Assembly: GCF_003991905.1 (NCBI RefSeq)
Contig: NZ_RSCL01000005.1
Location: 1-64,000 of the forward strand
Reading direction: 5' to 3'
Source: Dulcicalothrix desertica PCC 7102
Lineage (GTDB): Bacteria > Cyanobacteriota > Cyanobacteriia > Cyanobacteriales > Nostocaceae
DNA: 64,000 nucleotides
Below are positions 1 to 64,000 of this stretch, one piece after another. The notes under the pieces were generated by a model. It was not told where the DNA came from, ran no database searches, and was given only the letters and a program-made list of their open reading frames with translations. Numbering within the stretch: position 1 is the stretch's first letter; the number at the start of each line of letters is the position of its first letter. Made by a program: the position numbers and the translations under genes.

Positions 1-27
1 ATAAAGTCTGACTACTTGCAACTATAT

Positions 28-357
28 TTACAAAACTTTGCATCGTGTCCCATTTTGCACGTATCTCGGCGGGCACCCTATTACAGCTACAGCGTATTTT
101 CCTGGTTTTAAACCGTGGAACTGTTTTTTCACGACGTTGCCTGTAATTGGTATACAACCACTTTGTACTTCACCTTTTTTATCTAAAGGAAATCCTTGTT
201 CGTTAGAAAAAACTCGTAAGCAAACACGACTTTTGTGTTGACGTACTCCATTTACTACTACTGTTAGTGTTGGAGTTTCTAAGGCATTCGCAATATTAGC
301 AACGTTAAACGCTGCTATGGTGACTAACGAATAAAGACTCCATATAATTATTTTCAT
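28..357 (-). CDS. Secreted DUF2141-like small protein, probably C-terminally truncated
   Basis: A 109-residue protein with an N-terminal signal peptide (hydrophobic residues 3-24, likely cleavage after ANA near residue 25). The mature part starts with a beta-strand pattern (LTVVVNGVR, VCLRVFSNEQGFP) and ends with GLKPGKYAVAVIG, which matches the DUF2141 family. Known DUF2141 proteins continue with an acidic HDxNxNGxLD tail and a GxPxE motif. Here the frame instead ends about 17 residues after YAVAV with an unrelated cysteine-rich tail. The gene therefore looks truncated or frameshifted near its 3' end, close to a GC-rich segment (70-82) that resembles the intergenic repeats of this genome. 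The family has no firmly known function. It is separated from the glycosyltransferase operon by about 125 bp of repeat-bearing DNA. Confidence 0.5.
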   Translation of the reverse strand: MKIIIWSLYSLVTIAAFNVANIANALETPTLTVVVNGVRQHKSRVCLRVFSNEQGFPLDKKGEVQSGCIPITGNVVKKQFHGLKPGKYAVAVIGCPPRYVQNGTRCKVL

Positions 358-451
358 GTTTATAACCTTTGTAAACTTGAAATGCTCTAAAAATCATAAT
401 TTAAATAATTTAATACTTTTGTTATAAGATTACTATTTGATTTTATAACTT

Positions 452-480
452 ATACGTAAGGTGGGCAGTGCCACCCTACA
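452..480. repeat. Short GTGGGCAGTGCCACCC-type intergenic palindrome
   Basis: A small imperfect palindrome (GGTGGGCAGTGCCACCC) sits just downstream of the glycosyltransferase stop codon. A similar GTAGGCAGTGCCCACC string occurs at about 9100, so this is a member of a dispersed family. It may also act as a 3' hairpin. Confidence 0.5.
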
Positions 481-484
481 AATG

Positions 485-2389
485 CTAAAAATAGGAATGC
501 TGCTTTTTGTTATATGAGGTATAGAATGATTTCCAATCATTGAGATATATATAACGTAGCAACTGCCATGTTCCTTCTGAGCCAAATTGACCTAGTTGTG
601 CTAACTTAGATGCATGTTCGGACATTTTTGCTGAAGTAGATTCTGGTATAACTGCCATACAATACATTGCACACAGTAAAGATTTTTGTACGGATTCTAT
701 AACTGTATTATTTGTCAATAGGGTTGATAAACCTCTATCTTCAGAATAATCAGGAATACATAAACCGTTGAGGGCAACGGTAAAGTTATTGGTAGCGTTT
801 ACAATTAAATCTTCGATTGTTCTAGCTATTTGTTCGTCTTTTTCAATTTTGAAGTTGCCAATTCTGTCTCCTGGACAGTAAAAATGTCTCCTAGTTCCTT
901 TTTCCATTGCGACTAATGGAACTCCACAAGCTGCTGCTTCTTCGTGTGTAATACCATATGTTTCTGTGTCTGAAGCGCTAACAAAGAAACCATGACGCAA
1001 ACGAACTAAGTTATATAGCGTTGGTAAGAGATGATTTGGCACTAGTCCTGTGACTGTTACGTTGTCTCCAAATCGTTTTTCTAACTCAGATGCAGCATAT
1101 CCGGCGCCGATAAAGATAAAATGAACTTTATCTTTCATGCCTTTACACTGAAGCAACTGTTCATAAACATCCATTAAAATTGAAATATTCTTCTCGTCGC
1201 TTAACCTACCGACGTATAAAATACATCTTTTAGATATTTTCTCTGGGTTCGTGGCAATATCTATTAATGCCAAAGCGCTTTTATTAGAAAGCATTTCTAA
1301 TTCGTGTGCGTAGTTGACTCGTTCGACAAAAGTCTCTACAGATGGTTGATAAACCTTAAACCGCGATAAATCACATCCTAATGGTAACTCCCAAACAGGC
1401 GCCTTGATACAATATCTAGCTATATCCTCTGGTCGTGAAATAGTCACAGCATCACAACGATTAACAAAAAGAGATACCTGTTGTTTGAGAAAAAATCTTA
1501 AAATATTAGCTAGAAGACCACCAATACCAACTAATGGGCTTTTTGGACATTCATCGCCTCTTCTAATAAAATCGTATGTTAGTTGTATTAAATTATGCGA
1601 CCTTGAGTGTCTAAGATGGTTTACATACTTACTAATTTCTACTTCTAACTGCTTATATTTATCAGGAAATATAAGTTTGACTATCATTTTTACAGCTTTG
1701 ACTATTGAATCTTGCAGTATTCCCAGTAATTCAAATAATCGAAAGAACAAAAATGCAGATAACCCAGATTGTAAGTAAGTCCAAAATTTAAATAAGAATG
1801 TTATACTCAAGTATTTTAGCTTAGTTGATGTATAAATACCACCTCTCGCACTTTCTATAATTATTTTTAATATAAATTTTGAATCTATAAGCTTATAAAA
1901 GTCAAAAATAATACTTTTAAAATAATTCGGAAAATAAGTATCTACTTCAGTGAATACAGTATTGACTAATTTTACTTTTTTACCTCTAGATTTCATAATT
2001 TTAGCAGCTATATAACCTGAAGTTTCGGTAGCTGTAAAAGTTCCAAATGTATGAATTATATCAGGATTTTCTTTGATAATATCTTGAATTAAACTAGGAT
2101 GAATTGGAATTAAATCAACTAAGAAAGGGAAAACACTGGGTGGAGATAATGGAAAAAGCGCACGAGTAGTAATATTAGGTTTACTTTGTTTAATGGTAAC
2201 ATTATAAAATGGGTGATATTGCTGTGTTTTTGTACCAAGACAATAAACTATTAATTCAATATCAATATCTTTTGCCGATTGGTTAATCCAGTCATTGACC
2301 ATTTGTTGGAAACCAGTAGTACTACCTTCTACGGCGCCAGTCCCAAGATAATCAGCGCACATCACAACTTTGATTTTATTTGAATCCAT
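485..2389 (-). CDS. GT4-type glycosyltransferase with a long internal insertion
   Basis: A 634-residue retaining glycosyltransferase of the GT-B fold. The C-terminal donor-binding half is clear: ILYVGRLSDEKN (about residue 395), then VTGLVPNHLLPTLYN, and the E-x7-E signature in ETYGITHEEAAACGVP. The N-terminal acceptor half starts with VVMCADYLGTGAVEGSTTGF. Between about residues 160 and 290 there is an unusual hydrophobic and basic insertion (for example KFWTYLQSGLSAFLFFRLFEL), which makes the protein about 200 residues longer than usual GT4 enzymes and may anchor it to membrane. It is the last gene of a minus-strand run with a GT2 enzyme and hgdA-hgdC-hgdB, so a role in sugar addition to heterocyst envelope lipids or polysaccharide is inferred. 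I cannot tell whether it corresponds to HglT of Anabaena. Confidence 0.75.
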   Translation of the reverse strand: MDSNKIKVVMCADYLGTGAVEGSTTGFQQMVNDWINQSAKDIDIELIVYCLGTKTQQYHPFYNVTIKQSKPNITTRALFPLSPPSVFPFLVDLIPIHPSLIQDIIKENPDIIHTFGTFTATETSGYIAAKIMKSRGKKVKLVNTVFTEVDTYFPNYFKSIIFDFYKLIDSKFILKIIIESARGGIYTSTKLKYLSITFLFKFWTYLQSGLSAFLFFRLFELLGILQDSIVKAVKMIVKLIFPDKYKQLEVEISKYVNHLRHSRSHNLIQLTYDFIRRGDECPKSPLVGIGGLLANILRFFLKQQVSLFVNRCDAVTISRPEDIARYCIKAPVWELPLGCDLSRFKVYQPSVETFVERVNYAHELEMLSNKSALALIDIATNPEKISKRCILYVGRLSDEKNISILMDVYEQLLQCKGMKDKVHFIFIGAGYAASELEKRFGDNVTVTGLVPNHLLPTLYNLVRLRHGFFVSASDTETYGITHEEAAACGVPLVAMEKGTRRHFYCPGDRIGNFKIEKDEQIARTIEDLIVNATNNFTVALNGLCIPDYSEDRGLSTLLTNNTVIESVQKSLLCAMYCMAVIPESTSAKMSEHASKLAQLGQFGSEGTWQLLRYIYLNDWKSFYTSYNKKQHSYF

Positions 2390-2420
2390 AATTAATCACA
2401 CTTTTCTTAAAACATTTTCT

Positions 2421-2520
2421 CTTGTGGAGCGGGCATCCCTGCCCGCCTTGAAATTTAAAAACTAGATTTAGGAGACGGGCAAGGATGCCCATCCCACAAG
2501 ATGCCCATCCCACAAGATGG
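2421..2520. repeat. GGGCATCC/GGATGCCC dispersed intergenic repeat
   Basis: Starts with CTTGTGGAGCGGGCATCC and closes with the inverted GGATGCCCATCCCACAAG; the terminal ATGCCCATCCCACAAG unit is duplicated. The inverted ends would form a long hairpin between two glycosyltransferase genes. Related copies lie at 7068-7139, 9031-9125, 26801-26912, 31333-31450 and 34319-34347. Confidence 0.8.
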
Positions 2521-2521
2521 T

Positions 2522-3493
2522 TTATGATGAAATAGATGGTGTATGCCACTCGACTTTGATAGATACAGATAATCTAGGTATGCGTTTTATAAGAGCTTGA
2601 GAAGCTAATAATAAATCTTTAACTAATAATAATTCGCTACCGCTTAATCGAGTCAGAATGCTGATATGGCAACATAAACGCCCGTATAAATTCATATCAC
2701 CCATCCATGCAGACCGCATGTACTCCCAAAAGATTCGCCAATGTGGTAAGAGTATTTTTCCTCTGTTTGCTGAATCAAACCACACAGCATAAGCATAAAA
2801 ATCGGGTAACATTTTAAATTTCATATGCTCTTTCCAAAACATAGTTAAAGATTGTTGCGAATGATTACGGGCGAAAAATAGATGTTCAGGAATTTCATAA
2901 AATCGACCAAGTAGTGAAAGTCTTAGCAAAAAGATGGCATCTGCGGCACCGTAACCCCCCATTGGGGGTGTAGCTAAAAGTGCGTTGCGTCGAATTACTC
3001 CATAACATTGATAGCAAAAATGCTTGACTAATAATTCATGAAAGCGACGATGAGGTTTGGGTGAATCAGTATTGAAATAAATCTCATAATCACCAATATA
3101 TTCACCTTTTTCATTGATAAAATCGGTTTGGGAATGACATAAAATTACGCTAGGGTCATTATCGAGTATTTGAATACATTTCGTTAAAAAAGTTGGGTCG
3201 TGCAAGTCGTCATACGATGCCCATTTGAAGTACTCACCACACGATAAATCAAAAACACGGCTAAAATTGCGCGCGCAACCGATGTTAGTATGGTTACGGT
3301 AGTACTTGATACGTTGGTCTTTTTGTATATATGCTCTACATATATCTTGCGTCCTATCGGTTGATGCATTATCTGAGATAATAAGTTCAAAGTCTTGAAA
3401 TGTTTGTGATAGAAGTGAGTCTAATGAGAAAGCCAAAAACTTCTCACCATTGTATACAGGTAGTCCAATACTGAGTTTAGGTTGGTTATTCAT
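2522..3493 (-). CDS. GT2 family glycosyltransferase
   Basis: A 323-residue inverting glycosyltransferase of the GT-A fold. The N-terminus KLSIGLPVYNGEKFLAFSLDSLLSQTF, the nucleotide-binding LIISDNASTDRT, and the acidic SYDD motif around residue 105 (DXD-like metal and UDP-sugar site) are classic GT2 features. A second acidic motif (GYGAADAIFLLRL) fits the acceptor/base region. No membrane helix is evident, so it probably acts at the cytoplasmic face of the membrane. It sits between the GT4 gene and hgdA in the same orientation, and the gap to hgdA is about 78 bp. By position it should act on heterocyst glycolipid or envelope saccharide. The exact sugar and acceptor cannot be read from sequence. 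Confidence 0.8.
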   Translation of the reverse strand: MNNQPKLSIGLPVYNGEKFLAFSLDSLLSQTFQDFELIISDNASTDRTQDICRAYIQKDQRIKYYRNHTNIGCARNFSRVFDLSCGEYFKWASYDDLHDPTFLTKCIQILDNDPSVILCHSQTDFINEKGEYIGDYEIYFNTDSPKPHRRFHELLVKHFCYQCYGVIRRNALLATPPMGGYGAADAIFLLRLSLLGRFYEIPEHLFFARNHSQQSLTMFWKEHMKFKMLPDFYAYAVWFDSANRGKILLPHWRIFWEYMRSAWMGDMNLYGRLCCHISILTRLSGSELLLVKDLLLASQALIKRIPRLSVSIKVEWHTPSISS

Positions 3494-3570
3494 AATTACT
3501 GATTTAGGATTGTAGAGATTCCCAATTAAGAGTTATGAGTGCTTTCTACTCAGCACTCAACACTTTATAC

Positions 3571-4539
3571 TTATTGTTGTTGTAACCATTGTTTGGTTAG
3601 CTGCATACCCTCGTCGAGGTTGATTTTAGGTTGGTAATTTAGAAGATTTTTCGCTTTGGCAATTGAGTAAGCGTAGGGACGAGTCATAAAGTCTACTGAC
3701 TCTGGTAATATGTCAGCTTCTTTACGGAAGAGTTTTTGTCCTTGGTGACGCAATTGCAAGAATAATTTGATTTCGTCTTTAGGTAGTGAAAATGGTGGCG
3801 CCAAGTTTACTGTTGCAGCCAAACGGGTAAAATATTCTTTCCAGGTGGTTTCACTTCCATCGGTGATGTTAAATATTTCGCCATATGGTTGTTTTTCGAT
3901 GGCAAGAAATACAGCTTCTACAAGGTTATCTATATATACGTGGTTCATTACACCCTTGCCATCGTTGACGCAAGCGAACATATTCTGACGCATCATTGTG
4001 ACAGGGCGAACTACCCAAGGTATGCTACCTGGACCATATACATCTCCTGCACGAATGATAACTACCCCAAATGATGGGTCGTTAAATTTGAGAATGGCAT
4101 CTTCTGCTTCGATTTTGGTTTGGCAGTAGGGGTTATTATCACCCTTTAATTTGCCGTCTTCAGCGATGTTATTCGAGTAGTCGAACCCATACACTAAAAC
4201 GCTCGACATGTGAATAAAGGTTTTGGCGCCTGCTTTTTTCGCTGCACGTGCTAAAGTTACGGTACCATCGACGTTGACTTTCTGAAAGTCTTTGAGCTTA
4301 CCTCCTTCTTTTGTAATTTCGGCTGCGTGTAAAACTATATCTACACCCTGACAAGCTTTTTCAAGTATTGCGGAGTCATTAATATCACCAGTAATTACGT
4401 CAATTCCTAGTTGGTTTTGTTTATTTTTATCTGGTGTTAATTGAAATCCTTTGACTTTCATTCCTCGCTGAATTGCGAGTTCTGCCGCACGCTGTCCGAT
4501 ACATTCGTTGATGCCAGTGATAAGTATGGTTTGATTCAT
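3571..4539 (-). CDS. hgdA: HgdA-like NAD-dependent sugar epimerase (extended SDR)
   Basis: A 322-residue extended short-chain dehydrogenase. A Rossmann fold begins at residue 4 (ILITGINECIG), there is a GDIND acidic segment near residue 50, VLHAAEIT, and an active-site YxxxK (NPYCQTKIEAE). It lies 16 bp downstream of the HgdC-like permease gene. In Anabaena the gene in this place, all5345, is HgdA, reported as a UDP-galactose 4-epimerase that affects heterocyst glycolipid composition. That neighbourhood is the main basis for the name. One oddity: the dinucleotide loop is usually GxxGxxG, but the middle glycine is Glu12 here (G9-I-N-E12-C-I-G15). That could alter cofactor binding, so activity should not be assumed. 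Confidence 0.72.
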   Translation of the reverse strand: MNQTILITGINECIGQRAAELAIQRGMKVKGFQLTPDKNKQNQLGIDVITGDINDSAILEKACQGVDIVLHAAEITKEGGKLKDFQKVNVDGTVTLARAAKKAGAKTFIHMSSVLVYGFDYSNNIAEDGKLKGDNNPYCQTKIEAEDAILKFNDPSFGVVIIRAGDVYGPGSIPWVVRPVTMMRQNMFACVNDGKGVMNHVYIDNLVEAVFLAIEKQPYGEIFNITDGSETTWKEYFTRLAATVNLAPPFSLPKDEIKLFLQLRHQGQKLFRKEADILPESVDFMTRPYAYSIAKAKNLLNYQPKINLDEGMQLTKQWLQQQ

Positions 4540-4555
4540 AAAGAAGAGTGAGTTG

Positions 4556-5734
4556 TTAGAAGATATCGGCAGGGTCAGCTAGACGTAATTTGTTAATGGC
4601 TAAAATACCAGAGATTAGACACATTAAGATTGTGGAAACGAACACAATTACCGCATTTTGAAAGGTCATCATTATTGGTAATTTGGTTGTATCCATTGCA
4701 AAGTCATATAAGCCAAGAGAAAATATGAAGCCTGGAAGATAACCTAAAATAGCTAAGATTATTGCTTGCTGCAAAACTACCGTTAATAAATAATTATTCT
4801 CGTAACCAATAGCTTTTAAAGTCGCATAAGCAACAAATTGGCTAGAAATATTGCTGTAAAGAATTTGATAGACTATTACTACCCCAACTACTGAACCCAT
4901 TGTCAACATCAGGTTTAAAATAAAGCCTATAGGTGTTCTTGCAGCCCAATATTGCTTTTCGTAGCTATTAAATCCAAGTTTTGTGAAAACCCTGACATCA
5001 CTAGGAAGGTTTTGACGTAGGTTTTTCAATGCTTTTTCGGGGTCGGCGCCTGCTTTTAGAGTAATTACACCTAAATCAATTCTATCAGATGGACGACTAG
5101 CAAAAATCCTTAAAAAGGTTGAGTCGCTAACAATTAAATTTCCATCAACTCCAAACGAGGGACCAATACTAAATAAACCTCCAACTCTAACTCGATAGCC
5201 AGTAGAGTTATTGAAAGGAAAAACTTCTACTACAACTGGGTCGGCTTTTTCTGAGCTAAATTGAAGAGGTATATCACCAAAGTAAGGACGCGAGTCTCTG
5301 TCAAAAAGTATCACATCAGGAATTTTTAACTTATCCATATTACCTTCAACTTCAGGAAGGTTAATTACGGATTTTCCTGGTTCTACTCCTATAACATATA
5401 TTGGGTATTTCTCCCCAGTCACTTCATTTCTAAATTTGGCAAACTCTAAATACATTGGACTGACAGATTCGATGGTATCAAATCCTAATGCTTGATACAA
5501 ACGCGCGCGAGGAAAACTTTGATTTGATGTTAGTGCTTTATACTGAGAACTAACTAGGAATAAATCACCTTGTAAGCGTTGATGAACTGCGGTAGCGCTC
5601 GAATAAAGTGCGTCTTGAAAACCGAGTTGTACGAACATCAATAATACAATAAATGCCATACCCGCAACAGCTACGGTGAAACGTCCTTTCTGCTGAATTA
5701 GCTGTAACCAAGCTAGAGGAGTTTTAAAAACCAT
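4556..5734 (-). CDS. hgdC: HgdC/DevC-like ABC exporter permease
   Basis: A 392-residue permease of the FtsX/MacB type. One membrane helix lies near the N-terminus (residues 21-40, VAVAGMAFIVLLMFVQLGF). A large periplasmic domain follows, and three helices fill residues about 270-385 (FILNLMLTMGSVVGVVIVYQ, LQQAIILAILGYLPGFIF, AVIVFVSTILMCLISGI). The closing RLADPADIF is typical of DevC proteins. The upstream gene encodes the matching membrane fusion protein, 54 bp away. Together they match HgdB-HgdC of Anabaena, which with TolC export heterocyst glycolipids to build the laminated layer. No ATPase gene is present next to it, as I recall for Anabaena, so the ATPase must come from elsewhere. Confidence 0.8.
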   Translation of the reverse strand: MVFKTPLAWLQLIQQKGRFTVAVAGMAFIVLLMFVQLGFQDALYSSATAVHQRLQGDLFLVSSQYKALTSNQSFPRARLYQALGFDTIESVSPMYLEFAKFRNEVTGEKYPIYVIGVEPGKSVINLPEVEGNMDKLKIPDVILFDRDSRPYFGDIPLQFSSEKADPVVVEVFPFNNSTGYRVRVGGLFSIGPSFGVDGNLIVSDSTFLRIFASRPSDRIDLGVITLKAGADPEKALKNLRQNLPSDVRVFTKLGFNSYEKQYWAARTPIGFILNLMLTMGSVVGVVIVYQILYSNISSQFVAYATLKAIGYENNYLLTVVLQQAIILAILGYLPGFIFSLGLYDFAMDTTKLPIMMTFQNAVIVFVSTILMCLISGILAINKLRLADPADIF

Positions 5735-5754
5735 TATTTGAAGTTAGGAGTTAG

Positions 5755-5820
5755 AAGGGGCAGGGGCGGGTTTATCTATATCCGGGGTTTATAAGGAAAA
5801 TTTAGGTGAACCCGCCCGTA
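5755..5820. repeat. GGGGCGGGTTTA/CCCGCCCGTACAGG repeat overlapping the hgdB 3' end
   Basis: An imperfect inverted repeat with GGGGCGGGTTTA at one end and AACCCGCCCGTACAGG at the other. A clear relative lies in the intergenic gap at about 39851-39912. This copy overlaps the last codons of hgdB and supplies its stop codon. Confidence 0.65.
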
Positions 5821-7027
5821 CAGGATTTTGGATTTGAATGGCAACATCAACTTGTAGGTTAGTTAAACCTGCTACTCTTTGACTATCAACAGGGTTATCG
5901 AGCCGAATTTTTACTTCGACTACTCTCCGGTCTGTATCCGCAGAAGGATTGACGCTCAAAATACTTTGACGCTCTACTTGTAAACCAATTTCGCTAACGG
6001 TTCCTTGAATTACACCGTTGAATGCTGTGCTAGTAATTTTTGCTTTTTGTCCTATCTGAACTTTTTTAATGTCAGTTTGATAAACTTCTGCTGATACGTA
6101 CATTTGTGATATAGTGCCAATTTCTGCAATTCCATCACTACCAATAACTTCTCCTGTTTTGGCGTGAATTTTCAAAACTTTGGCACTAATAGGAGATTTT
6201 ATGTAAGTTAATTCGTGTTCTGCTTTAGATTGAGTTGCGGCACTTGTTGCGCTTTTTACTTCAGCAATAGCTAGTTGAACATCAGCAGGACGTACTTCGT
6301 TAAGACTTGCTAATTTTGCTTCTGCTTCCTTAATTTGGTCGTTAAGTGTACTGGTTGTGCGATTTAGACCAGCTTGAACTTCGCGAATTTGTTGAGTGAT
6401 AGTTTGTGATTGTAATCGTTTATCGTCTGCTACAGATGCAGAAACGGCGCCTTGTCGATATAACTGTTGGTATCGATTATTCTCAGTACGTGCATTGTTT
6501 AACTGTGCTTGTAAACGGGCAATAGTAGCTTGTGTCGTTGCAATTTCGCCTTTAATAGTAGCCCGTAAGCGTGAAATTGTGGCTTTTTGAGCATTTACAT
6601 CACTAATTTTGGCGCCTGAAGAGGTCTGAACTAGTTTGGCACGCGCAACTTCGACTTTATCTAATGCTTGCTGAAATGCTGCTGATGTTCTGGCATATCC
6701 TTCCAGCCAACCAATAACTTGTCCTGCTCGTACAGCATCACCTTCTTTTACAAAAATTCTCTCAACTCTTACTCCACTTAATGAACTTGGCGCCGATAAC
6801 TTTCTGACTTCACCTAATGGTTCAATACGACCTAATGCAGTAACAGCAACTCTAGCAGGAGTAGTTTTAACAGGTTGGACTACCTGTTTTTCACCTTGCG
6901 ACATTATGTACCGCGTAACTGCATAAAAAGAGATGAGTGCCGCACTAATTCCCAAAGAAATAGCTAAAATTATCGGGGCACGAGAACGAGGCTTCGTGTA
7001 AAACTGGCTGTCGTTATCTACAGTCAT
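5789..7027 (-). CDS. hgdB: HgdB/DevB-like HlyD-family membrane fusion protein
   Basis: A periplasmic adaptor of an ABC exporter. One membrane helix (about residues 20-40, ILAISLGISAALISFYAV) is followed by a biotinyl/lipoyl-like half (VERIFVKEGDAVRAGQVIGWLEG), a long coiled-coil hairpin rich in Ala, Gln and Glu (about residues 130-270), and a beta-barrel region with YIKSPISAKVLKIHAKTGE. This is the DevB architecture. An in-frame ATG at 7066 would add 13 residues, but it reaches into an intergenic repeat, so I prefer the ATG at 7027. The last dozen residues (PVRAGSPKFSL) are encoded by the dispersed repeat at 5755-5820. With the downstream hgdC-like gene it should export heterocyst glycolipids via TolC. 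Confidence 0.8.
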   Translation of the reverse strand: MTVDNDSQFYTKPRSRAPIILAISLGISAALISFYAVTRYIMSQGEKQVVQPVKTTPARVAVTALGRIEPLGEVRKLSAPSSLSGVRVERIFVKEGDAVRAGQVIGWLEGYARTSAAFQQALDKVEVARAKLVQTSSGAKISDVNAQKATISRLRATIKGEIATTQATIARLQAQLNNARTENNRYQQLYRQGAVSASVADDKRLQSQTITQQIREVQAGLNRTTSTLNDQIKEAEAKLASLNEVRPADVQLAIAEVKSATSAATQSKAEHELTYIKSPISAKVLKIHAKTGEVIGSDGIAEIGTISQMYVSAEVYQTDIKKVQIGQKAKITSTAFNGVIQGTVSEIGLQVERQSILSVNPSADTDRRVVEVKIRLDNPVDSQRVAGLTNLQVDVAIQIQNPVRAGSPKFSL

Positions 7028-7067
7028 ATTGTTTTCTATGTAAAGTACGCAAAGAATTAAAATCACG

Positions 7068-7139
7068 TGGCACAGGCATCCTGCCTGTGCTATGTGTTAG
7101 AGAATATACAATGTCAGGCAAGATGCCTGACCCACAAGA
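7068..7139. repeat. Variant of the GGCATCC-type dispersed repeat
   Basis: GTGGCACAGGCATCCTGCC at one end and the inverted GGCAAGATGCCTGACCCAC at the other, with an AT-rich loop. It lies directly upstream of the hgdB start and excludes the longer hgdB start codon on grounds of plausibility. Confidence 0.65.
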
Positions 7140-7580
7140 GAAATAACTGAGGTTTGCTGTAAATGACTACAAATGTAGAGGCTTGTCGTCAATTAATAAA
7201 GCATTAATAGCAATAAGCTAATAAACCTATTTTTAAATATTGCAAACAATTTAAATATTGTCAAGCAAATGTAAAGTAAATGCCAAGCAAATGTTATTGG
7301 TATACCATTTCTTGTTGCAAGTATAAAGTTATCATGAATTACTTGATTGTAAAAACCATGTGTTTCATGAGATAATCAACAAATCATGGTAAACACTTGA
7401 TTAAATACTCATTTGTTTACTTTATTCAGAAATTGCTTAACAAAGCGTTACGCTAATTACAGATTTTTTGCTGTAATTGCCAATATTTCTGATTAAAAGC
7501 AGTAATTATATTTGCTGCTAATACAGTTATTTAACCAGCAAACAACTGTACAGTAGAATTTAAACATCAAAATAAACATA

Positions 7581-7644
7581 GAAACCTGGTTTCTACTAAA
7601 ATCGTTGTTTTTATTACAAGATATGAAAAAGAAACCTGGTTTCT
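7581..7644. repeat. Paired GAAACCTGGTTTC palindrome element
   Basis: Two copies of the 13-bp palindrome GAAACCTGGTTTC with starts 50 bp apart. The same paired arrangement with nearly the same spacing occurs at 9402-9466 and 27769-27834, so this is a defined dispersed element. Confidence 0.75.
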
Positions 7645-7675
7645 CATAACTTAGCACTATGAAAGAAAAAGAATT

Positions 7676-8992
7676 ATGCCTAAAGTGCTAGCAGTATTAA
7701 TCGACCAAATAAACGTTGGCGCCAATCGTCGTCCAGTCAAGGATGACAAAGTAGTTGAGTTGATGCAATCAATTCGAGCCAACGGATTGTTGAACCCAAT
7801 TACAATTGACCAAAACTTTAATTTAATTGCGGGGTTACATCGACTCACAGCTTGTAAGATGCTTTCTTATAAGCATGTAGAGTGTAAAGTCGTAAGTTAT
7901 GAAGATGCAGACCAAGCACGACTGGCAGAAATCGATGAGAATTTTATTCGTAATGAACTAGAACCTTTAGAGCGGTATGAACTCTGGTTAGAACGCGATA
8001 GAATTCTTGAGCGTATGGGTCTACGCTTCAAACCAGGGGATAACCAATACACAAAAAAGGGTGGTGAAACGGTTTCGCTACCTCCCAGAACAACATTGGA
8101 ACTAGCCAGAGGATTTGGATACAGCGAACGCTCTTTTCAACAAGGTAAACAAATCGCAAGAGATATTCACCCCGATGTCAAACAGAAAATAATTACGACT
8201 CCGTTCAAAAAAAGTCGTACCGTTCAACTCAAAATAGCTAGAATTGCCAATTCGGAACGTAATTGTGCCGAAATAGCAGAAAAAGCATTCTCTGAAGCAA
8301 TGGCAAAAGGAGATAAAACCGAAGCAGAACATCAAGCTCAACTAGCAAAACAAGCTAGAGACCAACAAAAAGAACTACAGCTACAAGCACTCGAAGAAGC
8401 AGTATCAAACAAATCAACCACAAGCAGCAAAAACGATAAACCAATTATCAAAGCTATCAGTAATGTAGACACAGGTGAAAAATGGATGCTTCACAAGCAT
8501 TTAGTTTACCGTGGTAAAACTACAGGCAAGCAGTTTATTAACTTATTACCATCAGATGCAGCACTCGCAATTGCCACCCTATCACCGTTTTGGGAACATG
8601 ATTATCTTATCAACGAAGCGCGTGTTGTCGCAGTATTACGTTCTCAAGGACACATCAATAATTTTTGTCGTAATAACAAAATGCCTTTCCAATATGAATT
8701 AGTGCTTAATCAACTTTATATAAGTGTTTTTTCTCACCACACAATTACCAAGCCAGAACCAACAATTTGTATCGAAGGTATCGAAGCAGCTATTAGTTAT
8801 TTGTTAAACATGTACACAAATCCCAACAGTTTTGTGATATCTCCATTCATGGGACATGGTGAAACACTCATTGCTTGTGAAAGACTAGGACGTATTTGCT
8901 TTGTCGGTGATGAAAGTCCTGACTTAATTAATCGTGGAATCGCGCGGTGGCAAAAATTCACTAATAAACAAGCCAGAAAAACCAGCTTGTAA
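7676..8992 (+). CDS. ParB-domain protein with degenerate DNA-methyltransferase-like C-terminus
   Basis: A 438-residue protein. Residues 1-115 form a ParB/Srx-type domain: VGANRRPVKD, then LIAGLHRLTACKML with the GxHRxxA core, then ENFIRNELEPLERYE. The middle is helical and Lys/Glu/Gln-rich (about 150-255). The C-terminus (TNPNSFVISPFMGHGETLIACERLGRICFVGDESPDLINRGIARW) copies the SAM-binding region of N6/N4 DNA methyltransferases (FxGxGxT-type loop, then G-D/E). I see no DPPY/SPPW catalytic motif; the nearest candidate is LSPFWEHDY around residue 305. It may therefore be a DNA-binding or regulatory relative rather than an active methylase. It stands alone between the two arms of the heterocyst glycolipid island. 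Function is unknown. Confidence 0.7.
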   Translation: MPKVLAVLIDQINVGANRRPVKDDKVVELMQSIRANGLLNPITIDQNFNLIAGLHRLTACKMLSYKHVECKVVSYEDADQARLAEIDENFIRNELEPLERYELWLERDRILERMGLRFKPGDNQYTKKGGETVSLPPRTTLELARGFGYSERSFQQGKQIARDIHPDVKQKIITTPFKKSRTVQLKIARIANSERNCAEIAEKAFSEAMAKGDKTEAEHQAQLAKQARDQQKELQLQALEEAVSNKSTTSSKNDKPIIKAISNVDTGEKWMLHKHLVYRGKTTGKQFINLLPSDAALAIATLSPFWEHDYLINEARVVAVLRSQGHINNFCRNNKMPFQYELVLNQLYISVFSHHTITKPEPTICIEGIEAAISYLLNMYTNPNSFVISPFMGHGETLIACERLGRICFVGDESPDLINRGIARWQKFTNKQARKTSL

Positions 8993-9030
8993 CCCAACAA
9001 CACAATTAACCCTCTTGTAGAGCAAACCTT

Positions 9031-9125
9031 CTTGTGGAGCAAACCCTCTGTGCAGCGGGCATCCTTGCCCGCCCCCATGTTTGATATGAATACCCCAGTA
9101 AGGTAGGCAGTGCCCACCATACAAA
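9031..9125. repeat. GGGCATCC-type dispersed repeat
   Basis: Contains TTGTGGAGCAAACCC, GCGGGCATCCTTGCCCGCC and, at the far end, GTAGGCAGTGCCCACCATAC. It is a composite of the GGGCATCC palindrome and the GGGCAGTGCCC palindrome also seen at 452-480. Confidence 0.65.
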
Positions 9126-9401
9126 TTCAAGTGGTAAATTTTACTCAAAAAACATATAAATTGTGTCTATATATAACCGAACAAACCTAAATATATATCA
9201 ATAAATAGTTACTAGATATACAGCTTTATTATCCTTAACATTCACATAATAACTATTACACATTTTTATAAAATTTCTAAAACTCTTATCCGAAATTTTA
9301 TATATGTGTTAGTGTTTGAAGTAATTGTAAAGCTCAAAACTAGATCTAGCTATATGCGCTTTTAGTGAAGAGGATGTAATTATGAACACGTGCGAATCCC
9401 A

Positions 9402-9466
9402 GAAACCGGGTTTCTTTATTGAAATCTTGCAAAAAAATAATGATTTTGCATAGAAACCCGGTTTCT
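9402..9466. repeat. Paired GAAACC-GGTTTC palindrome element, second copy
   Basis: GAAACCGGGTTTCT and, about 50 bp later, GAAACCCGGTTTCT. The two arms are GC-swapped versions of each other, and the interval equals that at 7581-7644. Confidence 0.75.
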
Positions 9467-9991
9467 TTGGTAACAAGATCAAAAAAGTGTTATTTAACAC
9501 GCTCTGTGATTAATATCATTTTGTTTGAAGCTTGTAACAGGTGCTGAAGTAGTTTTACTATTTTAAATTCTAGATAGATGTACACCAATATATTAGGGAT
9601 GTATGACATTATTTAACTTTGCCAAAAGAATGCCAATTGTAAATAGTTTATCACTATTCAAAAATCATTTACTTAGTGCAAGTTATTTTAGTCCGCTTAG
9701 TTATTGGATAACATTATCATTATTTATTATGTAGTAAATATAAAGTAGAATAGTTCGATAACTCTTCAATACAAAAATCTGTGTCACTTTTCAACCAAAT
9801 GGTATTACAATTGCTGTTAGATTGAACTTAAACAGCGTTAAAAGTTAGTCGTCATTAGTTATGAATTATTACTTATTAATTATTACTTATTAGTAAGTAA
9901 CATTAACAAATGACGATTCTGTTGACGCGAAAAACTTTGGTCATTGCAAATAAATAGCTGCTGTAAGAAACAGATAGCTCGTTTTTGGTTG

Positions 9992-10005
9992 GTAACAGAC
10001 ATTAC
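9992..10005 (+). promoter_or_regulatory. NtcA-consensus palindrome in the hglE leader
   Basis: GTAACAGACATTAC matches the NtcA binding consensus GTA-N8-TAC and is embedded in a larger inverted repeat TTGGTAA-N6-TTACCAA. It ends 33 bp before the hglE ATG. That leaves little room for the usual -10 box about 22 bp downstream, so it could be a repressing or leader site, or chance. Confidence 0.35.
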
Positions 10006-10038
10006 CAATTTTTTATCAACACTACCAAAGATTAGCCT

Positions 10039-13000
10039 ATGTCTGCTTCTTGGATAGATACAGCCTTGTCACAGTTAAACGACGAAATAAGTAATTGTGA
10101 AAAGGTATTGTTCAAGTTTATTGAGGATAAAAAGAGGATGACAGCTCAAACTACGCCGATACATTTAAACAGAAAGCTGCAAGATAATCCTATTGCTATT
10201 ATCGGCATGGCTAATCTGTTCCCACAGGCAAGAACTCTGCGCGAATACTGGGAAAATATTATTAATAAAGTTGACTGTATTACCGATGTTCCAGATACAC
10301 ATTGGAATGTCAAAGATTATTATGACCCAAATCCGCGCACACAAGACGACAAAACTTATTGTAAACGCGGTGGTTTTATTCCTTATGTTGATTTTAACCC
10401 GATGGAATTTGGGCTACCCCCAAATATCCTAGAAGTCACTGATGTTTCCCAGTTATTAAGTTTGGTAATAGCCAAAGAAGCGATGGAAGACGCGGGTTAT
10501 AGTACGAACCGTGAATTTAATCGCGATAATGTGGGAGTAATACTTGGTGTTGCAGGCTCAAAACAGCTAGCCACTCCCCTCGCTGCGCGCTTAGAATATC
10601 CTGTATGGGAAAGGGCACTTAAAGATAGTGGGTTATCTGAAGAAGATACCCAAAAAATCATTGAAAAGATAAAAAGTTCTTACATCAAGTGGGATGAAAA
10701 CGCTTTCCCTGGAATGTTAGGAAACGTTGTCGCAGGACGTATTGCTAACCGTCTTAACTTTGGTGGTATTAACTGCGTTGTTGATGCTGCCTGTGCGAGT
10801 TCGTTCGGCGCCCTCAAAATGGCGATTAGCGAATTAACCGAAGGGCGTAGCGATATGATGCTCACAGGTGGGGTAGATACCGACAACTCTATCATGGCTT
10901 ACATCTCGTTTAGCAAAACTCCAGCAGTTTCACCTAGCGATAATGTTAAACCCTTCGATGCAAAATCAGACGGGATGATGCTGGGCGAAGGTATTGGGAT
11001 GTACGTTCTCAAGCGTCTAGCAGATGCCGAGCGCGACGGTGATAAAATTTACGCGGTAATTAAAGGCATTGGTACTTCGAGTGATGGACGCTATAAGAGT
11101 ATTTATGCACCTCGCAAAGAAGGACAAGTTAAGGCACTACAACGCGCGTATGATGATGCTGGTTTTAACCCTGCTACCGTTAGTTTAATTGAAGCACACG
11201 GTACGGGGACAATGGCAGGAGACCCCACGGAATTCGGCTCTTTACGCGACTTCTTTGGTGAAGACAATACCAGAAAACAGTATATTGCTATCGGTAGCGT
11301 TAAATCACAAATTGGACATACTAAAGCAGCAGCAGGCGCCGCGAGTTTAATCAAAACAGCATTAGCACTGCACCACAAAGTATTGCCACCGACCATTAAC
11401 ATTACCGAACCAAACCCCAAATTAAATATCAAAAATTCGCCATTTTACCTTAACGCCGAAACTCGTCCTTGGGTACGCGCAGAAGGTACACCTCCTCGAC
11501 GCGCGGGTGTAAGTTCGTTTGGATTTGGCGGTACTAACTATCACGTTGTGCTTGAAGAATATACAGGCGCCTCGTCGGTAACTGAGATGCCAGTGCTATC
11601 TCCTTTCCGTATTCATACAACACCAGCAGAAATAATACTTTCGGCGCCGAACCCAGCACAGTTACTTACACATTGCGAAGAAGTATTAAGCAAATTACAA
11701 TCTGAAGCTGGAGAAAAACAATATCTCGAATTAGTCGAGGAATGTAAAACCAAAGAAATTCCTCTAAATGCGGCACGAGTTGGATTTGTTGCCGAGTCAC
11801 GTGCAGAAGCAATTAAGTTATTACAACAAACTGTAGATTTACTACGTTCCAAAGCAACACCAGCATGGGAACACCCCCAAGGTATTCACTACCGTGCAAC
11901 AGGGATGGAATTAAACGGTAAGGTTGTAGCACTGTTTTCTGGACAGGGTTCGCAATACTTAGATATGGGACGCGAACTAGTAATGAACTTCCCTGAAATG
12001 CAGCGTCTTTATGGCTACATGGATAGTTTGTTATTAAAAGACAACTGTCAACCACTGTCGGAAATCGTTTTCCCTCATCCTGTATTTGATGCTACAGAGA
12101 AGGAAACTCAAATTGCTACACTGCAACGCACCGAATATACCCAACCAGCAATTGGTATGTTAAGTGCAGGGATGTATAAAATTCTGCAACAAGCAGGCTT
12201 TAAATCTGACTTTACTGCTGGACATAGCTTTGGTGAATTAACAGCTTTATGGGCAGCAGGTGTATTTAGCGATGAAGATTACTGCTTCTTAGTTAAAGCG
12301 CGCGGTCGGGCAATGTCGCCACCACAAGACCCTGACTACGATGCAGGCGCCATGCTAGCTGTAAGAGAAGAATTATCTAAAGTCGAAGCAATACTCAAAC
12401 AACATCCGCACGTAAGCATTGCTAATTACAACTCTCAAAATCAAATTGTACTAGCAGGACCAACAGTAGAAATAGGCAAAGTTAGACAAGCTTTGCAAGA
12501 CCAAGGTTACAGCGCAATCTTACTACCAGTATCAGCGGCATTCCACACATCGCAAATAGCCTTCGCACAGAAAGCATTTGCAATAGCACTAAAATCTGTA
12601 AACTTCCAAACTCCCAAAATTCCAGTTTACAGCAACGTCACTGGTAATATTTACTCAAACGAACCAAAGACAATTCAACGTCTATTAGAAACCCACCTTG
12701 CCAACTCGGTACTCTTTAAACAAGAAATCGAAAACATCTATACTGCTGGTGGTTACTGCTTCGTTGAATTTGGACCCAAGAAAATTCTTACCAATCTTGT
12801 TAAAGATATTCTTGGCAACCGTCCTCACCTAGCTATTGCACTCAACGGTGTACCTCAAAAAAATAGTTACCGAACTCTACGCGAAGCTGCCGTACAATTG
12901 CGCGTAGCAGGAATGCCACTTAAAGACCTCGACCCATATCAAATTCCAAAACAGTTAACAAGCGAAACCAACAAAGCTTTAAACATTCGCATCAACGGCG

Positions 13001-15381
13001 TTAACTACTTATCAGAGAAAACCCAAAAAACTCGTATCGAAGCACTGCAAGACAAACATCAAGTATCACTTCCTAAACCAGCAACTATCGACACAAAGAG
13101 TATGGCAATAACAGAAATTTCCTTACCCGAAACCAATGGGCATCACCACAAACCACAAATAGAACCCATTAGCGCCTCATCCCCCATTCCACAACCAACA
13201 CAAGAGCCATTGCAACCAACACCACCCGTCGCTAAAGAGGTAAGCTTATTACCAATGCAACCAACAGCAAACAACCTTGCTTATTACCAACGGGTTTTGG
13301 AAAGCTTAGAATATGTCCTAGCACAATTCCAACAAAACCAAAGTGAAAATTTACAAGTTCACGGACTGTACTTGAACCATCAGAAGGAATATGCACAAAC
13401 CTTCTTCCAACTGATGCAACAACAAAACGCGTTATTTGCTCCGTCAACTTCCAACCCCAACCCAGAAATGAAACCTGTCATCATGGAAAGCTTAGAGCGA
13501 AGCATGATGCAGTTTCACTCACAGCAAAGTGAAACCCTACGTATTCACGAACAATACCTTCAACATCAAGTTGAGCATACCAAAAACTTCTTCCAACTCA
13601 TCCAGCAAGAATATGCGGCTGTTGTATCCGGTGATGTTAAACAGGTAAGCTCCGCCAAAGTTCAACCGATATTGGCGCCTTCAGCAAAACCAGAAGTTGC
13701 CCGCATCGAAACACCTGTCGCACCTGTAACTAAAATAGTAGAACCAGTTGCACCAAAAGTAACTATTCCCGAAATTCCAACACCACCTGTACAACCAAAA
13801 GAAGAACCAGCAATTATTAATCAGGTAGTTGAGCAGCAAGTAACAGCACCTCGGACTGTAGCAGCTACACCTGACCTATCAAACCTAAGCGACAAATTAC
13901 TAACTATTACGAGTGAAAAAACAGGTTATCCCATAGAAATGCTCGAACTCGACATGGATATGGAAGCTGACCTAGGGATTGACTCGATTAAACGGGTAGA
14001 AATAATGGGCGCCTTACAAGAAGCGTATCCCGAACTACCTCAACCAAACCTCGAAGAACTGAGCGAAAAACGCACCATAGGTCAAATTGTCGAATACTTA
14101 CAATCTAATTCTTACAAAACAGCATCAGTAGAAGTTGCTAAAGTCGAAGTGCGAACCACCGCAGATATGACCCCCGTAACAGCACCTACTGTCTCAGAAG
14201 TTCTAACTACGGCGCCAAGTAACGTTTTAATTCAAACTCAAACAACCATCAAAGAAGTTGCAGTTCCAACTTTAGAACTAGAAACAATACCAAGCACAAA
14301 ATCTGAGTTTGAATCTAAGTTTGAAAGTCTCGACCAAACATTACTTGCTATTACAAGTGAAAAAACAGGTTATCCCATAGAAATGCTTGAACTAGACATG
14401 GATATGGAAGCTGACCTAGGGATTGACTCGATTAAACGGGTAGAAATAATGGGCGCCTTACAAGAACAATTACCCGACTTGCCCAAACCAAGTAACATGG
14501 AGGAAATGGCGGAACTCCGAACGATAGGTCAAATAGTTGAGTATCTCCAGAAGCTATCTGGAAGTGAAAAAAAAAAGTATCAGTTTGATACGATTGACCG
14601 ACGAACCGATGTAGCTGATGTAGTTGATGTTGGGAATGTCGTTAATGCGATTATAAATACAGGTATTCAACGACTACCTGCTCAACTCAAAAAGTTAAAC
14701 GAACCAGATTGGTTAGATTTTAGCTTACCACAGGGGTATGTAGCTCTTATTACTGATGATGGTACATCAACGACAGCAAAAGTTGCTCAAAGCTTAAACG
14801 AGAAGGGATGGAAAGTTGTAGTCTTAAACCTTCCTCCCACACTCGTCCCCGAAAAATCGGTTTTGCCTTTATGTATCGACAGAGTAATGCTGACAGACGT
14901 TTGCGAACTGCACTTGCAACAAAAGCTACAGGAAATCGCAACTACATACGGTTCTGTTGGCGCCTTCATTCATATTCACCCACTCTTTCAAGCTAGTAAT
15001 TCCCAAGGTATTTTCTACAGTCCACGAGAAAAAGCCATCGTCAAACATATTTTCTTTATAGCAAAATACTTGAAGAAATCACTTACAGAAGCAGCACAAG
15101 TTGAGCGCGCTTGTTTTTGCACTGTTGCCCGTCTTGATGGAGCATTTGGGCTAACTAACCAAGTAAACTTCGGCGCCGTTGGTTCGGGTTTATTTGGACT
15201 AACTAAAACAATGATTTGGGAATGGGCAAATGTTTTTTGTAGAGCAATTGACCTTAGTCCTCAACTAGATGCTGATACATCCGCACGTTGCATTATTGCT
15301 GAACTGCATGACCCAAATCGTTATCTGACTGAAGTCGCTTATGGTAGTCAGGGTCGCGTGACGTTAATTGCTAAAGATTAA
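10039..15381 (+). CDS. hglE: HglE-like heterocyst glycolipid synthase, KS-AT-ACP-ACP-KR(structural half)
   Basis: A 1780-residue iterative PKS resembling the N-terminal two thirds of PfaA. Ketosynthase: residues about 50-510 with Cys252 (DAACASS), His387 (EAHGTGT) and His427 (IGHTKAAAG). Acyltransferase: about 625-940 with GQGSQ at 635, Ser730 (GHSFGE) and His836. A Pro/Gln-rich linker holds two copies of a helical YLxHQxEYxxxFFxL motif (about 1090-1200). Two acyl carrier domains have Ser1316 and Ser1464 in LGIDSIKR and are nearly identical in DNA. The C-terminus (about 1530-1780) looks like the non-catalytic half of a ketoreductase; the catalytic half starts the next PKS gene. It should extend the HGL chain from malonyl units in the cytoplasm of developing heterocysts. 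HetI is the likely activating phosphopantetheinyl transferase. The name follows gene order in Anabaena. Confidence 0.85.
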   Translation: MSASWIDTALSQLNDEISNCEKVLFKFIEDKKRMTAQTTPIHLNRKLQDNPIAIIGMANLFPQARTLREYWENIINKVDCITDVPDTHWNVKDYYDPNPRTQDDKTYCKRGGFIPYVDFNPMEFGLPPNILEVTDVSQLLSLVIAKEAMEDAGYSTNREFNRDNVGVILGVAGSKQLATPLAARLEYPVWERALKDSGLSEEDTQKIIEKIKSSYIKWDENAFPGMLGNVVAGRIANRLNFGGINCVVDAACASSFGALKMAISELTEGRSDMMLTGGVDTDNSIMAYISFSKTPAVSPSDNVKPFDAKSDGMMLGEGIGMYVLKRLADAERDGDKIYAVIKGIGTSSDGRYKSIYAPRKEGQVKALQRAYDDAGFNPATVSLIEAHGTGTMAGDPTEFGSLRDFFGEDNTRKQYIAIGSVKSQIGHTKAAAGAASLIKTALALHHKVLPPTINITEPNPKLNIKNSPFYLNAETRPWVRAEGTPPRRAGVSSFGFGGTNYHVVLEEYTGASSVTEMPVLSPFRIHTTPAEIILSAPNPAQLLTHCEEVLSKLQSEAGEKQYLELVEECKTKEIPLNAARVGFVAESRAEAIKLLQQTVDLLRSKATPAWEHPQGIHYRATGMELNGKVVALFSGQGSQYLDMGRELVMNFPEMQRLYGYMDSLLLKDNCQPLSEIVFPHPVFDATEKETQIATLQRTEYTQPAIGMLSAGMYKILQQAGFKSDFTAGHSFGELTALWAAGVFSDEDYCFLVKARGRAMSPPQDPDYDAGAMLAVREELSKVEAILKQHPHVSIANYNSQNQIVLAGPTVEIGKVRQALQDQGYSAILLPVSAAFHTSQIAFAQKAFAIALKSVNFQTPKIPVYSNVTGNIYSNEPKTIQRLLETHLANSVLFKQEIENIYTAGGYCFVEFGPKKILTNLVKDILGNRPHLAIALNGVPQKNSYRTLREAAVQLRVAGMPLKDLDPYQIPKQLTSETNKALNIRINGVNYLSEKTQKTRIEALQDKHQVSLPKPATIDTKSMAITEISLPETNGHHHKPQIEPISASSPIPQPTQEPLQPTPPVAKEVSLLPMQPTANNLAYYQRVLESLEYVLAQFQQNQSENLQVHGLYLNHQKEYAQTFFQLMQQQNALFAPSTSNPNPEMKPVIMESLERSMMQFHSQQSETLRIHEQYLQHQVEHTKNFFQLIQQEYAAVVSGDVKQVSSAKVQPILAPSAKPEVARIETPVAPVTKIVEPVAPKVTIPEIPTPPVQPKEEPAIINQVVEQQVTAPRTVAATPDLSNLSDKLLTITSEKTGYPIEMLELDMDMEADLGIDSIKRVEIMGALQEAYPELPQPNLEELSEKRTIGQIVEYLQSNSYKTASVEVAKVEVRTTADMTPVTAPTVSEVLTTAPSNVLIQTQTTIKEVAVPTLELETIPSTKSEFESKFESLDQTLLAITSEKTGYPIEMLELDMDMEADLGIDSIKRVEIMGALQEQLPDLPKPSNMEEMAELRTIGQIVEYLQKLSGSEKKKYQFDTIDRRTDVADVVDVGNVVNAIINTGIQRLPAQLKKLNEPDWLDFSLPQGYVALITDDGTSTTAKVAQSLNEKGWKVVVLNLPPTLVPEKSVLPLCIDRVMLTDVCELHLQQKLQEIATTYGSVGAFIHIHPLFQASNSQGIFYSPREKAIVKHIFFIAKYLKKSLTEAAQVERACFCTVARLDGAFGLTNQVNFGAVGSGLFGLTKTMIWEWANVFCRAIDLSPQLDADTSARCIIAELHDPNRYLTEVAYGSQGRVTLIAKD

Positions 15382-15407
15382 TAAATTTATAACGAAACGC
15401 ATTAACA

Positions 15408-15442
15408 GACGCGATAACAGACGCGATAAATCGCGTCTCTAC
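15408..15442. repeat. AGACGCGAT/ATCGCGTCT hairpin repeat
   Basis: Two direct AGACGCGATAA units followed by the inverted ATCGCGTCTCTAC, forming a stable hairpin after hglE. The same family occurs at 24328-24356 and 39925-39953. It may attenuate transcription into the next gene. Confidence 0.7.
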
Positions 15443-15464
15443 ATTTTCTCTTCCGGTGTGTGAC

Positions 15465-15965
15465 ATGTCTAAGAAAAGTGTAATCAATTACATTGGTCGA
15501 GTTATCGACTATCGAAAAGAAGCTCCAATTCGCGGTGCCAAAGTTTCTCTAAGAACTGATGATATTTCTCTGACATCTTACACAGATTTGGAGGGGATTT
15601 ATAAATTTCAGATTAGTCCTGATAAATCTAAAAATGTACGCGCTGAGATTTTTATTGAAGCTTCTGGGTATAAATCTTATGGGGGTTTTATTAATTTGGC
15701 GCCGGATAAGAAAGATTTAGGGGATATTCGATTGGGGGCGCCGAATAATCAACAAAGTAGTCAGCAAAGTAATCAACAAAGTAGTCAACAAAGTAATCAA
15801 TCAAGTAGTCGGCAAAGTAAAAGTGATAGTAATTTAACGCCTGTTATTGCTGTGATTATGATAGCATTTTTCGTTTTACTTTCGCTGTCCCTTAGAAATT
15901 CTCCTCGTCGTAGTCCTGTTTATGATAGAACCCCACGTAGTGATTCATTTGATGATTTGCGATAG
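15465..15965 (+). CDS. Small membrane protein with carboxypeptidase-regulatory-like domain
   Basis: About 166 residues. The N-terminal 75 residues (NYIGRVIDYRKEAPIRGAKVSLRTDDISLTSYTDLEGIYKF, then IFIEASGYKSYGGFINL) form a transthyretin-like carboxypeptidase-regulatory domain. A Ser/Gln low-complexity linker (QQSSQQS repeats, about 95-118) leads to one membrane helix (VIAVIMIAFFVLLSL) and an Arg-rich tail. No signal peptide is seen, so the N-terminal domain may be cytoplasmic. A GTG nine bases upstream (15456) is an alternative start. The gene sits exactly between the two halves of a split ketoreductase (hglE and hglD). It could correspond to hglF or hglG of Anabaena, or be an insertion. Function unknown. 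Confidence 0.65.
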   Translation: MSKKSVINYIGRVIDYRKEAPIRGAKVSLRTDDISLTSYTDLEGIYKFQISPDKSKNVRAEIFIEASGYKSYGGFINLAPDKKDLGDIRLGAPNNQQSSQQSNQQSSQQSNQSSSRQSKSDSNLTPVIAVIMIAFFVLLSLSLRNSPRRSPVYDRTPRSDSFDDLR

Positions 15966-15974
15966 TTTCCAAAC

Positions 15975-16013
15975 AACTCCTAACTCCTAACTCCTAACTC
16001 CTAACTCCTAACT
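15975..16013. repeat. Heptanucleotide tandem repeat (CTCCTAA)n
   Basis: Five consecutive CTCCTAA units lie immediately before the hglD start codon. This is the short tandemly repeated repetitive (STRR) type known from heterocystous cyanobacteria. It occupies the hglD leader, so copy number could affect hglD translation. Confidence 0.8.
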
Positions 16014-16022
16014 TTTCTAAAT

Positions 16023-17747
16023 ATGACAACACTTGTTCAAGTAAATCCTTCTTCTGTTTTTGTTGTTAGCGGTGGTGCTAAGGGTATTACTGCTAAATGT
16101 GTGATTAAGCTGGCACAACAGCATCGTTGTAAGTTTATTTTGTTGGGTCGGTCTGAGTTAATTGATAATGAACCTGATTTTGCTAAGGGTTGTTTTGATG
16201 AGGCTGTTTTGAAGAAGCGCATTATGGAGGATTTTATTGCCACTGGTGGTAAACCGACTCCGATGAGTATTCAAAAGTTATATAATCAGATTGCTTCGAG
16301 TCGCGAAATTAAGGAAACTTTAGTTGCTATTAAAGAAGCTGGTGGTAATGCTGAGTATTTAAGTGTGGATGTAACTGATGTTGCTGCTTTAAAAGCGAAA
16401 ATTCCGCAAGCAGCAGCTAGGGTTGGTGCTGTTACTGGTATTATTCACGGTGCAGGTAATTTGGCTGATAAATTAATTGAGAAAAAAACTAGCGAGGATT
16501 TTGAGAAGGTTTATACTGCTAAGGTTCAAGGTTTAGAAAATTTACTTAATAGTATTCCTGCGAGTCAGTTACAGCATTTGGTGTTGTTTTCGTCGGTGAC
16601 AGGTTTTTACGGAAACATCGGACAGTCTGATTACGCTATTGCAAATGAAATTCTCAATAAGTCTGCTCACTTAGTTAAGCAACAAAATCCTGAATGTCAT
16701 GTTGTCGCTATTAACTGGGGTGGTTGGGATAGCGGTATGGTGACACCGGAGTTAAAGAAAGAGTTTGCACGTCGAGGTATTGATATTATCCCTGTAGATG
16801 CAGGTACTCAAATGTTGGTTAATGAACTTAACCCCATTTATCACGATAGTACTCAGGTGGTTATTGGTAGTCCAATGATTTTACCTCCTATACCTCTTAG
16901 TACAGAGCTACGCAATTATAAAGTACGTCGTCGTCTGCTAGCTGAAGCGAACCCTTTTTTACTTGACCATACAATTTCTGGTAATTTAGTTTTACCTGCA
17001 ACTTGTGCTGTATCTTGGATTTCTAATGTTTGTAAAGAACTTTATCCAGGATATATATTTTTTAATGACTCTAATTTCAAGGTGCTAAAGGGTATTACTT
17101 TTAGCCCAGCTATGGCGCCCGAACATATTGTAGAATTAAAAGAAATTAGCAAGGTAGACGGACAAGAAGTTAATCTACAAGCCCAAATTGTCAGCGAACT
17201 CCCAAATGGTAAACTTAACTATCACTTTAGTGCAGCAATTAAGTTAGTTCGTGAACTTCCTCCTTGTCCTATCTATAATAACTTTAACTCTGAGGAAGAC
17301 AATATAATTACATTGCGTGGTAAACAATTTTACCAGCAAGACCCATCATCGTTATTTCATGGCGCCACTTTCCAAGAAATCCAACGTATACTAAATATCT
17401 CCCCTGAAAAAATTACCGCTGAATGTCTATGGAAACCTATTAGCAGCGAAGTTGCTGGTCAATTTCCAATTGATTGGCTTAATCCTTATGCAACTGACTT
17501 GAGTACACACCCCTTATGGATTTGGTTATATCACTACCATAATCAAATCTGTTTACCTGGTCAAATGGATAAATTTGAACAGTTTGCAGAAATTCCTGTT
17601 AATCAACTATATTATGTCTCCTGCGAAGTTAAGCAAAAAACAGCAACAGGAATAAGTGCTGATTTTATCATTCATGATGCTAATGGTAAAGTATTCCTGC
17701 GATTGCTAGGAACAAAAGGAATTATTTTGCCTAAATTGTTAGGATAA
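16023..17747 (+). CDS. hglD: HglD-like ketoreductase-dehydratase
   Basis: A 574-residue protein corresponding to the C-terminal part of PfaA. Residues 1-290 form the catalytic ketoreductase half: SVFVVSGGAKGIT NADPH loop, LLGRSEL, IHGAGNLADKLIEKKT, and SSVTGFYGNIGQSDYAIANEILN with the active-site Ser, Tyr and Asn. From about 300 a hot-dog dehydratase follows: NPFLLDHTISGNLVLPAT gives HxxxGxxxxP with His316. It should reduce the 3-keto group and dehydrate it during HGL chain growth, and partial use of these steps explains the hydroxyl groups of the final lipid. The structural half of the ketoreductase is at the end of HglE, so the two proteins must associate. The name is based on gene order and the ketoreductase content reported for HglD. 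Confidence 0.8.
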   Translation: MTTLVQVNPSSVFVVSGGAKGITAKCVIKLAQQHRCKFILLGRSELIDNEPDFAKGCFDEAVLKKRIMEDFIATGGKPTPMSIQKLYNQIASSREIKETLVAIKEAGGNAEYLSVDVTDVAALKAKIPQAAARVGAVTGIIHGAGNLADKLIEKKTSEDFEKVYTAKVQGLENLLNSIPASQLQHLVLFSSVTGFYGNIGQSDYAIANEILNKSAHLVKQQNPECHVVAINWGGWDSGMVTPELKKEFARRGIDIIPVDAGTQMLVNELNPIYHDSTQVVIGSPMILPPIPLSTELRNYKVRRRLLAEANPFLLDHTISGNLVLPATCAVSWISNVCKELYPGYIFFNDSNFKVLKGITFSPAMAPEHIVELKEISKVDGQEVNLQAQIVSELPNGKLNYHFSAAIKLVRELPPCPIYNNFNSEEDNIITLRGKQFYQQDPSSLFHGATFQEIQRILNISPEKITAECLWKPISSEVAGQFPIDWLNPYATDLSTHPLWIWLYHYHNQICLPGQMDKFEQFAEIPVNQLYYVSCEVKQKTATGISADFIIHDANGKVFLRLLGTKGIILPKLLG

Positions 17748-17828
17748 TCCCCCCAACCCCCCTTAATAAAGGGGGCTAAGAATTTGCTCTTGTTCCCCCC
17801 CTTATTAAGGGGGGGTTAGGGGGGGATC
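17747..17828. repeat. C-run/G-run inverted repeat
   Basis: CCCCCCAACCCCCCTTAATAAAGGGGG, an AT-rich spacer, then CCCCCCCTTATTAAGGGGG and GTTAGGGGGG. Nested palindromes centred on CTTAATAAAG and CTTATTAAG could form long hairpins between hglD and hglC. Confidence 0.75.
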
Positions 17829-17869
17829 AACTCATGTCATTTCACTTATTTTTAACAGAGCTATAAATC

Positions 17870-20800
17870 GTGGAAAAAATTGCTATTGTCGGATACTCTT
17901 GCCTATTTCCCGATGCCAAAAACCCTGATGAGTTTTGGCATAACTTAATCGAGCAAAAAGACTCTACTTCAACAATTACTGCTGAAGAAATTGGTGTAGA
18001 GCCAAGTGTATTTTATGACCCAGTAAAAGGTAATCCTGATAAATTTTACTCATTGCGAGGCGCCTTTATTCGTGATTTTAAGTTTGATAGCAAAGGTTAC
18101 AAACTTCCTCCAGCTTTTCTTGACAGTCTCGACAACACTTTTAAATGGTCGCTTTATGTTGCACAGCAAGCACTCCGAGATAGTGGTTATTTAAATAATT
18201 CTGAAATACTCGCAAAGTGCGGGGTCATATTAGGCACTCTTTCTTTACCTACGAAGTATTCCAATCGTTTGTTTGCTCCTATTTATAAGCAAATTTTGGC
18301 GCCTGCTGTTGGTGAGTTGCTAAAAACAGACTTTGATTTACCTTCACTTGGTAACGGTGGCGCCTCAACTCATAATGCCATGATATCGGGTTTGCCAGCG
18401 GCTGTGATCGCCCAAGCGCTATCTTTATCGAATATTCATATGAGTATAGACGCAGCTTGTTCTTCACCTTTATATTCGATACGGTTAGCATCGCATTATT
18501 TATGGACGCATAAAGCAGATATGATGCTGGCTGGTGGTATTAGCGCTGCTGACCCACTATTTATCAGGATGTTGTTTTCGACTATTCAAGGTTATCCCGA
18601 AAATAATGATAGTAGTCGTCCGCTTGATAAATCATCGCGCGGGTTGATAACTGCTGAAGGCTCTGGAATGTTTGTACTCAAACGTTATAGTGATGCTGTA
18701 AGAGATGGTGACAGAATTTATGCGGTTATTGCTGGAAATGGTTTATCTAACGATGGACGTGGTAAACACCTTTTAAGTCCAAATTCCAAAGGTCAAGTTT
18801 TAGCTTTCGAGCGCGCATATCGTGAAGCGAATTTAAGCCCACGCGATATTGATTATATGGAGTGTCATGCTACAGGTACTTTACTTGGTGACACTACAGA
18901 GTTTAATTCAGTTGAAACTTTTTTTGGCAAGCATCAAGCTTCACCGCTTGTAGGTTCGGTGAAAGCTAATATTGGACACCTTTTAACAGCAGCAGCAGCT
19001 CCTAGTTTGGCTAAGGTACTTTTGAGTATGTCCAAAGGTGTCATTCCTGCCACTATTAATGTTAAAGAACCGACGGGAACAGCAAATAACGTCATTTCTG
19101 CCAAAAATGTTGTTCGTAGTGCTACTAATTGGTCGAGTAAAGCAAATATTAAGCGTGCGGCAATTAGTGCATTTGGGTTTGGCGGTACAAATGCCCATAT
19201 CATTCTCGAACAAGGAATGACTACACATCCAACAAATTCTTCTGAACCACTTCCACTTACGAAGATGGCAATTGTGGGAATGGATGGAATTTTCGGTAAT
19301 TGTAACGGTTTAGATGCATTTGACCGCAGTATCTATGACTGTACTTCTCTGTTTGTTCCTTTGCCTGCATTGCGTTGGCATGGTATAGAACAGCAACATG
19401 ATTTGTTGTCTCAATACGGTCTACCTGATGGCAAAGCACCACAGGGAGCATATATTCAGAATTTTGATGTTGATACATTAGGGTATAAAATACCACCATT
19501 AGAATTAGCAAAATTGAATCCGCAGCAATTATTACTGTTGAAAGTCGCTGACCGGGCGTTACAAGATGCGAAAATCTCTGAAGGCGCCAATGTCGCGGTG
19601 TTAATTGCCACGGAAACCGAATATTCTGTGCATCAGTTGCAGCAAAGGTGGAATTTAGACTGGCAAGTTAAAGAAGGTTTAGAGAAGAGTGAAATTTGCT
19701 TACATAAAGATACAGTTAATGAGCTTGAAACAGTTGTTAAAGATGCAGTTCACCACAAAGTCGAAATCAGCGAGCATGTTAGTTACATATCTAACATCAT
19801 GGCAAGTCGAATTAGTGCGTTGTGGGATTTTACGGGCCCAACTTTTACTATAACTGCGGGTGAAAATTCCACGTTCAAAGTATTGGAGATTGCCCAGCAT
19901 TTATTAACAACTGGGGAAGTTGATGCAGTATTGGTAGGAGCAGTTGATTTAGCTGGTGGTTTAGAACATGTACTGTTACGCAACAAAATGGCGCCAATTA
20001 ACACTGGTATCAATACTCTCAGCTACGACCAAAAAGCCAACGGTTGGAATATTGGTGAAGGTGCAGGCGCCGTGGTACTAATGCGTCATGATAGTAAAGA
20101 AAAACATCGTACTTATGCAGTAATTGATGCAGTTAGTCTTTGCCAACAGCACACCACCACAACAGATATTTTAGACAAGCGTCTCACTACTCCGGATTCA
20201 GCACAAGTACACAAAGTCTCACAGCAAGCACTACAAATAGCTAACGTTCAACCAAACGAAGTTGAGTATGTAGAAGTTTACGGTAGTGGTGTAGCACAAG
20301 AAGACGAAGCAGAAATTGCCGGGTTACTACAAGCGTATCGTGGTAAGCATGGATTGAACTGTGCTTTGGGAAGCGTCAAATCGAATATTGGTCATACATT
20401 TGTAGCATCAGGAATTGCCAGCTTAATCAAAACAGCATTATGTCTATATCATAGATACATTCCTGGAACACCCAAATGGACGGGTGTAAAAAACCAAGCA
20501 GTATGGCAAGGAAGTCCTTTTTACGTAGCTCCCGAATCACGTCCTTGGTTTTTAAACTCATATGTCAAAAAGCGAGTTGCTGCCGTTAACAGTATTGGCA
20601 TAGATGGTACTTATGCTCACGTAATCTTATCTGAAGAACCCGAACAAGTAGAGCGTCCAAGTAAGTATTTAGAACAAACGCCATTTTACTTATTCCCAAT
20701 CGCAGGAAGCAATTCAAACGACTTACTTGAAAAACTCAATCATCTCCAAAACCAAATTGGCAATAATTCCATCAATCTTGCAAAACTAGCTAATCAAACT

Positions 20801-22534
20801 TTCACAACCTTTAAAACCAGTAACAACCCAGACTATACTCTCGCAATAGTTGGACGTAACCAAGTAGAAGTAAGCAAAGAAATAGACAACGCGCTCACAG
20901 GACTAAAAAAAGCATTTGAAACCGGGGAAGATTGGCAAACACCTCTAGGTAGTTATTTTACTCCGAAGCCACTCGGTAAACACGGTGAAGTAGCTTATAT
21001 TTACCCGGCTGCAATTAATTCCTACATTGGCATTAGTCGCAATTTATTCCGTTTGTTTCCGCATGTTCATGAAGACAAAGTAATCAAAAGTCTTTATAGT
21101 CTCGTAGCTGATATTGCTCAATTAGTCTTCCCACGTAGTCTCAACAAACTTACCACCCGTCAACTTGAAACCCTCGAAAAACAATATCTCGAAGACTCGC
21201 TTGCTATTTTCGAGACAGATATGGGGTTCGCGCGCTTAATGACAACAATTATGTGTGACGATTTCCAGGTCAAACCAAAGCATGTATTTGGTTATAGCTT
21301 GGGTGAAACAAGTATGATGTCATCTTCTGGAGTATGGAGTGACTTTAGCAAAGGTATCAACGCTTTTCACACTTCATCATTATTTAGTGATAGAGTATCA
21401 GGCGCCAAAAATGCCGTGCGTGAATATTGGGGAATGCCCACAGTACATCAATCAAACGATGATAGTTTTTGGAGTACTTACCTATTAATGGCAGACCCAA
21501 ATAAAGTGCGCGAATACCTCAAAAATGAACCGCGCGTTTATTTAACACAAATCAATACACCCGAAGAAGTTGTCATAGCAGGTGACACCCAAGCCATAGA
21601 ACGCACCATCAAAGCACTTGGTTGTAACGCATTTAAGGCGCCATTTAACCATGCCATTCACAACGAAGCAATGCGTTCGGAATATTCAGAAATCGTCAAA
21701 CTCAATACCTTACCAGCGCAACAATTACCAAATGTAAAATTCTATTCAAGTGCTAGCTACCAAGAAATAGCATTAAACACCGATACAATTGCTCAAAGTA
21801 TTGGCAAATGTTTATGCGAACCACTTGATTTTCCCCGTCTTGTTAACCAAGTCTATGATAACGGCGCCAAAATCTTCTTAGAAACAGGTTCAGGGAATGT
21901 ATGCTCACGCTGGATAGACAAGATATTAGAAAACAAACCGCACATCACCATTCCCTTAAACCGTCGAGGAGTAGACGACCACACCTCCATAGTTAGAGCA
22001 TTAGCAAAACTACTCTCCCATCAAGTCCAACTTAACCTCGAACCCCTCTACACCCAAGAAACCGCCAAAACCAATAAAGTCACCATGAAAACCGTCACCA
22101 CAGGTGGACAAAACATCATCGAAAAAATTCTTGACGCACAAAACCGTCAAAAATTCCAAAATTACCCCATCACTAACCAACCTCCAAAATTGCCTCAAAT
22201 AACACAAAAGGAATTCATAATGGAAAAGGTTACGAATAACAGTTTAAATTCGACCCCCGCAATAGAATTTGAAAAGTTATCTGAAGCAACCAAACAAGCT
22301 CCAGAACCATCTTATAACCAACCCATTACTATACAAAAATTAGAGCAAATAACACCTTGTTCTAACATTTCAACACAGCGCATGTCGCAGCACTTATCCA
22401 AGCTCAATACAAACAACTCTAGCATCAGTAAAAATCACGCAGCCTTCTTACAATCCAGACAACAATTTAGCAAGCAAATGAGCGAAATCATCGAATTACA
22501 AATTGCTTGCGCCCAAAATTTATTAAAAGAATAG
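17870..22534 (+). CDS. hglC: HglC-like synthase, KS-CLF-AT
   Basis: A 1554-residue PKS protein with a GTG start. Ketosynthase: residues 1-455 with Cys197 (DAACSSP), His333 (ECHATGT) and His370 (IGHLLTAA). A second ketosynthase fold (about 466-930) is a chain-length factor: the active Cys is replaced by Glu665 (TAGENSTF). An acyltransferase-like domain (about 1040-1420) has Ser1143 in GYSLGE rather than GHSLGE, and the usual GQGSQ loop is missing (YPAAINSYIG). The C-terminus is Gln/Asn-rich and ends in an HAAFLQSRQQFSKQM helix similar to the linker repeats of HglE. This resembles KS-CLF of PfaC joined to an AT, without the PfaC dehydratases. It likely controls chain length of the C26-C28-type HGL alcohol together with HglE, HglD and HglA. 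Confidence 0.83.
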   Translation: MEKIAIVGYSCLFPDAKNPDEFWHNLIEQKDSTSTITAEEIGVEPSVFYDPVKGNPDKFYSLRGAFIRDFKFDSKGYKLPPAFLDSLDNTFKWSLYVAQQALRDSGYLNNSEILAKCGVILGTLSLPTKYSNRLFAPIYKQILAPAVGELLKTDFDLPSLGNGGASTHNAMISGLPAAVIAQALSLSNIHMSIDAACSSPLYSIRLASHYLWTHKADMMLAGGISAADPLFIRMLFSTIQGYPENNDSSRPLDKSSRGLITAEGSGMFVLKRYSDAVRDGDRIYAVIAGNGLSNDGRGKHLLSPNSKGQVLAFERAYREANLSPRDIDYMECHATGTLLGDTTEFNSVETFFGKHQASPLVGSVKANIGHLLTAAAAPSLAKVLLSMSKGVIPATINVKEPTGTANNVISAKNVVRSATNWSSKANIKRAAISAFGFGGTNAHIILEQGMTTHPTNSSEPLPLTKMAIVGMDGIFGNCNGLDAFDRSIYDCTSLFVPLPALRWHGIEQQHDLLSQYGLPDGKAPQGAYIQNFDVDTLGYKIPPLELAKLNPQQLLLLKVADRALQDAKISEGANVAVLIATETEYSVHQLQQRWNLDWQVKEGLEKSEICLHKDTVNELETVVKDAVHHKVEISEHVSYISNIMASRISALWDFTGPTFTITAGENSTFKVLEIAQHLLTTGEVDAVLVGAVDLAGGLEHVLLRNKMAPINTGINTLSYDQKANGWNIGEGAGAVVLMRHDSKEKHRTYAVIDAVSLCQQHTTTTDILDKRLTTPDSAQVHKVSQQALQIANVQPNEVEYVEVYGSGVAQEDEAEIAGLLQAYRGKHGLNCALGSVKSNIGHTFVASGIASLIKTALCLYHRYIPGTPKWTGVKNQAVWQGSPFYVAPESRPWFLNSYVKKRVAAVNSIGIDGTYAHVILSEEPEQVERPSKYLEQTPFYLFPIAGSNSNDLLEKLNHLQNQIGNNSINLAKLANQTFTTFKTSNNPDYTLAIVGRNQVEVSKEIDNALTGLKKAFETGEDWQTPLGSYFTPKPLGKHGEVAYIYPAAINSYIGISRNLFRLFPHVHEDKVIKSLYSLVADIAQLVFPRSLNKLTTRQLETLEKQYLEDSLAIFETDMGFARLMTTIMCDDFQVKPKHVFGYSLGETSMMSSSGVWSDFSKGINAFHTSSLFSDRVSGAKNAVREYWGMPTVHQSNDDSFWSTYLLMADPNKVREYLKNEPRVYLTQINTPEEVVIAGDTQAIERTIKALGCNAFKAPFNHAIHNEAMRSEYSEIVKLNTLPAQQLPNVKFYSSASYQEIALNTDTIAQSIGKCLCEPLDFPRLVNQVYDNGAKIFLETGSGNVCSRWIDKILENKPHITIPLNRRGVDDHTSIVRALAKLLSHQVQLNLEPLYTQETAKTNKVTMKTVTTGGQNIIEKILDAQNRQKFQNYPITNQPPKLPQITQKEFIMEKVTNNSLNSTPAIEFEKLSEATKQAPEPSYNQPITIQKLEQITPCSNISTQRMSQHLSKLNTNNSSISKNHAAFLQSRQQFSKQMSEIIELQIACAQNLLKE

Positions 22535-22536
22535 TA

Positions 22537-22609
22537 ATGAGTGCTGAGTGCTGAGTGTTACCTCTAACTCTTAACTCCTAATTTCTAACTCAGCACTCAG
22601 CACTTTTAC
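22537..22609. repeat. AGTGCTGAGTGCTGAGTG inverted repeat with heptamers
   Basis: AGTGCTGAGTGCTGAGTG is mirrored by ACTCAGCACTCAGCACT, with CTCTAACTCTTAACTCCTAA heptamers in the loop. A related but shorter AGTGCTTTCTACTCAGCACT lies at about 3530-3557. It forms a possible hairpin between hglC and hglA. Confidence 0.75.
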
Positions 22610-22653
22610 TCATCCCTCTGCGTTAATTTGAATACCTCAAAGGAATACATTAC

Positions 22654-24318
22654 GTGAAAACTGTAGATACAGTCACAAATTTACACGATAACGGCTTAAA
22701 CTTTCACGCCTTTTCCTTTTATCAAAACCAAACATGGAAAGGTTCACTTTCGTGCGTATCGTTCGACCCTCAAAGCATTAGAAATAAACTCTTAAGCTTA
22801 AATCAACCTTGTTATATTATTAGGCATGAGGGGAAAATAGGCGTTACAAATGATGGCTACACCTACGCCACAGACAACACTGATAAATCAGTAGAATTAC
22901 TTGCAGTAGTGGCGCCTACTACCACATCAAACCTAGGAGACCCCAACTTTCTATCATTTCACGGTGTCAAATATGCTTATAGCACTGGTGCAATGGCAGG
23001 TGGTATTGCATCAGAAGAAATGATAATAGCATTAGGTAAAGCCAAAATACTTGCCTCATTCGGCGCCGGAGGTTTAACTCCCGACCGACTAGAAGCAGCT
23101 ATTAACACCATTCAAACCGCATTACCGAATGGGCCCTACGCATTTAATTTAATTCATAGTCCTAACGAACCTTCAATTGAACGTCGCGCTGTAGAGTTAT
23201 ACCTCAAATACGGTGTACGCACTATTGAAGCTTCAGCATTTCTAGATTTAACTCCTAATATAGTTCATTACCGTGCAGCCGGATTAGGATTAAATACTAA
23301 TAACGAAATTGAAATCAAAAACAAAATTATAGCGAAAGTTTCACGTCGAGAAGTAGCAAGCAAATTTTTGCAACCTGCACCTCAACGTATACTCAAACAG
23401 CTTGTAGAACAAGGTTTAATCACCGAACATCAAGCATTACTAGCAGAAAAAGTACCTGTTGCAGATGACATTACCGTCGAAGCAGACTCAGGTGGTCATA
23501 CAGATAATAGACCATTAGTGTGTTTATTGCCTTCAATGATAGCTTTACGTGATGAAATTCAAGCGCAGTATAATTATAAACAACCAATTCGTATTGGAGT
23601 AGCTGGTGGAATTGCCAATCCCCAATCAGCACTAGCAGGTTTTATGATGGGCGCCGCTTACATCGTCACAGGTTCCATCAATCAATCGTGCGTAGAATCA
23701 GGTAGTTGTGAGTATACAAAAAAACTACTTGCACAAGCAGAAATGGCAGACGTAATGATGGCGCCAGCAGCAGACATGTTTGAAATGGGCGTCAAACTAC
23801 AAGTACTCAAACGCGGCACAATGTTTCCCATGCGCGCGCAAAAGCTTTATGAACTATATAGAGCTTATAACTCAATCGAAGAAATTCCCCTTGCCGAACG
23901 TGAAAAACTGGAAAAGCAAGTCTTCCGCAAAAGTATTGCCGAAGTTTGGGAAGGAACAGTTACATACTTAACACAACGCAACCCTGAGAAACTAGCCAAA
24001 GCAGTAAACAATCCCAAATTCAAAATGGCATTGATATTCCGTTGGTACTTAGGGTTATCTTCACGCTGGTCAAACTCAGGAGAAAAAGGACGCGAAGCAG
24101 ACTATCAAATTTGGTGTGGGCCAGCAATGGGTGGTTTTAACGACTGGGTAAGAGGTTCATACTTAGAAGAAGTCAAAAACCGCCATGTAGTAGATATAGC
24201 CAACCATATCATGATCGGAGCAGGCTACTTATACCGTATCCAAAGCCTAAAACTACAAGGTCTACAACTCCACGACTCCTACACTCAATACTATCCAGTC
24301 AACTCAACTTTAAATTAA
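22654..24318 (+). CDS. hglA: PfaD-like flavin enoyl reductase (HglA)
   Basis: A 554-residue PfaD-type protein with a GTG start. The barrel is of the FMN-dependent nitronate monooxygenase/enoyl reductase family: MAGGIASEEMIIALGKAKILASFGAGGL, then PYAFNLIHSPNEPSIERRAVELYLKYG, then the phosphate-binding IRIGVAGGIANPQSALAGFMMGAAYIVTGSINQ. The C-terminal GREADYQIWCGPAMGGFNDWVRGSYLE is typical of PfaD. It should reduce enoyl-thioesters on the HglE carrier domains to give the saturated chain. It lies between hglC and hglB in the same orientation. The symbol follows Anabaena gene order (hglE-F-G-D-C-A-B as I remember it), so the function is firmer than the name. Confidence 0.8.
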   Translation: MKTVDTVTNLHDNGLNFHAFSFYQNQTWKGSLSCVSFDPQSIRNKLLSLNQPCYIIRHEGKIGVTNDGYTYATDNTDKSVELLAVVAPTTTSNLGDPNFLSFHGVKYAYSTGAMAGGIASEEMIIALGKAKILASFGAGGLTPDRLEAAINTIQTALPNGPYAFNLIHSPNEPSIERRAVELYLKYGVRTIEASAFLDLTPNIVHYRAAGLGLNTNNEIEIKNKIIAKVSRREVASKFLQPAPQRILKQLVEQGLITEHQALLAEKVPVADDITVEADSGGHTDNRPLVCLLPSMIALRDEIQAQYNYKQPIRIGVAGGIANPQSALAGFMMGAAYIVTGSINQSCVESGSCEYTKKLLAQAEMADVMMAPAADMFEMGVKLQVLKRGTMFPMRAQKLYELYRAYNSIEEIPLAEREKLEKQVFRKSIAEVWEGTVTYLTQRNPEKLAKAVNNPKFKMALIFRWYLGLSSRWSNSGEKGREADYQIWCGPAMGGFNDWVRGSYLEEVKNRHVVDIANHIMIGAGYLYRIQSLKLQGLQLHDSYTQYYPVNSTLN

Positions 24319-24327
24319 ATATCCCTG

Positions 24328-24356
24328 TACAGACGCGAGGAACATCGCGTCTGTAC
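24328..24356. repeat. ACAGACGCGA hairpin repeat
   Basis: GTACAGACGCGAGGAACATCGCGTCTGTACC-type near-perfect hairpin between hglA and hglB, related to the copies at 15408-15442 and 39925-39953. Confidence 0.75.
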
Positions 24357-24386
24357 CAAAAAAACATTTTAAACAGAGGCAAATAA

Positions 24387-25889
24387 ATGGTTACTCCCAA
24401 CAAGTTGTTTACCGCAGAAGGTATTCAAGAATGGATGGTGTCAAAACTCGCTGAATTGCTATCAGTGGCGCCAAATACAATTGATGTACAGCTACCTTTA
24501 GAAAATTATGGTTTAGACTCATCCCGCGCGATGATATTAGTTACACAAGCACAAGAAGTGTTTGGTGTAGAAATATCACCCGTATTATTATGGCACTACC
24601 CAACAATTGAAGCCTTAGCAGAACGTTTAGCCGAAGATTGCCAAGAAAATACTGAAGATTCAAGTAGTGCAACACAAAGCGTAACTGTAGATTTACAAGC
24701 AGAAGTAGTACTAGACCCACGTATTTACCCAGCTTCACCTTACATTAGTGATTTTATATCCTACCCAGACAACGTATTTTTAACAGGTGGTACTGGCTTT
24801 TTAGGCGCCTTTTTAATTTATGAATTATTAACACAAACAGATGCTGACGTTTACTGCTTAGTGCGTGCTGCGGATGAATCAGCAGGAAAGAATAAACTCA
24901 AGCAAAATTTACAAAAATATGCAATCTGGTCTTCGGACTTTGATAGCAGAATCACACCCATTCTAGGAGACTTATCACAACCGCTACTAGGAATTAGCCG
25001 AGAAGGGTTTGAAATGCTCGCGGCAAACATGGATGCCGTATACCATAGTGCAGCAACACTCAATTATGTATATCCATATTCAGCGCTAAAAACAGCCAAC
25101 GTCCTCGGTACTCAAGAAGTAATACGCTTGGCAAGCACAATAAAAACGAAACCACTGCACTATGTTTCAAGTGTTGCTGTGTTTGAGTCTCCCTTCTACG
25201 CTGGTAAAGTCGTCAAAGAAGACGATGAATTTAACGAATATTCAGGTATTTTCCTTGGGTACTCACAAACTAAATGGGTAGCAGAAAAACTCGTCAAAGT
25301 CGCGCGTGACCGTGGACTTCCCGTTACTATCCATCGTCCCCCATTAATTGCCGGACATAGCCAAACAGGTGTCGGTAATATAGATGATTTCATTAATTTA
25401 ATGGCAAAAGGTTGTATCCAAATGGGGTGCTTCCCCGATGTCGATTACATGATGGATATGTCCCCAGTAGACTATGTAAGTAAAGCTATCGTCTATCTCT
25501 CATTACAAAAAGAATCATTAGGCAAAGCATTTAACTTACAGCATCCAGAACCAGCGCCGTTAAAAGACCTGGTAAACTGGATTAGCCAATTTGGTATCCC
25601 CATCAAATTCGTTCCCTACCAAGAATGGCAAAACCAACTATTAAATATAACTTCTCCCGACAACCCCCTATACACACTCCGACCATTTCTACTTGAGCGT
25701 TGGTCAGAAAAACAACTCACCATCCCCGATTTATACCTAAAATCAAATCGACCAATAATTAGCTGTGAAGCAACACAAAAAGCGCTTGCTGACAGTTCCA
25801 TAACTTGCGCGCCAGTTGATTCAAGATTATTCATGACTTACGCTAGTTATCTAATTCAATCTGGTTTCTTAAAGATGCCCCAAATTTAA
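24387..25889 (+). CDS. hglB: HetM/HglB, acyl carrier - thioester reductase
   Basis: A 500-residue protein also known as HetM. An acyl carrier domain (residues 10-85) has Ser45 in [10 protein letters not shown]. An NADPH-dependent thioester reductase follows: [18 protein letters not shown] (about 130), [31 protein letters not shown], and the Tyr292-x3-Lys296 pair in [10 protein letters not shown]. It should take the finished polyketide chain from the synthase and release it as an aldehyde or, after a second reduction, as the fatty alcohol that is later glycosylated. It is the last gene of the hgl plus-strand run. In Anabaena hetN follows directly; here it does not. Confidence 0.9.
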
Positions 25890-26209
25890 GGCGCCTCTAG
25901 TAGGCACACGCACGAAACGCACAAACACACGCGCGTAGAGACGTTACATGTAAAGTCTCTACGTGCATTAATATATATACTGCGAATGGGTAAAATTGGT
26001 ACTTCTGTCATGCGCTCGGTACGAAGGACGCAGTTTTCCCGGAGGGTAGCATCTTCAAGATTTTCACGAAATTTCAAAGTAAACTTGTAAGCCGTTTTGA
26101 CTATAACGTCAGTCTGTATTGAACAGTTATATAAAAAATAATTTAAAAAAAATTAAGTATATACGCGGTTAGTCGTATATAAAATCACTTATAAAATTAA
26201 GATGAATAA
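25890..26209. other. Intergenic region after hglB, with a TAGAGACG hairpin
   Basis: About 320 bp. It holds the palindromic repeat GTAGAGACGTTACATGTA(A) at 25935-25962, which may serve as the hgl operon terminator (its relative is at 37535-37562), and AT-rich DNA before the DUF4058 remnant. No intact gene and no hetN-like sequence is visible. Confidence 0.6.
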
Positions 26210-26785
26210 CGTCAAACAACAGGCGCCAATACAACTAATGCTACCGTAGCTACACCTAGAGTTCAACCAATAAATGTTACTCTCCCTATTGCTGAAGAAA
26301 TTAAGGAAAGATATTTAGAAGTAAAACGAGTAGAAACAAAAGAAGTAGTCACCACAATTGAAATTTTATCCCCCAAAAATAAACGGTCGGGTGAGGGGCG
26401 TTCAGCTTATGAAACTAAACGACAGCGAGTATTAAGTAGTAATACGCATTTAGTAGAGGTAGACTTATTACGAGGTGGAGTACCATTACCAATTATAGGA
26501 ACTACCATTAAAAGCCATTATCGGATTTTAGTTAGTCGTAGTGAACGGCGCCCCCAAGCCGATTTATATGCTTTTAATATACAAAACCCTATCCCATCTT
26601 TTCTACTACCCTTACGTGAAGGAGATGTAGAACCGATACTTGATTTACAAACTATATTAAACGAGTTATATGACCGTGCTAGCTATGATTTAGTTATTGA
26701 TTATCATCAAGAACCTGTTCCTGGCTTGTCTAAAACAGATAAAGATTGGCTAGATACACTTTTACGCACGCAAGGATTAAGGTAA
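26210..26785 (+). pseudogene. DUF4058 gene remnant lacking its N-terminal half
   Basis: An open frame of about 190 codons without any ATG, preceded by an in-frame TAA at 26207. It reads VQPINVTLPIAEEIKERYLEV, ILSPKNKRSGEGRSAYE, THLVEVDLLRGG, HYRILVSRSERRPQADLYAF and DYHQEPVPGLS. This is the C-terminal two thirds of the DUF4058 family common in cyanobacteria. The family's N-terminus (starting PSPFPGMNPYLE) and about 95 residues are missing. Without a start codon it is best seen as a decayed gene. It occupies the position between hetM and hetI where Anabaena carries hetN. The molecular role of DUF4058 is unknown. Confidence 0.75.
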
Positions 26786-26800
26786 AAGGCAAAATTTTTC

Positions 26801-26912
26801 TTGTGGGGTGGGCATCCTTGCCCGCCCTTGAAATATAAACAAGCAGTTTGGAACGGGCAAGCTTTGAAATAAAACAAGCAGTTTGGAACGGGCAAGGATG
26901 CCCATTCCACAA
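26801..26912. repeat. GGGCATCC/GGATGCCC dispersed repeat
   Basis: TTGTGGGGTGGGCATCCTTG opens the element and GGATGCCCATTCCACAAG closes it. An internal block (AAACAAGCAGTTTGGAACGGGCAAG) is duplicated. It lies between the DUF4058 remnant and the hetI 3' end. Confidence 0.75.
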
Positions 26913-26954
26913 GATTAGCCCCATTCCAGATGGTTCATTTAATTTTGGGAGTTG

Positions 26955-27704
26955 CTAATTATATAGCCAGCGCTTTAGATGACCCTTGGCGCCCTGTACA
27001 GCGATAGCAGCAACAGAACCGCGTGCAGGTACTAATTCCAGCAAACTCCAATCTGAAGCACTGTTAATTTTTGCTCCTTCGTTAGGAGTTAGCGAAACTT
27101 CTATTTGTTGCAGTTGAGAAATTCCGGCGCCGGTAGCTTTAAGATATGCTTCTTTACAAGTCCAGTAACGGAAAAATACTTCTTGCTTTTGGTTAGGAGG
27201 AAGCGATTTCATCACCGCGAACTCCGAAGCTGAGAAAAATTGTTGAGCAAGTACTAAAACATCAGTTACTGGTCGAATATACTCTAAATCTATCCCAATT
27301 GGTCGGTTAAGAGATACTGCACACAGCGCCATCCCTTGACAATGAGACAAATTAAACCACACTTGACTATCTTTAAATGGTTCTGCTAGTACCGGCTTAC
27401 CAAATGCTTCATAAGCAAACTGTATTTCTTGTGGTGTGACATTTAAATAACGGCTTAATATGGTTCGCAACATACCGCGACCAACTGTAAAACGTTGTCG
27501 GTGCTGTTGAAAGTACAAACGTTCAGCGCGCGCGAGTTCGTCTTCAGAAAGAAGCTTGCCAAATTGTTTTATTTTAGACTCTGGCTGGTCAAGCTCCATT
27601 CGCCAAACATGAATCTCGTCTTGCAACAAGGATAATTCAGCCGGAGCAGTTAGCCACTGAGAATTGCTATCTGTCACCAAGGTACGCAGTTTAGAATTTT
27701 GCAT
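26955..27704 (-). CDS. hetI: HetI, Sfp-type phosphopantetheinyl transferase
   Basis: A 249-residue Sfp/Gsp-type transferase that loads 4'-phosphopantetheine from CoA onto carrier domains. Diagnostic motifs are GRGMLRTILSRYL, WFNLSHCQGMALCAVS, IGIDLEYIRP (Mg and CoA-binding Asp and Glu) and FFRYWTCKEAYLKATGAG (WxxKEAxxK). It converges on the hgl operon as hetI does in Anabaena. It is the natural partner of the carrier domains of HglE and HglB, and possibly also of the NRPS module at 52986-56045, because no other such gene lies in the window. Confidence 0.88.
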   Translation of the reverse strand: MQNSKLRTLVTDSNSQWLTAPAELSLLQDEIHVWRMELDQPESKIKQFGKLLSEDELARAERLYFQQHRQRFTVGRGMLRTILSRYLNVTPQEIQFAYEAFGKPVLAEPFKDSQVWFNLSHCQGMALCAVSLNRPIGIDLEYIRPVTDVLVLAQQFFSASEFAVMKSLPPNQKQEVFFRYWTCKEAYLKATGAGISQLQQIEVSLTPNEGAKINSASDWSLLELVPARGSVAAIAVQGAKGHLKRWLYN

Positions 27705-28566
27705 GTCTATTTTAGATTATTGATACTTGAGGGAATTGGCAATAGGGAACGGCAACCCAGAAACCATAGAAACCTGGTTTCTTCACCGATATATCCGAAC
27801 CACAACAACAATTTTGCGTAGAAACCAGGTTTCTTTACGTCTGTTATGCTCTTTTTAACTGAAAATTTACGCAGTAATTGCGATACTCCCGACAAGGGGG
27901 ACTATGAGATTTAATACGCAATTCCCTTTTTAATGGGAACTTTAGGAGATTACAACAATCTATATTACTAGCCGAGTATTTTTCAGACATCCTCAAAAAA
28001 ATTAACGTAATAATATCTATCTAGAAAATTTAGTTCTACACAAAAAATGTCTCTGTAAATTTACACATACAGAAGCATATAAATGATAATTAGACTAACT
28101 TTAGCTAGCACTTAGGTCATGCAACACTAACTATTCCAATTGTGTAGCAACTCTCCTGTCAGTTGAGCTAAAAATAGTTATTGATGCTTCATACCGCTGT
28201 TAACTCTCTATTGTAATTACTTTTATGTGAAAGTAAATAGAAAAAGTTATGAAAATCTGAAATAAAAACATTTAATTGATTTACTAAAGGTAACATCCCT
28301 CCACAATTTCATAAACACTGTATGCTTTTAAAACATCTCATACTTTTATTTATAAGTAATAGGTAAATATCAGTAAAAGCATTAACAAGTGCATTGATAA
28401 AAGCATAATCAATAAATAGTTTCCTTGATATGTAAAGCGATGGGTTACTAGAGAGAAACAGGCGCCTTCACGAGCGAGTGTAGATAATCTGTATCAGATT
28501 GTGATGTACGCGCGCGAGTAAAATGCGGTATTTTAATGCATCATCAACAAAAAACAGGCATATAGT
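27705..28566. other. Intergenic region between hetI and the binding-protein gene
   Basis: About 860 bp, mostly AT-rich. It contains the third paired GAAACC-GGTTTC element (27769-27834) and presumably divergent promoters for hetI and the downstream binding protein. I see no additional coding sequence or convincing operator. Confidence 0.55.
27769..27834. repeat. Paired GAAACC-GGTTTC palindrome element, third copy
   Basis: GAAACCTGGTTTC and GAAACCAGGTTTC, with starts 52 bp apart. Same architecture as at 7581 and 9402. Confidence 0.75.
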
Positions 28567-29502
28567 ATGTTCGAGACACGGATGCATAAACATAAATCGC
28601 TATTTCTTGCCGCCGTTACATTACTGAGTCTGGTTAGCGGTACTTTTGTACTGAGTCCAGCACAAGCAGAAACAGTCATGGAAAGAGTTAAGCGCACAGG
28701 AGTATTAACAGCAGGTACTAGCAGAGACGCAATTCCCTTTGCTTATGTAGATAGCAAAGGACAGTCAGTAGGTTACTCGATAGACATGCTGGTAATGGTT
28801 AAGGAACAATTGGAGAAACAACTAGGCAGAAAAATTCAACTCAAACTAGTTAAACTTACTCCTGCACAGCGAATCCCCCAAATTCAAACTCGCAAAGTTG
28901 ATATAGTGTGCGATGCCAGCAGCTTTACTTGGGAACGTGACAAGCAAGTTGATTTTTCCGTCAGTTATGCCGTCACAGGTACACAGTTACTAGTAAAAAA
29001 AGATAGCACACTCGGTACGCCTGAGTCATTGTTAGGTAAGCGGGTTGGAGTATTGCCGCAAACTACAAACGAACAGGTAATTCGTAAAGTGCAACCTAAA
29101 GCACAGCTTGTAAACTTCAAAAGTCGTGACGAAGCTTACACAGCACTGCAACAAGGAAAAATAGACGCTTTTGCATCGGATGGTATTCTCTCTGAAGGGT
29201 GGCTGCAATTGCAGAAGAATCATGATGCTTTTAAAATAGTACCCGACCGTCCTTTCTCGCGTGAAGGTATTGCGTGTATGGTACCAGAGAACAATTCAAG
29301 ATTTCTGGACTCTGTGAACTTTGCGCTAATTAAATTTATGCAAGGAGTCATAAACGGTAATCCTCGTAACGTAGCAATATTTGACCGCTCATTCGGCGCC
29401 AAAGGTACCATTTTTCTAAACCAAGACTTACGTGATTTAGCAATAGAGACAATGCAGCTAGTTATTGAGTCACGTCAAGAAATTCCTAAAAACGACTTGT
29501 AA
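28567..29502 (+). CDS. Periplasmic amino-acid-type substrate-binding protein
   Basis: A 311-residue solute-binding protein of the SBP_bac_3 family. Signal peptide: residues 1-35 (LFLAAVTLLSLVSGTFVLSPAQA, cleavage before ETVMERVK). The mature start VKRTGVLTAGTSRDAIPFAYVD, then QSVGYSIDMLVMVKEQL, PQIQTRKVDIVCDASSFTWERDKQVDFSVSY and GKRVGVLPQTTNEQVI are typical of polar amino-acid binding proteins. An ATG 15 bases in (28582) is a possible alternative start. No permease or ATPase gene is adjacent, so it is an orphan component or acts with a distant ABC transporter. The ligand cannot be read from sequence. Confidence 0.8.
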   Translation: MFETRMHKHKSLFLAAVTLLSLVSGTFVLSPAQAETVMERVKRTGVLTAGTSRDAIPFAYVDSKGQSVGYSIDMLVMVKEQLEKQLGRKIQLKLVKLTPAQRIPQIQTRKVDIVCDASSFTWERDKQVDFSVSYAVTGTQLLVKKDSTLGTPESLLGKRVGVLPQTTNEQVIRKVQPKAQLVNFKSRDEAYTALQQGKIDAFASDGILSEGWLQLQKNHDAFKIVPDRPFSREGIACMVPENNSRFLDSVNFALIKFMQGVINGNPRNVAIFDRSFGAKGTIFLNQDLRDLAIETMQLVIESRQEIPKNDL

Positions 29503-29561
29503 TAAAATTATGTAGCACATCCGTCTCAGGTGTGCTACAGTCAAGCTCCCGGCAAAGGCTG

Positions 29562-29897
29562 CTAACCCACAGCATAATCTGTAAATTGCCGTTTAAAAGG
29601 AGAATGAAAACCAATCACAATATCCTGCTTAGGTACTCCCATAGAAACTAGTTCCGAGGCAATATCTATCTCTGTGCTATTCCACTGAATCCAAATTTTT
29701 TCATCCTTTATATCTATATGTATCGAGCAGCCATATACACGCTGCTTATTTTCCCAGCCAACATGAACAATTTGATAATGGTCACGTACTGTATCAAAAA
29801 CTTGCTCTACTTCCACATCTCCGTAAGAAGGCTTATAACTACCTTGTGTTACCAGAAATTCTTGAACATATTCTCTATATCTCTCTAACTTATCCAT
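29562..29897 (-). CDS. XisI family protein
   Basis: A 111-residue XisI-like protein: MDKLERYREYVQEFLVTQG, YGDVEVEQVFDTVRDHYQIVHVGW, RVYGCSIHIDIKDEKIWIQWNSTE and IASELVSMGVPKQDIVIGFH are all diagnostic. XisI was named for control of fdxN-element excision in Anabaena, but most copies lie away from such elements, usually paired with xisH. Here the frame is intact and complete in length. Its start codon overlaps the end of an xisH remnant, the normal xisH-xisI coupling. No recombinase or excision site was seen nearby. Confidence 0.85.
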   Translation of the reverse strand: MDKLERYREYVQEFLVTQGSYKPSYGDVEVEQVFDTVRDHYQIVHVGWENKQRVYGCSIHIDIKDEKIWIQWNSTEIDIASELVSMGVPKQDIVIGFHSPFKRQFTDYAVG

Positions 29898-30076
29898 CTC
29901 ACAATCTCCTCAGTATCAGTATCATAAATTACTATCTTTAATTTATATTCTTGGATTTGAAGCTGTGTAAACGGAAGTGTAAAAAAATCATTATAAGTTA
30001 TTGTATCAACAGCCAAATACAACTTACGCTCTGGGTCTTTTTCTCTAAGACCAGTGCGATAGTTAAGAAACTGTAG
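29885..30076 (-). pseudogene. xisH remnant (C-terminal third only)
   Basis: Reading upstream of xisI on the minus strand gives QFLNYRTGLREKDPER, KLYLAVDTITYNDFFTLPF and KLKIVIYDTDTEEIVRWIS, ending at 29885. This is the conserved C-terminus of XisH. An in-frame TAG at 30077-30079 closes the frame directly before QFLNYR, and the first half of the protein (nuclease-like core) is absent. The 13-base overlap with the xisI start is preserved. So xisH is decayed while xisI stays intact. Confidence 0.8.
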
Positions 30077-30267
30077 CTAGTAAACACTAGTAAAATAGTA
30101 CCATAGTCAATACTGTTAGGCGGCTGCTTTCACGAATTAATCATCCGTTACATCCGTTAATAATCCGTTGCTAATTTTCTTCCGTGAGAAACAAATTTTT
30201 TACACATCATGTCACAGTTGAGAAGCAGAATCAATCTGTTAGTATCTCTGGACTGGTGTAATTAATT

Positions 30268-31314
30268 ATGAAGCAAATTAAGGCATTATCAATATATATG
30301 GCTGTTTTCGGCGCCATAAATGTTATTAGCTACGACCAGCAAGTAACAGCATCGACTCTCAAAAACAACTATGAAAATAAAACTAATTACTCATCAAGAA
30401 ATAATCAAATTTCATCCCCGCTATATCGTATTGTCCAAAATGGTAAATACGGTTTCATAAATAAAAATGGAAAGGTTGTCATCCCTCCACAGTATGATTT
30501 AGCTTGGGGTTTTATTGATGGGTTAGCACAAGTAAAAGTTGGCGAGCAATATGGTTATATAGATACGAAGGGTAAAAAAGTAATTTCGCCAAAATACCGT
30601 TTGTCATATGCTTTTGCAAACGGTGTAGCATTAGTTTTAATTAAAGATAAATACGGATTTATTAACTCTGAAGGAAGAGTCGTAATTCAACCGCAATATG
30701 ACGGTGCCTTAGCTTTTAAAAATGGAATGGCAGCAGTACAAATTGACGATAAATGGGGATATATTGATTACACAGGTAAAACAGTAATTAAACCGCAGTT
30801 TGAAGCAGCTTTGCATTTTCACGAAGGACTAGCTGCTGTGCAAGTAGGTAATAAGTGGGGATATATAAATGTTGATGGTCAAATAGTCATTCAACCTGAG
30901 TTTGAAAGCACTTTGAGATTTACCGAAGGTCTAGCAGCAGTACAAGTAAACGATAAATACGGATATATTAACCAATCAGGTAAATATGTTATAGAACCTC
31001 TGTTCAACGATGCTTGGGAATTTACCGAAGGTTTAGCAGCAGTACAAGTGGGGCAAAAATGGGGTTTTGTCAATGCGAAGGGTGAAATGGTAGTTCCTGC
31101 ACAATATGATAAAACCACAAATTTCTCGCAAGGGTTAGCAGCAGTGAAAGTCAACGATAAATATGGCTTTATTGACAAAAGCGGAAAAATGGTTATTGCA
31201 CCGCAATTTGATTTAGCACTCGCATTCACAGATGAATTAGCTTTAGTGTACGCCCGTGGTGGCGCCGGTTACATTAATAAACAAGGTGAATTCATCTGGA
31301 ACCCCACCAATTAG
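30268..31314 (+). CDS. Secreted WG-repeat protein
   Basis: A 348-residue protein with an N-terminal hydrophobic signal (ALSIYMAVFGAINVISY, residues 5-21) and about eight WG-type beta repeats from residue 50 to the end. The repeat unit is about 36 residues: (Y/W)G(F/Y)IxxxGKxVIxPQ(Y/F)DxAxxFxxGLAxVxV. Such repeats probably form a beta-propeller-like or solenoid fold in the periplasm or outside the cell. The family is common in cyanobacteria, with no settled function. It stands alone, with a repeat-rich 3' flank. Confidence 0.8.
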   Translation: MKQIKALSIYMAVFGAINVISYDQQVTASTLKNNYENKTNYSSRNNQISSPLYRIVQNGKYGFINKNGKVVIPPQYDLAWGFIDGLAQVKVGEQYGYIDTKGKKVISPKYRLSYAFANGVALVLIKDKYGFINSEGRVVIQPQYDGALAFKNGMAAVQIDDKWGYIDYTGKTVIKPQFEAALHFHEGLAAVQVGNKWGYINVDGQIVIQPEFESTLRFTEGLAAVQVNDKYGYINQSGKYVIEPLFNDAWEFTEGLAAVQVGQKWGFVNAKGEMVVPAQYDKTTNFSQGLAAVKVNDKYGFIDKSGKMVIAPQFDLALAFTDELALVYARGGAGYINKQGEFIWNPTN

Positions 31315-31332
31315 CACTTAGTAAAATTTTGC

Positions 31333-31450
31333 TCTTGTGGAGCGGGCATCCTTGCCCGCCCTTTAATTCGGAACGGGCAAGGATGCCCATTCCACAATTG
31401 CAGAGGATGCCCATTCCACAATTGCAGAGGATGCCCATTCCACAATTGCA
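31333..31450. repeat. GGGCATCC repeat with a 23-bp tandem array
   Basis: Opens with CTTGTGGAGCGGGCATCC. The inverted end, GGATGCCCATTCCACAATTG plus CAGA, is present in three tandem 23-bp copies (about 31380-31450). This is an amplified end of the same family as at 2421 and 26801. It is not a CRISPR: there are no variable spacers. Confidence 0.8.
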
Positions 31451-31465
31451 GGTTATTGGAAAAAC

Positions 31466-32170
31466 TTATGAACCAGCCTTAACTGGGTCAGCGATGTACT
31501 TAAATGTTGGCTCAGAGTTCCAAGGACCGCGTTCATCTTGGTTTACACCATTTTCCTGATTCCCAGAAGACAAATTATAGTAAATATCAACTGTGTTATC
31601 AGGTTGAATATTGCCAAACATCGGGTCGGTTAGCTTACCTAAAGAATCTAGTGCCTTCATAAACATCTGCGTATGAGAAATTTCTCGTGTCAACAAATGC
31701 ACTAATGTTTTTTTACTACCTTCATCGGTAGATAGCTTAATCAACTCTTCATAAGTTTGACGGGCGCCAGCTTCAGCGGCAATGTTAGCTCGTAAATCAC
31801 GTACTACATCACCACCTTCGTTAACGTAGCTTGCAGTCCAAGTATTACCTTGACTATCTAGCAAATGAGGTCCCACACCGCGCACCGCAAATAGAGTACT
31901 TTTATATGCTTCGGTTTGATCAACATTCTTGGTATGAGCTTCAATCATTCTGCCCACCATTTCTAAATGCCCAAACTCTTCTAATGCAATATCTTGCAGC
32001 ATATCCCGAATCCCTGCATTTTCGCAGTGGAACGATTGTGTCCAATATTGCAAAGCTGCTGTTAATTCTCCAGTGGCACCACCAAATTGCTCTAAAAGTA
32101 GTTGAGCAAAACGAGGGTTTGGTTCATCAATCTTTACAGTATGAATCGGGTCTTTCTTATGAAAAAACAT
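31466..32170 (-). CDS. Manganese catalase family protein
   Basis: A 234-residue ferritin-like dimanganese protein that should convert hydrogen peroxide to water and oxygen. Candidate metal ligands are visible: Glu35 (GGATGELTAAL), EEFGHLEMV with Glu65 and His68, a third helix with AAEAGARQTYEELI, and EISHTQMF with a His. The C-terminal PDNTVDIYYNLS and the Asn/Glu-rich tail are usual for cyanobacterial members. It lacks a signal peptide, so it acts in the cytoplasm. Divergent from the HD-hydrolase side and convergent with the WG-repeat gene. It may protect cells against oxidative stress and desiccation. Confidence 0.85.
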   Translation of the reverse strand: MFFHKKDPIHTVKIDEPNPRFAQLLLEQFGGATGELTAALQYWTQSFHCENAGIRDMLQDIALEEFGHLEMVGRMIEAHTKNVDQTEAYKSTLFAVRGVGPHLLDSQGNTWTASYVNEGGDVVRDLRANIAAEAGARQTYEELIKLSTDEGSKKTLVHLLTREISHTQMFMKALDSLGKLTDPMFGNIQPDNTVDIYYNLSSGNQENGVNQDERGPWNSEPTFKYIADPVKAGS

Positions 32171-32377
32171 GCCTACATTCCTATGCGTGTACTGTCGTGA
32201 AGAAAAATCAGTTAAAATTGACTAAACTCACATTCAATTTCACTACAAATATGAAGCTTAATCCTCTGCCTGTAGTGATATTTATATATTAAATATATAC
32301 ATCAAAAGTATTAGCTAATTTATGCAATTAAACCCAACTTTGTGAGCATCTATCAATTTGAACTCATTGCATTCTTT

Positions 32378-32965
32378 CTAATTACACAAACCACTAGCTT
32401 CTTCTAACTGCGTCACTATCCTCTCTAGTTCATCAGTTAAAAAACCTGGTTGAGCTTCTTTATAAATATTTAATAAACTGCGGTAGTACCAAAGCGTTCC
32501 TTCTTTGCCACCTTTAAATTTACTCCAAACCGCTTCCCCTGTTTTATCCCAATCTGCTAGTATCGAACGTGCATTATGCAATTTATCTGCAAGCGATACT
32601 CGTCTTACCGAAGGTGAAGCATACCGTAAGTTATCAATATATTTTTGTTTACGTTCAAACCAAGGTGGCTTTGGTATTACTTCCGCATCAGTACATCCAT
32701 CAACGATGTTTGCTACTTCATCACCAAAACGAAGACGAATTTCTTCACGAGTTTTGGCGCCTCCTTGGTCTTCAACTGCATCATGAAGCAAGGCGCCGAT
32801 AGCTTCATTTTCATCACCCCCGTCTTCTATTACCAATGCTGCCACACTTAATAAATGACTGATATAAGGAATACCACTACCTTTACGTACTTGGGTAGCA
32901 TGAAGTTGGGTTGCATATACTAATGCAGCTTCAAAACGGGATGTTAATTTGGGGTTTTTCGTCAT
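32378..32965 (-). CDS. Small HD-domain hydrolase of the SpoT/MESH1 type
   Basis: A 195-residue single-domain HD phosphohydrolase. Metal ligands are His37 (YISHLLSVA), His61-Asp62 (ALLHDAVEDQGG, including the Glu-Asp pair used by ppGpp hydrolases) and Asp127 (SLADKLHNAR). The QVRKGSGIPYISHL entry and SLADKLHN motif are close to the hydrolase domain of RelA/SpoT, with no synthetase, TGS or ACT domain. Length fits small alarmone hydrolases such as MESH1. A role in removing (p)ppGpp is likely but inferred; NADPH phosphatase activity is also known for MESH1. Confidence 0.78.
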   Translation of the reverse strand: MTKNPKLTSRFEAALVYATQLHATQVRKGSGIPYISHLLSVAALVIEDGGDENEAIGALLHDAVEDQGGAKTREEIRLRFGDEVANIVDGCTDAEVIPKPPWFERKQKYIDNLRYASPSVRRVSLADKLHNARSILADWDKTGEAVWSKFKGGKEGTLWYYRSLLNIYKEAQPGFLTDELERIVTQLEEASGLCN

Positions 32966-33322
32966 ACTTTTAAATGAAATACAAGATTCAAAGTAATTTT
33001 TAGTATAGCCAACGCCTGGAAAAGGCTATTTCCAGTTTTTGTTATATTTGTACATGTATTAATTATGCAATTGTAACAAGAAATGCGGTCGTAAGAAGTA
33101 GTGTTGAGATAGACTTTAACTTCATACAAAATTCTAGCTGTTGTTATATAGGAACAATTTCCTATTACTCAAATATATTTTATGAAAGTTTTAAATTGAT
33201 TTAACGCCTAATTACGGTGGGGAGCAATAACCGTGAAATAACTTTCATGTAAGTAGGTGGGCAATAAATTGTAAAAAATAAGTCCCAAAAAGTAAGCATA
33301 CTAAATTTTAGGAGATAAAATA
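32966..33322. other. Divergent promoter region
   Basis: About 357 bp, AT-rich, between the HD hydrolase and the SDR gene. A good ribosome-binding site (TTTTAGGAGATAAAATA) precedes the ATG at 33323. No gene or clear operator is seen. Confidence 0.5.
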
Positions 33323-34291
33323 ATGCGTGTTTTTGTAACTGGTGGTTCTGGATTTGTTGGACGTAACCTAATTACAAATCTTGTTCAACAAGGTATTGAA
33401 GTTCGCGCACTCGTCAAATGGGAGTCAGAAATTCCTATTCTAAGAGATTGTGGCGCCACTCCCATAAGCGGGGATATCAATGACTTACAAGCACTGAAGT
33501 CTGGAATGTCTGGATGTGCAATAGTCTTTCACGCAGCTGCAAAGGTAGATGACTGGGGAGTTTTAGAAGATTTCCAGAAAGTCAATATTAATGGAACAGA
33601 GCAAACCATCGCAGCAGCAAGAGCAACAGGTGTACGGCGCCTTGTTTATGTCAGTAGCGACGCTGTTTTGATCGGAGGAAAACCAATCATCAATGCCTCG
33701 GAAACTCATCCTCTTCCTGCAAAACAATTAGGTTATTACGCACTTACTAAAGCAATTGCAGAGAAAAAGGTTGTTGAAGCAAATTCAAATGAACTGACAA
33801 CAATGGTAGTTCGTCCCCGTTTTGTCTGGGGAAAAGGAGACACAACATTAATGGCACGCTTTGTCAAAGCTATGCGTAATCGTAGTTTTGCTTGGATATC
33901 TGGAGGTCGCTATCCTATTTCTACCTGCCACGTCAAAAACTTGTGTGAAGGACTTATTTGTGTAGCAGAGCGAGGAAAGGGAGGTGAAATTTACTTTATT
34001 ACCGACGGCAAACCTGTAGAGTTCCGCAGCTTTATTACAGAGCTAGTCAGAACTCAAGGAGTTGAGCCAGGAAGACTTAGCGTACCGCATTGGTTAGTTT
34101 GGAAATTCGCATGGAGTTTAGAGACTGCTTGGAACTTGTTAAACCTCAAAGGTTCACCTCCAGTCACTCGAACAGCCTTATCTATGATAGGTTCTGAAGT
34201 TACCGTAGATGATACAAAAGCACGACGCGAACTTGGCTACACACCAGTTATCTCACGCCAACAAGGACTATTAGAAATGACACAACCTTAA
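33323..34291 (+). CDS. Extended SDR / NAD-dependent epimerase-dehydratase family protein
   Basis: A 322-residue Rossmann-fold protein: MRVFVTGGSGFVGRNL (complete GxxGxxG), GDINDLQAL, VFHAAAKVDDWGVLEDFQKVN, Tyr139-x3-Lys143 (GYYALTKA), and VVRPRFVWGKGD. It is similar in plan to 3-beta-hydroxysteroid dehydrogenase/sterol or dihydroflavonol-type SDRs. A strong Shine-Dalgarno sequence (TAGGAG) precedes the start. It is monocistronic as far as seen. The substrate is unknown. Confidence 0.75.
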   Translation: MRVFVTGGSGFVGRNLITNLVQQGIEVRALVKWESEIPILRDCGATPISGDINDLQALKSGMSGCAIVFHAAAKVDDWGVLEDFQKVNINGTEQTIAAARATGVRRLVYVSSDAVLIGGKPIINASETHPLPAKQLGYYALTKAIAEKKVVEANSNELTTMVVRPRFVWGKGDTTLMARFVKAMRNRSFAWISGGRYPISTCHVKNLCEGLICVAERGKGGEIYFITDGKPVEFRSFITELVRTQGVEPGRLSVPHWLVWKFAWSLETAWNLLNLKGSPPVTRTALSMIGSEVTVDDTKARRELGYTPVISRQQGLLEMTQP

Positions 34292-34318
34292 TTTTAAAGC
34301 CTAATTGAACAAAATTAT

Positions 34319-34347
34319 CTTGTGGAACGGGCATCCCTGCCCGTCCC
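34319..34347. repeat. Short GGGCATCC-type repeat
   Basis: CTTGTGGAACGGGCATCCCTGCCCGTCCC, a half-element of the dispersed family, located between the convergent SDR and rlmN genes where it may act as a hairpin terminator. Confidence 0.6.
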
Positions 34348-34367
34348 AAACACAATTGTATTAATAT

Positions 34368-35447
34368 TTAACCAACCTTGTTAACCCGCAACTGTCCACA
34401 AGCAGCATCAGCTTCCAAACCGCGCGAATAACGAACACTCACAGCAATATGCTTATCTTTCAAAACTTTTACAAAATTATTAATACGCTCAGTTTTCGGA
34501 CGTTGATAATCTACTTCACTAATTGGATTATAAGGTATTAAATTTACATGGCTTTGGAAACCGCGCAGGCGCCTTGATAATTCCAATGCATGTTCAGGTA
34601 AATCATTAACTTCTGCAAGTAATATATATTCAAACGTAGCTCGGCGCCCAGTTATTTCTACATACTCACGGCACTCAGCAAGTAAATCTTCAATTGGGTA
34701 CGAATGGGCACTAGGAATTAATTGTGTACGTAGTGCTTGATTAGGAGCGTGTAAACTTACTGCTAAAGTAACTTGCAGATTGTTTTGGGCAAATTGGCGA
34801 ATACGGTTACGAATACCAACTGTTGAGACTGTAAGGTTACGCTGTCCAATCCCAATATCTTTATTTATAGAATGAATGGCGCCTAAAACATTATCTATAT
34901 TTAATAGTGGTTCACCCATCCCCATAAATACTATATTGCTAACGCGACGCTGAAAATCTTGTTGTACCGTTAAAACTTGGTCTATAATTTCCGCACGTGT
35001 GAGGTTACGCTTAAACCCACCTTTACCTGTAGCACAGAAGTCACACGCCATAGGACAACCGACTTGAGTCGATACGCACACCGTGAGACGATTATCAGAA
35101 GGGATACCAACGGTTTCAACTATTTGCCCATCATCAAGTCGCAGTAAATATTTGATTGTGCCATCCGAAGCAACCGAACGGTAATGTTCCGTCGAACGTC
35201 CAATGGGAATACTAGCTAGTTCCGCACGCCATTGTTTAGGAAACGCTGAAATATCAGCTAGCGTTCGCACACCTTTATTATAAATCCAGTCATGCAACTG
35301 CTTACCACGAAATGCAGGTTGCCCCTGTTGAACCACCCAATTCGTCAACTCGTCCACATTGGCGCCGAGTAATGGTGGAATAGATATAGTAGTTCGTGGT
35401 TCTTGAGTAGAAGCGTTTACAACAGGTAAAGCAGGAGAGACAGACAT
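34368..35447 (-). CDS. rlmN: RlmN, 23S rRNA (adenine-2503-C2) methyltransferase
   Basis: A 359-residue radical-SAM dual-specificity RNA methyltransferase that methylates A2503 of 23S rRNA (and A37 of some tRNAs). The 4Fe-4S ligands are Cys131, Cys135 and Cys138 ([14 protein letters not shown]). Other family motifs are the N-terminal [24 protein letters not shown], and [14 protein letters not shown]. The C-terminal [14 protein letters not shown] carries the methyl-accepting Cys region. Length and order are normal for the family. It is a housekeeping gene. Confidence 0.95.
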
Positions 35448-35476
35448 AACAAATCACTATTTAACATCGGCATATT

Positions 35477-36937
35477 CTATCCTAGAACTTTTTGCACCGA
35501 ATCAACCTCCCTAGCTTGACGGCTTTGGCATAAAGGAATTTTGATGATAAATTCTGCTCCCTGTCCAGGTTTTGAAATACAATTAAGTTGACCATGATGT
35601 TTATCGACGACGATTTGATAACAAATAGATAATCCTAAACCAGTTCCTTGACCTACTGGTTTAGTCGTAAAAAATGGGTCAAATACTTTATCTTGTAATT
35701 TCTCATCGATTCCAATTCCATTATCTTTAATACTTACGCAAACTAAATTGCAATCTAAACAAGTCTTAATAATAATTTTTGCTAAATCTAAAGTTCTATT
35801 ATTTTGTAAGATGTCAATCGCATTAGTAAGGATATTGAGAAAAACCTGATTTAGCTCAGAAGCATAGCATTCAACTAATGGTAAATTACCATAATCTTTA
35901 ATTATCTCTATACGAGAAAAATTAAATTTTTTTTCAAATTTATGTGATAAAATTAATAATGTGCTATCTATGCCTTCATGAATATCAACAGTTTTCATCT
36001 CAGCTTCATCAAGACGTGAGAAAGTTCTTAGTGATAAAACAATATCGCGTATTCTAATGGCTCCTAATTTCATTGAAGACAAAATTTTGAATAAATCCTG
36101 AATTATATATTCTAAATCTAATTCTTCTGTAAATTCTTCAATTTCTGGATGCGAAGGAAAATACTTTTGATATAAAGAAAGTAAATTCAGTAGAGATTGG
36201 GTATACTCTTCGATATAATTGACATTACCTTGAATAAAATTAACTGGATTATTAATTTCATGGGCAATCCCAGCTACTAGTTGACCTAGACTTGACATTT
36301 TCTCGGTTTGAATTAGCTGTGATTGAGTTCGTTGTAATTCTAATAAACACTGTTCTAATTTTTGTGCTTGTGCTTCAGCAGTCTGCGCTAATACTTCTTG
36401 AATTGTAAGTGCTTGTTGTAATTGCTCTTGTTTTTGGGTTAATTCAATAGTCAGCTTTTTCGTATCTTCTAAAGCTGTATTTTGACCTTGTAGTAAAAAT
36501 AAAAAATCAATAATTGGGTCATGAATTGCAAAATCCTTTAGCTTTAGACCAAATTTAGCAAGTGCATTTGTTTCTGTAACCCAAACCGAACATAGAAAAA
36601 AAATGACACTCTGTTCTTGGTCAGGAATCATTTGCCCTTTTAGCTGTATTCCATTATGTAACGATTCTAGTAAAAATAATGAACGTGACTGTTTGCTAAT
36701 TGTAGCAAAATCAGGCGCCCCCTTTATAGCAGGACGTATAATTTTGAAATGTTGGGAAAGATTGCACCCAATTAAATTCTCTGGGTGAATACGCAGCAAT
36801 ACCTCTCCAACCTGCAAAATTTTACATTCACAATCAAAAATAATATGAAAGGGAAAGCTGCGCGCAAACAATTCTGGCGCCAAGCTAAAGGTAGGAACAA
36901 TCATGTTTTTAATAGTACTAGTTAGGCTTGTACTCAA
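35477..36937 (-). CDS. HNOBA-domain sensor histidine kinase, partner of H-NOX
   Basis: A 486-residue kinase. The N-terminal 165 residues (LAPELFARSFPFHIIFDCECKILQVG, then NLSQHFKIIRP) match the haem NO-binding-associated (HNOBA) domain. A coiled coil (about 170-225) leads to the phosphoacceptor helix MSSLGQLVAGIAHEINNPVNF and a complete HATPase domain (NAIDIL, DNGIGIDEKLQDKVFDPFFTTKPVGQGTGLGLSICYQIV). No receiver or membrane helix is present. The frame opens with TTG at 36937, overlapping the H-NOX stop by 20 bases; an internal ATG at 36904 is an alternative start. H-NOX binding of NO should modulate its autophosphorylation. The response regulator is not in the window. Confidence 0.85.
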   Translation of the reverse strand: MSTSLTSTIKNMIVPTFSLAPELFARSFPFHIIFDCECKILQVGEVLLRIHPENLIGCNLSQHFKIIRPAIKGAPDFATISKQSRSLFLLESLHNGIQLKGQMIPDQEQSVIFFLCSVWVTETNALAKFGLKLKDFAIHDPIIDFLFLLQGQNTALEDTKKLTIELTQKQEQLQQALTIQEVLAQTAEAQAQKLEQCLLELQRTQSQLIQTEKMSSLGQLVAGIAHEINNPVNFIQGNVNYIEEYTQSLLNLLSLYQKYFPSHPEIEEFTEELDLEYIIQDLFKILSSMKLGAIRIRDIVLSLRTFSRLDEAEMKTVDIHEGIDSTLLILSHKFEKKFNFSRIEIIKDYGNLPLVECYASELNQVFLNILTNAIDILQNNRTLDLAKIIIKTCLDCNLVCVSIKDNGIGIDEKLQDKVFDPFFTTKPVGQGTGLGLSICYQIVVDKHHGQLNCISKPGQGAEFIIKIPLCQSRQAREVDSVQKVLG

Positions 36938-37469
36938 TTACAAAAGTGTCATGTTCCGAACCTTGTTCACGACTAGTAGTCTGAGTAACCTTAACCTCAG
37001 TATCAAATTTTTGCCCCAAACCCTTAACTAGTCCCGTAACCATCGGCGCCAAACCTTCGCGGCTAGAATGATAATGCAATTCAAGTTGATTTTCCTCTAC
37101 TTCGTGACACTCAAACGAAGGAGGTACAAGTTTAGGAAAATTTATCCCAACACGCGCGTGCAGTTCATCTAAGTTTTCTAAAAATTCAGGTAGGGTGTCC
37201 CCACCCATATCCATCATCTCACCATAACCTTCTTTACCCGTATAACTTACCCAGAACTCACCAAAAGCTTCCATCACAGACGCAGTAGATATACCTAACA
37301 CTTGACTAGCTGCAACAACTAAGCGATGTGTTAAATCATCAGGATAAGCTTCCATACTTAAAAAAGTATCTGTTGGAATTTCTGCTTTTTGCTTTATTTG
37401 GCGCCAAGTTTCTTCACCAAAACGGCTAAACACCAATTCTTGAATAGCTTTATTAACCAATCCGTACAT
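36918..37469 (-). CDS. H-NOX haem nitric-oxide sensor
   Basis: A 183-residue haem-NO/oxygen-binding protein. The proximal haem ligand is His104 (LDELHARVG), followed by PKLVPPSFEC and the YxSxR haem-propionate motif (YHSSREGL). A Trp in the distal region (EFWVSYTGK, residue 73) is similar to the Nostoc H-NOX. The longest frame begins at 37514, but the ATG at 37469 has a TTTAGGATTT ribosome-binding site and yields the family's usual MYGLVNKAIQELV start, so I chose it. It is translationally coupled to the HNOBA kinase gene downstream. Confidence 0.92.
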   Translation of the reverse strand: MYGLVNKAIQELVFSRFGEETWRQIKQKAEIPTDTFLSMEAYPDDLTHRLVVAASQVLGISTASVMEAFGEFWVSYTGKEGYGEMMDMGGDTLPEFLENLDELHARVGINFPKLVPPSFECHEVEENQLELHYHSSREGLAPMVTGLVKGLGQKFDTEVKVTQTTSREQGSEHDTFVIEYKPN

Positions 37470-37534
37470 AATAAATCCTAAAGTTTTATATCCCTTCCAC
37501 TTCAGGATTCCCAATTTCGTACTAAAACAAACAT

Positions 37535-37562
37535 GTAGAGACGTTACATGTAACGTCTCTAC
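37535..37562. repeat. TAGAGACGTTACATGTAACGTCTCTA palindrome
   Basis: A perfect hairpin built of GTAGAGACGTTA and its inverse around CATG, between the MIF-like and H-NOX genes. It is related to 25935-25962. Confidence 0.75.
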
Positions 37563-37586
37563 AACAACACAACGAAAATGATATTA

Positions 37587-37940
37587 TTAACCGAATGTCG
37601 AGCCATTCCAGCCCCACATATAGCCCTTCGCATCAGCAAACTCTATATATATACGGTTTTTCGGCACACCTAAAGCTTGGTTAATTTCCTGACAAAAATC
37701 TTGACTCATTGCCTGTGTTTGCTCAGATTTCATGGCGCCAACACTCTTAACCTCTATATAACAAGCAGGCTCAGTATTTCCCGCAAACGTCATCGGTACA
37801 TCAGACTCAAAAGCAGTCATCACATAAGATTCAGGTTTCCCCGTATGCTTCGCCAACTTTGCCGATAAACCTTTGAGCATTATTTCAACTTCAGATTTTT
37901 CAGGCGCCGGAATTGATGTTTGAATTTTAATTAGAGGCAT
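37587..37940 (-). CDS. MIF/4-oxalocrotonate-tautomerase superfamily protein
   Basis: A 117-residue protein of the macrophage migration inhibitory factor family. Pro2 (the catalytic N-terminal proline after Met removal) is present, followed by LIKIQTSIPAPEKSEVEIMLKGLSAKLAKHTGKPESYVM and the C-terminal RIYIEFADAKGYMWGWNGSTFG. Phenylpyruvate/dopachrome-type tautomerase activity is plausible; the physiological substrate in cyanobacteria is unknown. It lies between cobM and the H-NOX gene on the same strand, 30 bp from cobM, so it may be co-transcribed with it. Confidence 0.85.
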   Translation of the reverse strand: MPLIKIQTSIPAPEKSEVEIMLKGLSAKLAKHTGKPESYVMTAFESDVPMTFAGNTEPACYIEVKSVGAMKSEQTQAMSQDFCQEINQALGVPKNRIYIEFADAKGYMWGWNGSTFG

Positions 37941-37970
37941 AATTGATTTTATGTCGTATATGAATAGATT

Positions 37971-38771
37971 TTATGTGCGAAACAAGCGATTATATTCAGC
38001 ATCATAAAGACGAGAACGCGCATTAACCGAACCAAGCGCAGCACTAATAATATATAAAGTCGTGCGAATCAAATTCTCCTCGCGCGTACAACTAGCCATC
38101 TGCTCCAAAGGAACAACCCTTATTTTCTCATCATCCCATCCCAACCGATAGCAAATACCCACAGGCGTATCTGCTGGATAATATTTAAGCAACTTAACCT
38201 GAGCATCTTCAACATGACGCGCACTCAAATATAAACACAAAGAAGCTTGATGCGCTGCCAACGAACATAACTCCTCAGATGATGGTACCTCTGTACGCCC
38301 ACTAACGCGCGTCAAAATAATAGTCTGAACCAAACCAGGTACAGTTAACTCAGCTTTCAACTTTGCCGCAGCAGCTTGAAAAGCACTAATACCCGGTACA
38401 ATTTCAAAATTAATATGAGCTTCAGCTAAAAGCTGCATTTGTTCGTGAATAGCACTGTACAAACTGGGGTCTCCAGAGTGCGCGCGTACTACTAACTTTT
38501 GCGAATTTACCCTATCAACCATCACTTCGATAATCTCTTCCAAACTTTGACGCGCGGTAGGAATAATTTCTGCATCCTCTCGACAAAATTGCAGGATAGA
38601 AAGAGGAACTAAAGAGTCTGCAAATAAAACAACATCAGCGTGTTCCAAGAGATTTTTCGCTCTAATCGTTAACAGTTCCGGGTCTCCTGGTCCGGCGCCA
38701 ATAATATATACAGTATTCTTTTGGTATTTATTATTATTTTTATTACATATATCTAGCGTAGATTCGCGCAT
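37971..38771 (-). CDS. cobM: CobM, precorrin-4 C11-methyltransferase
   Basis: A 266-residue SAM-dependent tetrapyrrole methylase of the cobalamin pathway that methylates precorrin-4 at C-11. Family motifs: VYIIGAGPGDPELLTIRAKNLLEHADVVLFADSLVP at the N-terminus, VVRAHSGDPSLYSAIHEQM, FEIVPGISAFQAAAAKLKAELTVP, and PVGICYRLGWDDEKI. Length is normal. It sits downstream of lgt on the same strand, separated by about 170 bp. I looked for a cobalamin riboswitch upstream and did not see one. Confidence 0.92.
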   Translation of the reverse strand: MRESTLDICNKNNNKYQKNTVYIIGAGPGDPELLTIRAKNLLEHADVVLFADSLVPLSILQFCREDAEIIPTARQSLEEIIEVMVDRVNSQKLVVRAHSGDPSLYSAIHEQMQLLAEAHINFEIVPGISAFQAAAAKLKAELTVPGLVQTIILTRVSGRTEVPSSEELCSLAAHQASLCLYLSARHVEDAQVKLLKYYPADTPVGICYRLGWDDEKIRVVPLEQMASCTREENLIRTTLYIISAALGSVNARSRLYDAEYNRLFRT

Positions 38772-38855
38772 ATTTTCCCAAAAATAGAAGTTTTAGAAAA
38801 AAAAAATTGAGAAATTCTCAGTACCTTTCCGGATGATGACCCTATATATAGTAGA

Positions 38856-38921
38856 AGTGATTGGTAGATGCACCCTGGTTAAGCCCTAGAGAAAAAAAAC
38901 TCTGGGGCATTTTTTATTTTT
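38856..38921 (+). ncRNA. Candidate small RNA ending in an intrinsic terminator
   Basis: In the lgt-cobM gap a GCCCTAGAG stem, A8 loop and CTCTGGGGC stem (38883-38908) are followed by ATTTTTTATTTTT on the plus strand: a strong intrinsic terminator with no plus-strand gene upstream. A TATATA box at 38843-38848 could start a transcript of about 65 nt. Existence of the RNA is inferred only from this arrangement. Confidence 0.3.
38883..38921 (+). terminator. Intrinsic terminator, plus strand
   Basis: A nine-bp stem GCCCTAGAG/CTCTGGGGC (one G-T pair), a poly-A loop and a T-rich tail. Both neighbouring genes are on the minus strand, so it does not end either of them. Confidence 0.65.
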
Positions 38922-38942
38922 AGGGGACTGCCCCAACCGCTC

Positions 38943-39836
38943 TTACTCCCTGTTTTCTATTACCTCATCAACATTCGAGACAACATCGGGTAAAGGACGA
39001 TTTTTAATATAAAGCCACCATAATCCCGCTAACCCCATAGCAATTCCTATCAAGCTAATAACTTGCGCCATTCGTAATGGACCCAGCATTAAACTATCAG
39101 TTCGCAGTCCTTCTATCCACAAGCGACCCAGGCTATACGCTGGCAAATACGTTAGAAACAACGTACCAACTTTCAATCTAGGTTTACCCTGCAAACCCCT
39201 AAAGAATAAAGTTAGTAGCAAAGCGAATACCCCTAGGTTCCATAATGACTCATAAAGAAACGTAGGGTGAAAAAATTCAACATTAGTAAATCCTACAGGG
39301 CGCCTTTCGGGTGGAATATACAGTTTCCAAGGTAAATTAGTAGGACTACCAAAAGCTTCAGAGTTAAAGAAGTTTCCCCAACGTCCTATTGCCTGTCCTA
39401 AAATAAGCGATGGCGCCACTAAATCAGCCATTTGCCAGAACGAGACTTGTTTAAGCTTACAGAAAATAAGTGCAGCAACCGTTCCACCTAAAATTGCCCC
39501 GTGAATAGCAATACCACCTTGCCATATAGCTAAAATACGCTCAGGATGTCTAGCATATTCTGACCACTCAAATATCACATAGTATAAACGTGCAGCTGGA
39601 ATGGCGCCAACCACTAGCCAAATCGATAAATCACTGAGTAAGTCGGGGTTTACCTTGCGACGCTTCGCTAAATATTGCGACAGCGTAACACCAATAAGCA
39701 CCGCAGAAGCAATTAGCAAACCATACCAACGAATCGTAATTGGAAATGGTCCAATTTGAAATTTAAACCAAATTGGACCTGGGGAAGTGAATAGAAACGC
39801 CAAAGGCAAAATCGGAAAATCTAATAGCATAATCAA
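38943..39836 (-). CDS. lgt: Lgt, prolipoprotein diacylglyceryl transferase
   Basis: A 297-residue polytopic inner-membrane enzyme that moves diacylglycerol from phosphatidylglycerol to the lipobox Cys of prolipoproteins. Motifs: [31 protein letters not shown] (HGAILGG), and the Lgt signature [17 protein letters not shown], with [20 protein letters not shown] near the end. Several membrane helices are clear. A second ATG six bases downstream of the first is possible. The C-terminal [15 protein letters not shown] tail is cytoplasmic. It is a housekeeping gene. Confidence 0.95.
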
Positions 39837-39850
39837 TAGTTATGAGTAGT

Positions 39851-39953
39851 AGGGGCGGGTTTACGAAATTTTTTATTATTAACCAGAATATAAGTAAACC
39901 CTCCCGTACAGGGGTTAAAAGTCGTAGAGACGCAATTAATTGCGTCTGTACAG
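39851..39953. repeat. GGGGCGGGTTTAC repeat followed by AGACGCAATTAATTGCGTCT hairpin
   Basis: TAGGGGCGGGTTTAC ... AACCCTCCCGTACAGG (39851-39912) is a relative of the element at the hgdB 3' end. It is followed by AGACGCAATTAATTGCGTCT (39925-39953), a near-perfect hairpin. Both lie between the divergent lgt and diiron-protein genes. Confidence 0.7.
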
Positions 39954-40062
39954 GTTAGATTGTAGTTCGTAGTTCGTAGGTTGAGTGAAGTGAAGCGCAA
40001 CCCAACATATACATTAGTTTAAGTATAATTAATTATTGTCAGGTTACAAAATATATTAAACT

Positions 40063-40770
40063 ATGTTGATACGTAATTTAATAGAATCCCACTATGCCAA
40101 TCAAACTCGGTTCTTTGAACTGTCCGAAGGCTTTCAACACTTAGTATCAGGTGTAGCAGATATTAAATTTTATGATGAATTTATTGCCAACCTTTGTAAA
40201 ACGCACCTTAAGAGTCCTCAAATACTAGCATTTCTTTACGCAGCGGCGCCTCCGACTGTTGCAAGTACCATTCAACATAATATGCTAGAAGAGCTGGGAC
40301 TTGACGCTGAAGGAATTTGCCATCCTGATTTATTGAGAAAGTTAGCGAGTGCAGTAGGACTAGATAATGCCAAGCAAGCACAAATAGAAGCTTCATCACA
40401 AGCAGAATTACATCGAATGTGTTCCGAGCCAATGCTGTATGGGACACTAAAAGAACTGGCACTATCGGTATCGTTAGAAGTAACTTGTTTTGAATGGATG
40501 CTGTCCCGTCTTTCAGGAAAAATGGGAATGGCTCTGCAACAGTACCGAAAACTTGATAAAGAAAGCTTAGAATGGTTTTTTCATCATTCGGAAGTTGATA
40601 TACGTCATGCTGAAGAAGGTTTAGATTCCGTGGTTAATTACGTTGAATATTACGGTTTTGAAATTGATGACTTAGAAACTATCTTAGATATAACGTTTCG
40701 TGAGAATATATTTATCAAGCGATACTTTGGAGAAATTGCACTAGCAAAAGAAACGGAGATGTTAACATGA
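40063..40770 (+). CDS. Haem-oxygenase-like diiron protein (HDO family)
   Basis: A 235-residue all-helical protein of the iron-containing redox/Haem_oxygenas_2 type. Potential iron ligands are His72 and Glu76 or Glu77 (QHNMLEELG), His87 (CHPDLL), Glu139 or Glu144 (SLEVTCFEWM), and the signature His175-x3-Asp179-x2-His182 (FHHSEVDIRHAEEG). HDO enzymes such as UndA, SznF and BesC use O2 for decarboxylation, N-oxygenation or C-C cleavage of amino or fatty acids. TenA and true haem oxygenases share the fold but lack this HxxxDxxH pattern. Its stop codon overlaps the start of the next gene (ATGA), so the two are coupled. It is the first gene of a five-gene set. Substrate unknown. Confidence 0.75.
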   Translation: MLIRNLIESHYANQTRFFELSEGFQHLVSGVADIKFYDEFIANLCKTHLKSPQILAFLYAAAPPTVASTIQHNMLEELGLDAEGICHPDLLRKLASAVGLDNAKQAQIEASSQAELHRMCSEPMLYGTLKELALSVSLEVTCFEWMLSRLSGKMGMALQQYRKLDKESLEWFFHHSEVDIRHAEEGLDSVVNYVEYYGFEIDDLETILDITFRENIFIKRYFGEIALAKETEMLT

Positions 40771-41912
40771 AAATTATCGAAGTAACTATAACTCCGCTCA
40801 AAATCCCTTTTACAGAATCTTTTTCTCACAGCACTAAATCTAGGACTTATTCAGATTCCATCGTTGTGAAATTGAAAGCGGCAGATGGTACAATTGGTTA
40901 TGGTGAAGCTGTAGCGCGTCCCTATGTTACAGGAGAAACTGTAGAATCTTGTTTACAGTTTATGGCTTCGGCAATTTGGGAACATATCAAACACATTGAT
41001 TATCCAGAGCCAGAACCAGATATATCTTGGTTATATAAAATCAGCGAGACAATTCCCACGGCAAAAAGTCAAGGTGTTATTGCGTTTAATGCTGCTAAAG
41101 CTGGTTTTGAATTGGCTTTACTCGATTGTTTGCTAAAAAGTCAAAACCTATCCCTATCTACCATTTTACCACCTAAGCGTAATACTGTTATTTATAGCGG
41201 CGCCATCACATCAAGTTCAATAGAAAAAGCCGTTAAAAATGCTAAATCGTTTAAATTATTTGGTTTAAAACACATCAAAGTCAAAGTGACTGGAGAAGAG
41301 GACTTTTCGCGTCTCTATGCAATTCGTCAAGCAGTCGGACAAGAAACCTCACTACGAATCGACGGTAATGGTACATATGATTTTGATGGCGCCGTTAGAG
41401 TATGTGAGGAATTAGCCCAGTTAAATATTGATTCTGCTGAACAATTAATCGAACGTAGTACACCACAAACTTGGGCAAAATTGAGAGAAATGGCGCCTAT
41501 CCCCCAAATGGTAGACGAATCACTAGTAACAATTGAAGATGCTGAGGCTTTAATTGCAGCTTCTTCCTGTGACTTTTTTAACTTAAGAATTTCTAAATGT
41601 GGTGGTATTGCCCAAACAATAAGAATTGCACAATTAGCCCAAACCGCAGGAATAAAAATCCAACTCGGATGCCAAGTAGGAGAAACTGCGATACTTTCAG
41701 CAGCAGGTAGGCATTTAGCTGCATGGCTAGATGATGTAACTTTCGTTGAGGGTTCTTACGGTGACTTGCTACTGTGCGAAGATATTAGTCGTGAAAGCAT
41801 TCGTTTTGGTAATGGTGGTAAAGGTGGGTTATTGCGTAAACCTGGACTAGGAATTGAAGTTAAAGATGAAATACTAGAAAAGTATACCTGGCAACGGATA
41901 CAACGGATGTAA
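40767..41912 (+). CDS. Enolase-superfamily epimerase/cycloisomerase (MLE/dipeptide-epimerase type)
   Basis: A 381-residue enolase-superfamily enzyme. An alpha/beta capping domain (residues 1-125) precedes the barrel. Catalytic Lys pair: Lys171 and Lys173 (HIKVKV). Metal ligands: Asp199 (RIDGNGTY), Glu229 or Glu225 (EQLIERS) and Asp250 (MVDES). The opposing catalytic Lys is Lys277 (RISKCGG). Two-lysine placement fits 1,1-proton transfer (epimerases such as L-Ala-D/L-Glu epimerase), or N-succinylamino acid racemase/OSBS chemistry. It overlaps the diiron gene by four bases. Specificity is unknown. The downstream GH3-type ligase suggests an amino acid conjugate or dipeptide as substrate, but that is inference. 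Confidence 0.8.
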   Translation: MKIIEVTITPLKIPFTESFSHSTKSRTYSDSIVVKLKAADGTIGYGEAVARPYVTGETVESCLQFMASAIWEHIKHIDYPEPEPDISWLYKISETIPTAKSQGVIAFNAAKAGFELALLDCLLKSQNLSLSTILPPKRNTVIYSGAITSSSIEKAVKNAKSFKLFGLKHIKVKVTGEEDFSRLYAIRQAVGQETSLRIDGNGTYDFDGAVRVCEELAQLNIDSAEQLIERSTPQTWAKLREMAPIPQMVDESLVTIEDAEALIAASSCDFFNLRISKCGGIAQTIRIAQLAQTAGIKIQLGCQVGETAILSAAGRHLAAWLDDVTFVEGSYGDLLLCEDISRESIRFGNGGKGGLLRKPGLGIEVKDEILEKYTWQRIQRM

Positions 41913-42022
41913 CGGATGCGTTATTGGTGACAATCAAACTACAAATAAACTACAATTAAGCTACAAACAAAAATCAGTTAGATAAAATAAACTATCCGTT
42001 ACATCCGCTCATTATCCGTTGC
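41893..42022. repeat. Inverted ATCCGTTACATCCG repeats around the enolase-GH3 gap
   Basis: ACGGATGTAACGGAT (about 41901-41917) and the inverse ATCCGTTACATCCG (about 41994-42007) bracket the 106-base gap. A further direct copy of ATCCGTTACATCCGTTA lies at about 30143-30160 upstream of the WG-repeat gene. The repeat reaches the start of the GH3 gene. Confidence 0.65.
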
Positions 42023-42024
42023 CA

Positions 42025-43617
42025 ATGATACTCAGCACATTTGTTCGTTTTGGTAGGCGCCTTGCAAAACAGCTTGATGTCGCAGCATTGAATCCAGAAG
42101 CAGCACAATTATCACTTCTGCATTCAATTTTGGCGCCTAATGCTGACACTGTTTTTGGTAGAGAACATACGTTTTCTCAAATCAAAACAACTCGTGACTA
42201 CTATAAATTCGTTCCAATTAGAGATTATGAAGGATTTCGTCCCTATGTTGACCTTATTGTTGCAGGGAAACCAGGTATCCTGACAAGTGAACCATGTACA
42301 ATGTTGACTTTAACGAGTGGTACAACTGGTAAACCCAAGTATATACCCGTTACAGAAACATCTGAAAGACTGGGTTCTGAGTTGATGAGACAATGGCTTT
42401 ACCGAAGTTTGGTAAACCATCCTCAGTTTCTGTCACGTGCAATAGTAGGGGTAGTAAGTCCAGCAGTTGAAGGATATACAGATTCAGGAATGAGCTATGG
42501 TAGTATTTCGGGGAGAATTTATCAGCGAATACCTTATATTATCAAACGTTCGTATGCTGTACCTTATGAAACCTTTGAACTAAAAGACTATGACGAAAGA
42601 TATTTTGCTATTGCGTGTTTTACTTTTAGGCGCCAAGTTTCTTATCTTTCCACACCCAACCCTACAACCTTAATACGTATAGCACAAATCGCGAATACAT
42701 ATAAAGAAGATATTATTCGCGCTATTCATAACGGTACTTTCGGTAATAAATCTATTAAACCTCAACCCAAGAGAGCAAAAGAACTAGAAAAAATAACCGA
42801 TAGAACAAATGCTTTACTACCTAAAGATTGCTGGCGCCATCTCCAGTTAATTGGTTGTTGGACTGGTGGAACAGTTGGTATTCAAGCACAAAAGCTAGAA
42901 AATTATTATGGCGCCGTTCCGATTCGCGACATTGGGTATTTAGCAAGTGAAGCTAGAATAACACTACCTTATCAAGATAATACATCTAGCGGAATATTAG
43001 CGCTAACTACTAACTATTATGAATTTATTCCAGAAGAGGAATTAGACTCAGACAATCCAACAATATTATTAAGCCATGAAATAGAATTAGGCAAACGCTA
43101 CGGTATTTTATTAACTACAACTGCTGGACTTTACCGCTATCAAATTCATGACATTGTAGAAGTTACAGGGTTTTATCAAAAGGCGCCGTTACTAGCATTC
43201 ATTCGTAAAAGTCAGGATATGACTAATATGACAGGCGAAAAAATGCACGTCAATCATATCTTGATGGCAATGGAAACAATAAGACAAAAATATAACTTAC
43301 CAATAGTAACATATAGATTTACACCTGATATTGAAAATCAGCGTTACAAAATTTATTTAGAACTAGATTTAGAATTAACACAAGCCATACAAGAAAATCT
43401 CTTACAGCAAATAATTACAGCAATAGACTTGCAACTGTGTAATGTCAACTGCGAATACAAACAAAAGCGACAATCAAAACGATTACATTTGCCATGTTTA
43501 TATATAATGCCTCCCGGTTGGTCAGAAGCAGAAACAAGAAAAGAAATAGCAAGTAATAAACGAAACGTCCAATATAAATGGAAAATACTTTGCCATGAAA
43601 ATAATAAAAATTTATGA
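42025..43617 (+). CDS. GH3-family acyl-acid amido synthetase
   Basis: About 530 residues, related to the plant GH3 auxin/jasmonate-conjugating enzymes. These adenylate a carboxylic acid and transfer it to an amino group. ATP-binding motif: MLTLTSGTTGKPKYIPVT near residue 95. Further GH3 features: IGCWTGGTVGIQAQKLENYYGAVPIRDIGYLASEARI, GLYRYQIHDIVEVTGFY and the C-terminal CEYKQKRQSKRL, LPCLYIMPPGWSEAE. A TTG two codons upstream (42019) would lengthen the frame slightly; I chose the ATG. It overlaps the next gene by four bases. Bacterial GH3 proteins are poorly characterised. In this set it likely forms an amide bond between an acid and an amino acid. Confidence 0.82.
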   Translation: MILSTFVRFGRRLAKQLDVAALNPEAAQLSLLHSILAPNADTVFGREHTFSQIKTTRDYYKFVPIRDYEGFRPYVDLIVAGKPGILTSEPCTMLTLTSGTTGKPKYIPVTETSERLGSELMRQWLYRSLVNHPQFLSRAIVGVVSPAVEGYTDSGMSYGSISGRIYQRIPYIIKRSYAVPYETFELKDYDERYFAIACFTFRRQVSYLSTPNPTTLIRIAQIANTYKEDIIRAIHNGTFGNKSIKPQPKRAKELEKITDRTNALLPKDCWRHLQLIGCWTGGTVGIQAQKLENYYGAVPIRDIGYLASEARITLPYQDNTSSGILALTTNYYEFIPEEELDSDNPTILLSHEIELGKRYGILLTTTAGLYRYQIHDIVEVTGFYQKAPLLAFIRKSQDMTNMTGEKMHVNHILMAMETIRQKYNLPIVTYRFTPDIENQRYKIYLELDLELTQAIQENLLQQIITAIDLQLCNVNCEYKQKRQSKRLHLPCLYIMPPGWSEAETRKEIASNKRNVQYKWKILCHENNKNL

Positions 43618-44048
43618 AAAATTACCCTTTTACCTTATGGCTTCTTAGCTTACTATTTTTCCTTCGAGTCCTTGGTCAAATTTTAGTAGCATATTTCAAC
43701 GTTTCATTTCTACCACCAATGCCTCATTGGTACTCAGGATTGCTACCCTATCCAATTCTACTACCAACACAGATACTAATTATAATATTACAAATAAAAA
43801 TCAATACAGATATCTCTAGAAATAAAGGCTTTTTCGCAAAACCAAGACGTAAATTCGGCAAGTTGCTTCAATGGTTCAGCTACCCATATGCTGTTATCAT
43901 GGCTATACGATATGTAATAACTATGTACTTATATCCAGAACGTCGTTGGTTTGGAGAAGGAACTATTCCGATTATTTTTCATTTTGTGCTAGCTGGATAT
44001 TTATTTACTTGGGGAAAATTTTCTGCAAGATGGCAAGAAAAAGAATAA
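43614..44048 (+). CDS. Small integral membrane protein
   Basis: A 144-residue protein with about four membrane helices: LWLLSLLFFLRVLGQILVAYF (7-27), YPILLPTQILIIILQI (45-61), YPYAVIMAIRYVITMYLYP and IIFHFVLAGYLFTWG. There are no catalytic motifs. It overlaps the GH3 gene by four bases and the hydrolase gene by 19, so it belongs to the same transcript. It may be a membrane anchor or transporter-like subunit for the pathway. I do not recognise the family. Confidence 0.7.
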   Translation: MKNYPFTLWLLSLLFFLRVLGQILVAYFNVSFLPPMPHWYSGLLPYPILLPTQILIIILQIKINTDISRNKGFFAKPRRKFGKLLQWFSYPYAVIMAIRYVITMYLYPERRWFGEGTIPIIFHFVLAGYLFTWGKFSARWQEKE

Positions 44049-45787
44049 AAAAAATACTTATAGTTACTTTCGCTTTGCTCGCATTGCTGACTACAATTAT
44101 CATCGCAGCATTTCCAATACTGGCGCCTTTTTTCTTAGCTTCACAATTAGGATTTGGTTCTGCTCAATATAGAGTTTGGGTAGAGTATAGTGTTCCTCTT
44201 ACTGCTTCTGATGGTGTGAAGCTAGTAGCAAATATTTCCCATCCACAACAACTTGAAAAAACTCCGACTATTTTAGTACGAATACCTTATTCTAAAAATT
44301 TTACAAATACTACGTTTGCCAATGTCGTTGGACGCATGTGGGCAGCGCGCGGTTATACTGCTGTAATTCAAGGAACAAGAGGACGCTACGAATCTGGAGG
44401 GGAATATTTTCCATTTAAAAGCGAAAAGACAGATGGAATAGAAACTTTAGCTTGGTTAGAAAAACAGCCTTGGTATAACGGCAAAATTGGCATGTGGGGT
44501 GGTTCGTACTTTGGATATACACAATGGGTTTTAGCGGATAAAGTAAATCCTGGTTTATCAGCGTTAATTTTGCAAATTTGTAGCACAGATTTTCATCGTA
44601 TGTTTTATCCTGGAGGCGCCTTTTCTCTAGAAAGCGCTTTATATTGGGCAGTTACCAGCTATGGCAAACAAGATAATCCTGCATCTGAGGAAGTTTTAAA
44701 ACCAGGATATAAAGGTTTTCCCCTAATTAAAGCAGATGACCGAGCAGTCCAAGATATTCCATTTTTTAACGACTGGGCAAGTCATCCAGAAAAAGATGAG
44801 TATTGGAAAACGATAGATGGTGAAAATAGAACTAACACTTTACAGGCGCCTGCGTTATTAATGGCAGGATGGTACGACCCATTCTTACCCACCCAAATTA
44901 CAGACTTTCTCAAAATTAAAAGCGAAGCTAAACCTCTTGTTGCTAAAAACACTCGTTTAATTATTGGTCCTTGGGCACACGCGCGCACCGTTACTTTTCC
45001 CAATGGTTACACACCTCGCAACTACCGTCTCGAAAGTTTGGCGCCAACTATTCCCTGGTTCGATGAGCATCTACTCGATAATCCTAAATTAGAAGCTCCG
45101 GTACAAATTTATGTAATGGGTAAAAATATATGGCGCCAAGAGCAAGAATTTCCTTTAGCCCGCACTATTTATACAAAACATTATTTACACAGTAATGGTA
45201 AAGCCAATACTCTTAGCGGTGATGGGATATTAAATCTAACACCACAATACACAGAAATACCAGATACTTACATATATAATCCATTGAACCCAGTACCAAG
45301 CGCAGGGGGTACAATGCTTGGCCCACGCGCTGGAATTGAAAGGCAAAACGATATAGAAAATCGAAATGACGTTTTAAATTACACAACAGCACCTTTACAA
45401 GAAGATATTGAAGTTACTGGGGCAATACGTCTAATTTTATACGTGTCAACAACGGCGCCCTCGACGGACTTTACAGCAAAACTCGTTGATGTTTATCCCG
45501 ATGGTTCCGCTTACAACGTTTCTGAAGGAATAATCCGCAGACAATACACTTCAAAGCAACCAACTCAAATAGAAATTGAACTATGGGCAACAAGTCAGGT
45601 TTTCTTCAAAGGACATAAAATCAGGCTAGAAGTATCTAGTAGTAATTATCCGCGATTTGACCGCAATCCAAATACTGGGCACCCAATTGCCACGGAAATT
45701 AACCCAGTTACCGCAAAACAAGTTATTTACCATGACCAGAAGGCGCCTTCATATCTTGTACTACCAATTATTCCTAACTATACGTAA
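44030..45787 (+). CDS. CocE/NonD-family (peptidase S15-like) hydrolase
   Basis: About 585 residues. The longest frame starts at 43871, inside the previous gene; the ATG at 44030 gives MARKRIKKILIVTFALLALLTT, a normal membrane anchor or signal, so I prefer it. Alpha/beta hydrolase: Ser159 in WGGSYFGY, Asp in AGWYDPFLP, His in IGPWAHART. A C-terminal jelly-roll (XPDC-like, VTGAIRLILYVSTTAPSTDFTAKLVDVYPDG) follows. The family hydrolyses esters and acyl-amino bonds (cocaine esterase, glutaryl acylase, X-Pro dipeptidyl peptidase). Placed on the periplasmic side, it may cleave or mature the product made by the GH3-type ligase. Confidence 0.82.
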   Translation: MARKRIKKILIVTFALLALLTTIIIAAFPILAPFFLASQLGFGSAQYRVWVEYSVPLTASDGVKLVANISHPQQLEKTPTILVRIPYSKNFTNTTFANVVGRMWAARGYTAVIQGTRGRYESGGEYFPFKSEKTDGIETLAWLEKQPWYNGKIGMWGGSYFGYTQWVLADKVNPGLSALILQICSTDFHRMFYPGGAFSLESALYWAVTSYGKQDNPASEEVLKPGYKGFPLIKADDRAVQDIPFFNDWASHPEKDEYWKTIDGENRTNTLQAPALLMAGWYDPFLPTQITDFLKIKSEAKPLVAKNTRLIIGPWAHARTVTFPNGYTPRNYRLESLAPTIPWFDEHLLDNPKLEAPVQIYVMGKNIWRQEQEFPLARTIYTKHYLHSNGKANTLSGDGILNLTPQYTEIPDTYIYNPLNPVPSAGGTMLGPRAGIERQNDIENRNDVLNYTTAPLQEDIEVTGAIRLILYVSTTAPSTDFTAKLVDVYPDGSAYNVSEGIIRRQYTSKQPTQIEIELWATSQVFFKGHKIRLEVSSSNYPRFDRNPNTGHPIATEINPVTAKQVIYHDQKAPSYLVLPIIPNYT

Positions 45788-45922
45788 TTAACGAGAAATC
45801 CAATGCTTGACGCAGAAATCTCAAGCTATACGAAGAGTGATTAAATTTACATGAGTTCCTGAGTCAAAATCAAGAAACTTTAGGTATAATTATCACTCCA
45901 GCAATTAAAGGCGCCTGCAACT

Positions 45923-46501
45923 GTGATTGCCATTTATCCCGGAAGTTTTGACCCCGTAACACTGGGGCACCTCGATATCATCCAGCGTGGTGCGAAGCTG
46001 TTTGAACGAGTTATTGTAGCTGTGCTACGTAACCCGAACAAAACACCTCTTTTTACAGTGCAAGAGCGAATTGAACAAATTCGTAAATCAACCAAGCATC
46101 TACCAAACGTTGAAGCTGATAGCTTTGATGGGCTGACTGTAAACTATGCCCAAATGAGAAGAGCGGGAGTACTACTGCGGGGATTGCGTGCAATTTCTGA
46201 TTTTGAAGTAGAACTTCAGATGGCACATACCAACAAAACGCTCTCGACCCAAATTGAGACTGTTTTTTTGGCAACATCAAATGAATATAGTTTTTTAAGT
46301 AGTAGTGTGGTAAAAGAGATTGCAAAGTTTGGTGGCTCTGTCAATCACCTTGTTCCTCCGCACGTTGCCCTAGATATATACCAATGCTACGCCCACAAAT
46401 ACCAATCGAACCAGAGCATAACGGAAAACATCCCATCCCTCACGAATCCTCCAATGGACACACTGTTGGAAATTCACAACCAGACGGAGATGGATGTTTA
46501 A
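45923..46501 (+). CDS. coaD: CoaD, pantetheine-phosphate adenylyltransferase
   Basis: A 192-residue enzyme of coenzyme A synthesis (4'-phosphopantetheine plus ATP to dephospho-CoA). GTG start. The nucleotidyl-transferase motif is [15 protein letters not shown] (T13-x-G-H16), with [19 protein letters not shown] and the closing [27 protein letters not shown]. The usual protein ends at about 160 residues. Here a polar tail of about 30 residues follows, overlapping the next gene by 118 bases in another frame. The core is complete, so the enzyme should be active. Confidence 0.93.
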
Positions 46502-47061
46502 ATATTCAGCAATCACTCGACCATTTTGAGGAAATGATTATTGCTGGTTTCCGGATTCCATTTACTAAACGTACCGTAGTGGATGAGGAAAAACTATTTG
46601 ACCTACTTGATTATATTCGTTCGACGTTACCAGCAGCGTTTAACGAAGCAACGGTTATAACCCAGCAAAGAGAGGAAATTTTGCTCGAAGCAGAAGAGTA
46701 TGGACAGCGTATCGTCGATGCTGCTCAAACCAAGCGCGCGCAAATTTTAGAAGAAAGTGATATTATTCGCTCTGCAGAACACGAAGCTTTAGAGTTAAAG
46801 CGGAAAGTTCAGCTTGAGTGTGAATTATTAATGCAGCAAACTCTCGAAGAAATTGACCTGAAACGTCGTCAATGTCAACAAGAAATAGAACAAATGCGAG
46901 CCGAAGCTATGGCAGAAGCCCAACAAATAGAACAAGGCGCCGATGATTATGCTGATAGTGTTCTCGAACACATCGAGCAAGATTTAAATGAAATGACACG
47001 TATTATCCGTAATGGGCGCTCTTCACTCAATGCATCGAGATTACCACCAAAGAAAAAGTAA
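46384..47061 (+). CDS. DivIVA-like coiled-coil protein
   Basis: A 225-residue soluble protein. The disordered N-terminus (residues 1-40, overlapping coaD) is followed by a conserved [34 protein letters not shown] block and a long Glu/Gln/Arg-rich coiled coil to about residue 210. The pattern is that of DivIVA or an ATP-synthase b-like family found downstream of coaD in cyanobacteria. Translation could alternatively begin at the ATG at 46534, just before IIAGFRIP, which would remove the overlap. Likely a structural or scaffold protein; no catalytic motif. Confidence 0.7.
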
Positions 47062-47077
47062 TAAAAAGGAAAAAATT

Positions 47078-47119
47078 CGTAGTAAGCACTTTAGTGCTTT
47101 AACTTGAGTGCTTACTACG
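47078..47119. terminator. Bidirectional hairpin between convergent genes
   Basis: A perfect 13-bp stem, CGTAGTAAGCACT and AGTGCTTACTACG, with a 16-base loop lies between the coiled-coil gene and the giant kinase gene, which converge here. No long T-run is present, so it may act as a repeat-derived transcription boundary. Confidence 0.6.
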
Positions 47120-47141
47120 AACATATCCTAACGGGGCAACT

Positions 47142-50100
47142 TTACACTCTTACAGGAAGCTTGATTATAAACTCCGACCCTTGCCCCAGTGTCGAATTTA
47201 CCTCAATAGTTCCATTATGTTTTTCTATGATAATTTGACGAACAATTGCCAAACCTAACCCAGTACCCTTACCTACAGGTTTGGTAGTAAACAGGTGTTC
47301 AAAGATATGTTGTTTAACTTCCTCTGTCATCCCTACGCCATTATCTTTAATTATAATTAAAACAAACTTTTCATCTGGGTTAATCTTAGTAGTAACAGTA
47401 ATCGTATTAGGATTACTTTGAAGCTCATTAAAACTTATTCCAGCATTAGACTCCTCCAAGGCATCAATAGCATTAGCAATTAGATTCATAAAGACCTGAC
47501 CAAGTTGTCCAGGAAAACATTGTATTGTTGACAAATTTCCATAGCTTTTTACTATTTGTATTTCTGGACGAGTTGCTGATGCTTTTAAACGATGTTTAAG
47601 AATCAAAATTGTACTATCAATAACTTCATGTATATTACTTGCGATAGCTTTCTGAGTATCTGCACGAGAAAATGTTCGTAAACTCATACTAACATCATAA
47701 ATGCGATTTACACCTTCTTGCATCGAATCAATTAATCTGGGTAAATCTTCGCGCACGTATTCTAGATCTATTGCTTTTATTTTTTTAGTAATTTCTGCTA
47801 TTGGTTGGGGATAATAGTTTTGATATAAATCAATTAATTCTAATAGGTCTTGCACGTAATCTGAAGCGGGTTGTAAGTTTCCAGTCAAAAAACCAATAGG
47901 GTTGTTGATTTCATGTGCAATACCCGATACCAAATTACCCAAAGCAGACATTTTTTCACTTTGTACCAATTGCAACTGCATCTGCTTGAGATCGGAAAGC
48001 GAAGATTCTAATTGTTTGCCATAGTTTTGTGCTTGTTGATACAATTGGGAATTCTCTAAAGAAATTGCGACCTGAGATGTAATGAGATTGAGAATATTAA
48101 TGCGATCACTTGTAAATGTTCCTGTTGCTAGATTATTTTCTAAATACAAAATACCGCTAAATTTACTCTGATAGAAAATAGGAGAGCATAGCACAGACTT
48201 AGATTGAAAACGCTGTATATAAGGGTCTGATTGAGAAATTACCTCAGAAACAGCATTATCTAATACTAAATTTTCCTGGGTTCTGGCAACATAATTAATT
48301 AAAGAAATAGGAATGTCTTGGCTTATATCAACAGGGGTTGATTGCAAGATTACCGATGCTTCCTGGATTTTGATTGCCTCAACGAATAATTCATCGTTTT
48401 TGAGTAATATTAAACAACCTTTTTGAGCCGCAGCATTTTCCAGAATAATCTGTAAAAGTTTCTCTAATAACTTATCTAGGATAATTTCGCTACTTATTGC
48501 TTGAGAAGCTTTTATAACTGTTGCTAAATCCAAAATATTATGATTACTAGTTGTTGTGTCCGAAGAACTTGTTTTTGTAGCGGTGATAGTTTTAGTTAAG
48601 TCTAGCGTTAGTTGTTTAACATATTCACTGCGAATTATTAAATTGGGATAGCGTTCATCCAAATCTTTTACCTTGGCTATTGCACCCCAGCGAATGTAGC
48701 CATAGTAGGCATCTGTCATATATACTTTAGCAATTTTTTCTTTGCCTAAATCAAGGTAAAAACATGCTGCAAGCTCATTTGCTAATGCTTCTTCTTGAGT
48801 GTATTCGTTTTCTTTTGCTCCGGAAATCGCACTATCATACAAACGCATTGCTAATAAATCTTTACCCCAAAATTTTGCTTTTTCTGCTTCTACTAATTCA
48901 TATTTATGTTTGAAATTCTCTGGTGCATGTTTAGCCCATTGCTTCATTTGCTTCTGATTAGCTATAACCTGATTTAGATGTTGTTCTTTTTGTCCAGCAG
49001 GTAAACCAGATCGCAAATCAGCTAGTAGCGATAGTGAATAATAAAAAGTATTTACATAATATAAGAAAAGACCTATATTGTTTTGATGAATTTTAGATGT
49101 TATTTCTGCATTTTTTATGGCTGATTTGTAATCGCGGGAAAAGTATGATAGTAATGTTTTACATGAATATAAGTACCCTTGATAAGAAACATTTTTTTCG
49201 ACTTCAGATATCATGGTTAATTCATTAAATACTTCACCATGTAAGACGGACATATGTGATAAATCTTCTTGTAAGTTTAAAGAAGTTTGTCTGAAAATAC
49301 TCAAACCCACAGCTAGGGCTTCAATTTTTAACTTGCGCGCTAAATCTATATAACTTCGGAATTTATGATCTAGTGATTCTAAATTTACACCTTTAAAATA
49401 TAAATTCAAAGCTTCAATAGTACCGCAATAACTACCAAATTCTATATCTCCATTTTCTAATCCACTATGCATTCCCTCTAATAGGTCTTTATTACTTTCT
49501 TCAATAGGGTCTTTTACATACCGAATCATTCCATTAAAGATAAAGCATATTTTTGCTTTCAAGGGACTTAAATTTGTTTTTAAGACTAGCTTTGTTGCTA
49601 ATTTTCCAAATTTATAACCTGTTTCGATATCACCAAGCTTGTCACATAATATTGAACCATAAACACCGTAGCCAAAAGCTGAAATCGGAGAATTTCCATA
49701 TTCTATTGATAGCCGAACCATTGCAAAAATTGCGATTGCAAATAGTAATGAAGAACCGCTTTGCGAAGCAGCATTAATCACAAACATTAAAATTGGCATT
49801 GCTGCTAGCTTGTGAGGGTCGATCATTTCTGGTTTCAGAATTAACTTTTCTATTTTTATTCCTTCCAATGCTGATTTTGTTTTCAATAATGCCTCAACAA
49901 AATCAGATTCACAAGGATGATTAGGCAGGTGTATACCTAGTTTTTCTAAAAATTTTAATCCAATTTCTATAACTGTAGACATTTCATTTAATGTCATACA
50001 CATTTGCATTTTTATTTGATATATTCTCGCCTGATCTGTAATATTGTTAGCTTGTTCTAAAGTAATGTTTATTAAGTCATTACACTGACCAAAATTACCT

Positions 50101-52541
50101 GTTATAAAAGCTGATTCGGCTGCTTCTATATGTAAATTTGACATTAATTCATAATCTTTGCACCAACTATCTATTGATAAAAGTTGTAAGGCTACATTTA
50201 AATATTTTGTAGATGCTTCATAAGCAGCAGATAGCTTTGCTTTTTTAGCAGCTTGAAGATTTAATTTTGCTAGTTCTTTTTTCTCAGATTGTAAGCTAAG
50301 TAAGTCTACACCGTAATTTAGCTGGTTAACGATATCTAAAATATGTTCTGTTAATGATTCTGATGGTGTCTGTTCTAAAAGTAAATTACCTATTTTTACA
50401 TGAGTTTTTTGTTTTTGAGTATCGGGGATCAAAAAGTAGGCTGCTTGTTGAACTCTATCGTGTAAAAATTTATAAACTACTTGTTTGGCATTAAAACTAA
50501 AATAAGCTGATTCTTCTTGATTAAAGGCTAAAGGAATACGATAAGAGTCATTTAAAGGTAAAATCAGCCCGGATTGTAAAGCAGCATCAAGCTGATTTGC
50601 TATAACTATAGTATTTTCTTCTGTTACAATAGAAAGTACGTCTAGAGTAAATCTATTACCTATACAAGCTGCAAATTTTAGTAATTCCTGTGTTGTTTCT
50701 GGCAGGTTTTGAATTCTACTAGCTACTATTTCTACAACACTTTTATCGGTGATGCCAATTGCTTGTATTTCTTCTATATCCCATTTCCAAGAAATACTAT
50801 TAAAATCAAACTCTAAAAGTTTTTCTTGATCAAGTGCTAGAAGTAATTGAGTCAGGAAGAAAGGATTACCTGCCGTTTTATGATAAATTAGCTCTGCTAA
50901 TGTATATATTTTTGTAGTTGTATCATTCAATGTACTAGCTATTAATTGAGTTACATCATCTAAACCGAGTTCTTTTAAAACAATATTATTAACAATGATA
51001 GATTTTTGTTGAATTTCATTGACTGTTTGAATTAGTGGATGGGTTGGACTAACTTCATTATCTCGATAAGCACCAATAATTAGTAGATATTTACTATCAG
51101 AATTTGTAATCAATGTTTGCATTAATTTTAATGTAGCGGAATCTGCCCATTGCAAATCATCTAAAAAGATAACACAAGGGTGATCTTGCTGCGTAAAAAC
51201 ACTGATAAACTTTTGCAAGATACTATTAACGCGGTTTTGTGATTCGGTTGATGTTAGCTGCGATACATCAGGTTGTTTTCCTATAATTAGTTCGACTTCG
51301 GGAATAACATCAATAATGACTTGTCCGTTTGAACCAACAGAAGCTAAAATTTTATGGCGCCATTCTTCAAGTTTAGAAGTAGATTCTGTTAGTAGTTGCC
51401 GTATTAATGCACTAAAAGCTTGTATTAAAGGTGCATAAGGAATATTGCGTCGAAATTGGTCAAATTTCCCGCTGATAAAAAAGCCTTTAGCACGAGTAAT
51501 CGGTTTATTAACTTCGTTGACGACAGATGATTTACCAATTCCTGAATAACCAGAAACTAAAACTAATTCACGACTTCCTGTACTAACTCGTTCAAAAGCT
51601 TCTAAAAGTAAATTAACTTGAGCTTCTCTCCCATATAACTTTTGTGGGATAAGTAACTGACTTAAAATATCTAAACGACCGGGCGTAAAATCAGAAATTT
51701 TGCCTGTTGTCTGTAGCTGTTTCCGACATATCTCTAAATCAGCTAATATCCCCTTAGCTGTTTGATAGCGGTCTTCAGCATTTTTAGCCATTAGTTTTTT
51801 AACTAACGCGACAATCGCACCAGGTACTTCTAAATTTAATCTCTCTATCTCAGTAGGTTGCTGGGCAATATGACAATAAACTAACTCTAGTAAGTCTTGA
51901 TTTTGAAAAGGTAATTGCCCTGTCAACATCTCATAGAAAGTGACACCCAAAGAATAAAAGTCAGTGCGGTAGTCTAAAGAACGATTCATTCTCCCAGTTT
52001 GCTCTGGAGAAATATAAGCCAAAGTTCCTTCTAGTTGGTTAGGGTTAGCAAGTTGAGGGGTTTCTTTACACAAACGTGACGCAATACTAAAGTCGGTAAT
52101 TTTTACAACTCCTGTTTCTGGATTAATGATAATATTCCCAGGTTTGATGTCTTTATGGATTATATGGTTAGTGTGTATCGATACTAAAGCCTGTACTAAT
52201 TGAATTGCAATACTGATAAAACTATTTATCTCTAACTTTTTTGTACAAAGTAGTTGCTTAAGCGATTGTCCATCAAAATCTTCCAATACCAGTGCCAAAC
52301 GATTTTCATGGGTTTCTAGTCTCAGTACTTTAACAACATCTTTTAAATCAAGATTTTCCGTAACTTTGTACTCGTGCTTCAAACGAGCAATTGCTTCGAG
52401 GGAAGGATATTCATCTTTAAGAATTTTGAGGATGACTTTTTGCCCATATAATCGCGATATCCCCCGATAGATAATATTATTGCTACCCTCGTGGATGACT
52501 TCAGTTAGCTCATAACCTGGAAGCAACAGAGATGACACCAT
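47142..52541 (-). CDS. Giant hybrid Ser/Thr kinase - AAA ATPase - GAF - histidine kinase
   Basis: A 1799-residue signalling protein of the type called HstK in Anabaena. Protein kinase: residues 8-270 with Lys39 (VILKIL), catalytic Asp131 (HKDIKPGN) and Asp150 (ITDFSIAS, DFS instead of DFG as in many of this family). AAA/NACHT-like ATPase: P-loop GYSGIGKSS near residue 335 and CVIFLDDLQWADSATL Walker B. A long helical repeat region spans about 690-1290. GAF domain: about 1340-1500. C-terminal histidine kinase: MSALGNLVSGIAHEINNPIGF phosphoacceptor, DNGVGMTEEVKQHIFEHLFTTKPVGKGTGLGLAIVRQII. Input is unknown. GGCGCC is almost absent here (one copy at 51357), unlike neighbours. It is monocistronic. 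Confidence 0.9.
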   Translation of the reverse strand: MVSSLLLPGYELTEVIHEGSNNIIYRGISRLYGQKVILKILKDEYPSLEAIARLKHEYKVTENLDLKDVVKVLRLETHENRLALVLEDFDGQSLKQLLCTKKLEINSFISIAIQLVQALVSIHTNHIIHKDIKPGNIIINPETGVVKITDFSIASRLCKETPQLANPNQLEGTLAYISPEQTGRMNRSLDYRTDFYSLGVTFYEMLTGQLPFQNQDLLELVYCHIAQQPTEIERLNLEVPGAIVALVKKLMAKNAEDRYQTAKGILADLEICRKQLQTTGKISDFTPGRLDILSQLLIPQKLYGREAQVNLLLEAFERVSTGSRELVLVSGYSGIGKSSVVNEVNKPITRAKGFFISGKFDQFRRNIPYAPLIQAFSALIRQLLTESTSKLEEWRHKILASVGSNGQVIIDVIPEVELIIGKQPDVSQLTSTESQNRVNSILQKFISVFTQQDHPCVIFLDDLQWADSATLKLMQTLITNSDSKYLLIIGAYRDNEVSPTHPLIQTVNEIQQKSIIVNNIVLKELGLDDVTQLIASTLNDTTTKIYTLAELIYHKTAGNPFFLTQLLLALDQEKLLEFDFNSISWKWDIEEIQAIGITDKSVVEIVASRIQNLPETTQELLKFAACIGNRFTLDVLSIVTEENTIVIANQLDAALQSGLILPLNDSYRIPLAFNQEESAYFSFNAKQVVYKFLHDRVQQAAYFLIPDTQKQKTHVKIGNLLLEQTPSESLTEHILDIVNQLNYGVDLLSLQSEKKELAKLNLQAAKKAKLSAAYEASTKYLNVALQLLSIDSWCKDYELMSNLHIEAAESAFITGNFGQCNDLINITLEQANNITDQARIYQIKMQMCMTLNEMSTVIEIGLKFLEKLGIHLPNHPCESDFVEALLKTKSALEGIKIEKLILKPEMIDPHKLAAMPILMFVINAASQSGSSLLFAIAIFAMVRLSIEYGNSPISAFGYGVYGSILCDKLGDIETGYKFGKLATKLVLKTNLSPLKAKICFIFNGMIRYVKDPIEESNKDLLEGMHSGLENGDIEFGSYCGTIEALNLYFKGVNLESLDHKFRSYIDLARKLKIEALAVGLSIFRQTSLNLQEDLSHMSVLHGEVFNELTMISEVEKNVSYQGYLYSCKTLLSYFSRDYKSAIKNAEITSKIHQNNIGLFLYYVNTFYYSLSLLADLRSGLPAGQKEQHLNQVIANQKQMKQWAKHAPENFKHKYELVEAEKAKFWGKDLLAMRLYDSAISGAKENEYTQEEALANELAACFYLDLGKEKIAKVYMTDAYYGYIRWGAIAKVKDLDERYPNLIIRSEYVKQLTLDLTKTITATKTSSSDTTTSNHNILDLATVIKASQAISSEIILDKLLEKLLQIILENAAAQKGCLILLKNDELFVEAIKIQEASVILQSTPVDISQDIPISLINYVARTQENLVLDNAVSEVISQSDPYIQRFQSKSVLCSPIFYQSKFSGILYLENNLATGTFTSDRINILNLITSQVAISLENSQLYQQAQNYGKQLESSLSDLKQMQLQLVQSEKMSALGNLVSGIAHEINNPIGFLTGNLQPASDYVQDLLELIDLYQNYYPQPIAEITKKIKAIDLEYVREDLPRLIDSMQEGVNRIYDVSMSLRTFSRADTQKAIASNIHEVIDSTILILKHRLKASATRPEIQIVKSYGNLSTIQCFPGQLGQVFMNLIANAIDALEESNAGISFNELQSNPNTITVTTKINPDEKFVLIIIKDNGVGMTEEVKQHIFEHLFTTKPVGKGTGLGLAIVRQIIIEKHNGTIEVNSTLGQGSEFIIKLPVRV

Positions 52542-52985
52542 AATAGAACCTTTTTTACTAGACTTATCTGGATGTTATGTATATTTAGGGTTCCCAGTTT
52601 TAAGCATTTTCAATCAATAGTTGTTATTTTTTCTATGATTTTCTATATTTTTAATCGATGTTGCCCGCTTGCCGTCGTGTGCAAGTAGCAAAGGGACAGG
52701 AATGTAGGCATCAGGGTAAAAGCGTACATTTCTATTCCATTACTACTTATATAGTATGTATTAAAAATTACATTAAGTTAAATGTCTTTTTCAATACCAA
52801 TGATAAGCCTAGGGGTAGGGTGTTTACTTTGTGTATAAGCCTTAGAAAAAAGTTCATGCAGTTTTTGTGTCTCGTGGCGCCAGCGTAAAAAGCTTATAAA
52901 ATCAGGATTTTGGGCTTTACTACTGAACACAATACTTCGATTAGCCAAATTATACCGCGCATTATAACAAAATCAACACCCTAGC
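52542..52985. other. Intergenic region, no gene supported
   Basis: About 440 bp between two minus-strand genes. A 76-codon plus frame (52658-52888) has no recognisable domain and a composition like random translation, so I do not call it. The promoter of the giant kinase should lie just above 52541. Confidence 0.5.
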
Positions 52986-55900
52986 CTAGGGGCATATGAA
53001 CACAGGTTCTTTAGTTACATCTCGAACAAAATTAGGTAAATAATGACCTAGCAGGGTTGTATCAAACTTTGGACATTCGATACCGAATTGTGCGATAGCT
53101 TTTGAGGTATTATCCGCCCTAAATATAGGTGTACAGTGATGTACCTCTAGAATAGTGCTACGATTTTGGTACACTTTTTCCTGTAGAAATGAGATTAAGG
53201 GATGTATTGCGTTTTGAGGTGATATGCTGGAGAGCGCATTCAGCCAATTTTTGAGTGAAACGCTTTCCACTGAATAACCCAAAGAATTAATTACCTTAAA
53301 TATACGGTCATTACTTAACTCATGCTCCCGTGGAAGAAGAATATTATAATTTTTACTTGTATGGTCGGCATCTAAACTAATATGGGCAATAACAGTAGCA
53401 ACATAGTCTACTGGTACGGGATTCCAATATTTTAAGGGCAGGTACGGGCATAGTCCCATTTGAGTACAACCTGTGACAAAACGATAAAACATATCGTCAC
53501 GGTTAATCACTCCTGTTTTTTGCTCGTGTCCGGAAATAAACCCAGGACGATAAATAGAAACTGCTAACCCTTTTTCTCTAGCCATATGTACCATATATTC
53601 GGCAGCCCATTTTGCTCGAACATAGGCATATTCTACCGACATAATCGGTGCTGTAATACTAATGTTTAGATCTTCTGAAACTTCTTCTATACCCAGCAAA
53701 GAAGTTGTCGAGCCGTAAACTGCTAAAGTCGATACATAATGCAGTATTTTATGGCGCCTATATGATGCGAAAGAGATAATGTTCGCAGTACCTTCAATAT
53801 TAGGCTTTTTCATTGCCGAATAAGGTTTGATATAGTTAGTATCAGCGGCTACATGGTAAACGCAATCAATTTCTTCAGCTAGTTTATTATATATATCTAC
53901 GGGTAGCTGTAATTGTGGTTGTTGTATGTCTCCAGTAATGACTACCACCTGAGATAGTTTTAAGATTGGTAACTGATACTTAATAAAAGTAGTGCGAAGT
54001 CGAAGAAGTGCCTCTGTATAATCTTCTGCTCGCACCAAGCAGTATATTTTCTGATAGCGACCTTTTTGAAGTAACTCATGTAACAAATGAGAGCCAAGAT
54101 AACCTGTTACACCCGTAACCAATGCACAATTGTATTTAACTTGCTCTGGTTGTTGCCAAGACGTATGTAATTCTAAAGATAATTTCGCATCGTCTAAATA
54201 AAGATGCCTATCATTATCCATTACATCTTCGGTTTGAAGATGGTACCGTTCTAGTAATTTAGCTAAATCTAATGGTGTGGCATATTCGTAAATTAAGCGA
54301 GAAGGAATTTTGACCCCAAAGTCACGAGCAATTGCAAACAATAAATGGGCAACACACAGCGAGCTACCACCCATATGAAAGAAATTACTATCGGGTGTGC
54401 AACTTCCCGGAGTCAAAAATAAGGTTTCGTCAAAAATTGCGGCTATTTTAGTTTTATTGTCTTTTATATCGATGTCAAAAGATGGCGCCTGTTGCAGTTC
54501 TGGTAAAGCGTTGCGGTCTACTTTACTGCGATTAGGTAACAAAGGTAATTCGTCCATAAAGACGAAGCGGGTAGGAACCATATATTCTGGTAGTTGTTCT
54601 GCAACAAAACGCTGTAGGTGCTTTTCTGTAATAAACTTACCCGCACGGGAAACAATATAGGCAACAAGCATCGACATACCGTAGTTTTCAGGTAAATCTG
54701 AGTTTGTTGTTTGTGTTCTAATCGCTTTGACTGCTGCTGAAAGTACATCTGGGTGCTGTGTCAGTAAGCTTTCAATTGCCTCTACTTCTACACGGTTACC
54801 ACGAATTTTCACCTGATTATCAATTCTACCAACAAAATGCAACAGCCCTGGCTTATCGGTATCTTCATAAACAATATCACCAGTTTTATATATCTTACCC
54901 GAACTGTAAGGATTATCTAAGAAACGAGTACTTGTTAACTCAGGTTTATTCCAATAACCTACAGCAATACCTACACCACCTACATACAGTTCACCTTTTT
55001 CACCTGCGGCACAAAGTTTAAGTTCTTCATCAAGAATATAAGTTTCTACATTAGGTAATGCATAGCCTATAGGCATACTAATGTCATCCGCATTAAAGGC
55101 ATACATTGTTCCGTAGATAGTTATTTCTGTAGGCCCATAAACATTAAACAACTTGGTAGTCGATGAAATCCATGACTTGGCGAGCGATAACGGACAAGCT
55201 TCACCACCAACAATAATTAATCGTAAATCAGAAAGCTCATTGCGGAACTGTGTCAAGGTTGCCAATACAGAGGGAGGCAAAATCATCATTTGTACCCGAT
55301 GTTTAGCTATAAAGCTTGCTAAAGGTTGACCCGGAAGCATTTCCTCCCTAGCTCCTAACACTAACGTTGCTCCACTACATAGCGAAATTGCGATTTCTGC
55401 TATTGATGAATCAAAGCTAATAGATGCAAACTGAAGTATTCGTGACTTAGGTTGAATATCATAAATATCGCAACTGGCAAGAGTATGATTTAGTAAACCA
55501 CGGTGAGCGATTGCAACTCCTTTGGGTGTACCTGTAGATCCGGAAGTGTAAATGATGTAAGCAAGTTGGTCAGCTTCGACTGTTGGTGCAGGACTTGAGA
55601 CATCTTGGTTTTGCCATACCTCCTCAGAGTCAAGAAAGCACATACGCCCATTTAAACTACTCTGCCGCAGCGCTGGTTCAATGTCAAAGGCAAATTTTCG
55701 AGAAGTTAAAATCGTAGTTAATTTGGCATCAGCCACTGTGTAACTCAAACGCTGACGGGGTAAATCTGGGTCGAGGGGAACAAAAGCAGCACCTGCTTTC
55801 AAAATTGTATAGATAGCGATGACCATTTCAAATGAAGGTTCCACACACAACCCAATTAAAGTATTAGGCTTCAGTAGACCTTGTGCTGTCAAGTAATTGT

Positions 55901-56045
55901 ATAAACATTCTGCTCGTTGGTGAAACTCTCTGTAAGTTAATTGTTGTTCTCCAAATACCAACGCTACACTATTTGGATACTGTTGGAAAATTAACTCAAT
56001 AAGAGAGACAATTGTGTAATGCAATTGTAGGTTTTGATTGTTCAT
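52986..56045 (-). CDS. Single-module NRPS, adenylation - PCP - thioester reductase
   Basis: A 1019-residue stand-alone module. Adenylation domain: about 1-510 with LAYIIYTSGSTGTPKGVAIAHRG (A3), ISFDSSIAEIAISL (A4), NVYGPTEITIYGTMY (A5) and YKTGDI (A7). Carrier domain: Ser562 in FFHMGGSSLCVAHLL. Reductase: about 640-1019 with ALVTGVTGYLGSHLLHELLQKG, YHVAADTNYIKPYSAMKKPNIEGT and YAYVRAKWAAEYMV (YxxxK). It should activate one amino or carboxylic acid and release it as an aldehyde or alcohol, as do alpha-aminoadipate reductase or carboxylic acid reductase. No condensation domain is present. It needs a phosphopantetheinyl transferase, probably HetI. The substrate is not readable by eye, and no co-directional tailoring gene is adjacent. 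Confidence 0.88.
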   Translation of the reverse strand: MNNQNLQLHYTIVSLIELIFQQYPNSVALVFGEQQLTYREFHQRAECLYNYLTAQGLLKPNTLIGLCVEPSFEMVIAIYTILKAGAAFVPLDPDLPRQRLSYTVADAKLTTILTSRKFAFDIEPALRQSSLNGRMCFLDSEEVWQNQDVSSPAPTVEADQLAYIIYTSGSTGTPKGVAIAHRGLLNHTLASCDIYDIQPKSRILQFASISFDSSIAEIAISLCSGATLVLGAREEMLPGQPLASFIAKHRVQMMILPPSVLATLTQFRNELSDLRLIIVGGEACPLSLAKSWISSTTKLFNVYGPTEITIYGTMYAFNADDISMPIGYALPNVETYILDEELKLCAAGEKGELYVGGVGIAVGYWNKPELTSTRFLDNPYSSGKIYKTGDIVYEDTDKPGLLHFVGRIDNQVKIRGNRVEVEAIESLLTQHPDVLSAAVKAIRTQTTNSDLPENYGMSMLVAYIVSRAGKFITEKHLQRFVAEQLPEYMVPTRFVFMDELPLLPNRSKVDRNALPELQQAPSFDIDIKDNKTKIAAIFDETLFLTPGSCTPDSNFFHMGGSSLCVAHLLFAIARDFGVKIPSRLIYEYATPLDLAKLLERYHLQTEDVMDNDRHLYLDDAKLSLELHTSWQQPEQVKYNCALVTGVTGYLGSHLLHELLQKGRYQKIYCLVRAEDYTEALLRLRTTFIKYQLPILKLSQVVVITGDIQQPQLQLPVDIYNKLAEEIDCVYHVAADTNYIKPYSAMKKPNIEGTANIISFASYRRHKILHYVSTLAVYGSTTSLLGIEEVSEDLNISITAPIMSVEYAYVRAKWAAEYMVHMAREKGLAVSIYRPGFISGHEQKTGVINRDDMFYRFVTGCTQMGLCPYLPLKYWNPVPVDYVATVIAHISLDADHTSKNYNILLPREHELSNDRIFKVINSLGYSVESVSLKNWLNALSSISPQNAIHPLISFLQEKVYQNRSTILEVHHCTPIFRADNTSKAIAQFGIECPKFDTTLLGHYLPNFVRDVTKEPVFICP

Positions 56046-56753
56046 TTAACTATTATTTAGCTTCTCTTTACACAGCTAATAAAAATCGATTTTAAATATG
56101 AAATTTTGGCAACAACACTGAACTTATGATGACCCTTAAAATTTTATTTATAGTCCTAATTAAATACATTAAACCATTACAAAAATCAAATTGATAAGCC
56201 AGAAACTACGTAATTTAATTTAAATTAATCTTGAAGAGAATGCAGTTATTAGCTGCATAGTTATTACATAATTATAAATTTATCAAGAATACAGGGCAAC
56301 GAAGGGCGAGCAGTATGTAATTTATTACCGTAAAACTACGGAAAACGTCTGAAGGCGACCAACCGCGAAGTGTACCATGAATAAAATTGAGAAAATTGGA
56401 AAGAATCCAAACTGCATTATAATTACAACTAATTTATTATTCAATTGCCATACTTGTATTGAGTAAACTTGACTTCCCTAGTGCAGCGTGGCGAAAATAA
56501 CTATCCAGTCGAAAAAGCTTAAAAAGCAAATTATTCAAGAACAAGGTTGGTAGTTTACAGATAAAGAATAAATAATAATCTTTATTTGAATTTATTTTAT
56601 GTGTATTTACTTATTTAGTAAATGCATTAAATTTTGTTGGATCAGTAAAATTACCTTATTTTTTAAAAACGTGACATTCCAAAATATAGCAGTTATTATA
56701 TAGTTTAATAAATCACTTGTTAAAAACCATTATTTCATGTGATATTAAGTTGA
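56046..56753. other. AT-rich intergenic region with a GC-rich island
   Basis: About 700 bp between the divergent NRPS and XRE genes. A GC-richer segment at 56292-56380 contains the hairpin CCGTA-AAAC-TACGG (56328-56341) and stands out from its surroundings. It could be part of a structured RNA or leader. No gene is supported. Confidence 0.45.
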
Positions 56754-57008
56754 ATGGCAATTCAAAATAAAATATCAGTTAACCAGCCTAAAATCGGCAA
56801 ATTTATTTACGAGCTTAGGCTTTCTATGGGATTGACACAAGAAGAGTTTGCGGTTGTTCTTGGTGTTACATTTCCTACTGTAAACCGTTGGGAAAACGGG
56901 CATACTAAACCCTCTAAACTTGCTGTACAGCAAATTGAGGCTTTGGTTGCAAAGCTTGGCGAGAAAGGTCAAAAGTTATTGGCTGATTATCAAAAAGATT
57001 CCGATTAA
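56754..57008 (+). CDS. XRE-family helix-turn-helix regulator
   Basis: An 84-residue DNA-binding protein. IGKFIYELRLSMGLTQEEFAVVLGVTFPTVNRWENGHTKPSKLAVQQIEAL is a full Cro/C1-type helix-turn-helix (residues 16-66); nothing else is present. It lies 125 bp upstream of the VWA-protein gene on the same strand and may regulate that operon or be its first gene. Similar small XRE proteins also serve as antitoxins, but no toxin is adjacent. Confidence 0.85.
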   Translation: MAIQNKISVNQPKIGKFIYELRLSMGLTQEEFAVVLGVTFPTVNRWENGHTKPSKLAVQQIEALVAKLGEKGQKLLADYQKDSD

Positions 57009-57133
57009 GTTTAAAAATTCAGCAGAATAAAACATTTTTCACTGCATATTGAGAGCAGATGTATCGAAATAATTAATCTTCGATGTTAATTTCTGCTGTC
57101 AGCATAGCAGTTTGAAAATGCCTGGAGCGCTTT

Positions 57134-58972
57134 ATGGATGTTAAATTGGGTGTCAAATACTTAAAGCATTGGGTTAAATATGGGTCAATACCGGGCATTA
57201 TTGCTTTTGCTCTAATGCTAATTTATTACTCAGGCGCCGCAAAAGCTCAAACTACTCAAAAAGGTGGAATTGACTGGATTGTGGTAGTAGATACTTCTGC
57301 TTCAATGCGTGGTGTCAATGGTACAAAAAACATTTTTGGGCAAGTTAAAAATTCTATTAATGAATTTATTAACACGGCTCAGATAGGCGATACCGTCACT
57401 ATCTACACTTTTGATAGAGATGTTACCTTACAAACTGAAAATGCTCAAATTACGAGCAATCAAGACCGAGGCAAGCTTAAACAAATAATCCAGACACTTC
57501 AAGCGGATGGTATGCGTACACATACAGGTAAAGCAGTACAAATAGCACTGCAACATTCTGCTATGTTAAACGCGCGTCCGGATGCTCTCGGCCGTAGTGT
57601 CAGTATAGTGTTTTTAACTGATGGGCAAGAGCAAGTGCAGGGTATTCCAAATCCTGTTCCCATCCCTAGTAATGCTCAATTTTTACGCCAGCAGCAATGT
57701 AAACCTTACATATTTTTTGTGTCTCTTGGGTTAAAGGAACACGAAAAGCAGCTTAATGACTTTGCCAATAACCCAGCGCTGTGTGGAAAGGGAAGGGTAT
57801 TACGTGACCCTGGAGAAGTACAGTTAAACCAACTAGCTCAAAATATTCGACCTGTTCTAGTCCAACCCAAACTAGATGTAAATTTACCCACTGCTAATTT
57901 AAAACCAGTATTACCTGGAACAACTACTGAACCGTTTAATATAACTGGCATTAGTAATGTAAACGTTGAGGTAAATTTGCAACTTGAAGCGTCGCAAGGT
58001 GGCATTCGCTTGATTTCACCTGGTAGCACAATCAACCTAGCAGCTAATCAACCAACACCTATTCCCGTCCGTTTACAAATTCCAGAAAATATACAAGCAG
58101 GCGCCAGCAACTTACGTTTAGTTCTAAATCCTGTAAACTATAAAGTGGCGCCTTCTAAAATAGACCTACCTGTAACTATTAAATCAGAACTCTTTGTCCA
58201 ACCTGCTTCTCTAGATTTTGGCTCAGTAGAAACAGGTAAAACGACAGCAACTCAAACTTTACTAGTCAAAAGCAATATATCTGGAACCGCAAAATTACAG
58301 ATAGATGGAACTAAAGATGTTTCTGTGCCAGCTTCAATAACATCTATATCTTTACAAGCAGGAGAGACAAAAATTCCTGTGCAGTTAGAAGTTAATGATA
58401 ACAGTTTTGAAGGCGCCCGTAACTTCACATTAGTATTGACCCCTGATAACCCAATTGTAAGCTCCACTAGTACAAAAGCTCAAATACATATTTTTATGCC
58501 AATGTGGCGAAAAATAGTCCTGTGGACGCTTTTACTACTGCTGGTATTGCTAATTGCTTTAACAATAACTTGCTTAATTCAGCGCAAAACTCCCTTTGAA
58601 TTGCTCCAAGATTTTCGTAATCGCAAATACTTAGAAGGGGCACTTTTTGTACTGGAACCAATACCAAAATCCTCGGAAGACGAAGAAATTAGTCTGACTC
58701 ACCTCCACAAAGTTCAAGTGCAGCTGAGTAATATAATACCAGCAATTGCTGCTACTAATTCCGATGCCGAATTATTCTCTGTCTGGCAATTAGGCAAAAA
58801 AAATATCTATTTACGATGTTTAAAAGGTGTAATTTTTGTCAATACTAAGGAAGTAACTACTTCTGAACTCTACGATGACGATGTAATCGAAATCGGTAAA
58901 GTCAAGCTGCAATTTAACTGGATTGAGCATCAACGTCCCTTTGAAGTCAGTAGCGGGGAAGATGCCTATTAA
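57134..58972 (+). CDS. Membrane VWA-domain protein with FHA-like tail
   Basis: A 612-residue protein. N-terminal membrane anchor or signal: residues 17-36 (IPGIIAFALMLIYYSGAAKA). VWA domain: about 45-240 with the MIDAS motif DTSASM, TFDRDV, and FLTDGQEQ. Beta-rich immunoglobulin-like regions: about 255-445. A second membrane helix lies at about 458-478 (IVLWTLLLLLVLLIALTITCLI). The cytoplasmic tail contains IYLRCLKGVIFVNTKEV, LYDDDVIEIGKVKLQFNW, resembling a degenerate FHA fold. This layout puts the metal-dependent adhesion domain in the periplasm and the FHA-like part inside, next to the tubulin-like GTPase made by the following gene (47 bp away). A membrane receptor for that cytoskeletal protein is a reasonable inference. 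Confidence 0.82.
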   Translation: MDVKLGVKYLKHWVKYGSIPGIIAFALMLIYYSGAAKAQTTQKGGIDWIVVVDTSASMRGVNGTKNIFGQVKNSINEFINTAQIGDTVTIYTFDRDVTLQTENAQITSNQDRGKLKQIIQTLQADGMRTHTGKAVQIALQHSAMLNARPDALGRSVSIVFLTDGQEQVQGIPNPVPIPSNAQFLRQQQCKPYIFFVSLGLKEHEKQLNDFANNPALCGKGRVLRDPGEVQLNQLAQNIRPVLVQPKLDVNLPTANLKPVLPGTTTEPFNITGISNVNVEVNLQLEASQGGIRLISPGSTINLAANQPTPIPVRLQIPENIQAGASNLRLVLNPVNYKVAPSKIDLPVTIKSELFVQPASLDFGSVETGKTTATQTLLVKSNISGTAKLQIDGTKDVSVPASITSISLQAGETKIPVQLEVNDNSFEGARNFTLVLTPDNPIVSSTSTKAQIHIFMPMWRKIVLWTLLLLLVLLIALTITCLIQRKTPFELLQDFRNRKYLEGALFVLEPIPKSSEDEEISLTHLHKVQVQLSNIIPAIAATNSDAELFSVWQLGKKNIYLRCLKGVIFVNTKEVTTSELYDDDVIEIGKVKLQFNWIEHQRPFEVSSGEDAY

Positions 58973-59018
58973 TTATTCAACTAATTATTCAACTATTAAT
59001 AATGTGAGAGGATATTAA

Positions 59019-61325
59019 ATGTCACGTCCTACTGTTGTTTTTCGTCCTACTGTTGTAATTGGGTTAGGTGGTACAGATTATGAAGTTGTACTCAAGCTTA
59101 AAAAGCGCTTTATAGACGCTTACGGTTATGTACCAGAAATTATTCGTTTCCTTTCTATTGATACTACCGAAAATATCAAAGAACGGGAAAAGTCACCAGA
59201 TGGCAACAAGGTTATTTTAGAACCAAATGAGCTTTATGCAATATCTGTAGCAAATCCAATACCTTACACACGTAACGATAATATTGCTGAATGGTGGCCT
59301 AAAGACATTCCAACATCTAGTTTAATCAGTGGCGCCGGACAAATTCGAGCTCGTGGAAGGTTAGCGTTATTTGCAAAAGTGGGCGACATAAACGGTTTAA
59401 TCGCTCAAGCAATTAACACTGTACGCGAAATTCGTACTTCTGCACAAGCATTTTCAGACAACTTTCAAGTTTCCAATCGCGATGGCGTCGAGATTTTCAT
59501 TGTTGGCAGTTTAGCTGGGGGAACAGGAAGTGGGACGTTTTTAGATATAGCATTTTTAGCTCGGCAATATCTCAATAGCTTCTCTAATATTACGGGAGTA
59601 TTTGTTTTACCAAGAGTGTTTGCGAATCTTCCTCAAACTCATTTAGTCAAGTCAAACGCTTATGGCGCCCTCAAGGAAATCGAACATTTTTGGGGCTTGA
59701 CACCATCCAATGCAATTGAAATAGACTACGGTGTAGCAAAGGTGAGAGCCGACCGTCCCCCGTTTGATGCCGTGTTTTTAATTGATGGTGTTAATAAAAA
59801 AGGAACTGTTGTTTCGCGTCCTGATGATTTGCAGAATTTAGTCGCAGATGGTTTATATGTCCAGATTGGTTCTCAAATAGGTCTAGACGCTGCTAACGTT
59901 GCCGATAATATTCGCGCTTATTTAGCAACTGGTGAAAAAGTTCGAGGACGCAAGATAAATTACTGTAGTTTTGGCTTCGCTACTCTAACTCTGCCAGTAC
60001 AACAGTATGAGCGAATGAAATTAGAGGACGCTCAAAGCTTGCTTAAGAACGAGTTGATGGCACCTACACTGTCTGTTGATATGGATAGCGAAGTCGCACG
60101 TTTTCTGATTGACTCTAATTTAACAGAAGCTGCTACTGTTTTAAATGCGTTGACAGAAAGTGAGCATGGAGGACAGTTTAAACAAGAGTTTAGAATTGGC
60201 GAAATGCGTTATGACCGTACAGCGTTGCCAACAATAAAAGAACTTTACAAGCGTCAGTCAGACCAAATGGAGCAACGAGCAGCAAAAGAACTAATAGCAA
60301 ATTTTTCTCGCTTAGAGCAAGTTACAACTGGCGCCATAGAAGCATGGTGGGAGCGTGCTTTCAACCGTCCGAATGGTCTAGCTTATACTTTAAAATTTTT
60401 GACTCAACTTTACCCCAAACTTGATGAATTGCAGCAGAGTGTGCAGCGTAAGTCACAGGAAGCGCAATCTAGTTTTAACGCATTAAAATTAGAGCCACAA
60501 GAAGAGAAAATTAAACAAGCAGCAGAAGCACTTTTCTCAAATAAGAATAATATTCAAGCAGCTTGTCAAAGATATAAAGAGCGTGCTGACCAAAAATGGA
60601 AAATTTACATACATTGGAAACGATGTGACAAAGCTGCTGAACTTTTCGGTATACTGCGAGCGAAAGTAGAGGAAATTAAAGAAAAGTGCCAGCGTATTCA
60701 CAGCAATCTAGATAAAGTTTACAGAGATATAGAACAAAGTTATAGCGAAGTTAACCGTCAAGCAACTAACGATAATCCTTTTATCCATACAATTGCCCGC
60801 GTCAATTTGCAATCAAAACGTCCTAAAATTAGTGGCGAAGACTTTATTCGTTGGTATAGAGAACAATCTGAAACCTTAACTAAGTGGTCAGATAAAAAAG
60901 CTACTGATGTTAAAAATGAAATAGTGGCATTTTTAGACGAGATTTACCATCCACTCACTAATATGACTGTTGAGCAAGTTTTGGCAGATAGTAACCCAGA
61001 AGATGCGGGAGAAGATTTGCAACAACTTGGCAGACTAGCAGTACCTCTATGGCAATACGACGATGCGGAAATACCGACTCAGCAGCAGCACATAATCACA
61101 GAGTTTTACTATTACGGAGTCGAAAGTAACAACACTATTTTTAGCAGTCCACCTCTTTCGAGTCGTTTACCAAAAGGAAGAACTAATCCTGCTTTTGTAC
61201 CAACGGGTGAACCCCATAAGCTTACACTGTTCCGAGTTGAAATAGGTGTTCCATTATTTGCCTTTAACGGAATGAAGGATATGGAGCAAGCTTACCTAGA
61301 CCCAAATAAAGTCTTCAAACACTGA
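59019..61325 (+). CDS. Tubulin/FtsZ-like GTPase, main frame up to an in-frame TGA
   Basis: 768 residues as read. The GTPase fold starts with VVIGLGGTDYEVVLKLKKRF; the tubulin signature is IVGSLAGGTGSGTFLDIAFLARQY (GGTGSGT, residues about 170-176). NAYGALKEIEHFW and FDAVFLIDGVN follow. A long helical region (about 400-620) is rich in Lys, Glu and Gln. It resembles the Tubulin_2/FtsZ-like-1 families proposed to act in membrane remodelling. The frame stops at TGA 61323-61325, but the same frame stays open for another 141 codons with protein-like sequence, so this stop is probably premature (mutation, sequencing error or recoding). It lies between the VWA and coiled-coil genes. Confidence 0.82.
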   Translation: MSRPTVVFRPTVVIGLGGTDYEVVLKLKKRFIDAYGYVPEIIRFLSIDTTENIKEREKSPDGNKVILEPNELYAISVANPIPYTRNDNIAEWWPKDIPTSSLISGAGQIRARGRLALFAKVGDINGLIAQAINTVREIRTSAQAFSDNFQVSNRDGVEIFIVGSLAGGTGSGTFLDIAFLARQYLNSFSNITGVFVLPRVFANLPQTHLVKSNAYGALKEIEHFWGLTPSNAIEIDYGVAKVRADRPPFDAVFLIDGVNKKGTVVSRPDDLQNLVADGLYVQIGSQIGLDAANVADNIRAYLATGEKVRGRKINYCSFGFATLTLPVQQYERMKLEDAQSLLKNELMAPTLSVDMDSEVARFLIDSNLTEAATVLNALTESEHGGQFKQEFRIGEMRYDRTALPTIKELYKRQSDQMEQRAAKELIANFSRLEQVTTGAIEAWWERAFNRPNGLAYTLKFLTQLYPKLDELQQSVQRKSQEAQSSFNALKLEPQEEKIKQAAEALFSNKNNIQAACQRYKERADQKWKIYIHWKRCDKAAELFGILRAKVEEIKEKCQRIHSNLDKVYRDIEQSYSEVNRQATNDNPFIHTIARVNLQSKRPKISGEDFIRWYREQSETLTKWSDKKATDVKNEIVAFLDEIYHPLTNMTVEQVLADSNPEDAGEDLQQLGRLAVPLWQYDDAEIPTQQQHIITEFYYYGVESNNTIFSSPPLSSRLPKGRTNPAFVPTGEPHKLTLFRVEIGVPLFAFNGMKDMEQAYLDPNKVFKH

Positions 61326-61751
61326 GACCGTAATTGGACAAACCTTCCTAATCTAGTTCCACCGGAAGATGACGGAGGAGCGCTGCGTTGGTTTGCTTTG
61401 GCACTGGCGCCTGACATGTATAAATTAATTGTTAACAAAAATAAAAAATACTTTGTCCATACAGAGCAAGCCCGAAAATTAGAGGATGGAATGTTGCTTT
61501 TGGGAGAGAATCGCAAATCAGCATTTAAAGCTTTCAAAAGCAACTTGCCTCTAGTTAACGAAATTGCAGACAAAGTTGAGCATCTTACCCACAAAGACCA
61601 AGACACAGCTAAATCTTCTTTGTCGAATTACATTGATTATCTCAATCAGCGTTTAAGGGATTGTCAGGTTGATTCCCAAGTAAAAGAACAGGTAGAAATG
61701 GAAATTCAAGAAATAGAAACATACCTAGAAGAATTAGATGTAATTAGCTAA
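61326..61751 (+). pseudogene. C-terminal part of the tubulin-like gene after the in-frame TGA
   Basis: Continues in the same frame as the upstream gene: DRNWTNLPNLVPPEDDGG, ALRWFALALAPDMYKLIV, EDGMLLLGENRKSAFKAF and a Gln/Glu-rich coiled coil to the TAA at 61749. The first ATG is at 61398, so a separate 117-residue protein could still be made, but no ribosome-binding site is obvious. The joined protein would have about 910 residues. Confidence 0.7.
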
Positions 61752-61824
61752 TCCTACTTAGCTTTGTGAACTTTGTTTTCCTAGGGTTGAAACCCTAGGC
61801 TATTATGGTTTATTTTTTATTCCC

Positions 61825-64000
61825 ATGCCAAAACCAACAATTTTACTAGCACTCGACCCCCATAGTGCCGCATTTTGTGCAGCCATTAAGCGGCAACTCC
61901 AAACATCAAGCACAATTCAAAGCAGTTTAATACAGACTTATACTCTAAATTGGGACGGACAAGCTTTTAGCTTTAGTCCTGAATTAAACCAATTCGCTGA
62001 CACAAGTTTTAACCTCGCACAAACTCATAATAAAACTTCTGCCTCCCAAATCCTTACTTCCTTTACCCAAGCTGCTGGTAAACTGCAAAATCAAGTAATT
62101 AACCTACTCAAATCAGTAAATCAATCTCCCGAAGTTATCGCAGCAAAACGCCAAGGACTAGAAATAAGCAGCGGACATCAAATATATCTGATGTTGTCAG
62201 CCAGTAATCAGTTAGCTAGAGGAGTCGTTTTTGAGCTAGTACGTTTGATTCGCTGGTTATTTAGTACGCACTCTCCAGATATACCTTACAGTTTAGAAGC
62301 TTTACTATTATTACCAGAGTTATTCGCCGAAGTTACAACTGCTGATTACAGTGCTGCATATGCGCTCCTCAAAGAGTTAGATTACAAAATGAATACTGGA
62401 GTTGTAGTTGCAGCTAGTCAAAGAGCTACTCCCTTCGATAATTGCTGGCTAATTGATGGACGCATTGGTGAACTTAAAGATAATTTAAGTAGCTATGCTG
62501 ATACTCTTGCTGGTTTTCTGACTGTTGAGGCACAAACAAGCGGTTTGCTGATAGGCGCCCAAAAAGTGCGTGGTAAAATACCTGCGTACAGTACTTTTGG
62601 CTATGGAGAATTATTTTTCCCTAAAGAAATAGCCATGAAGCGTTTAAGTGCTGCCTTAGCTGCTGATATCATGATTAAGCAGTTTTTACCAAAAGTAGAA
62701 TTTGCTCCAGAAACAAACCGTAAATGGTTATTAGATGCCAAAGAGTTTGTACTAAGCGAAGATTTTAGCGATACTTTTCTTGAATTAGAACGAGATAACG
62801 GCAAACCAATTTGGCAAGATTTTAATCCGCGCATTGACATACGTGCTGGGATGTCGAGCGAATATGGAATGGAGTTACAGCGTGCTTATCGGCAATTTGA
62901 AAACAAAGAATTACTTTCTTATAAACGCGCACTAGAAAACTCATCTAAACAAGTACAAACAACACTTACCACTTTTTTAGACAATACTATTAATGGCTAT
63001 GCTGACGCAAGCAAGAGTGGTTTACACGAAGCGGTTATGCTTCTAAACAGGTTGACTTATTTATATTTGGAACTACAAAGCGATGAAGCGCGCGACCAAT
63101 CTCATAATCTCATTACAGAACTGCGTGCGGCAGAAGCGTTTCTTGACTCAAAGTTGCAAGTGATAATTGACGGCGAAAAGACTAAAGAATTACTTAACGA
63201 AGTTTTAGCTTTAAAATTGCAACAGCAACAACTACAAGATAACTTCACTCAAAGTAGCTCAGAAGAACAACAGCAAGAGATACAAACAATTAATGAACAG
63301 CTAAGAACAGTAATTACTGAGTATCAAAAAGCATCAAATCTAGAAATTGCACAAGCTAACCAAATTCGTGCGCTCGCTCGCACAAAAGCTCGTGAACAAG
63401 CAGAAAAAGCAGTTGTTACTTCACTTTCTCAGCTAACTGCCACTGAAAATCAACTTGAAGCAGCTGTAGATAGAAAAAACGAGTTAATCGCAGAAGAAAA
63501 ACATTTCCGCAATCAGCATCTAATTATATATCCAACACTTCTTGGCGCCCTATTGTTAGGCTTTGTAATTCTAATAGGAATTTTTAGCCAATCAACACTT
63601 TGGTTATTATTACAGAAGATAGGGGAAAACTTAGTTACTTACTTGCTTTGGGGTACAGTAGCAATATTAACTTACTTAGGTTTGGTTTGGCTTAAATATA
63701 GCACCACCATTCGTGACCGCTTGTTAAAGCTCCAGAAACAAATTAAACGATTAGAAAGTAGTTTAAAAGCGAACGCAGTAGAACTACGTCGGAGTTATAA
63801 CGAACAATTAAAGCTAGAGTACGACTTTTATGCTCAAAATCTTCGTGTTGAAACATTAAATTATTTGATTAGAACAGCTAAACAAAGAACTGAGACATTA
63901 CGTCAAACTCTTGATAATTTCTCTCAAATATACAATAATTTAGTGCAAGAGCGCGAGCAGGCAAAAACAAATTTTTCCGAAACTAGGTTGACTGTTTTAA
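61825..64000 (+). CDS. Large coiled-coil membrane protein of the VWA-tubulin set (3' end beyond window)
   Basis: At least 725 residues, open to the window edge. The N-terminal globular part starts MPKPTILLALDPHSAAFCAAI, with LARGVVFELVRLIRWLF and VVVAASQRATPFDNCWLIDGR (about residues 190-215). It resembles the ligand-facing half of a tubulin-like or regulatory domain, but I do not recognise it firmly. A coiled coil (about 420-560) is followed by two membrane helices, IYPTLLGALLLGFVILIGIFSQ (about 567-588) and LVTYLLWGTVAILTYLGLVWL, then another coiled coil. Gene order suggests it is the membrane partner of the tubulin-like GTPase. ATG at 61825 is the first in-frame start after the TAA of the previous gene. 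Confidence 0.7.
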   Translation, partial: MPKPTILLALDPHSAAFCAAIKRQLQTSSTIQSSLIQTYTLNWDGQAFSFSPELNQFADTSFNLAQTHNKTSASQILTSFTQAAGKLQNQVINLLKSVNQSPEVIAAKRQGLEISSGHQIYLMLSASNQLARGVVFELVRLIRWLFSTHSPDIPYSLEALLLLPELFAEVTTADYSAAYALLKELDYKMNTGVVVAASQRATPFDNCWLIDGRIGELKDNLSSYADTLAGFLTVEAQTSGLLIGAQKVRGKIPAYSTFGYGELFFPKEIAMKRLSAALAADIMIKQFLPKVEFAPETNRKWLLDAKEFVLSEDFSDTFLELERDNGKPIWQDFNPRIDIRAGMSSEYGMELQRAYRQFENKELLSYKRALENSSKQVQTTLTTFLDNTINGYADASKSGLHEAVMLLNRLTYLYLELQSDEARDQSHNLITELRAAEAFLDSKLQVIIDGEKTKELLNEVLALKLQQQQLQDNFTQSSSEEQQQEIQTINEQLRTVITEYQKASNLEIAQANQIRALARTKAREQAEKAVVTSLSQLTATENQLEAAVDRKNELIAEEKHFRNQHLIIYPTLLGALLLGFVILIGIFSQSTLWLLLQKIGENLVTYLLWGTVAILTYLGLVWLKYSTTIRDRLLKLQKQIKRLESSLKANAVELRRSYNEQLKLEYDFYAQNLRVETLNYLIRTAKQRTETLRQTLDNFSQIYNNLVQEREQAKTNFSETRLTVL

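Follow-up and report, generated by a model that had tools for sequence, protein, structure and literature searches.

The five-gene set described here lies in the window (the whole stretch of DNA analysed, 64,000 nucleotides of Dulcicalothrix desertica PCC 7102) and is a real unit; one pathway for its core genes, encoding an HDO protein, an enolase-superfamily epimerase and a GH3 synthetase, is supported because these genes are found together, side by side, in more than one phylum. The three core enzymes probably make an oxidised fatty-acid-amino-acid compound. We see an even chance that the five genes (Table 1) form an operon whose product is an N-acyl-amino-acid compound, the likeliest candidate being an aminolipid akin to the ornithine or lysine lipids. 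What is new is that an OlsE-like protein fills the oxygenase slot in a sister GH3 lineage; this swap is plain from the loci, the reaction in that slot being predicted. The initial annotation had proposed one pathway with an acyl-amino-acid or dipeptide-like product: the single pathway and the acyl-amino-acid product stand, the dipeptide does not, and neither the exchange of oxygenases nor the connection to ornithine lipids had been noticed. Its picture of five plus-strand genes, overlapping or closely spaced, agrees with the coordinates, and its family calls (an HDO with HxxxDxxH, a two-lysine enolase, GH3, a membrane protein and S15/CocE) are matched by domain models and motifs, the membrane protein being without a family.

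Table 1. Features of the locus at 40063-45787 (+) in the 64,000-nt window of contig NZ_RSCL01000005.1, assembly GCF_003991905.1, Dulcicalothrix desertica PCC 7102
Feature	Coordinates	Strand	Length	Remark
Predicted HDO-fold dimetal protein gene	40063..40770	+		PF14518
Predicted enolase-superfamily (MLE subgroup) two-lysine racemase/epimerase gene	40767..41912	+	381 aa	
Epimerase-GH3 intergenic gap	41913..42024	+	112 bases	
Predicted GH3-type acyl-adenylating amide synthetase gene	42025..43617	+	530 aa	ATG start
Small four-helix membrane protein gene	43614..44048	+	144 aa	
Predicted CocE/NonD (S15) alpha/beta hydrolase gene	44030..45787	+	585 aa	

By the ORF coordinates, the HDO and enolase genes, and likewise the GH3 and membrane protein genes, meet in ATGA overlaps, and the membrane protein and CocE genes overlap by 19 bases. 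A TTG at 42019 offers an alternative GH3 start, and the gap before this gene is absent from Calothrix PCC 7716 (L003), where both reading frames overlap. A promoter and terminator scan gave no excess above shuffled sequence, and a 436-aa neighbour protein found no match in a PDB search.

A close GH3 is present in 16 of 388 cyanobacterial genomes (619.5 to 1216.8 bits; next-best match, 238.1) and an HDO was detected in 15, both counts being lower bounds because the searches score just a few candidates per genome. All 15 genomes with an HDO fall inside the 16 with a close GH3 (hypergeometric 4e-26, relatedness of genomes ignored), and in the remaining one (L061) the contig stops within the epimerase gene. 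The gene order of the block is kept in Calothrix and in another family, with different flanking genes; Omnitrophota also have HDO-epimerase-GH3, and further phyla share the epimerase-GH3 pair. Sixty-nine loci were scanned, 66 of them with a GH3 of at least 100 bits (L016 and L116 are one place). An enolase of the same subgroup occurs at 39 of these 66, counts that do not represent independent events because many of the loci are closely related. The oxygenase at the 39 enolase-GH3 loci is an HDO at 22, OlsE-like at 6, both at none and neither at 11, two of the last (L061 and L137) being cut by contig ends and nine uncut. Wherever the HDO is present (22/22), the order is HDO-enolase-GH3 on a single strand. 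The initial annotation had asked for co-occurrence in other genomes and named separation of the genes in relatives as evidence against its pathway; the core genes are adjacent in close relatives, and more distant GH3s, in Omnitrophota (L102-L112) and other cyanobacterial ones (L149-L153), have no nearby enolase. A plasmid search with the GH3 returned 12 records at 22 to 28% identity. No pathway joining a GH3 with an HDO or an enolase-superfamily enzyme was found in the open PMC literature (titles and abstract starts; most subscription papers lie outside it), in keeping with the earlier statement that none with this combination is described.

The GH3 protein matches the N, M and C domains of its family (PF03321, GH3_M and GH3_C, at 197, 84 and 40 bits), all over cut-off, and carries TSGTTG, presumably the adenylation motif, of which TSGTT is invariant in 17/17; it is thus a predicted member of the GH3 amido synthetase superfamily. 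The nearest named family is OlsH, whose membership was rejected, the score of 81.9 bits being far below the NCBIfam equivalog cut-off of 620. In a GH3 tree of 52 rows, the lineage from HDO loci (100/100) and that from OlsE-type loci (100/100) are sisters at 93/87, and the window GH3 sits on a long branch, apart from planctomycete OlsH-like proteins; the planctomycete matches to the OlsH model (17 of 149 genomes, 0 above cut-off) were used as outgroup only. PF13444, which we take to cover OlsB, has no match in the Dulcicalothrix genome. This genome contains a second GH3; a query with just part of that protein gave no match, a result that carries no information. At two other loci (L010 and L011), a P450 is encoded downstream of GH3 in the reverse orientation to it, annotated for L010 only. 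OlsH has been shown to use free fatty acids in forming N-acyl ornithine (PMC12493201).

At the sister loci, the OlsE model NF052566 matches the three OlsE-like proteins tested (L113, L114 and L115) over almost the full length of the model, and it is the sole NCBIfam match at 1e-3 for each. The score of ~190 bits is below the cut-off of 475, so the proteins are termed OlsE-like by sequence. The OlsE-like protein is fused to GH3 at L113 and L114, and four of five Nitrospirota loci (L115, L134-L136) have the arrangement membrane protein, OlsE-like, GH3, enolase; the fifth, L017, lacks the OlsE-like gene. The cyanobacterial loci scanned yielded no OlsE-like gene. Because the GH3 is nearest to OlsH and an OlsE-like hydroxylase occurs at sister loci, the acyl-amino-acid type of product put forward earlier is supported.

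The acyl acid might instead be aromatic and chorismate-derived, giving an oxidised aryl-amino-acid conjugate and no lipid, as for plant GH3.12/PBS3. Among plant GH3 structures the best match is GH3.15 (88 bits), with GH3.12, by name a benzoate-glutamate ligase, among the nearest solved, and a chorismatase-like/Rid-family protein is encoded within two genes of GH3 at L013, L017 and L098. However, the chorismatase model TIGR04444 is weak there (41 bits, cut-off 325), the Rid-family model scores slightly higher, the chorismatase-like profile has no match in the cyanobacterial loci scanned and the OlsE-like partners speak for a lipid head group, which makes an aryl product distinctly unlikely.

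The HDO matches PF14518 at 63 bits, its sole Pfam name at 0.001. Its HxxxDxxH motif (H175-x3-D179-x2-H182) is invariant in an alignment of 22 HDOs, the window protein included, as are E144, H87 and E76/E77/D81. Two proteins whose position had suggested an HDO (L012 and L015) proved to be HAD-type, by Pfam for L012 and by clustering with it for L015, and were left out of the HDO profile and of this alignment. In the HDO superfamily, three His and three carboxylate ligands lie on core helices (PMC13108848); H87, E144, H175, D179 and H182, with one of E76, E77 and D81 as the sixth, correspond to this set. The AlphaFold model (pLDDT 87.6) has CADD as its top Foldseek match, followed by PqqC, HrmI and FlcD. 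The heme-oxygenase-like helical fold of this model and the ligand set place the protein in the HDO superfamily, with a predicted O2-dependent dimetal oxidation. Sequence identity is 10-19% across the 50 listed chains of solved structure, and none of the named HDO subfamily models scores above cut-off. Grouping with TenA/thiaminase had been named earlier as grounds for dropping the pathway; CADD and PqqC lead the fold matches, and TenA/thiaminase II was rejected, the named TenA chains 4fn6 (rank 28) and 1yaf (rank 34) falling below CADD, PqqC, HrmI, FlcD and UndA (rank 21), a ranking that alone is weak against TenA because the TENA/THI-4 domain protein 4lqx stands at rank 11.

With CADD as the best fold match, and with GH3.12 joining 4-substituted benzoates to glutamate (by name), one could imagine a CADD-type, self-sacrificing p-aminobenzoate synthase, with GH3 coupling its pABA to an amino acid in a folate side route. 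Yet the residue aligned to CADD Lys152, the donor lysine in pABA synthesis (PMC11965152), is Met154 in the window and never Lys in the 22 HDOs (Ile 12, Met 8, Leu 2), and the CADD model reaches 19 bits (cut-off 200); membership of CADD was rejected, and we give this route almost no credence.

The enolase-superfamily protein (MR_MLE_C, 147 bits) has lysines K171/K173 (KxK) and K277, invariant in 17/17 and 16/16 enolases of two alignments, and the metal triad D199/E225/D250, invariant in 16/16 across phyla; by these residues it is a putative two-lysine racemase of the MLE subgroup, its catalysis being predicted. The signatures FxHxxxxR, RxYVT, VGE and EG, likewise invariant in 16/16, mark the subgroup. 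In dipeptide epimerases a DxD motif binds the free ammonium group; a check of one paper for this motif did not find it. At its position the window protein has E328-G329-S330, with E-G in 16/16, followed by Ser in 10, Ala in 5 and Gly in 1.

It is very improbable that the locus serves dipeptide or murein-peptide metabolism, with the enolase as a true dipeptide epimerase and CocE as a dipeptidase. The best solved relative of the enolase is indeed the dipeptide epimerase 3rit (124.7 bits), and X-Pro dipeptidyl peptidase belongs to the S15 family; but 2p88, which we take to be an N-succinyl-arginine racemase, comes within two bits of 3rit (123.3 bits), dipeptide epimerase models reach 110 bits against a cut-off of 500, and the second Asp of DxD is missing in 16/16. 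Dipeptide epimerase identity was accordingly rejected, and the 'dipeptide-like' product of the initial annotation is unsupported, since EGS replaces DxD in the window protein and E-G does so in all 16 aligned.

The small membrane protein has no family in Pfam or NCBIfam and no Foldseek match (best E 3.1), and its relatives occur at Nitrospirota and Omnitrophota loci. The hydrolase matches CocE_NonD/TIGR00976 at 382 bits (cut-off 66), and S159, D283 and H317, which we take to be the Ser-Asp-His triad, are invariant in 9 orthologues, as expected of a predicted CocE/NonD hydrolase. No match to NF052614 was obtained at 1e-3, and the identity of an OlsI O-acyltransferase was rejected; no other O-acyltransferase was found in the five-gene set. 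The membrane protein and CocE are candidates for the export or trimming put forward in the initial annotation, but the CocE gene of Calothrix PCC 7716 is fragmented, and both proteins are absent from the HDO-bearing cyanobacterial loci L006, L007, L008 and L060, each with several kb of downstream sequence (a further HDO-bearing locus, L009, has <1 kb).

The product could also be a soluble natural product or signal, for which the HDO would make an unusual amino acid (N-oxygenated, alkene, alkyne or nitrile), the enolase set its stereochemistry, GH3 cap it, and the membrane protein and CocE export and activate it. Fatty or amino acids are the usual substrates of the HDOs characterised so far (PMC13108848), CocE has an N-terminal membrane anchor (judged by eye) and the distribution among cyanobacteria is patchy. 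Against this, the OlsE-like swap introduces a lipid-modifying family, and either type of oxygenase is found with the same small membrane protein; a soluble product is rather unlikely.

For the aminolipid, GH3 would use ATP to activate a free acyl acid, probably fatty, and join it to an amino acid, a reaction type expected from the family. The enolase enzyme, which has catalytic lysines on both faces and binds a metal, would then invert or racemise this N-acyl amino acid at its alpha carbon, a substrate suggested because the two-lysine racemases of its subgroup appear to use a carboxylate and an amide beside the alpha carbon. The soluble HDO may oxidise the product, probably on the amino-acid side chain, by analogy with OlsE, which hydroxylates the ornithine of ornithine lipids. 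The four-helix membrane protein would serve as a conserved partner for holding, delivering or flipping the product, and the membrane-anchored CocE may act late, outside the cytoplasm and in certain lineages only, by trimming or transacylation, the weakest step of the scheme. In favour of the aminolipid are the conserved unit, the OlsE-like swap, the proximity to OlsH, the absence of a PF13444 match and the invariant enolase residues. Against it stand the GH3 and OlsE-like scores below their cut-offs, the many HDO reactions other than hydroxylation (PMC13108848), the chorismatase-like neighbours, the lack of an O-acyltransferase match, the nine uncut loci with neither oxygenase, the missing OlsE-like gene at L017, the GH3s with no nearby enolase and the fragmented Calothrix CocE. 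More tentatively, as a possible rather than a probable outcome, the loci may represent a module, shared across phyla, that makes a novel class of aminolipids, stereo-inverted and oxidised on the head group, in which an epimerised N-acyl amino acid is oxidised by a soluble HDO or a membrane OlsE-like protein, unrelated diiron oxygenases interchangeable within an otherwise constant set of GH3, epimerase and four-helix membrane protein.

The proposal gives a testable function at once to a bacterial GH3 clade, an unassigned HDO subgroup, a distinct enolase subgroup and a family-less membrane protein, and the exchange of two unrelated diiron oxygenases within one module hints directly at the substrate. 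An aminolipid product would give cyanobacteria an N-acyl-amino-acid lipid free of phosphorus, by what would be, as far as our literature search shows, the first such route in these bacteria; we know of no earlier HDO in membrane-lipid synthesis. No report of an N-acyl-amino-acid lipid in cyanobacteria was found in the open PMC literature searched, and ornithine lipids, in the parts of the reports available, are recorded in cyanobacteria-rich mats and not assigned to cyanobacteria.

Among known systems, as far as the excerpted sources describe them, the Singulisphaera OlsH-OlsG-OlsI operon (PMC12493201) likewise combines a GH3 first step, a small operon, an alpha/beta hydrolase and an N-acyl amino acid type of product; unlike the window set, it has three genes, none of them HDO, OlsE-like or enolase-superfamily. 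Plant GH3 acyl acid amido synthetases share the three Pfam GH3 domains and the adenylation motif, and the window GH3 is distant from them. The two-lysine racemases, N-succinylamino acid racemase and dipeptide epimerase, have paired lysines and act on N-acyl amides (PMC8142540); they share the KxK, third lysine and metal triad of the window enolase, whose subgroup differs in its own signatures and in being without DxD. The named HDO superfamily members (UndA, BesC, HrmI, SznF, AetD, MboA and CADD) share fold and ligand pattern with the window HDO, whereas their genomic partners, as given in the text consulted, are unlike those seen here (PMC13108848). The ornithine-lipid head-group hydroxylase OlsE is likewise the oxygenase partner of an N-acyl-amino-acid pathway (PMC3972451, PMC11631085), whereas the window HDO is soluble and of another fold.

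The five plus-strand genes that the initial annotation placed together at 40063-45787 of the window were recovered as described, with junctions that are, in order, ATGA, 112-base, ATGA and 19-base, and family searches bore out the protein types it had named (table). They lie in an 11.4 Mb genome, and the nearest named GH3 match, at 94% identity, is from Calothrix sp. PCC 7716. The same genome encodes four additional HDO-type (heme-oxygenase-like dimetal oxygenase, PF14518) proteins over the cut-off, on contigs C31, C21, C7 and C2, and a second, distant GH3 on contig C26. Gene order, co-occurrence, family assignment, active-site conservation and the oxygenase swap described below are shown by the data. 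We favour, at about even odds, the reading that the module is an N-acyl-amino-acid (aminolipid-like) pathway; within it, we infer the identities of the acyl acid and of the amino acid, the order of steps, the stereochemical inversion, the site of oxidation and what the membrane protein and CocE each do.

Coordinates of the five genes and of associated features (L numbers, GH3 loci from other genomes)
Feature	Locus	Position	Strand	Family or remark
HDO	window	40063-40770	+	HDO-type (PF14518)
Enolase/epimerase	window	40767-41912	+	enolase superfamily, MLE subgroup
GH3	window	42025-43617	+	three-domain GH3
Small membrane protein	window	43614-44048	+	no family in the family searches
CocE	window	44030-45787	+	CocE/NonD hydrolase
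Repeated cggatg/tccgtt elements	window	41880-42024		by eye; epimerase 3' end and epimerase-GH3 gap
CocE gene	L003, Calothrix PCC 7716	11006-12456		broken into pieces in different frames
436-aa and Rid/chorismatase-like region	L013, Omnitrophota	10650-13144		
436-aa protein	L014, Lentisphaeria	6765-8075		
436-aa and Rid/chorismatase-like region	L098, Omnitrophota	215-2712		
436-aa and Rid/chorismatase-like region	L017, Nitrospirae	5697-6848, 9694-9960		
Six-gene run	L100, Omnitrophota	2098-8188		
Six-gene run	L101, Omnitrophota	3314-9229		

Because few candidates were scored per genome in the GH3 and HDO searches, their genome counts are lower bounds: the GH3 query had matches in 103 of 388 cyanobacterial genomes at E <= 1e-20, 16 of them scoring >= 619.5 bits (next match down, 238.1 bits), and the HDO profile found 15 genomes, all inside those 16. 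In the sixteenth (locus L061), a contig end falls within the epimerase gene. The hypergeometric value of 4e-26 for this co-occurrence overstates independence, since the 16 genomes represent three families (f1, 1; f27, 13; f38, 2). Order and strand of HDO, enolase and GH3 are identical in 22/22 HDO-bearing loci, and the genes flanking the block in Calothrix are not those found in family f27. Next in line, in 14 loci, are the membrane protein and CocE (the window, L003-L005 and L050-L059, the L003 CocE being in pieces), while in L049 the sequence stops after the membrane protein. Both are absent from L006, L007, L008 and L060, and neither was seen in L009, which has <1 kb of sequence past GH3. 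The remaining four genes of L003 have reading frames near normal length; CocE appears dispensable in PCC 7716, which counts against the pathway.

The usual over-represented octamer of cyanobacteria, HIP1 (GCGATCGC), is absent from the 64-kb window, where GGCGCC occurs 101 times against 5 expected from shuffling. The Calothrix loci L003, L004 and L005 agree (32, 32 and 23 against 0), whereas L006, L008 and L050 contain 7, 22 and 16 HIP1 copies and no GGCGCC. In the window/Calothrix clade, one over-represented palindrome seems to have been replaced by another.

Among 16 GH3-fetched loci from the genome collection, enolase adjoins GH3 in 14, and HDO is also present in 8. These 14 comprise the HDO-bearing L013 from Omnitrophota, L010, L011, L012 and L015 from Gemmatimonadota/Latescibacterota MAGs, Lentisphaeria L014, Nitrospirae L017 and seven cyanobacterial loci (L003-L009); L016 and L018 have neither enolase nor HDO. 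GH3 profile searches in three phyla (E <= 1e-90) matched 19/193, 7/64 and 5/148 genomes, and enolase was present in 7/7 and 5/5 GH3 loci of the second and third. For the first, Omnitrophota (18/22 matches examined), enolase accompanies L013, L097, L099, L100 and L101, and L098 cannot be judged because its contig stops at GH3. It was not found beside the more distant GH3s of L102-L112, some of them short contigs, or of L149-L153 (five cyanobacterial loci from the more distant set), and this counts against the pathway. A profile scan of 69 loci gave GH3 >= 100 bits in 66 (below in L144, L145 and L148; L016 and L116 are one and the same place), 39 of which carry an enolase of the window subgroup; many loci nearly duplicate one another (most of f27; L010-L012 with L015; L114 with L137; L135 with L136), and the scan is uninformative on enolases or HDOs living elsewhere because loci were selected via GH3.

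The oxygenase is swapped among these 39 loci: HDO occurs in 22, an OlsE-like protein (OlsE, ornithine-lipid head-group hydroxylase) in 6, both in 0 and neither in 11, contig ends cutting two of the last (L061, L137). GH3 carries an FA_hydroxylase-type domain fused to its N-terminus in L113 and L114, as indicated by Pfam (L113), the OlsE model (both) and GH3 and OlsE-like profiles in a single ORF. OlsE-like is a separate gene in four of five Nitrospirota loci (L115, L134, L135, L136), in the order membrane protein, OlsE-like, GH3, enolase; the fifth, L017, has no OlsE-like gene. Three of these proteins (L113, L114, L115) were run against NCBIfam, and each matched OlsE alone at 1e-3, with ~190 bits over nearly the full model, under the cut-off of 475 bits. 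Whichever oxygenase type is present, the membrane protein family can go with it: 15 of its loci are cyanobacterial and 4 are Nitrospirota, and a fragment lies at the contig end in L098. A tree of 52 GH3 rows, drawn from 50 of the 66 loci, gives 100/100 support both to the lineage with the HDO loci and to that with the OlsE-type loci, and pairs the two as sisters at 93/87, slightly below the starred level. The HDO lineage includes the HDO-free L010, L012, L015 and L014 (L098 is not judgeable); HDO was therefore gained, lost or replaced inside it. L100 and L101, where neither oxygenase kind was seen, count against the pathway. They share a run of methyltransferase, SDR, nitroreductase, alpha/beta (serine) hydrolase, enolase and GH3.

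Also counting against the pathway, the acyl acid could instead be aromatic, given a distant chorismatase-like/Rid protein no more than two genes from GH3 in L013, L017 and L098. A 436-aa protein, possibly a beta-propeller, also accompanies GH3 in these loci and in L014, the one locus of the four without the Rid/chorismatase-like protein; its L013 copy has no match in Pfam, NCBIfam or PDB.

The CocE catalytic triad is invariant in 9 proteins; the protein has a membrane-spanning start by eye and no OlsI (O-acyltransferase) match. PF13444, the family that covers OlsB, has no match in the window's genome. All 16 enolases compared, some sharing as little as 27% identity, keep the two KxK lysines, a third lysine, the metal triad and FxHxxxxR, RxYVT, VGE and EG without change, and the second aspartate of the dipeptide-epimerase motif DxD is absent in 16/16. 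The 22 HDO proteins are invariant at H87, E144, H175, D179 and H182, with E76, E77 and D81 as sixth-ligand candidates.

Searches of the open-access literature turned up neither this combination nor the enolase step nor the HDO/OlsE-like exchange; the component parts are of familiar types, and for OlsH a pathway has already been published. The HDO model (pLDDT 87.6) is closest to CADD (p-aminobenzoate synthase), PqqC, HrmI and FlcD, at 10-19% identity over the 50 chains listed, and the lysine that serves CADD as amine donor is not conserved. Characterised HDOs mostly act on fatty or amino acids (PMC13108848). OlsH, which uses ATP and free fatty acid to form N-acyl ornithine (PMC12493201), is the nearest named family to GH3, at 82 bits against a cut-off of 620; that the GH3 and OlsE-like scores are far under the OlsH and OlsE cut-offs counts against the pathway. 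Two-lysine racemase substrates carry an amide adjoining the alpha carbon (PMC8142540), and this is what a GH3 enzyme makes.
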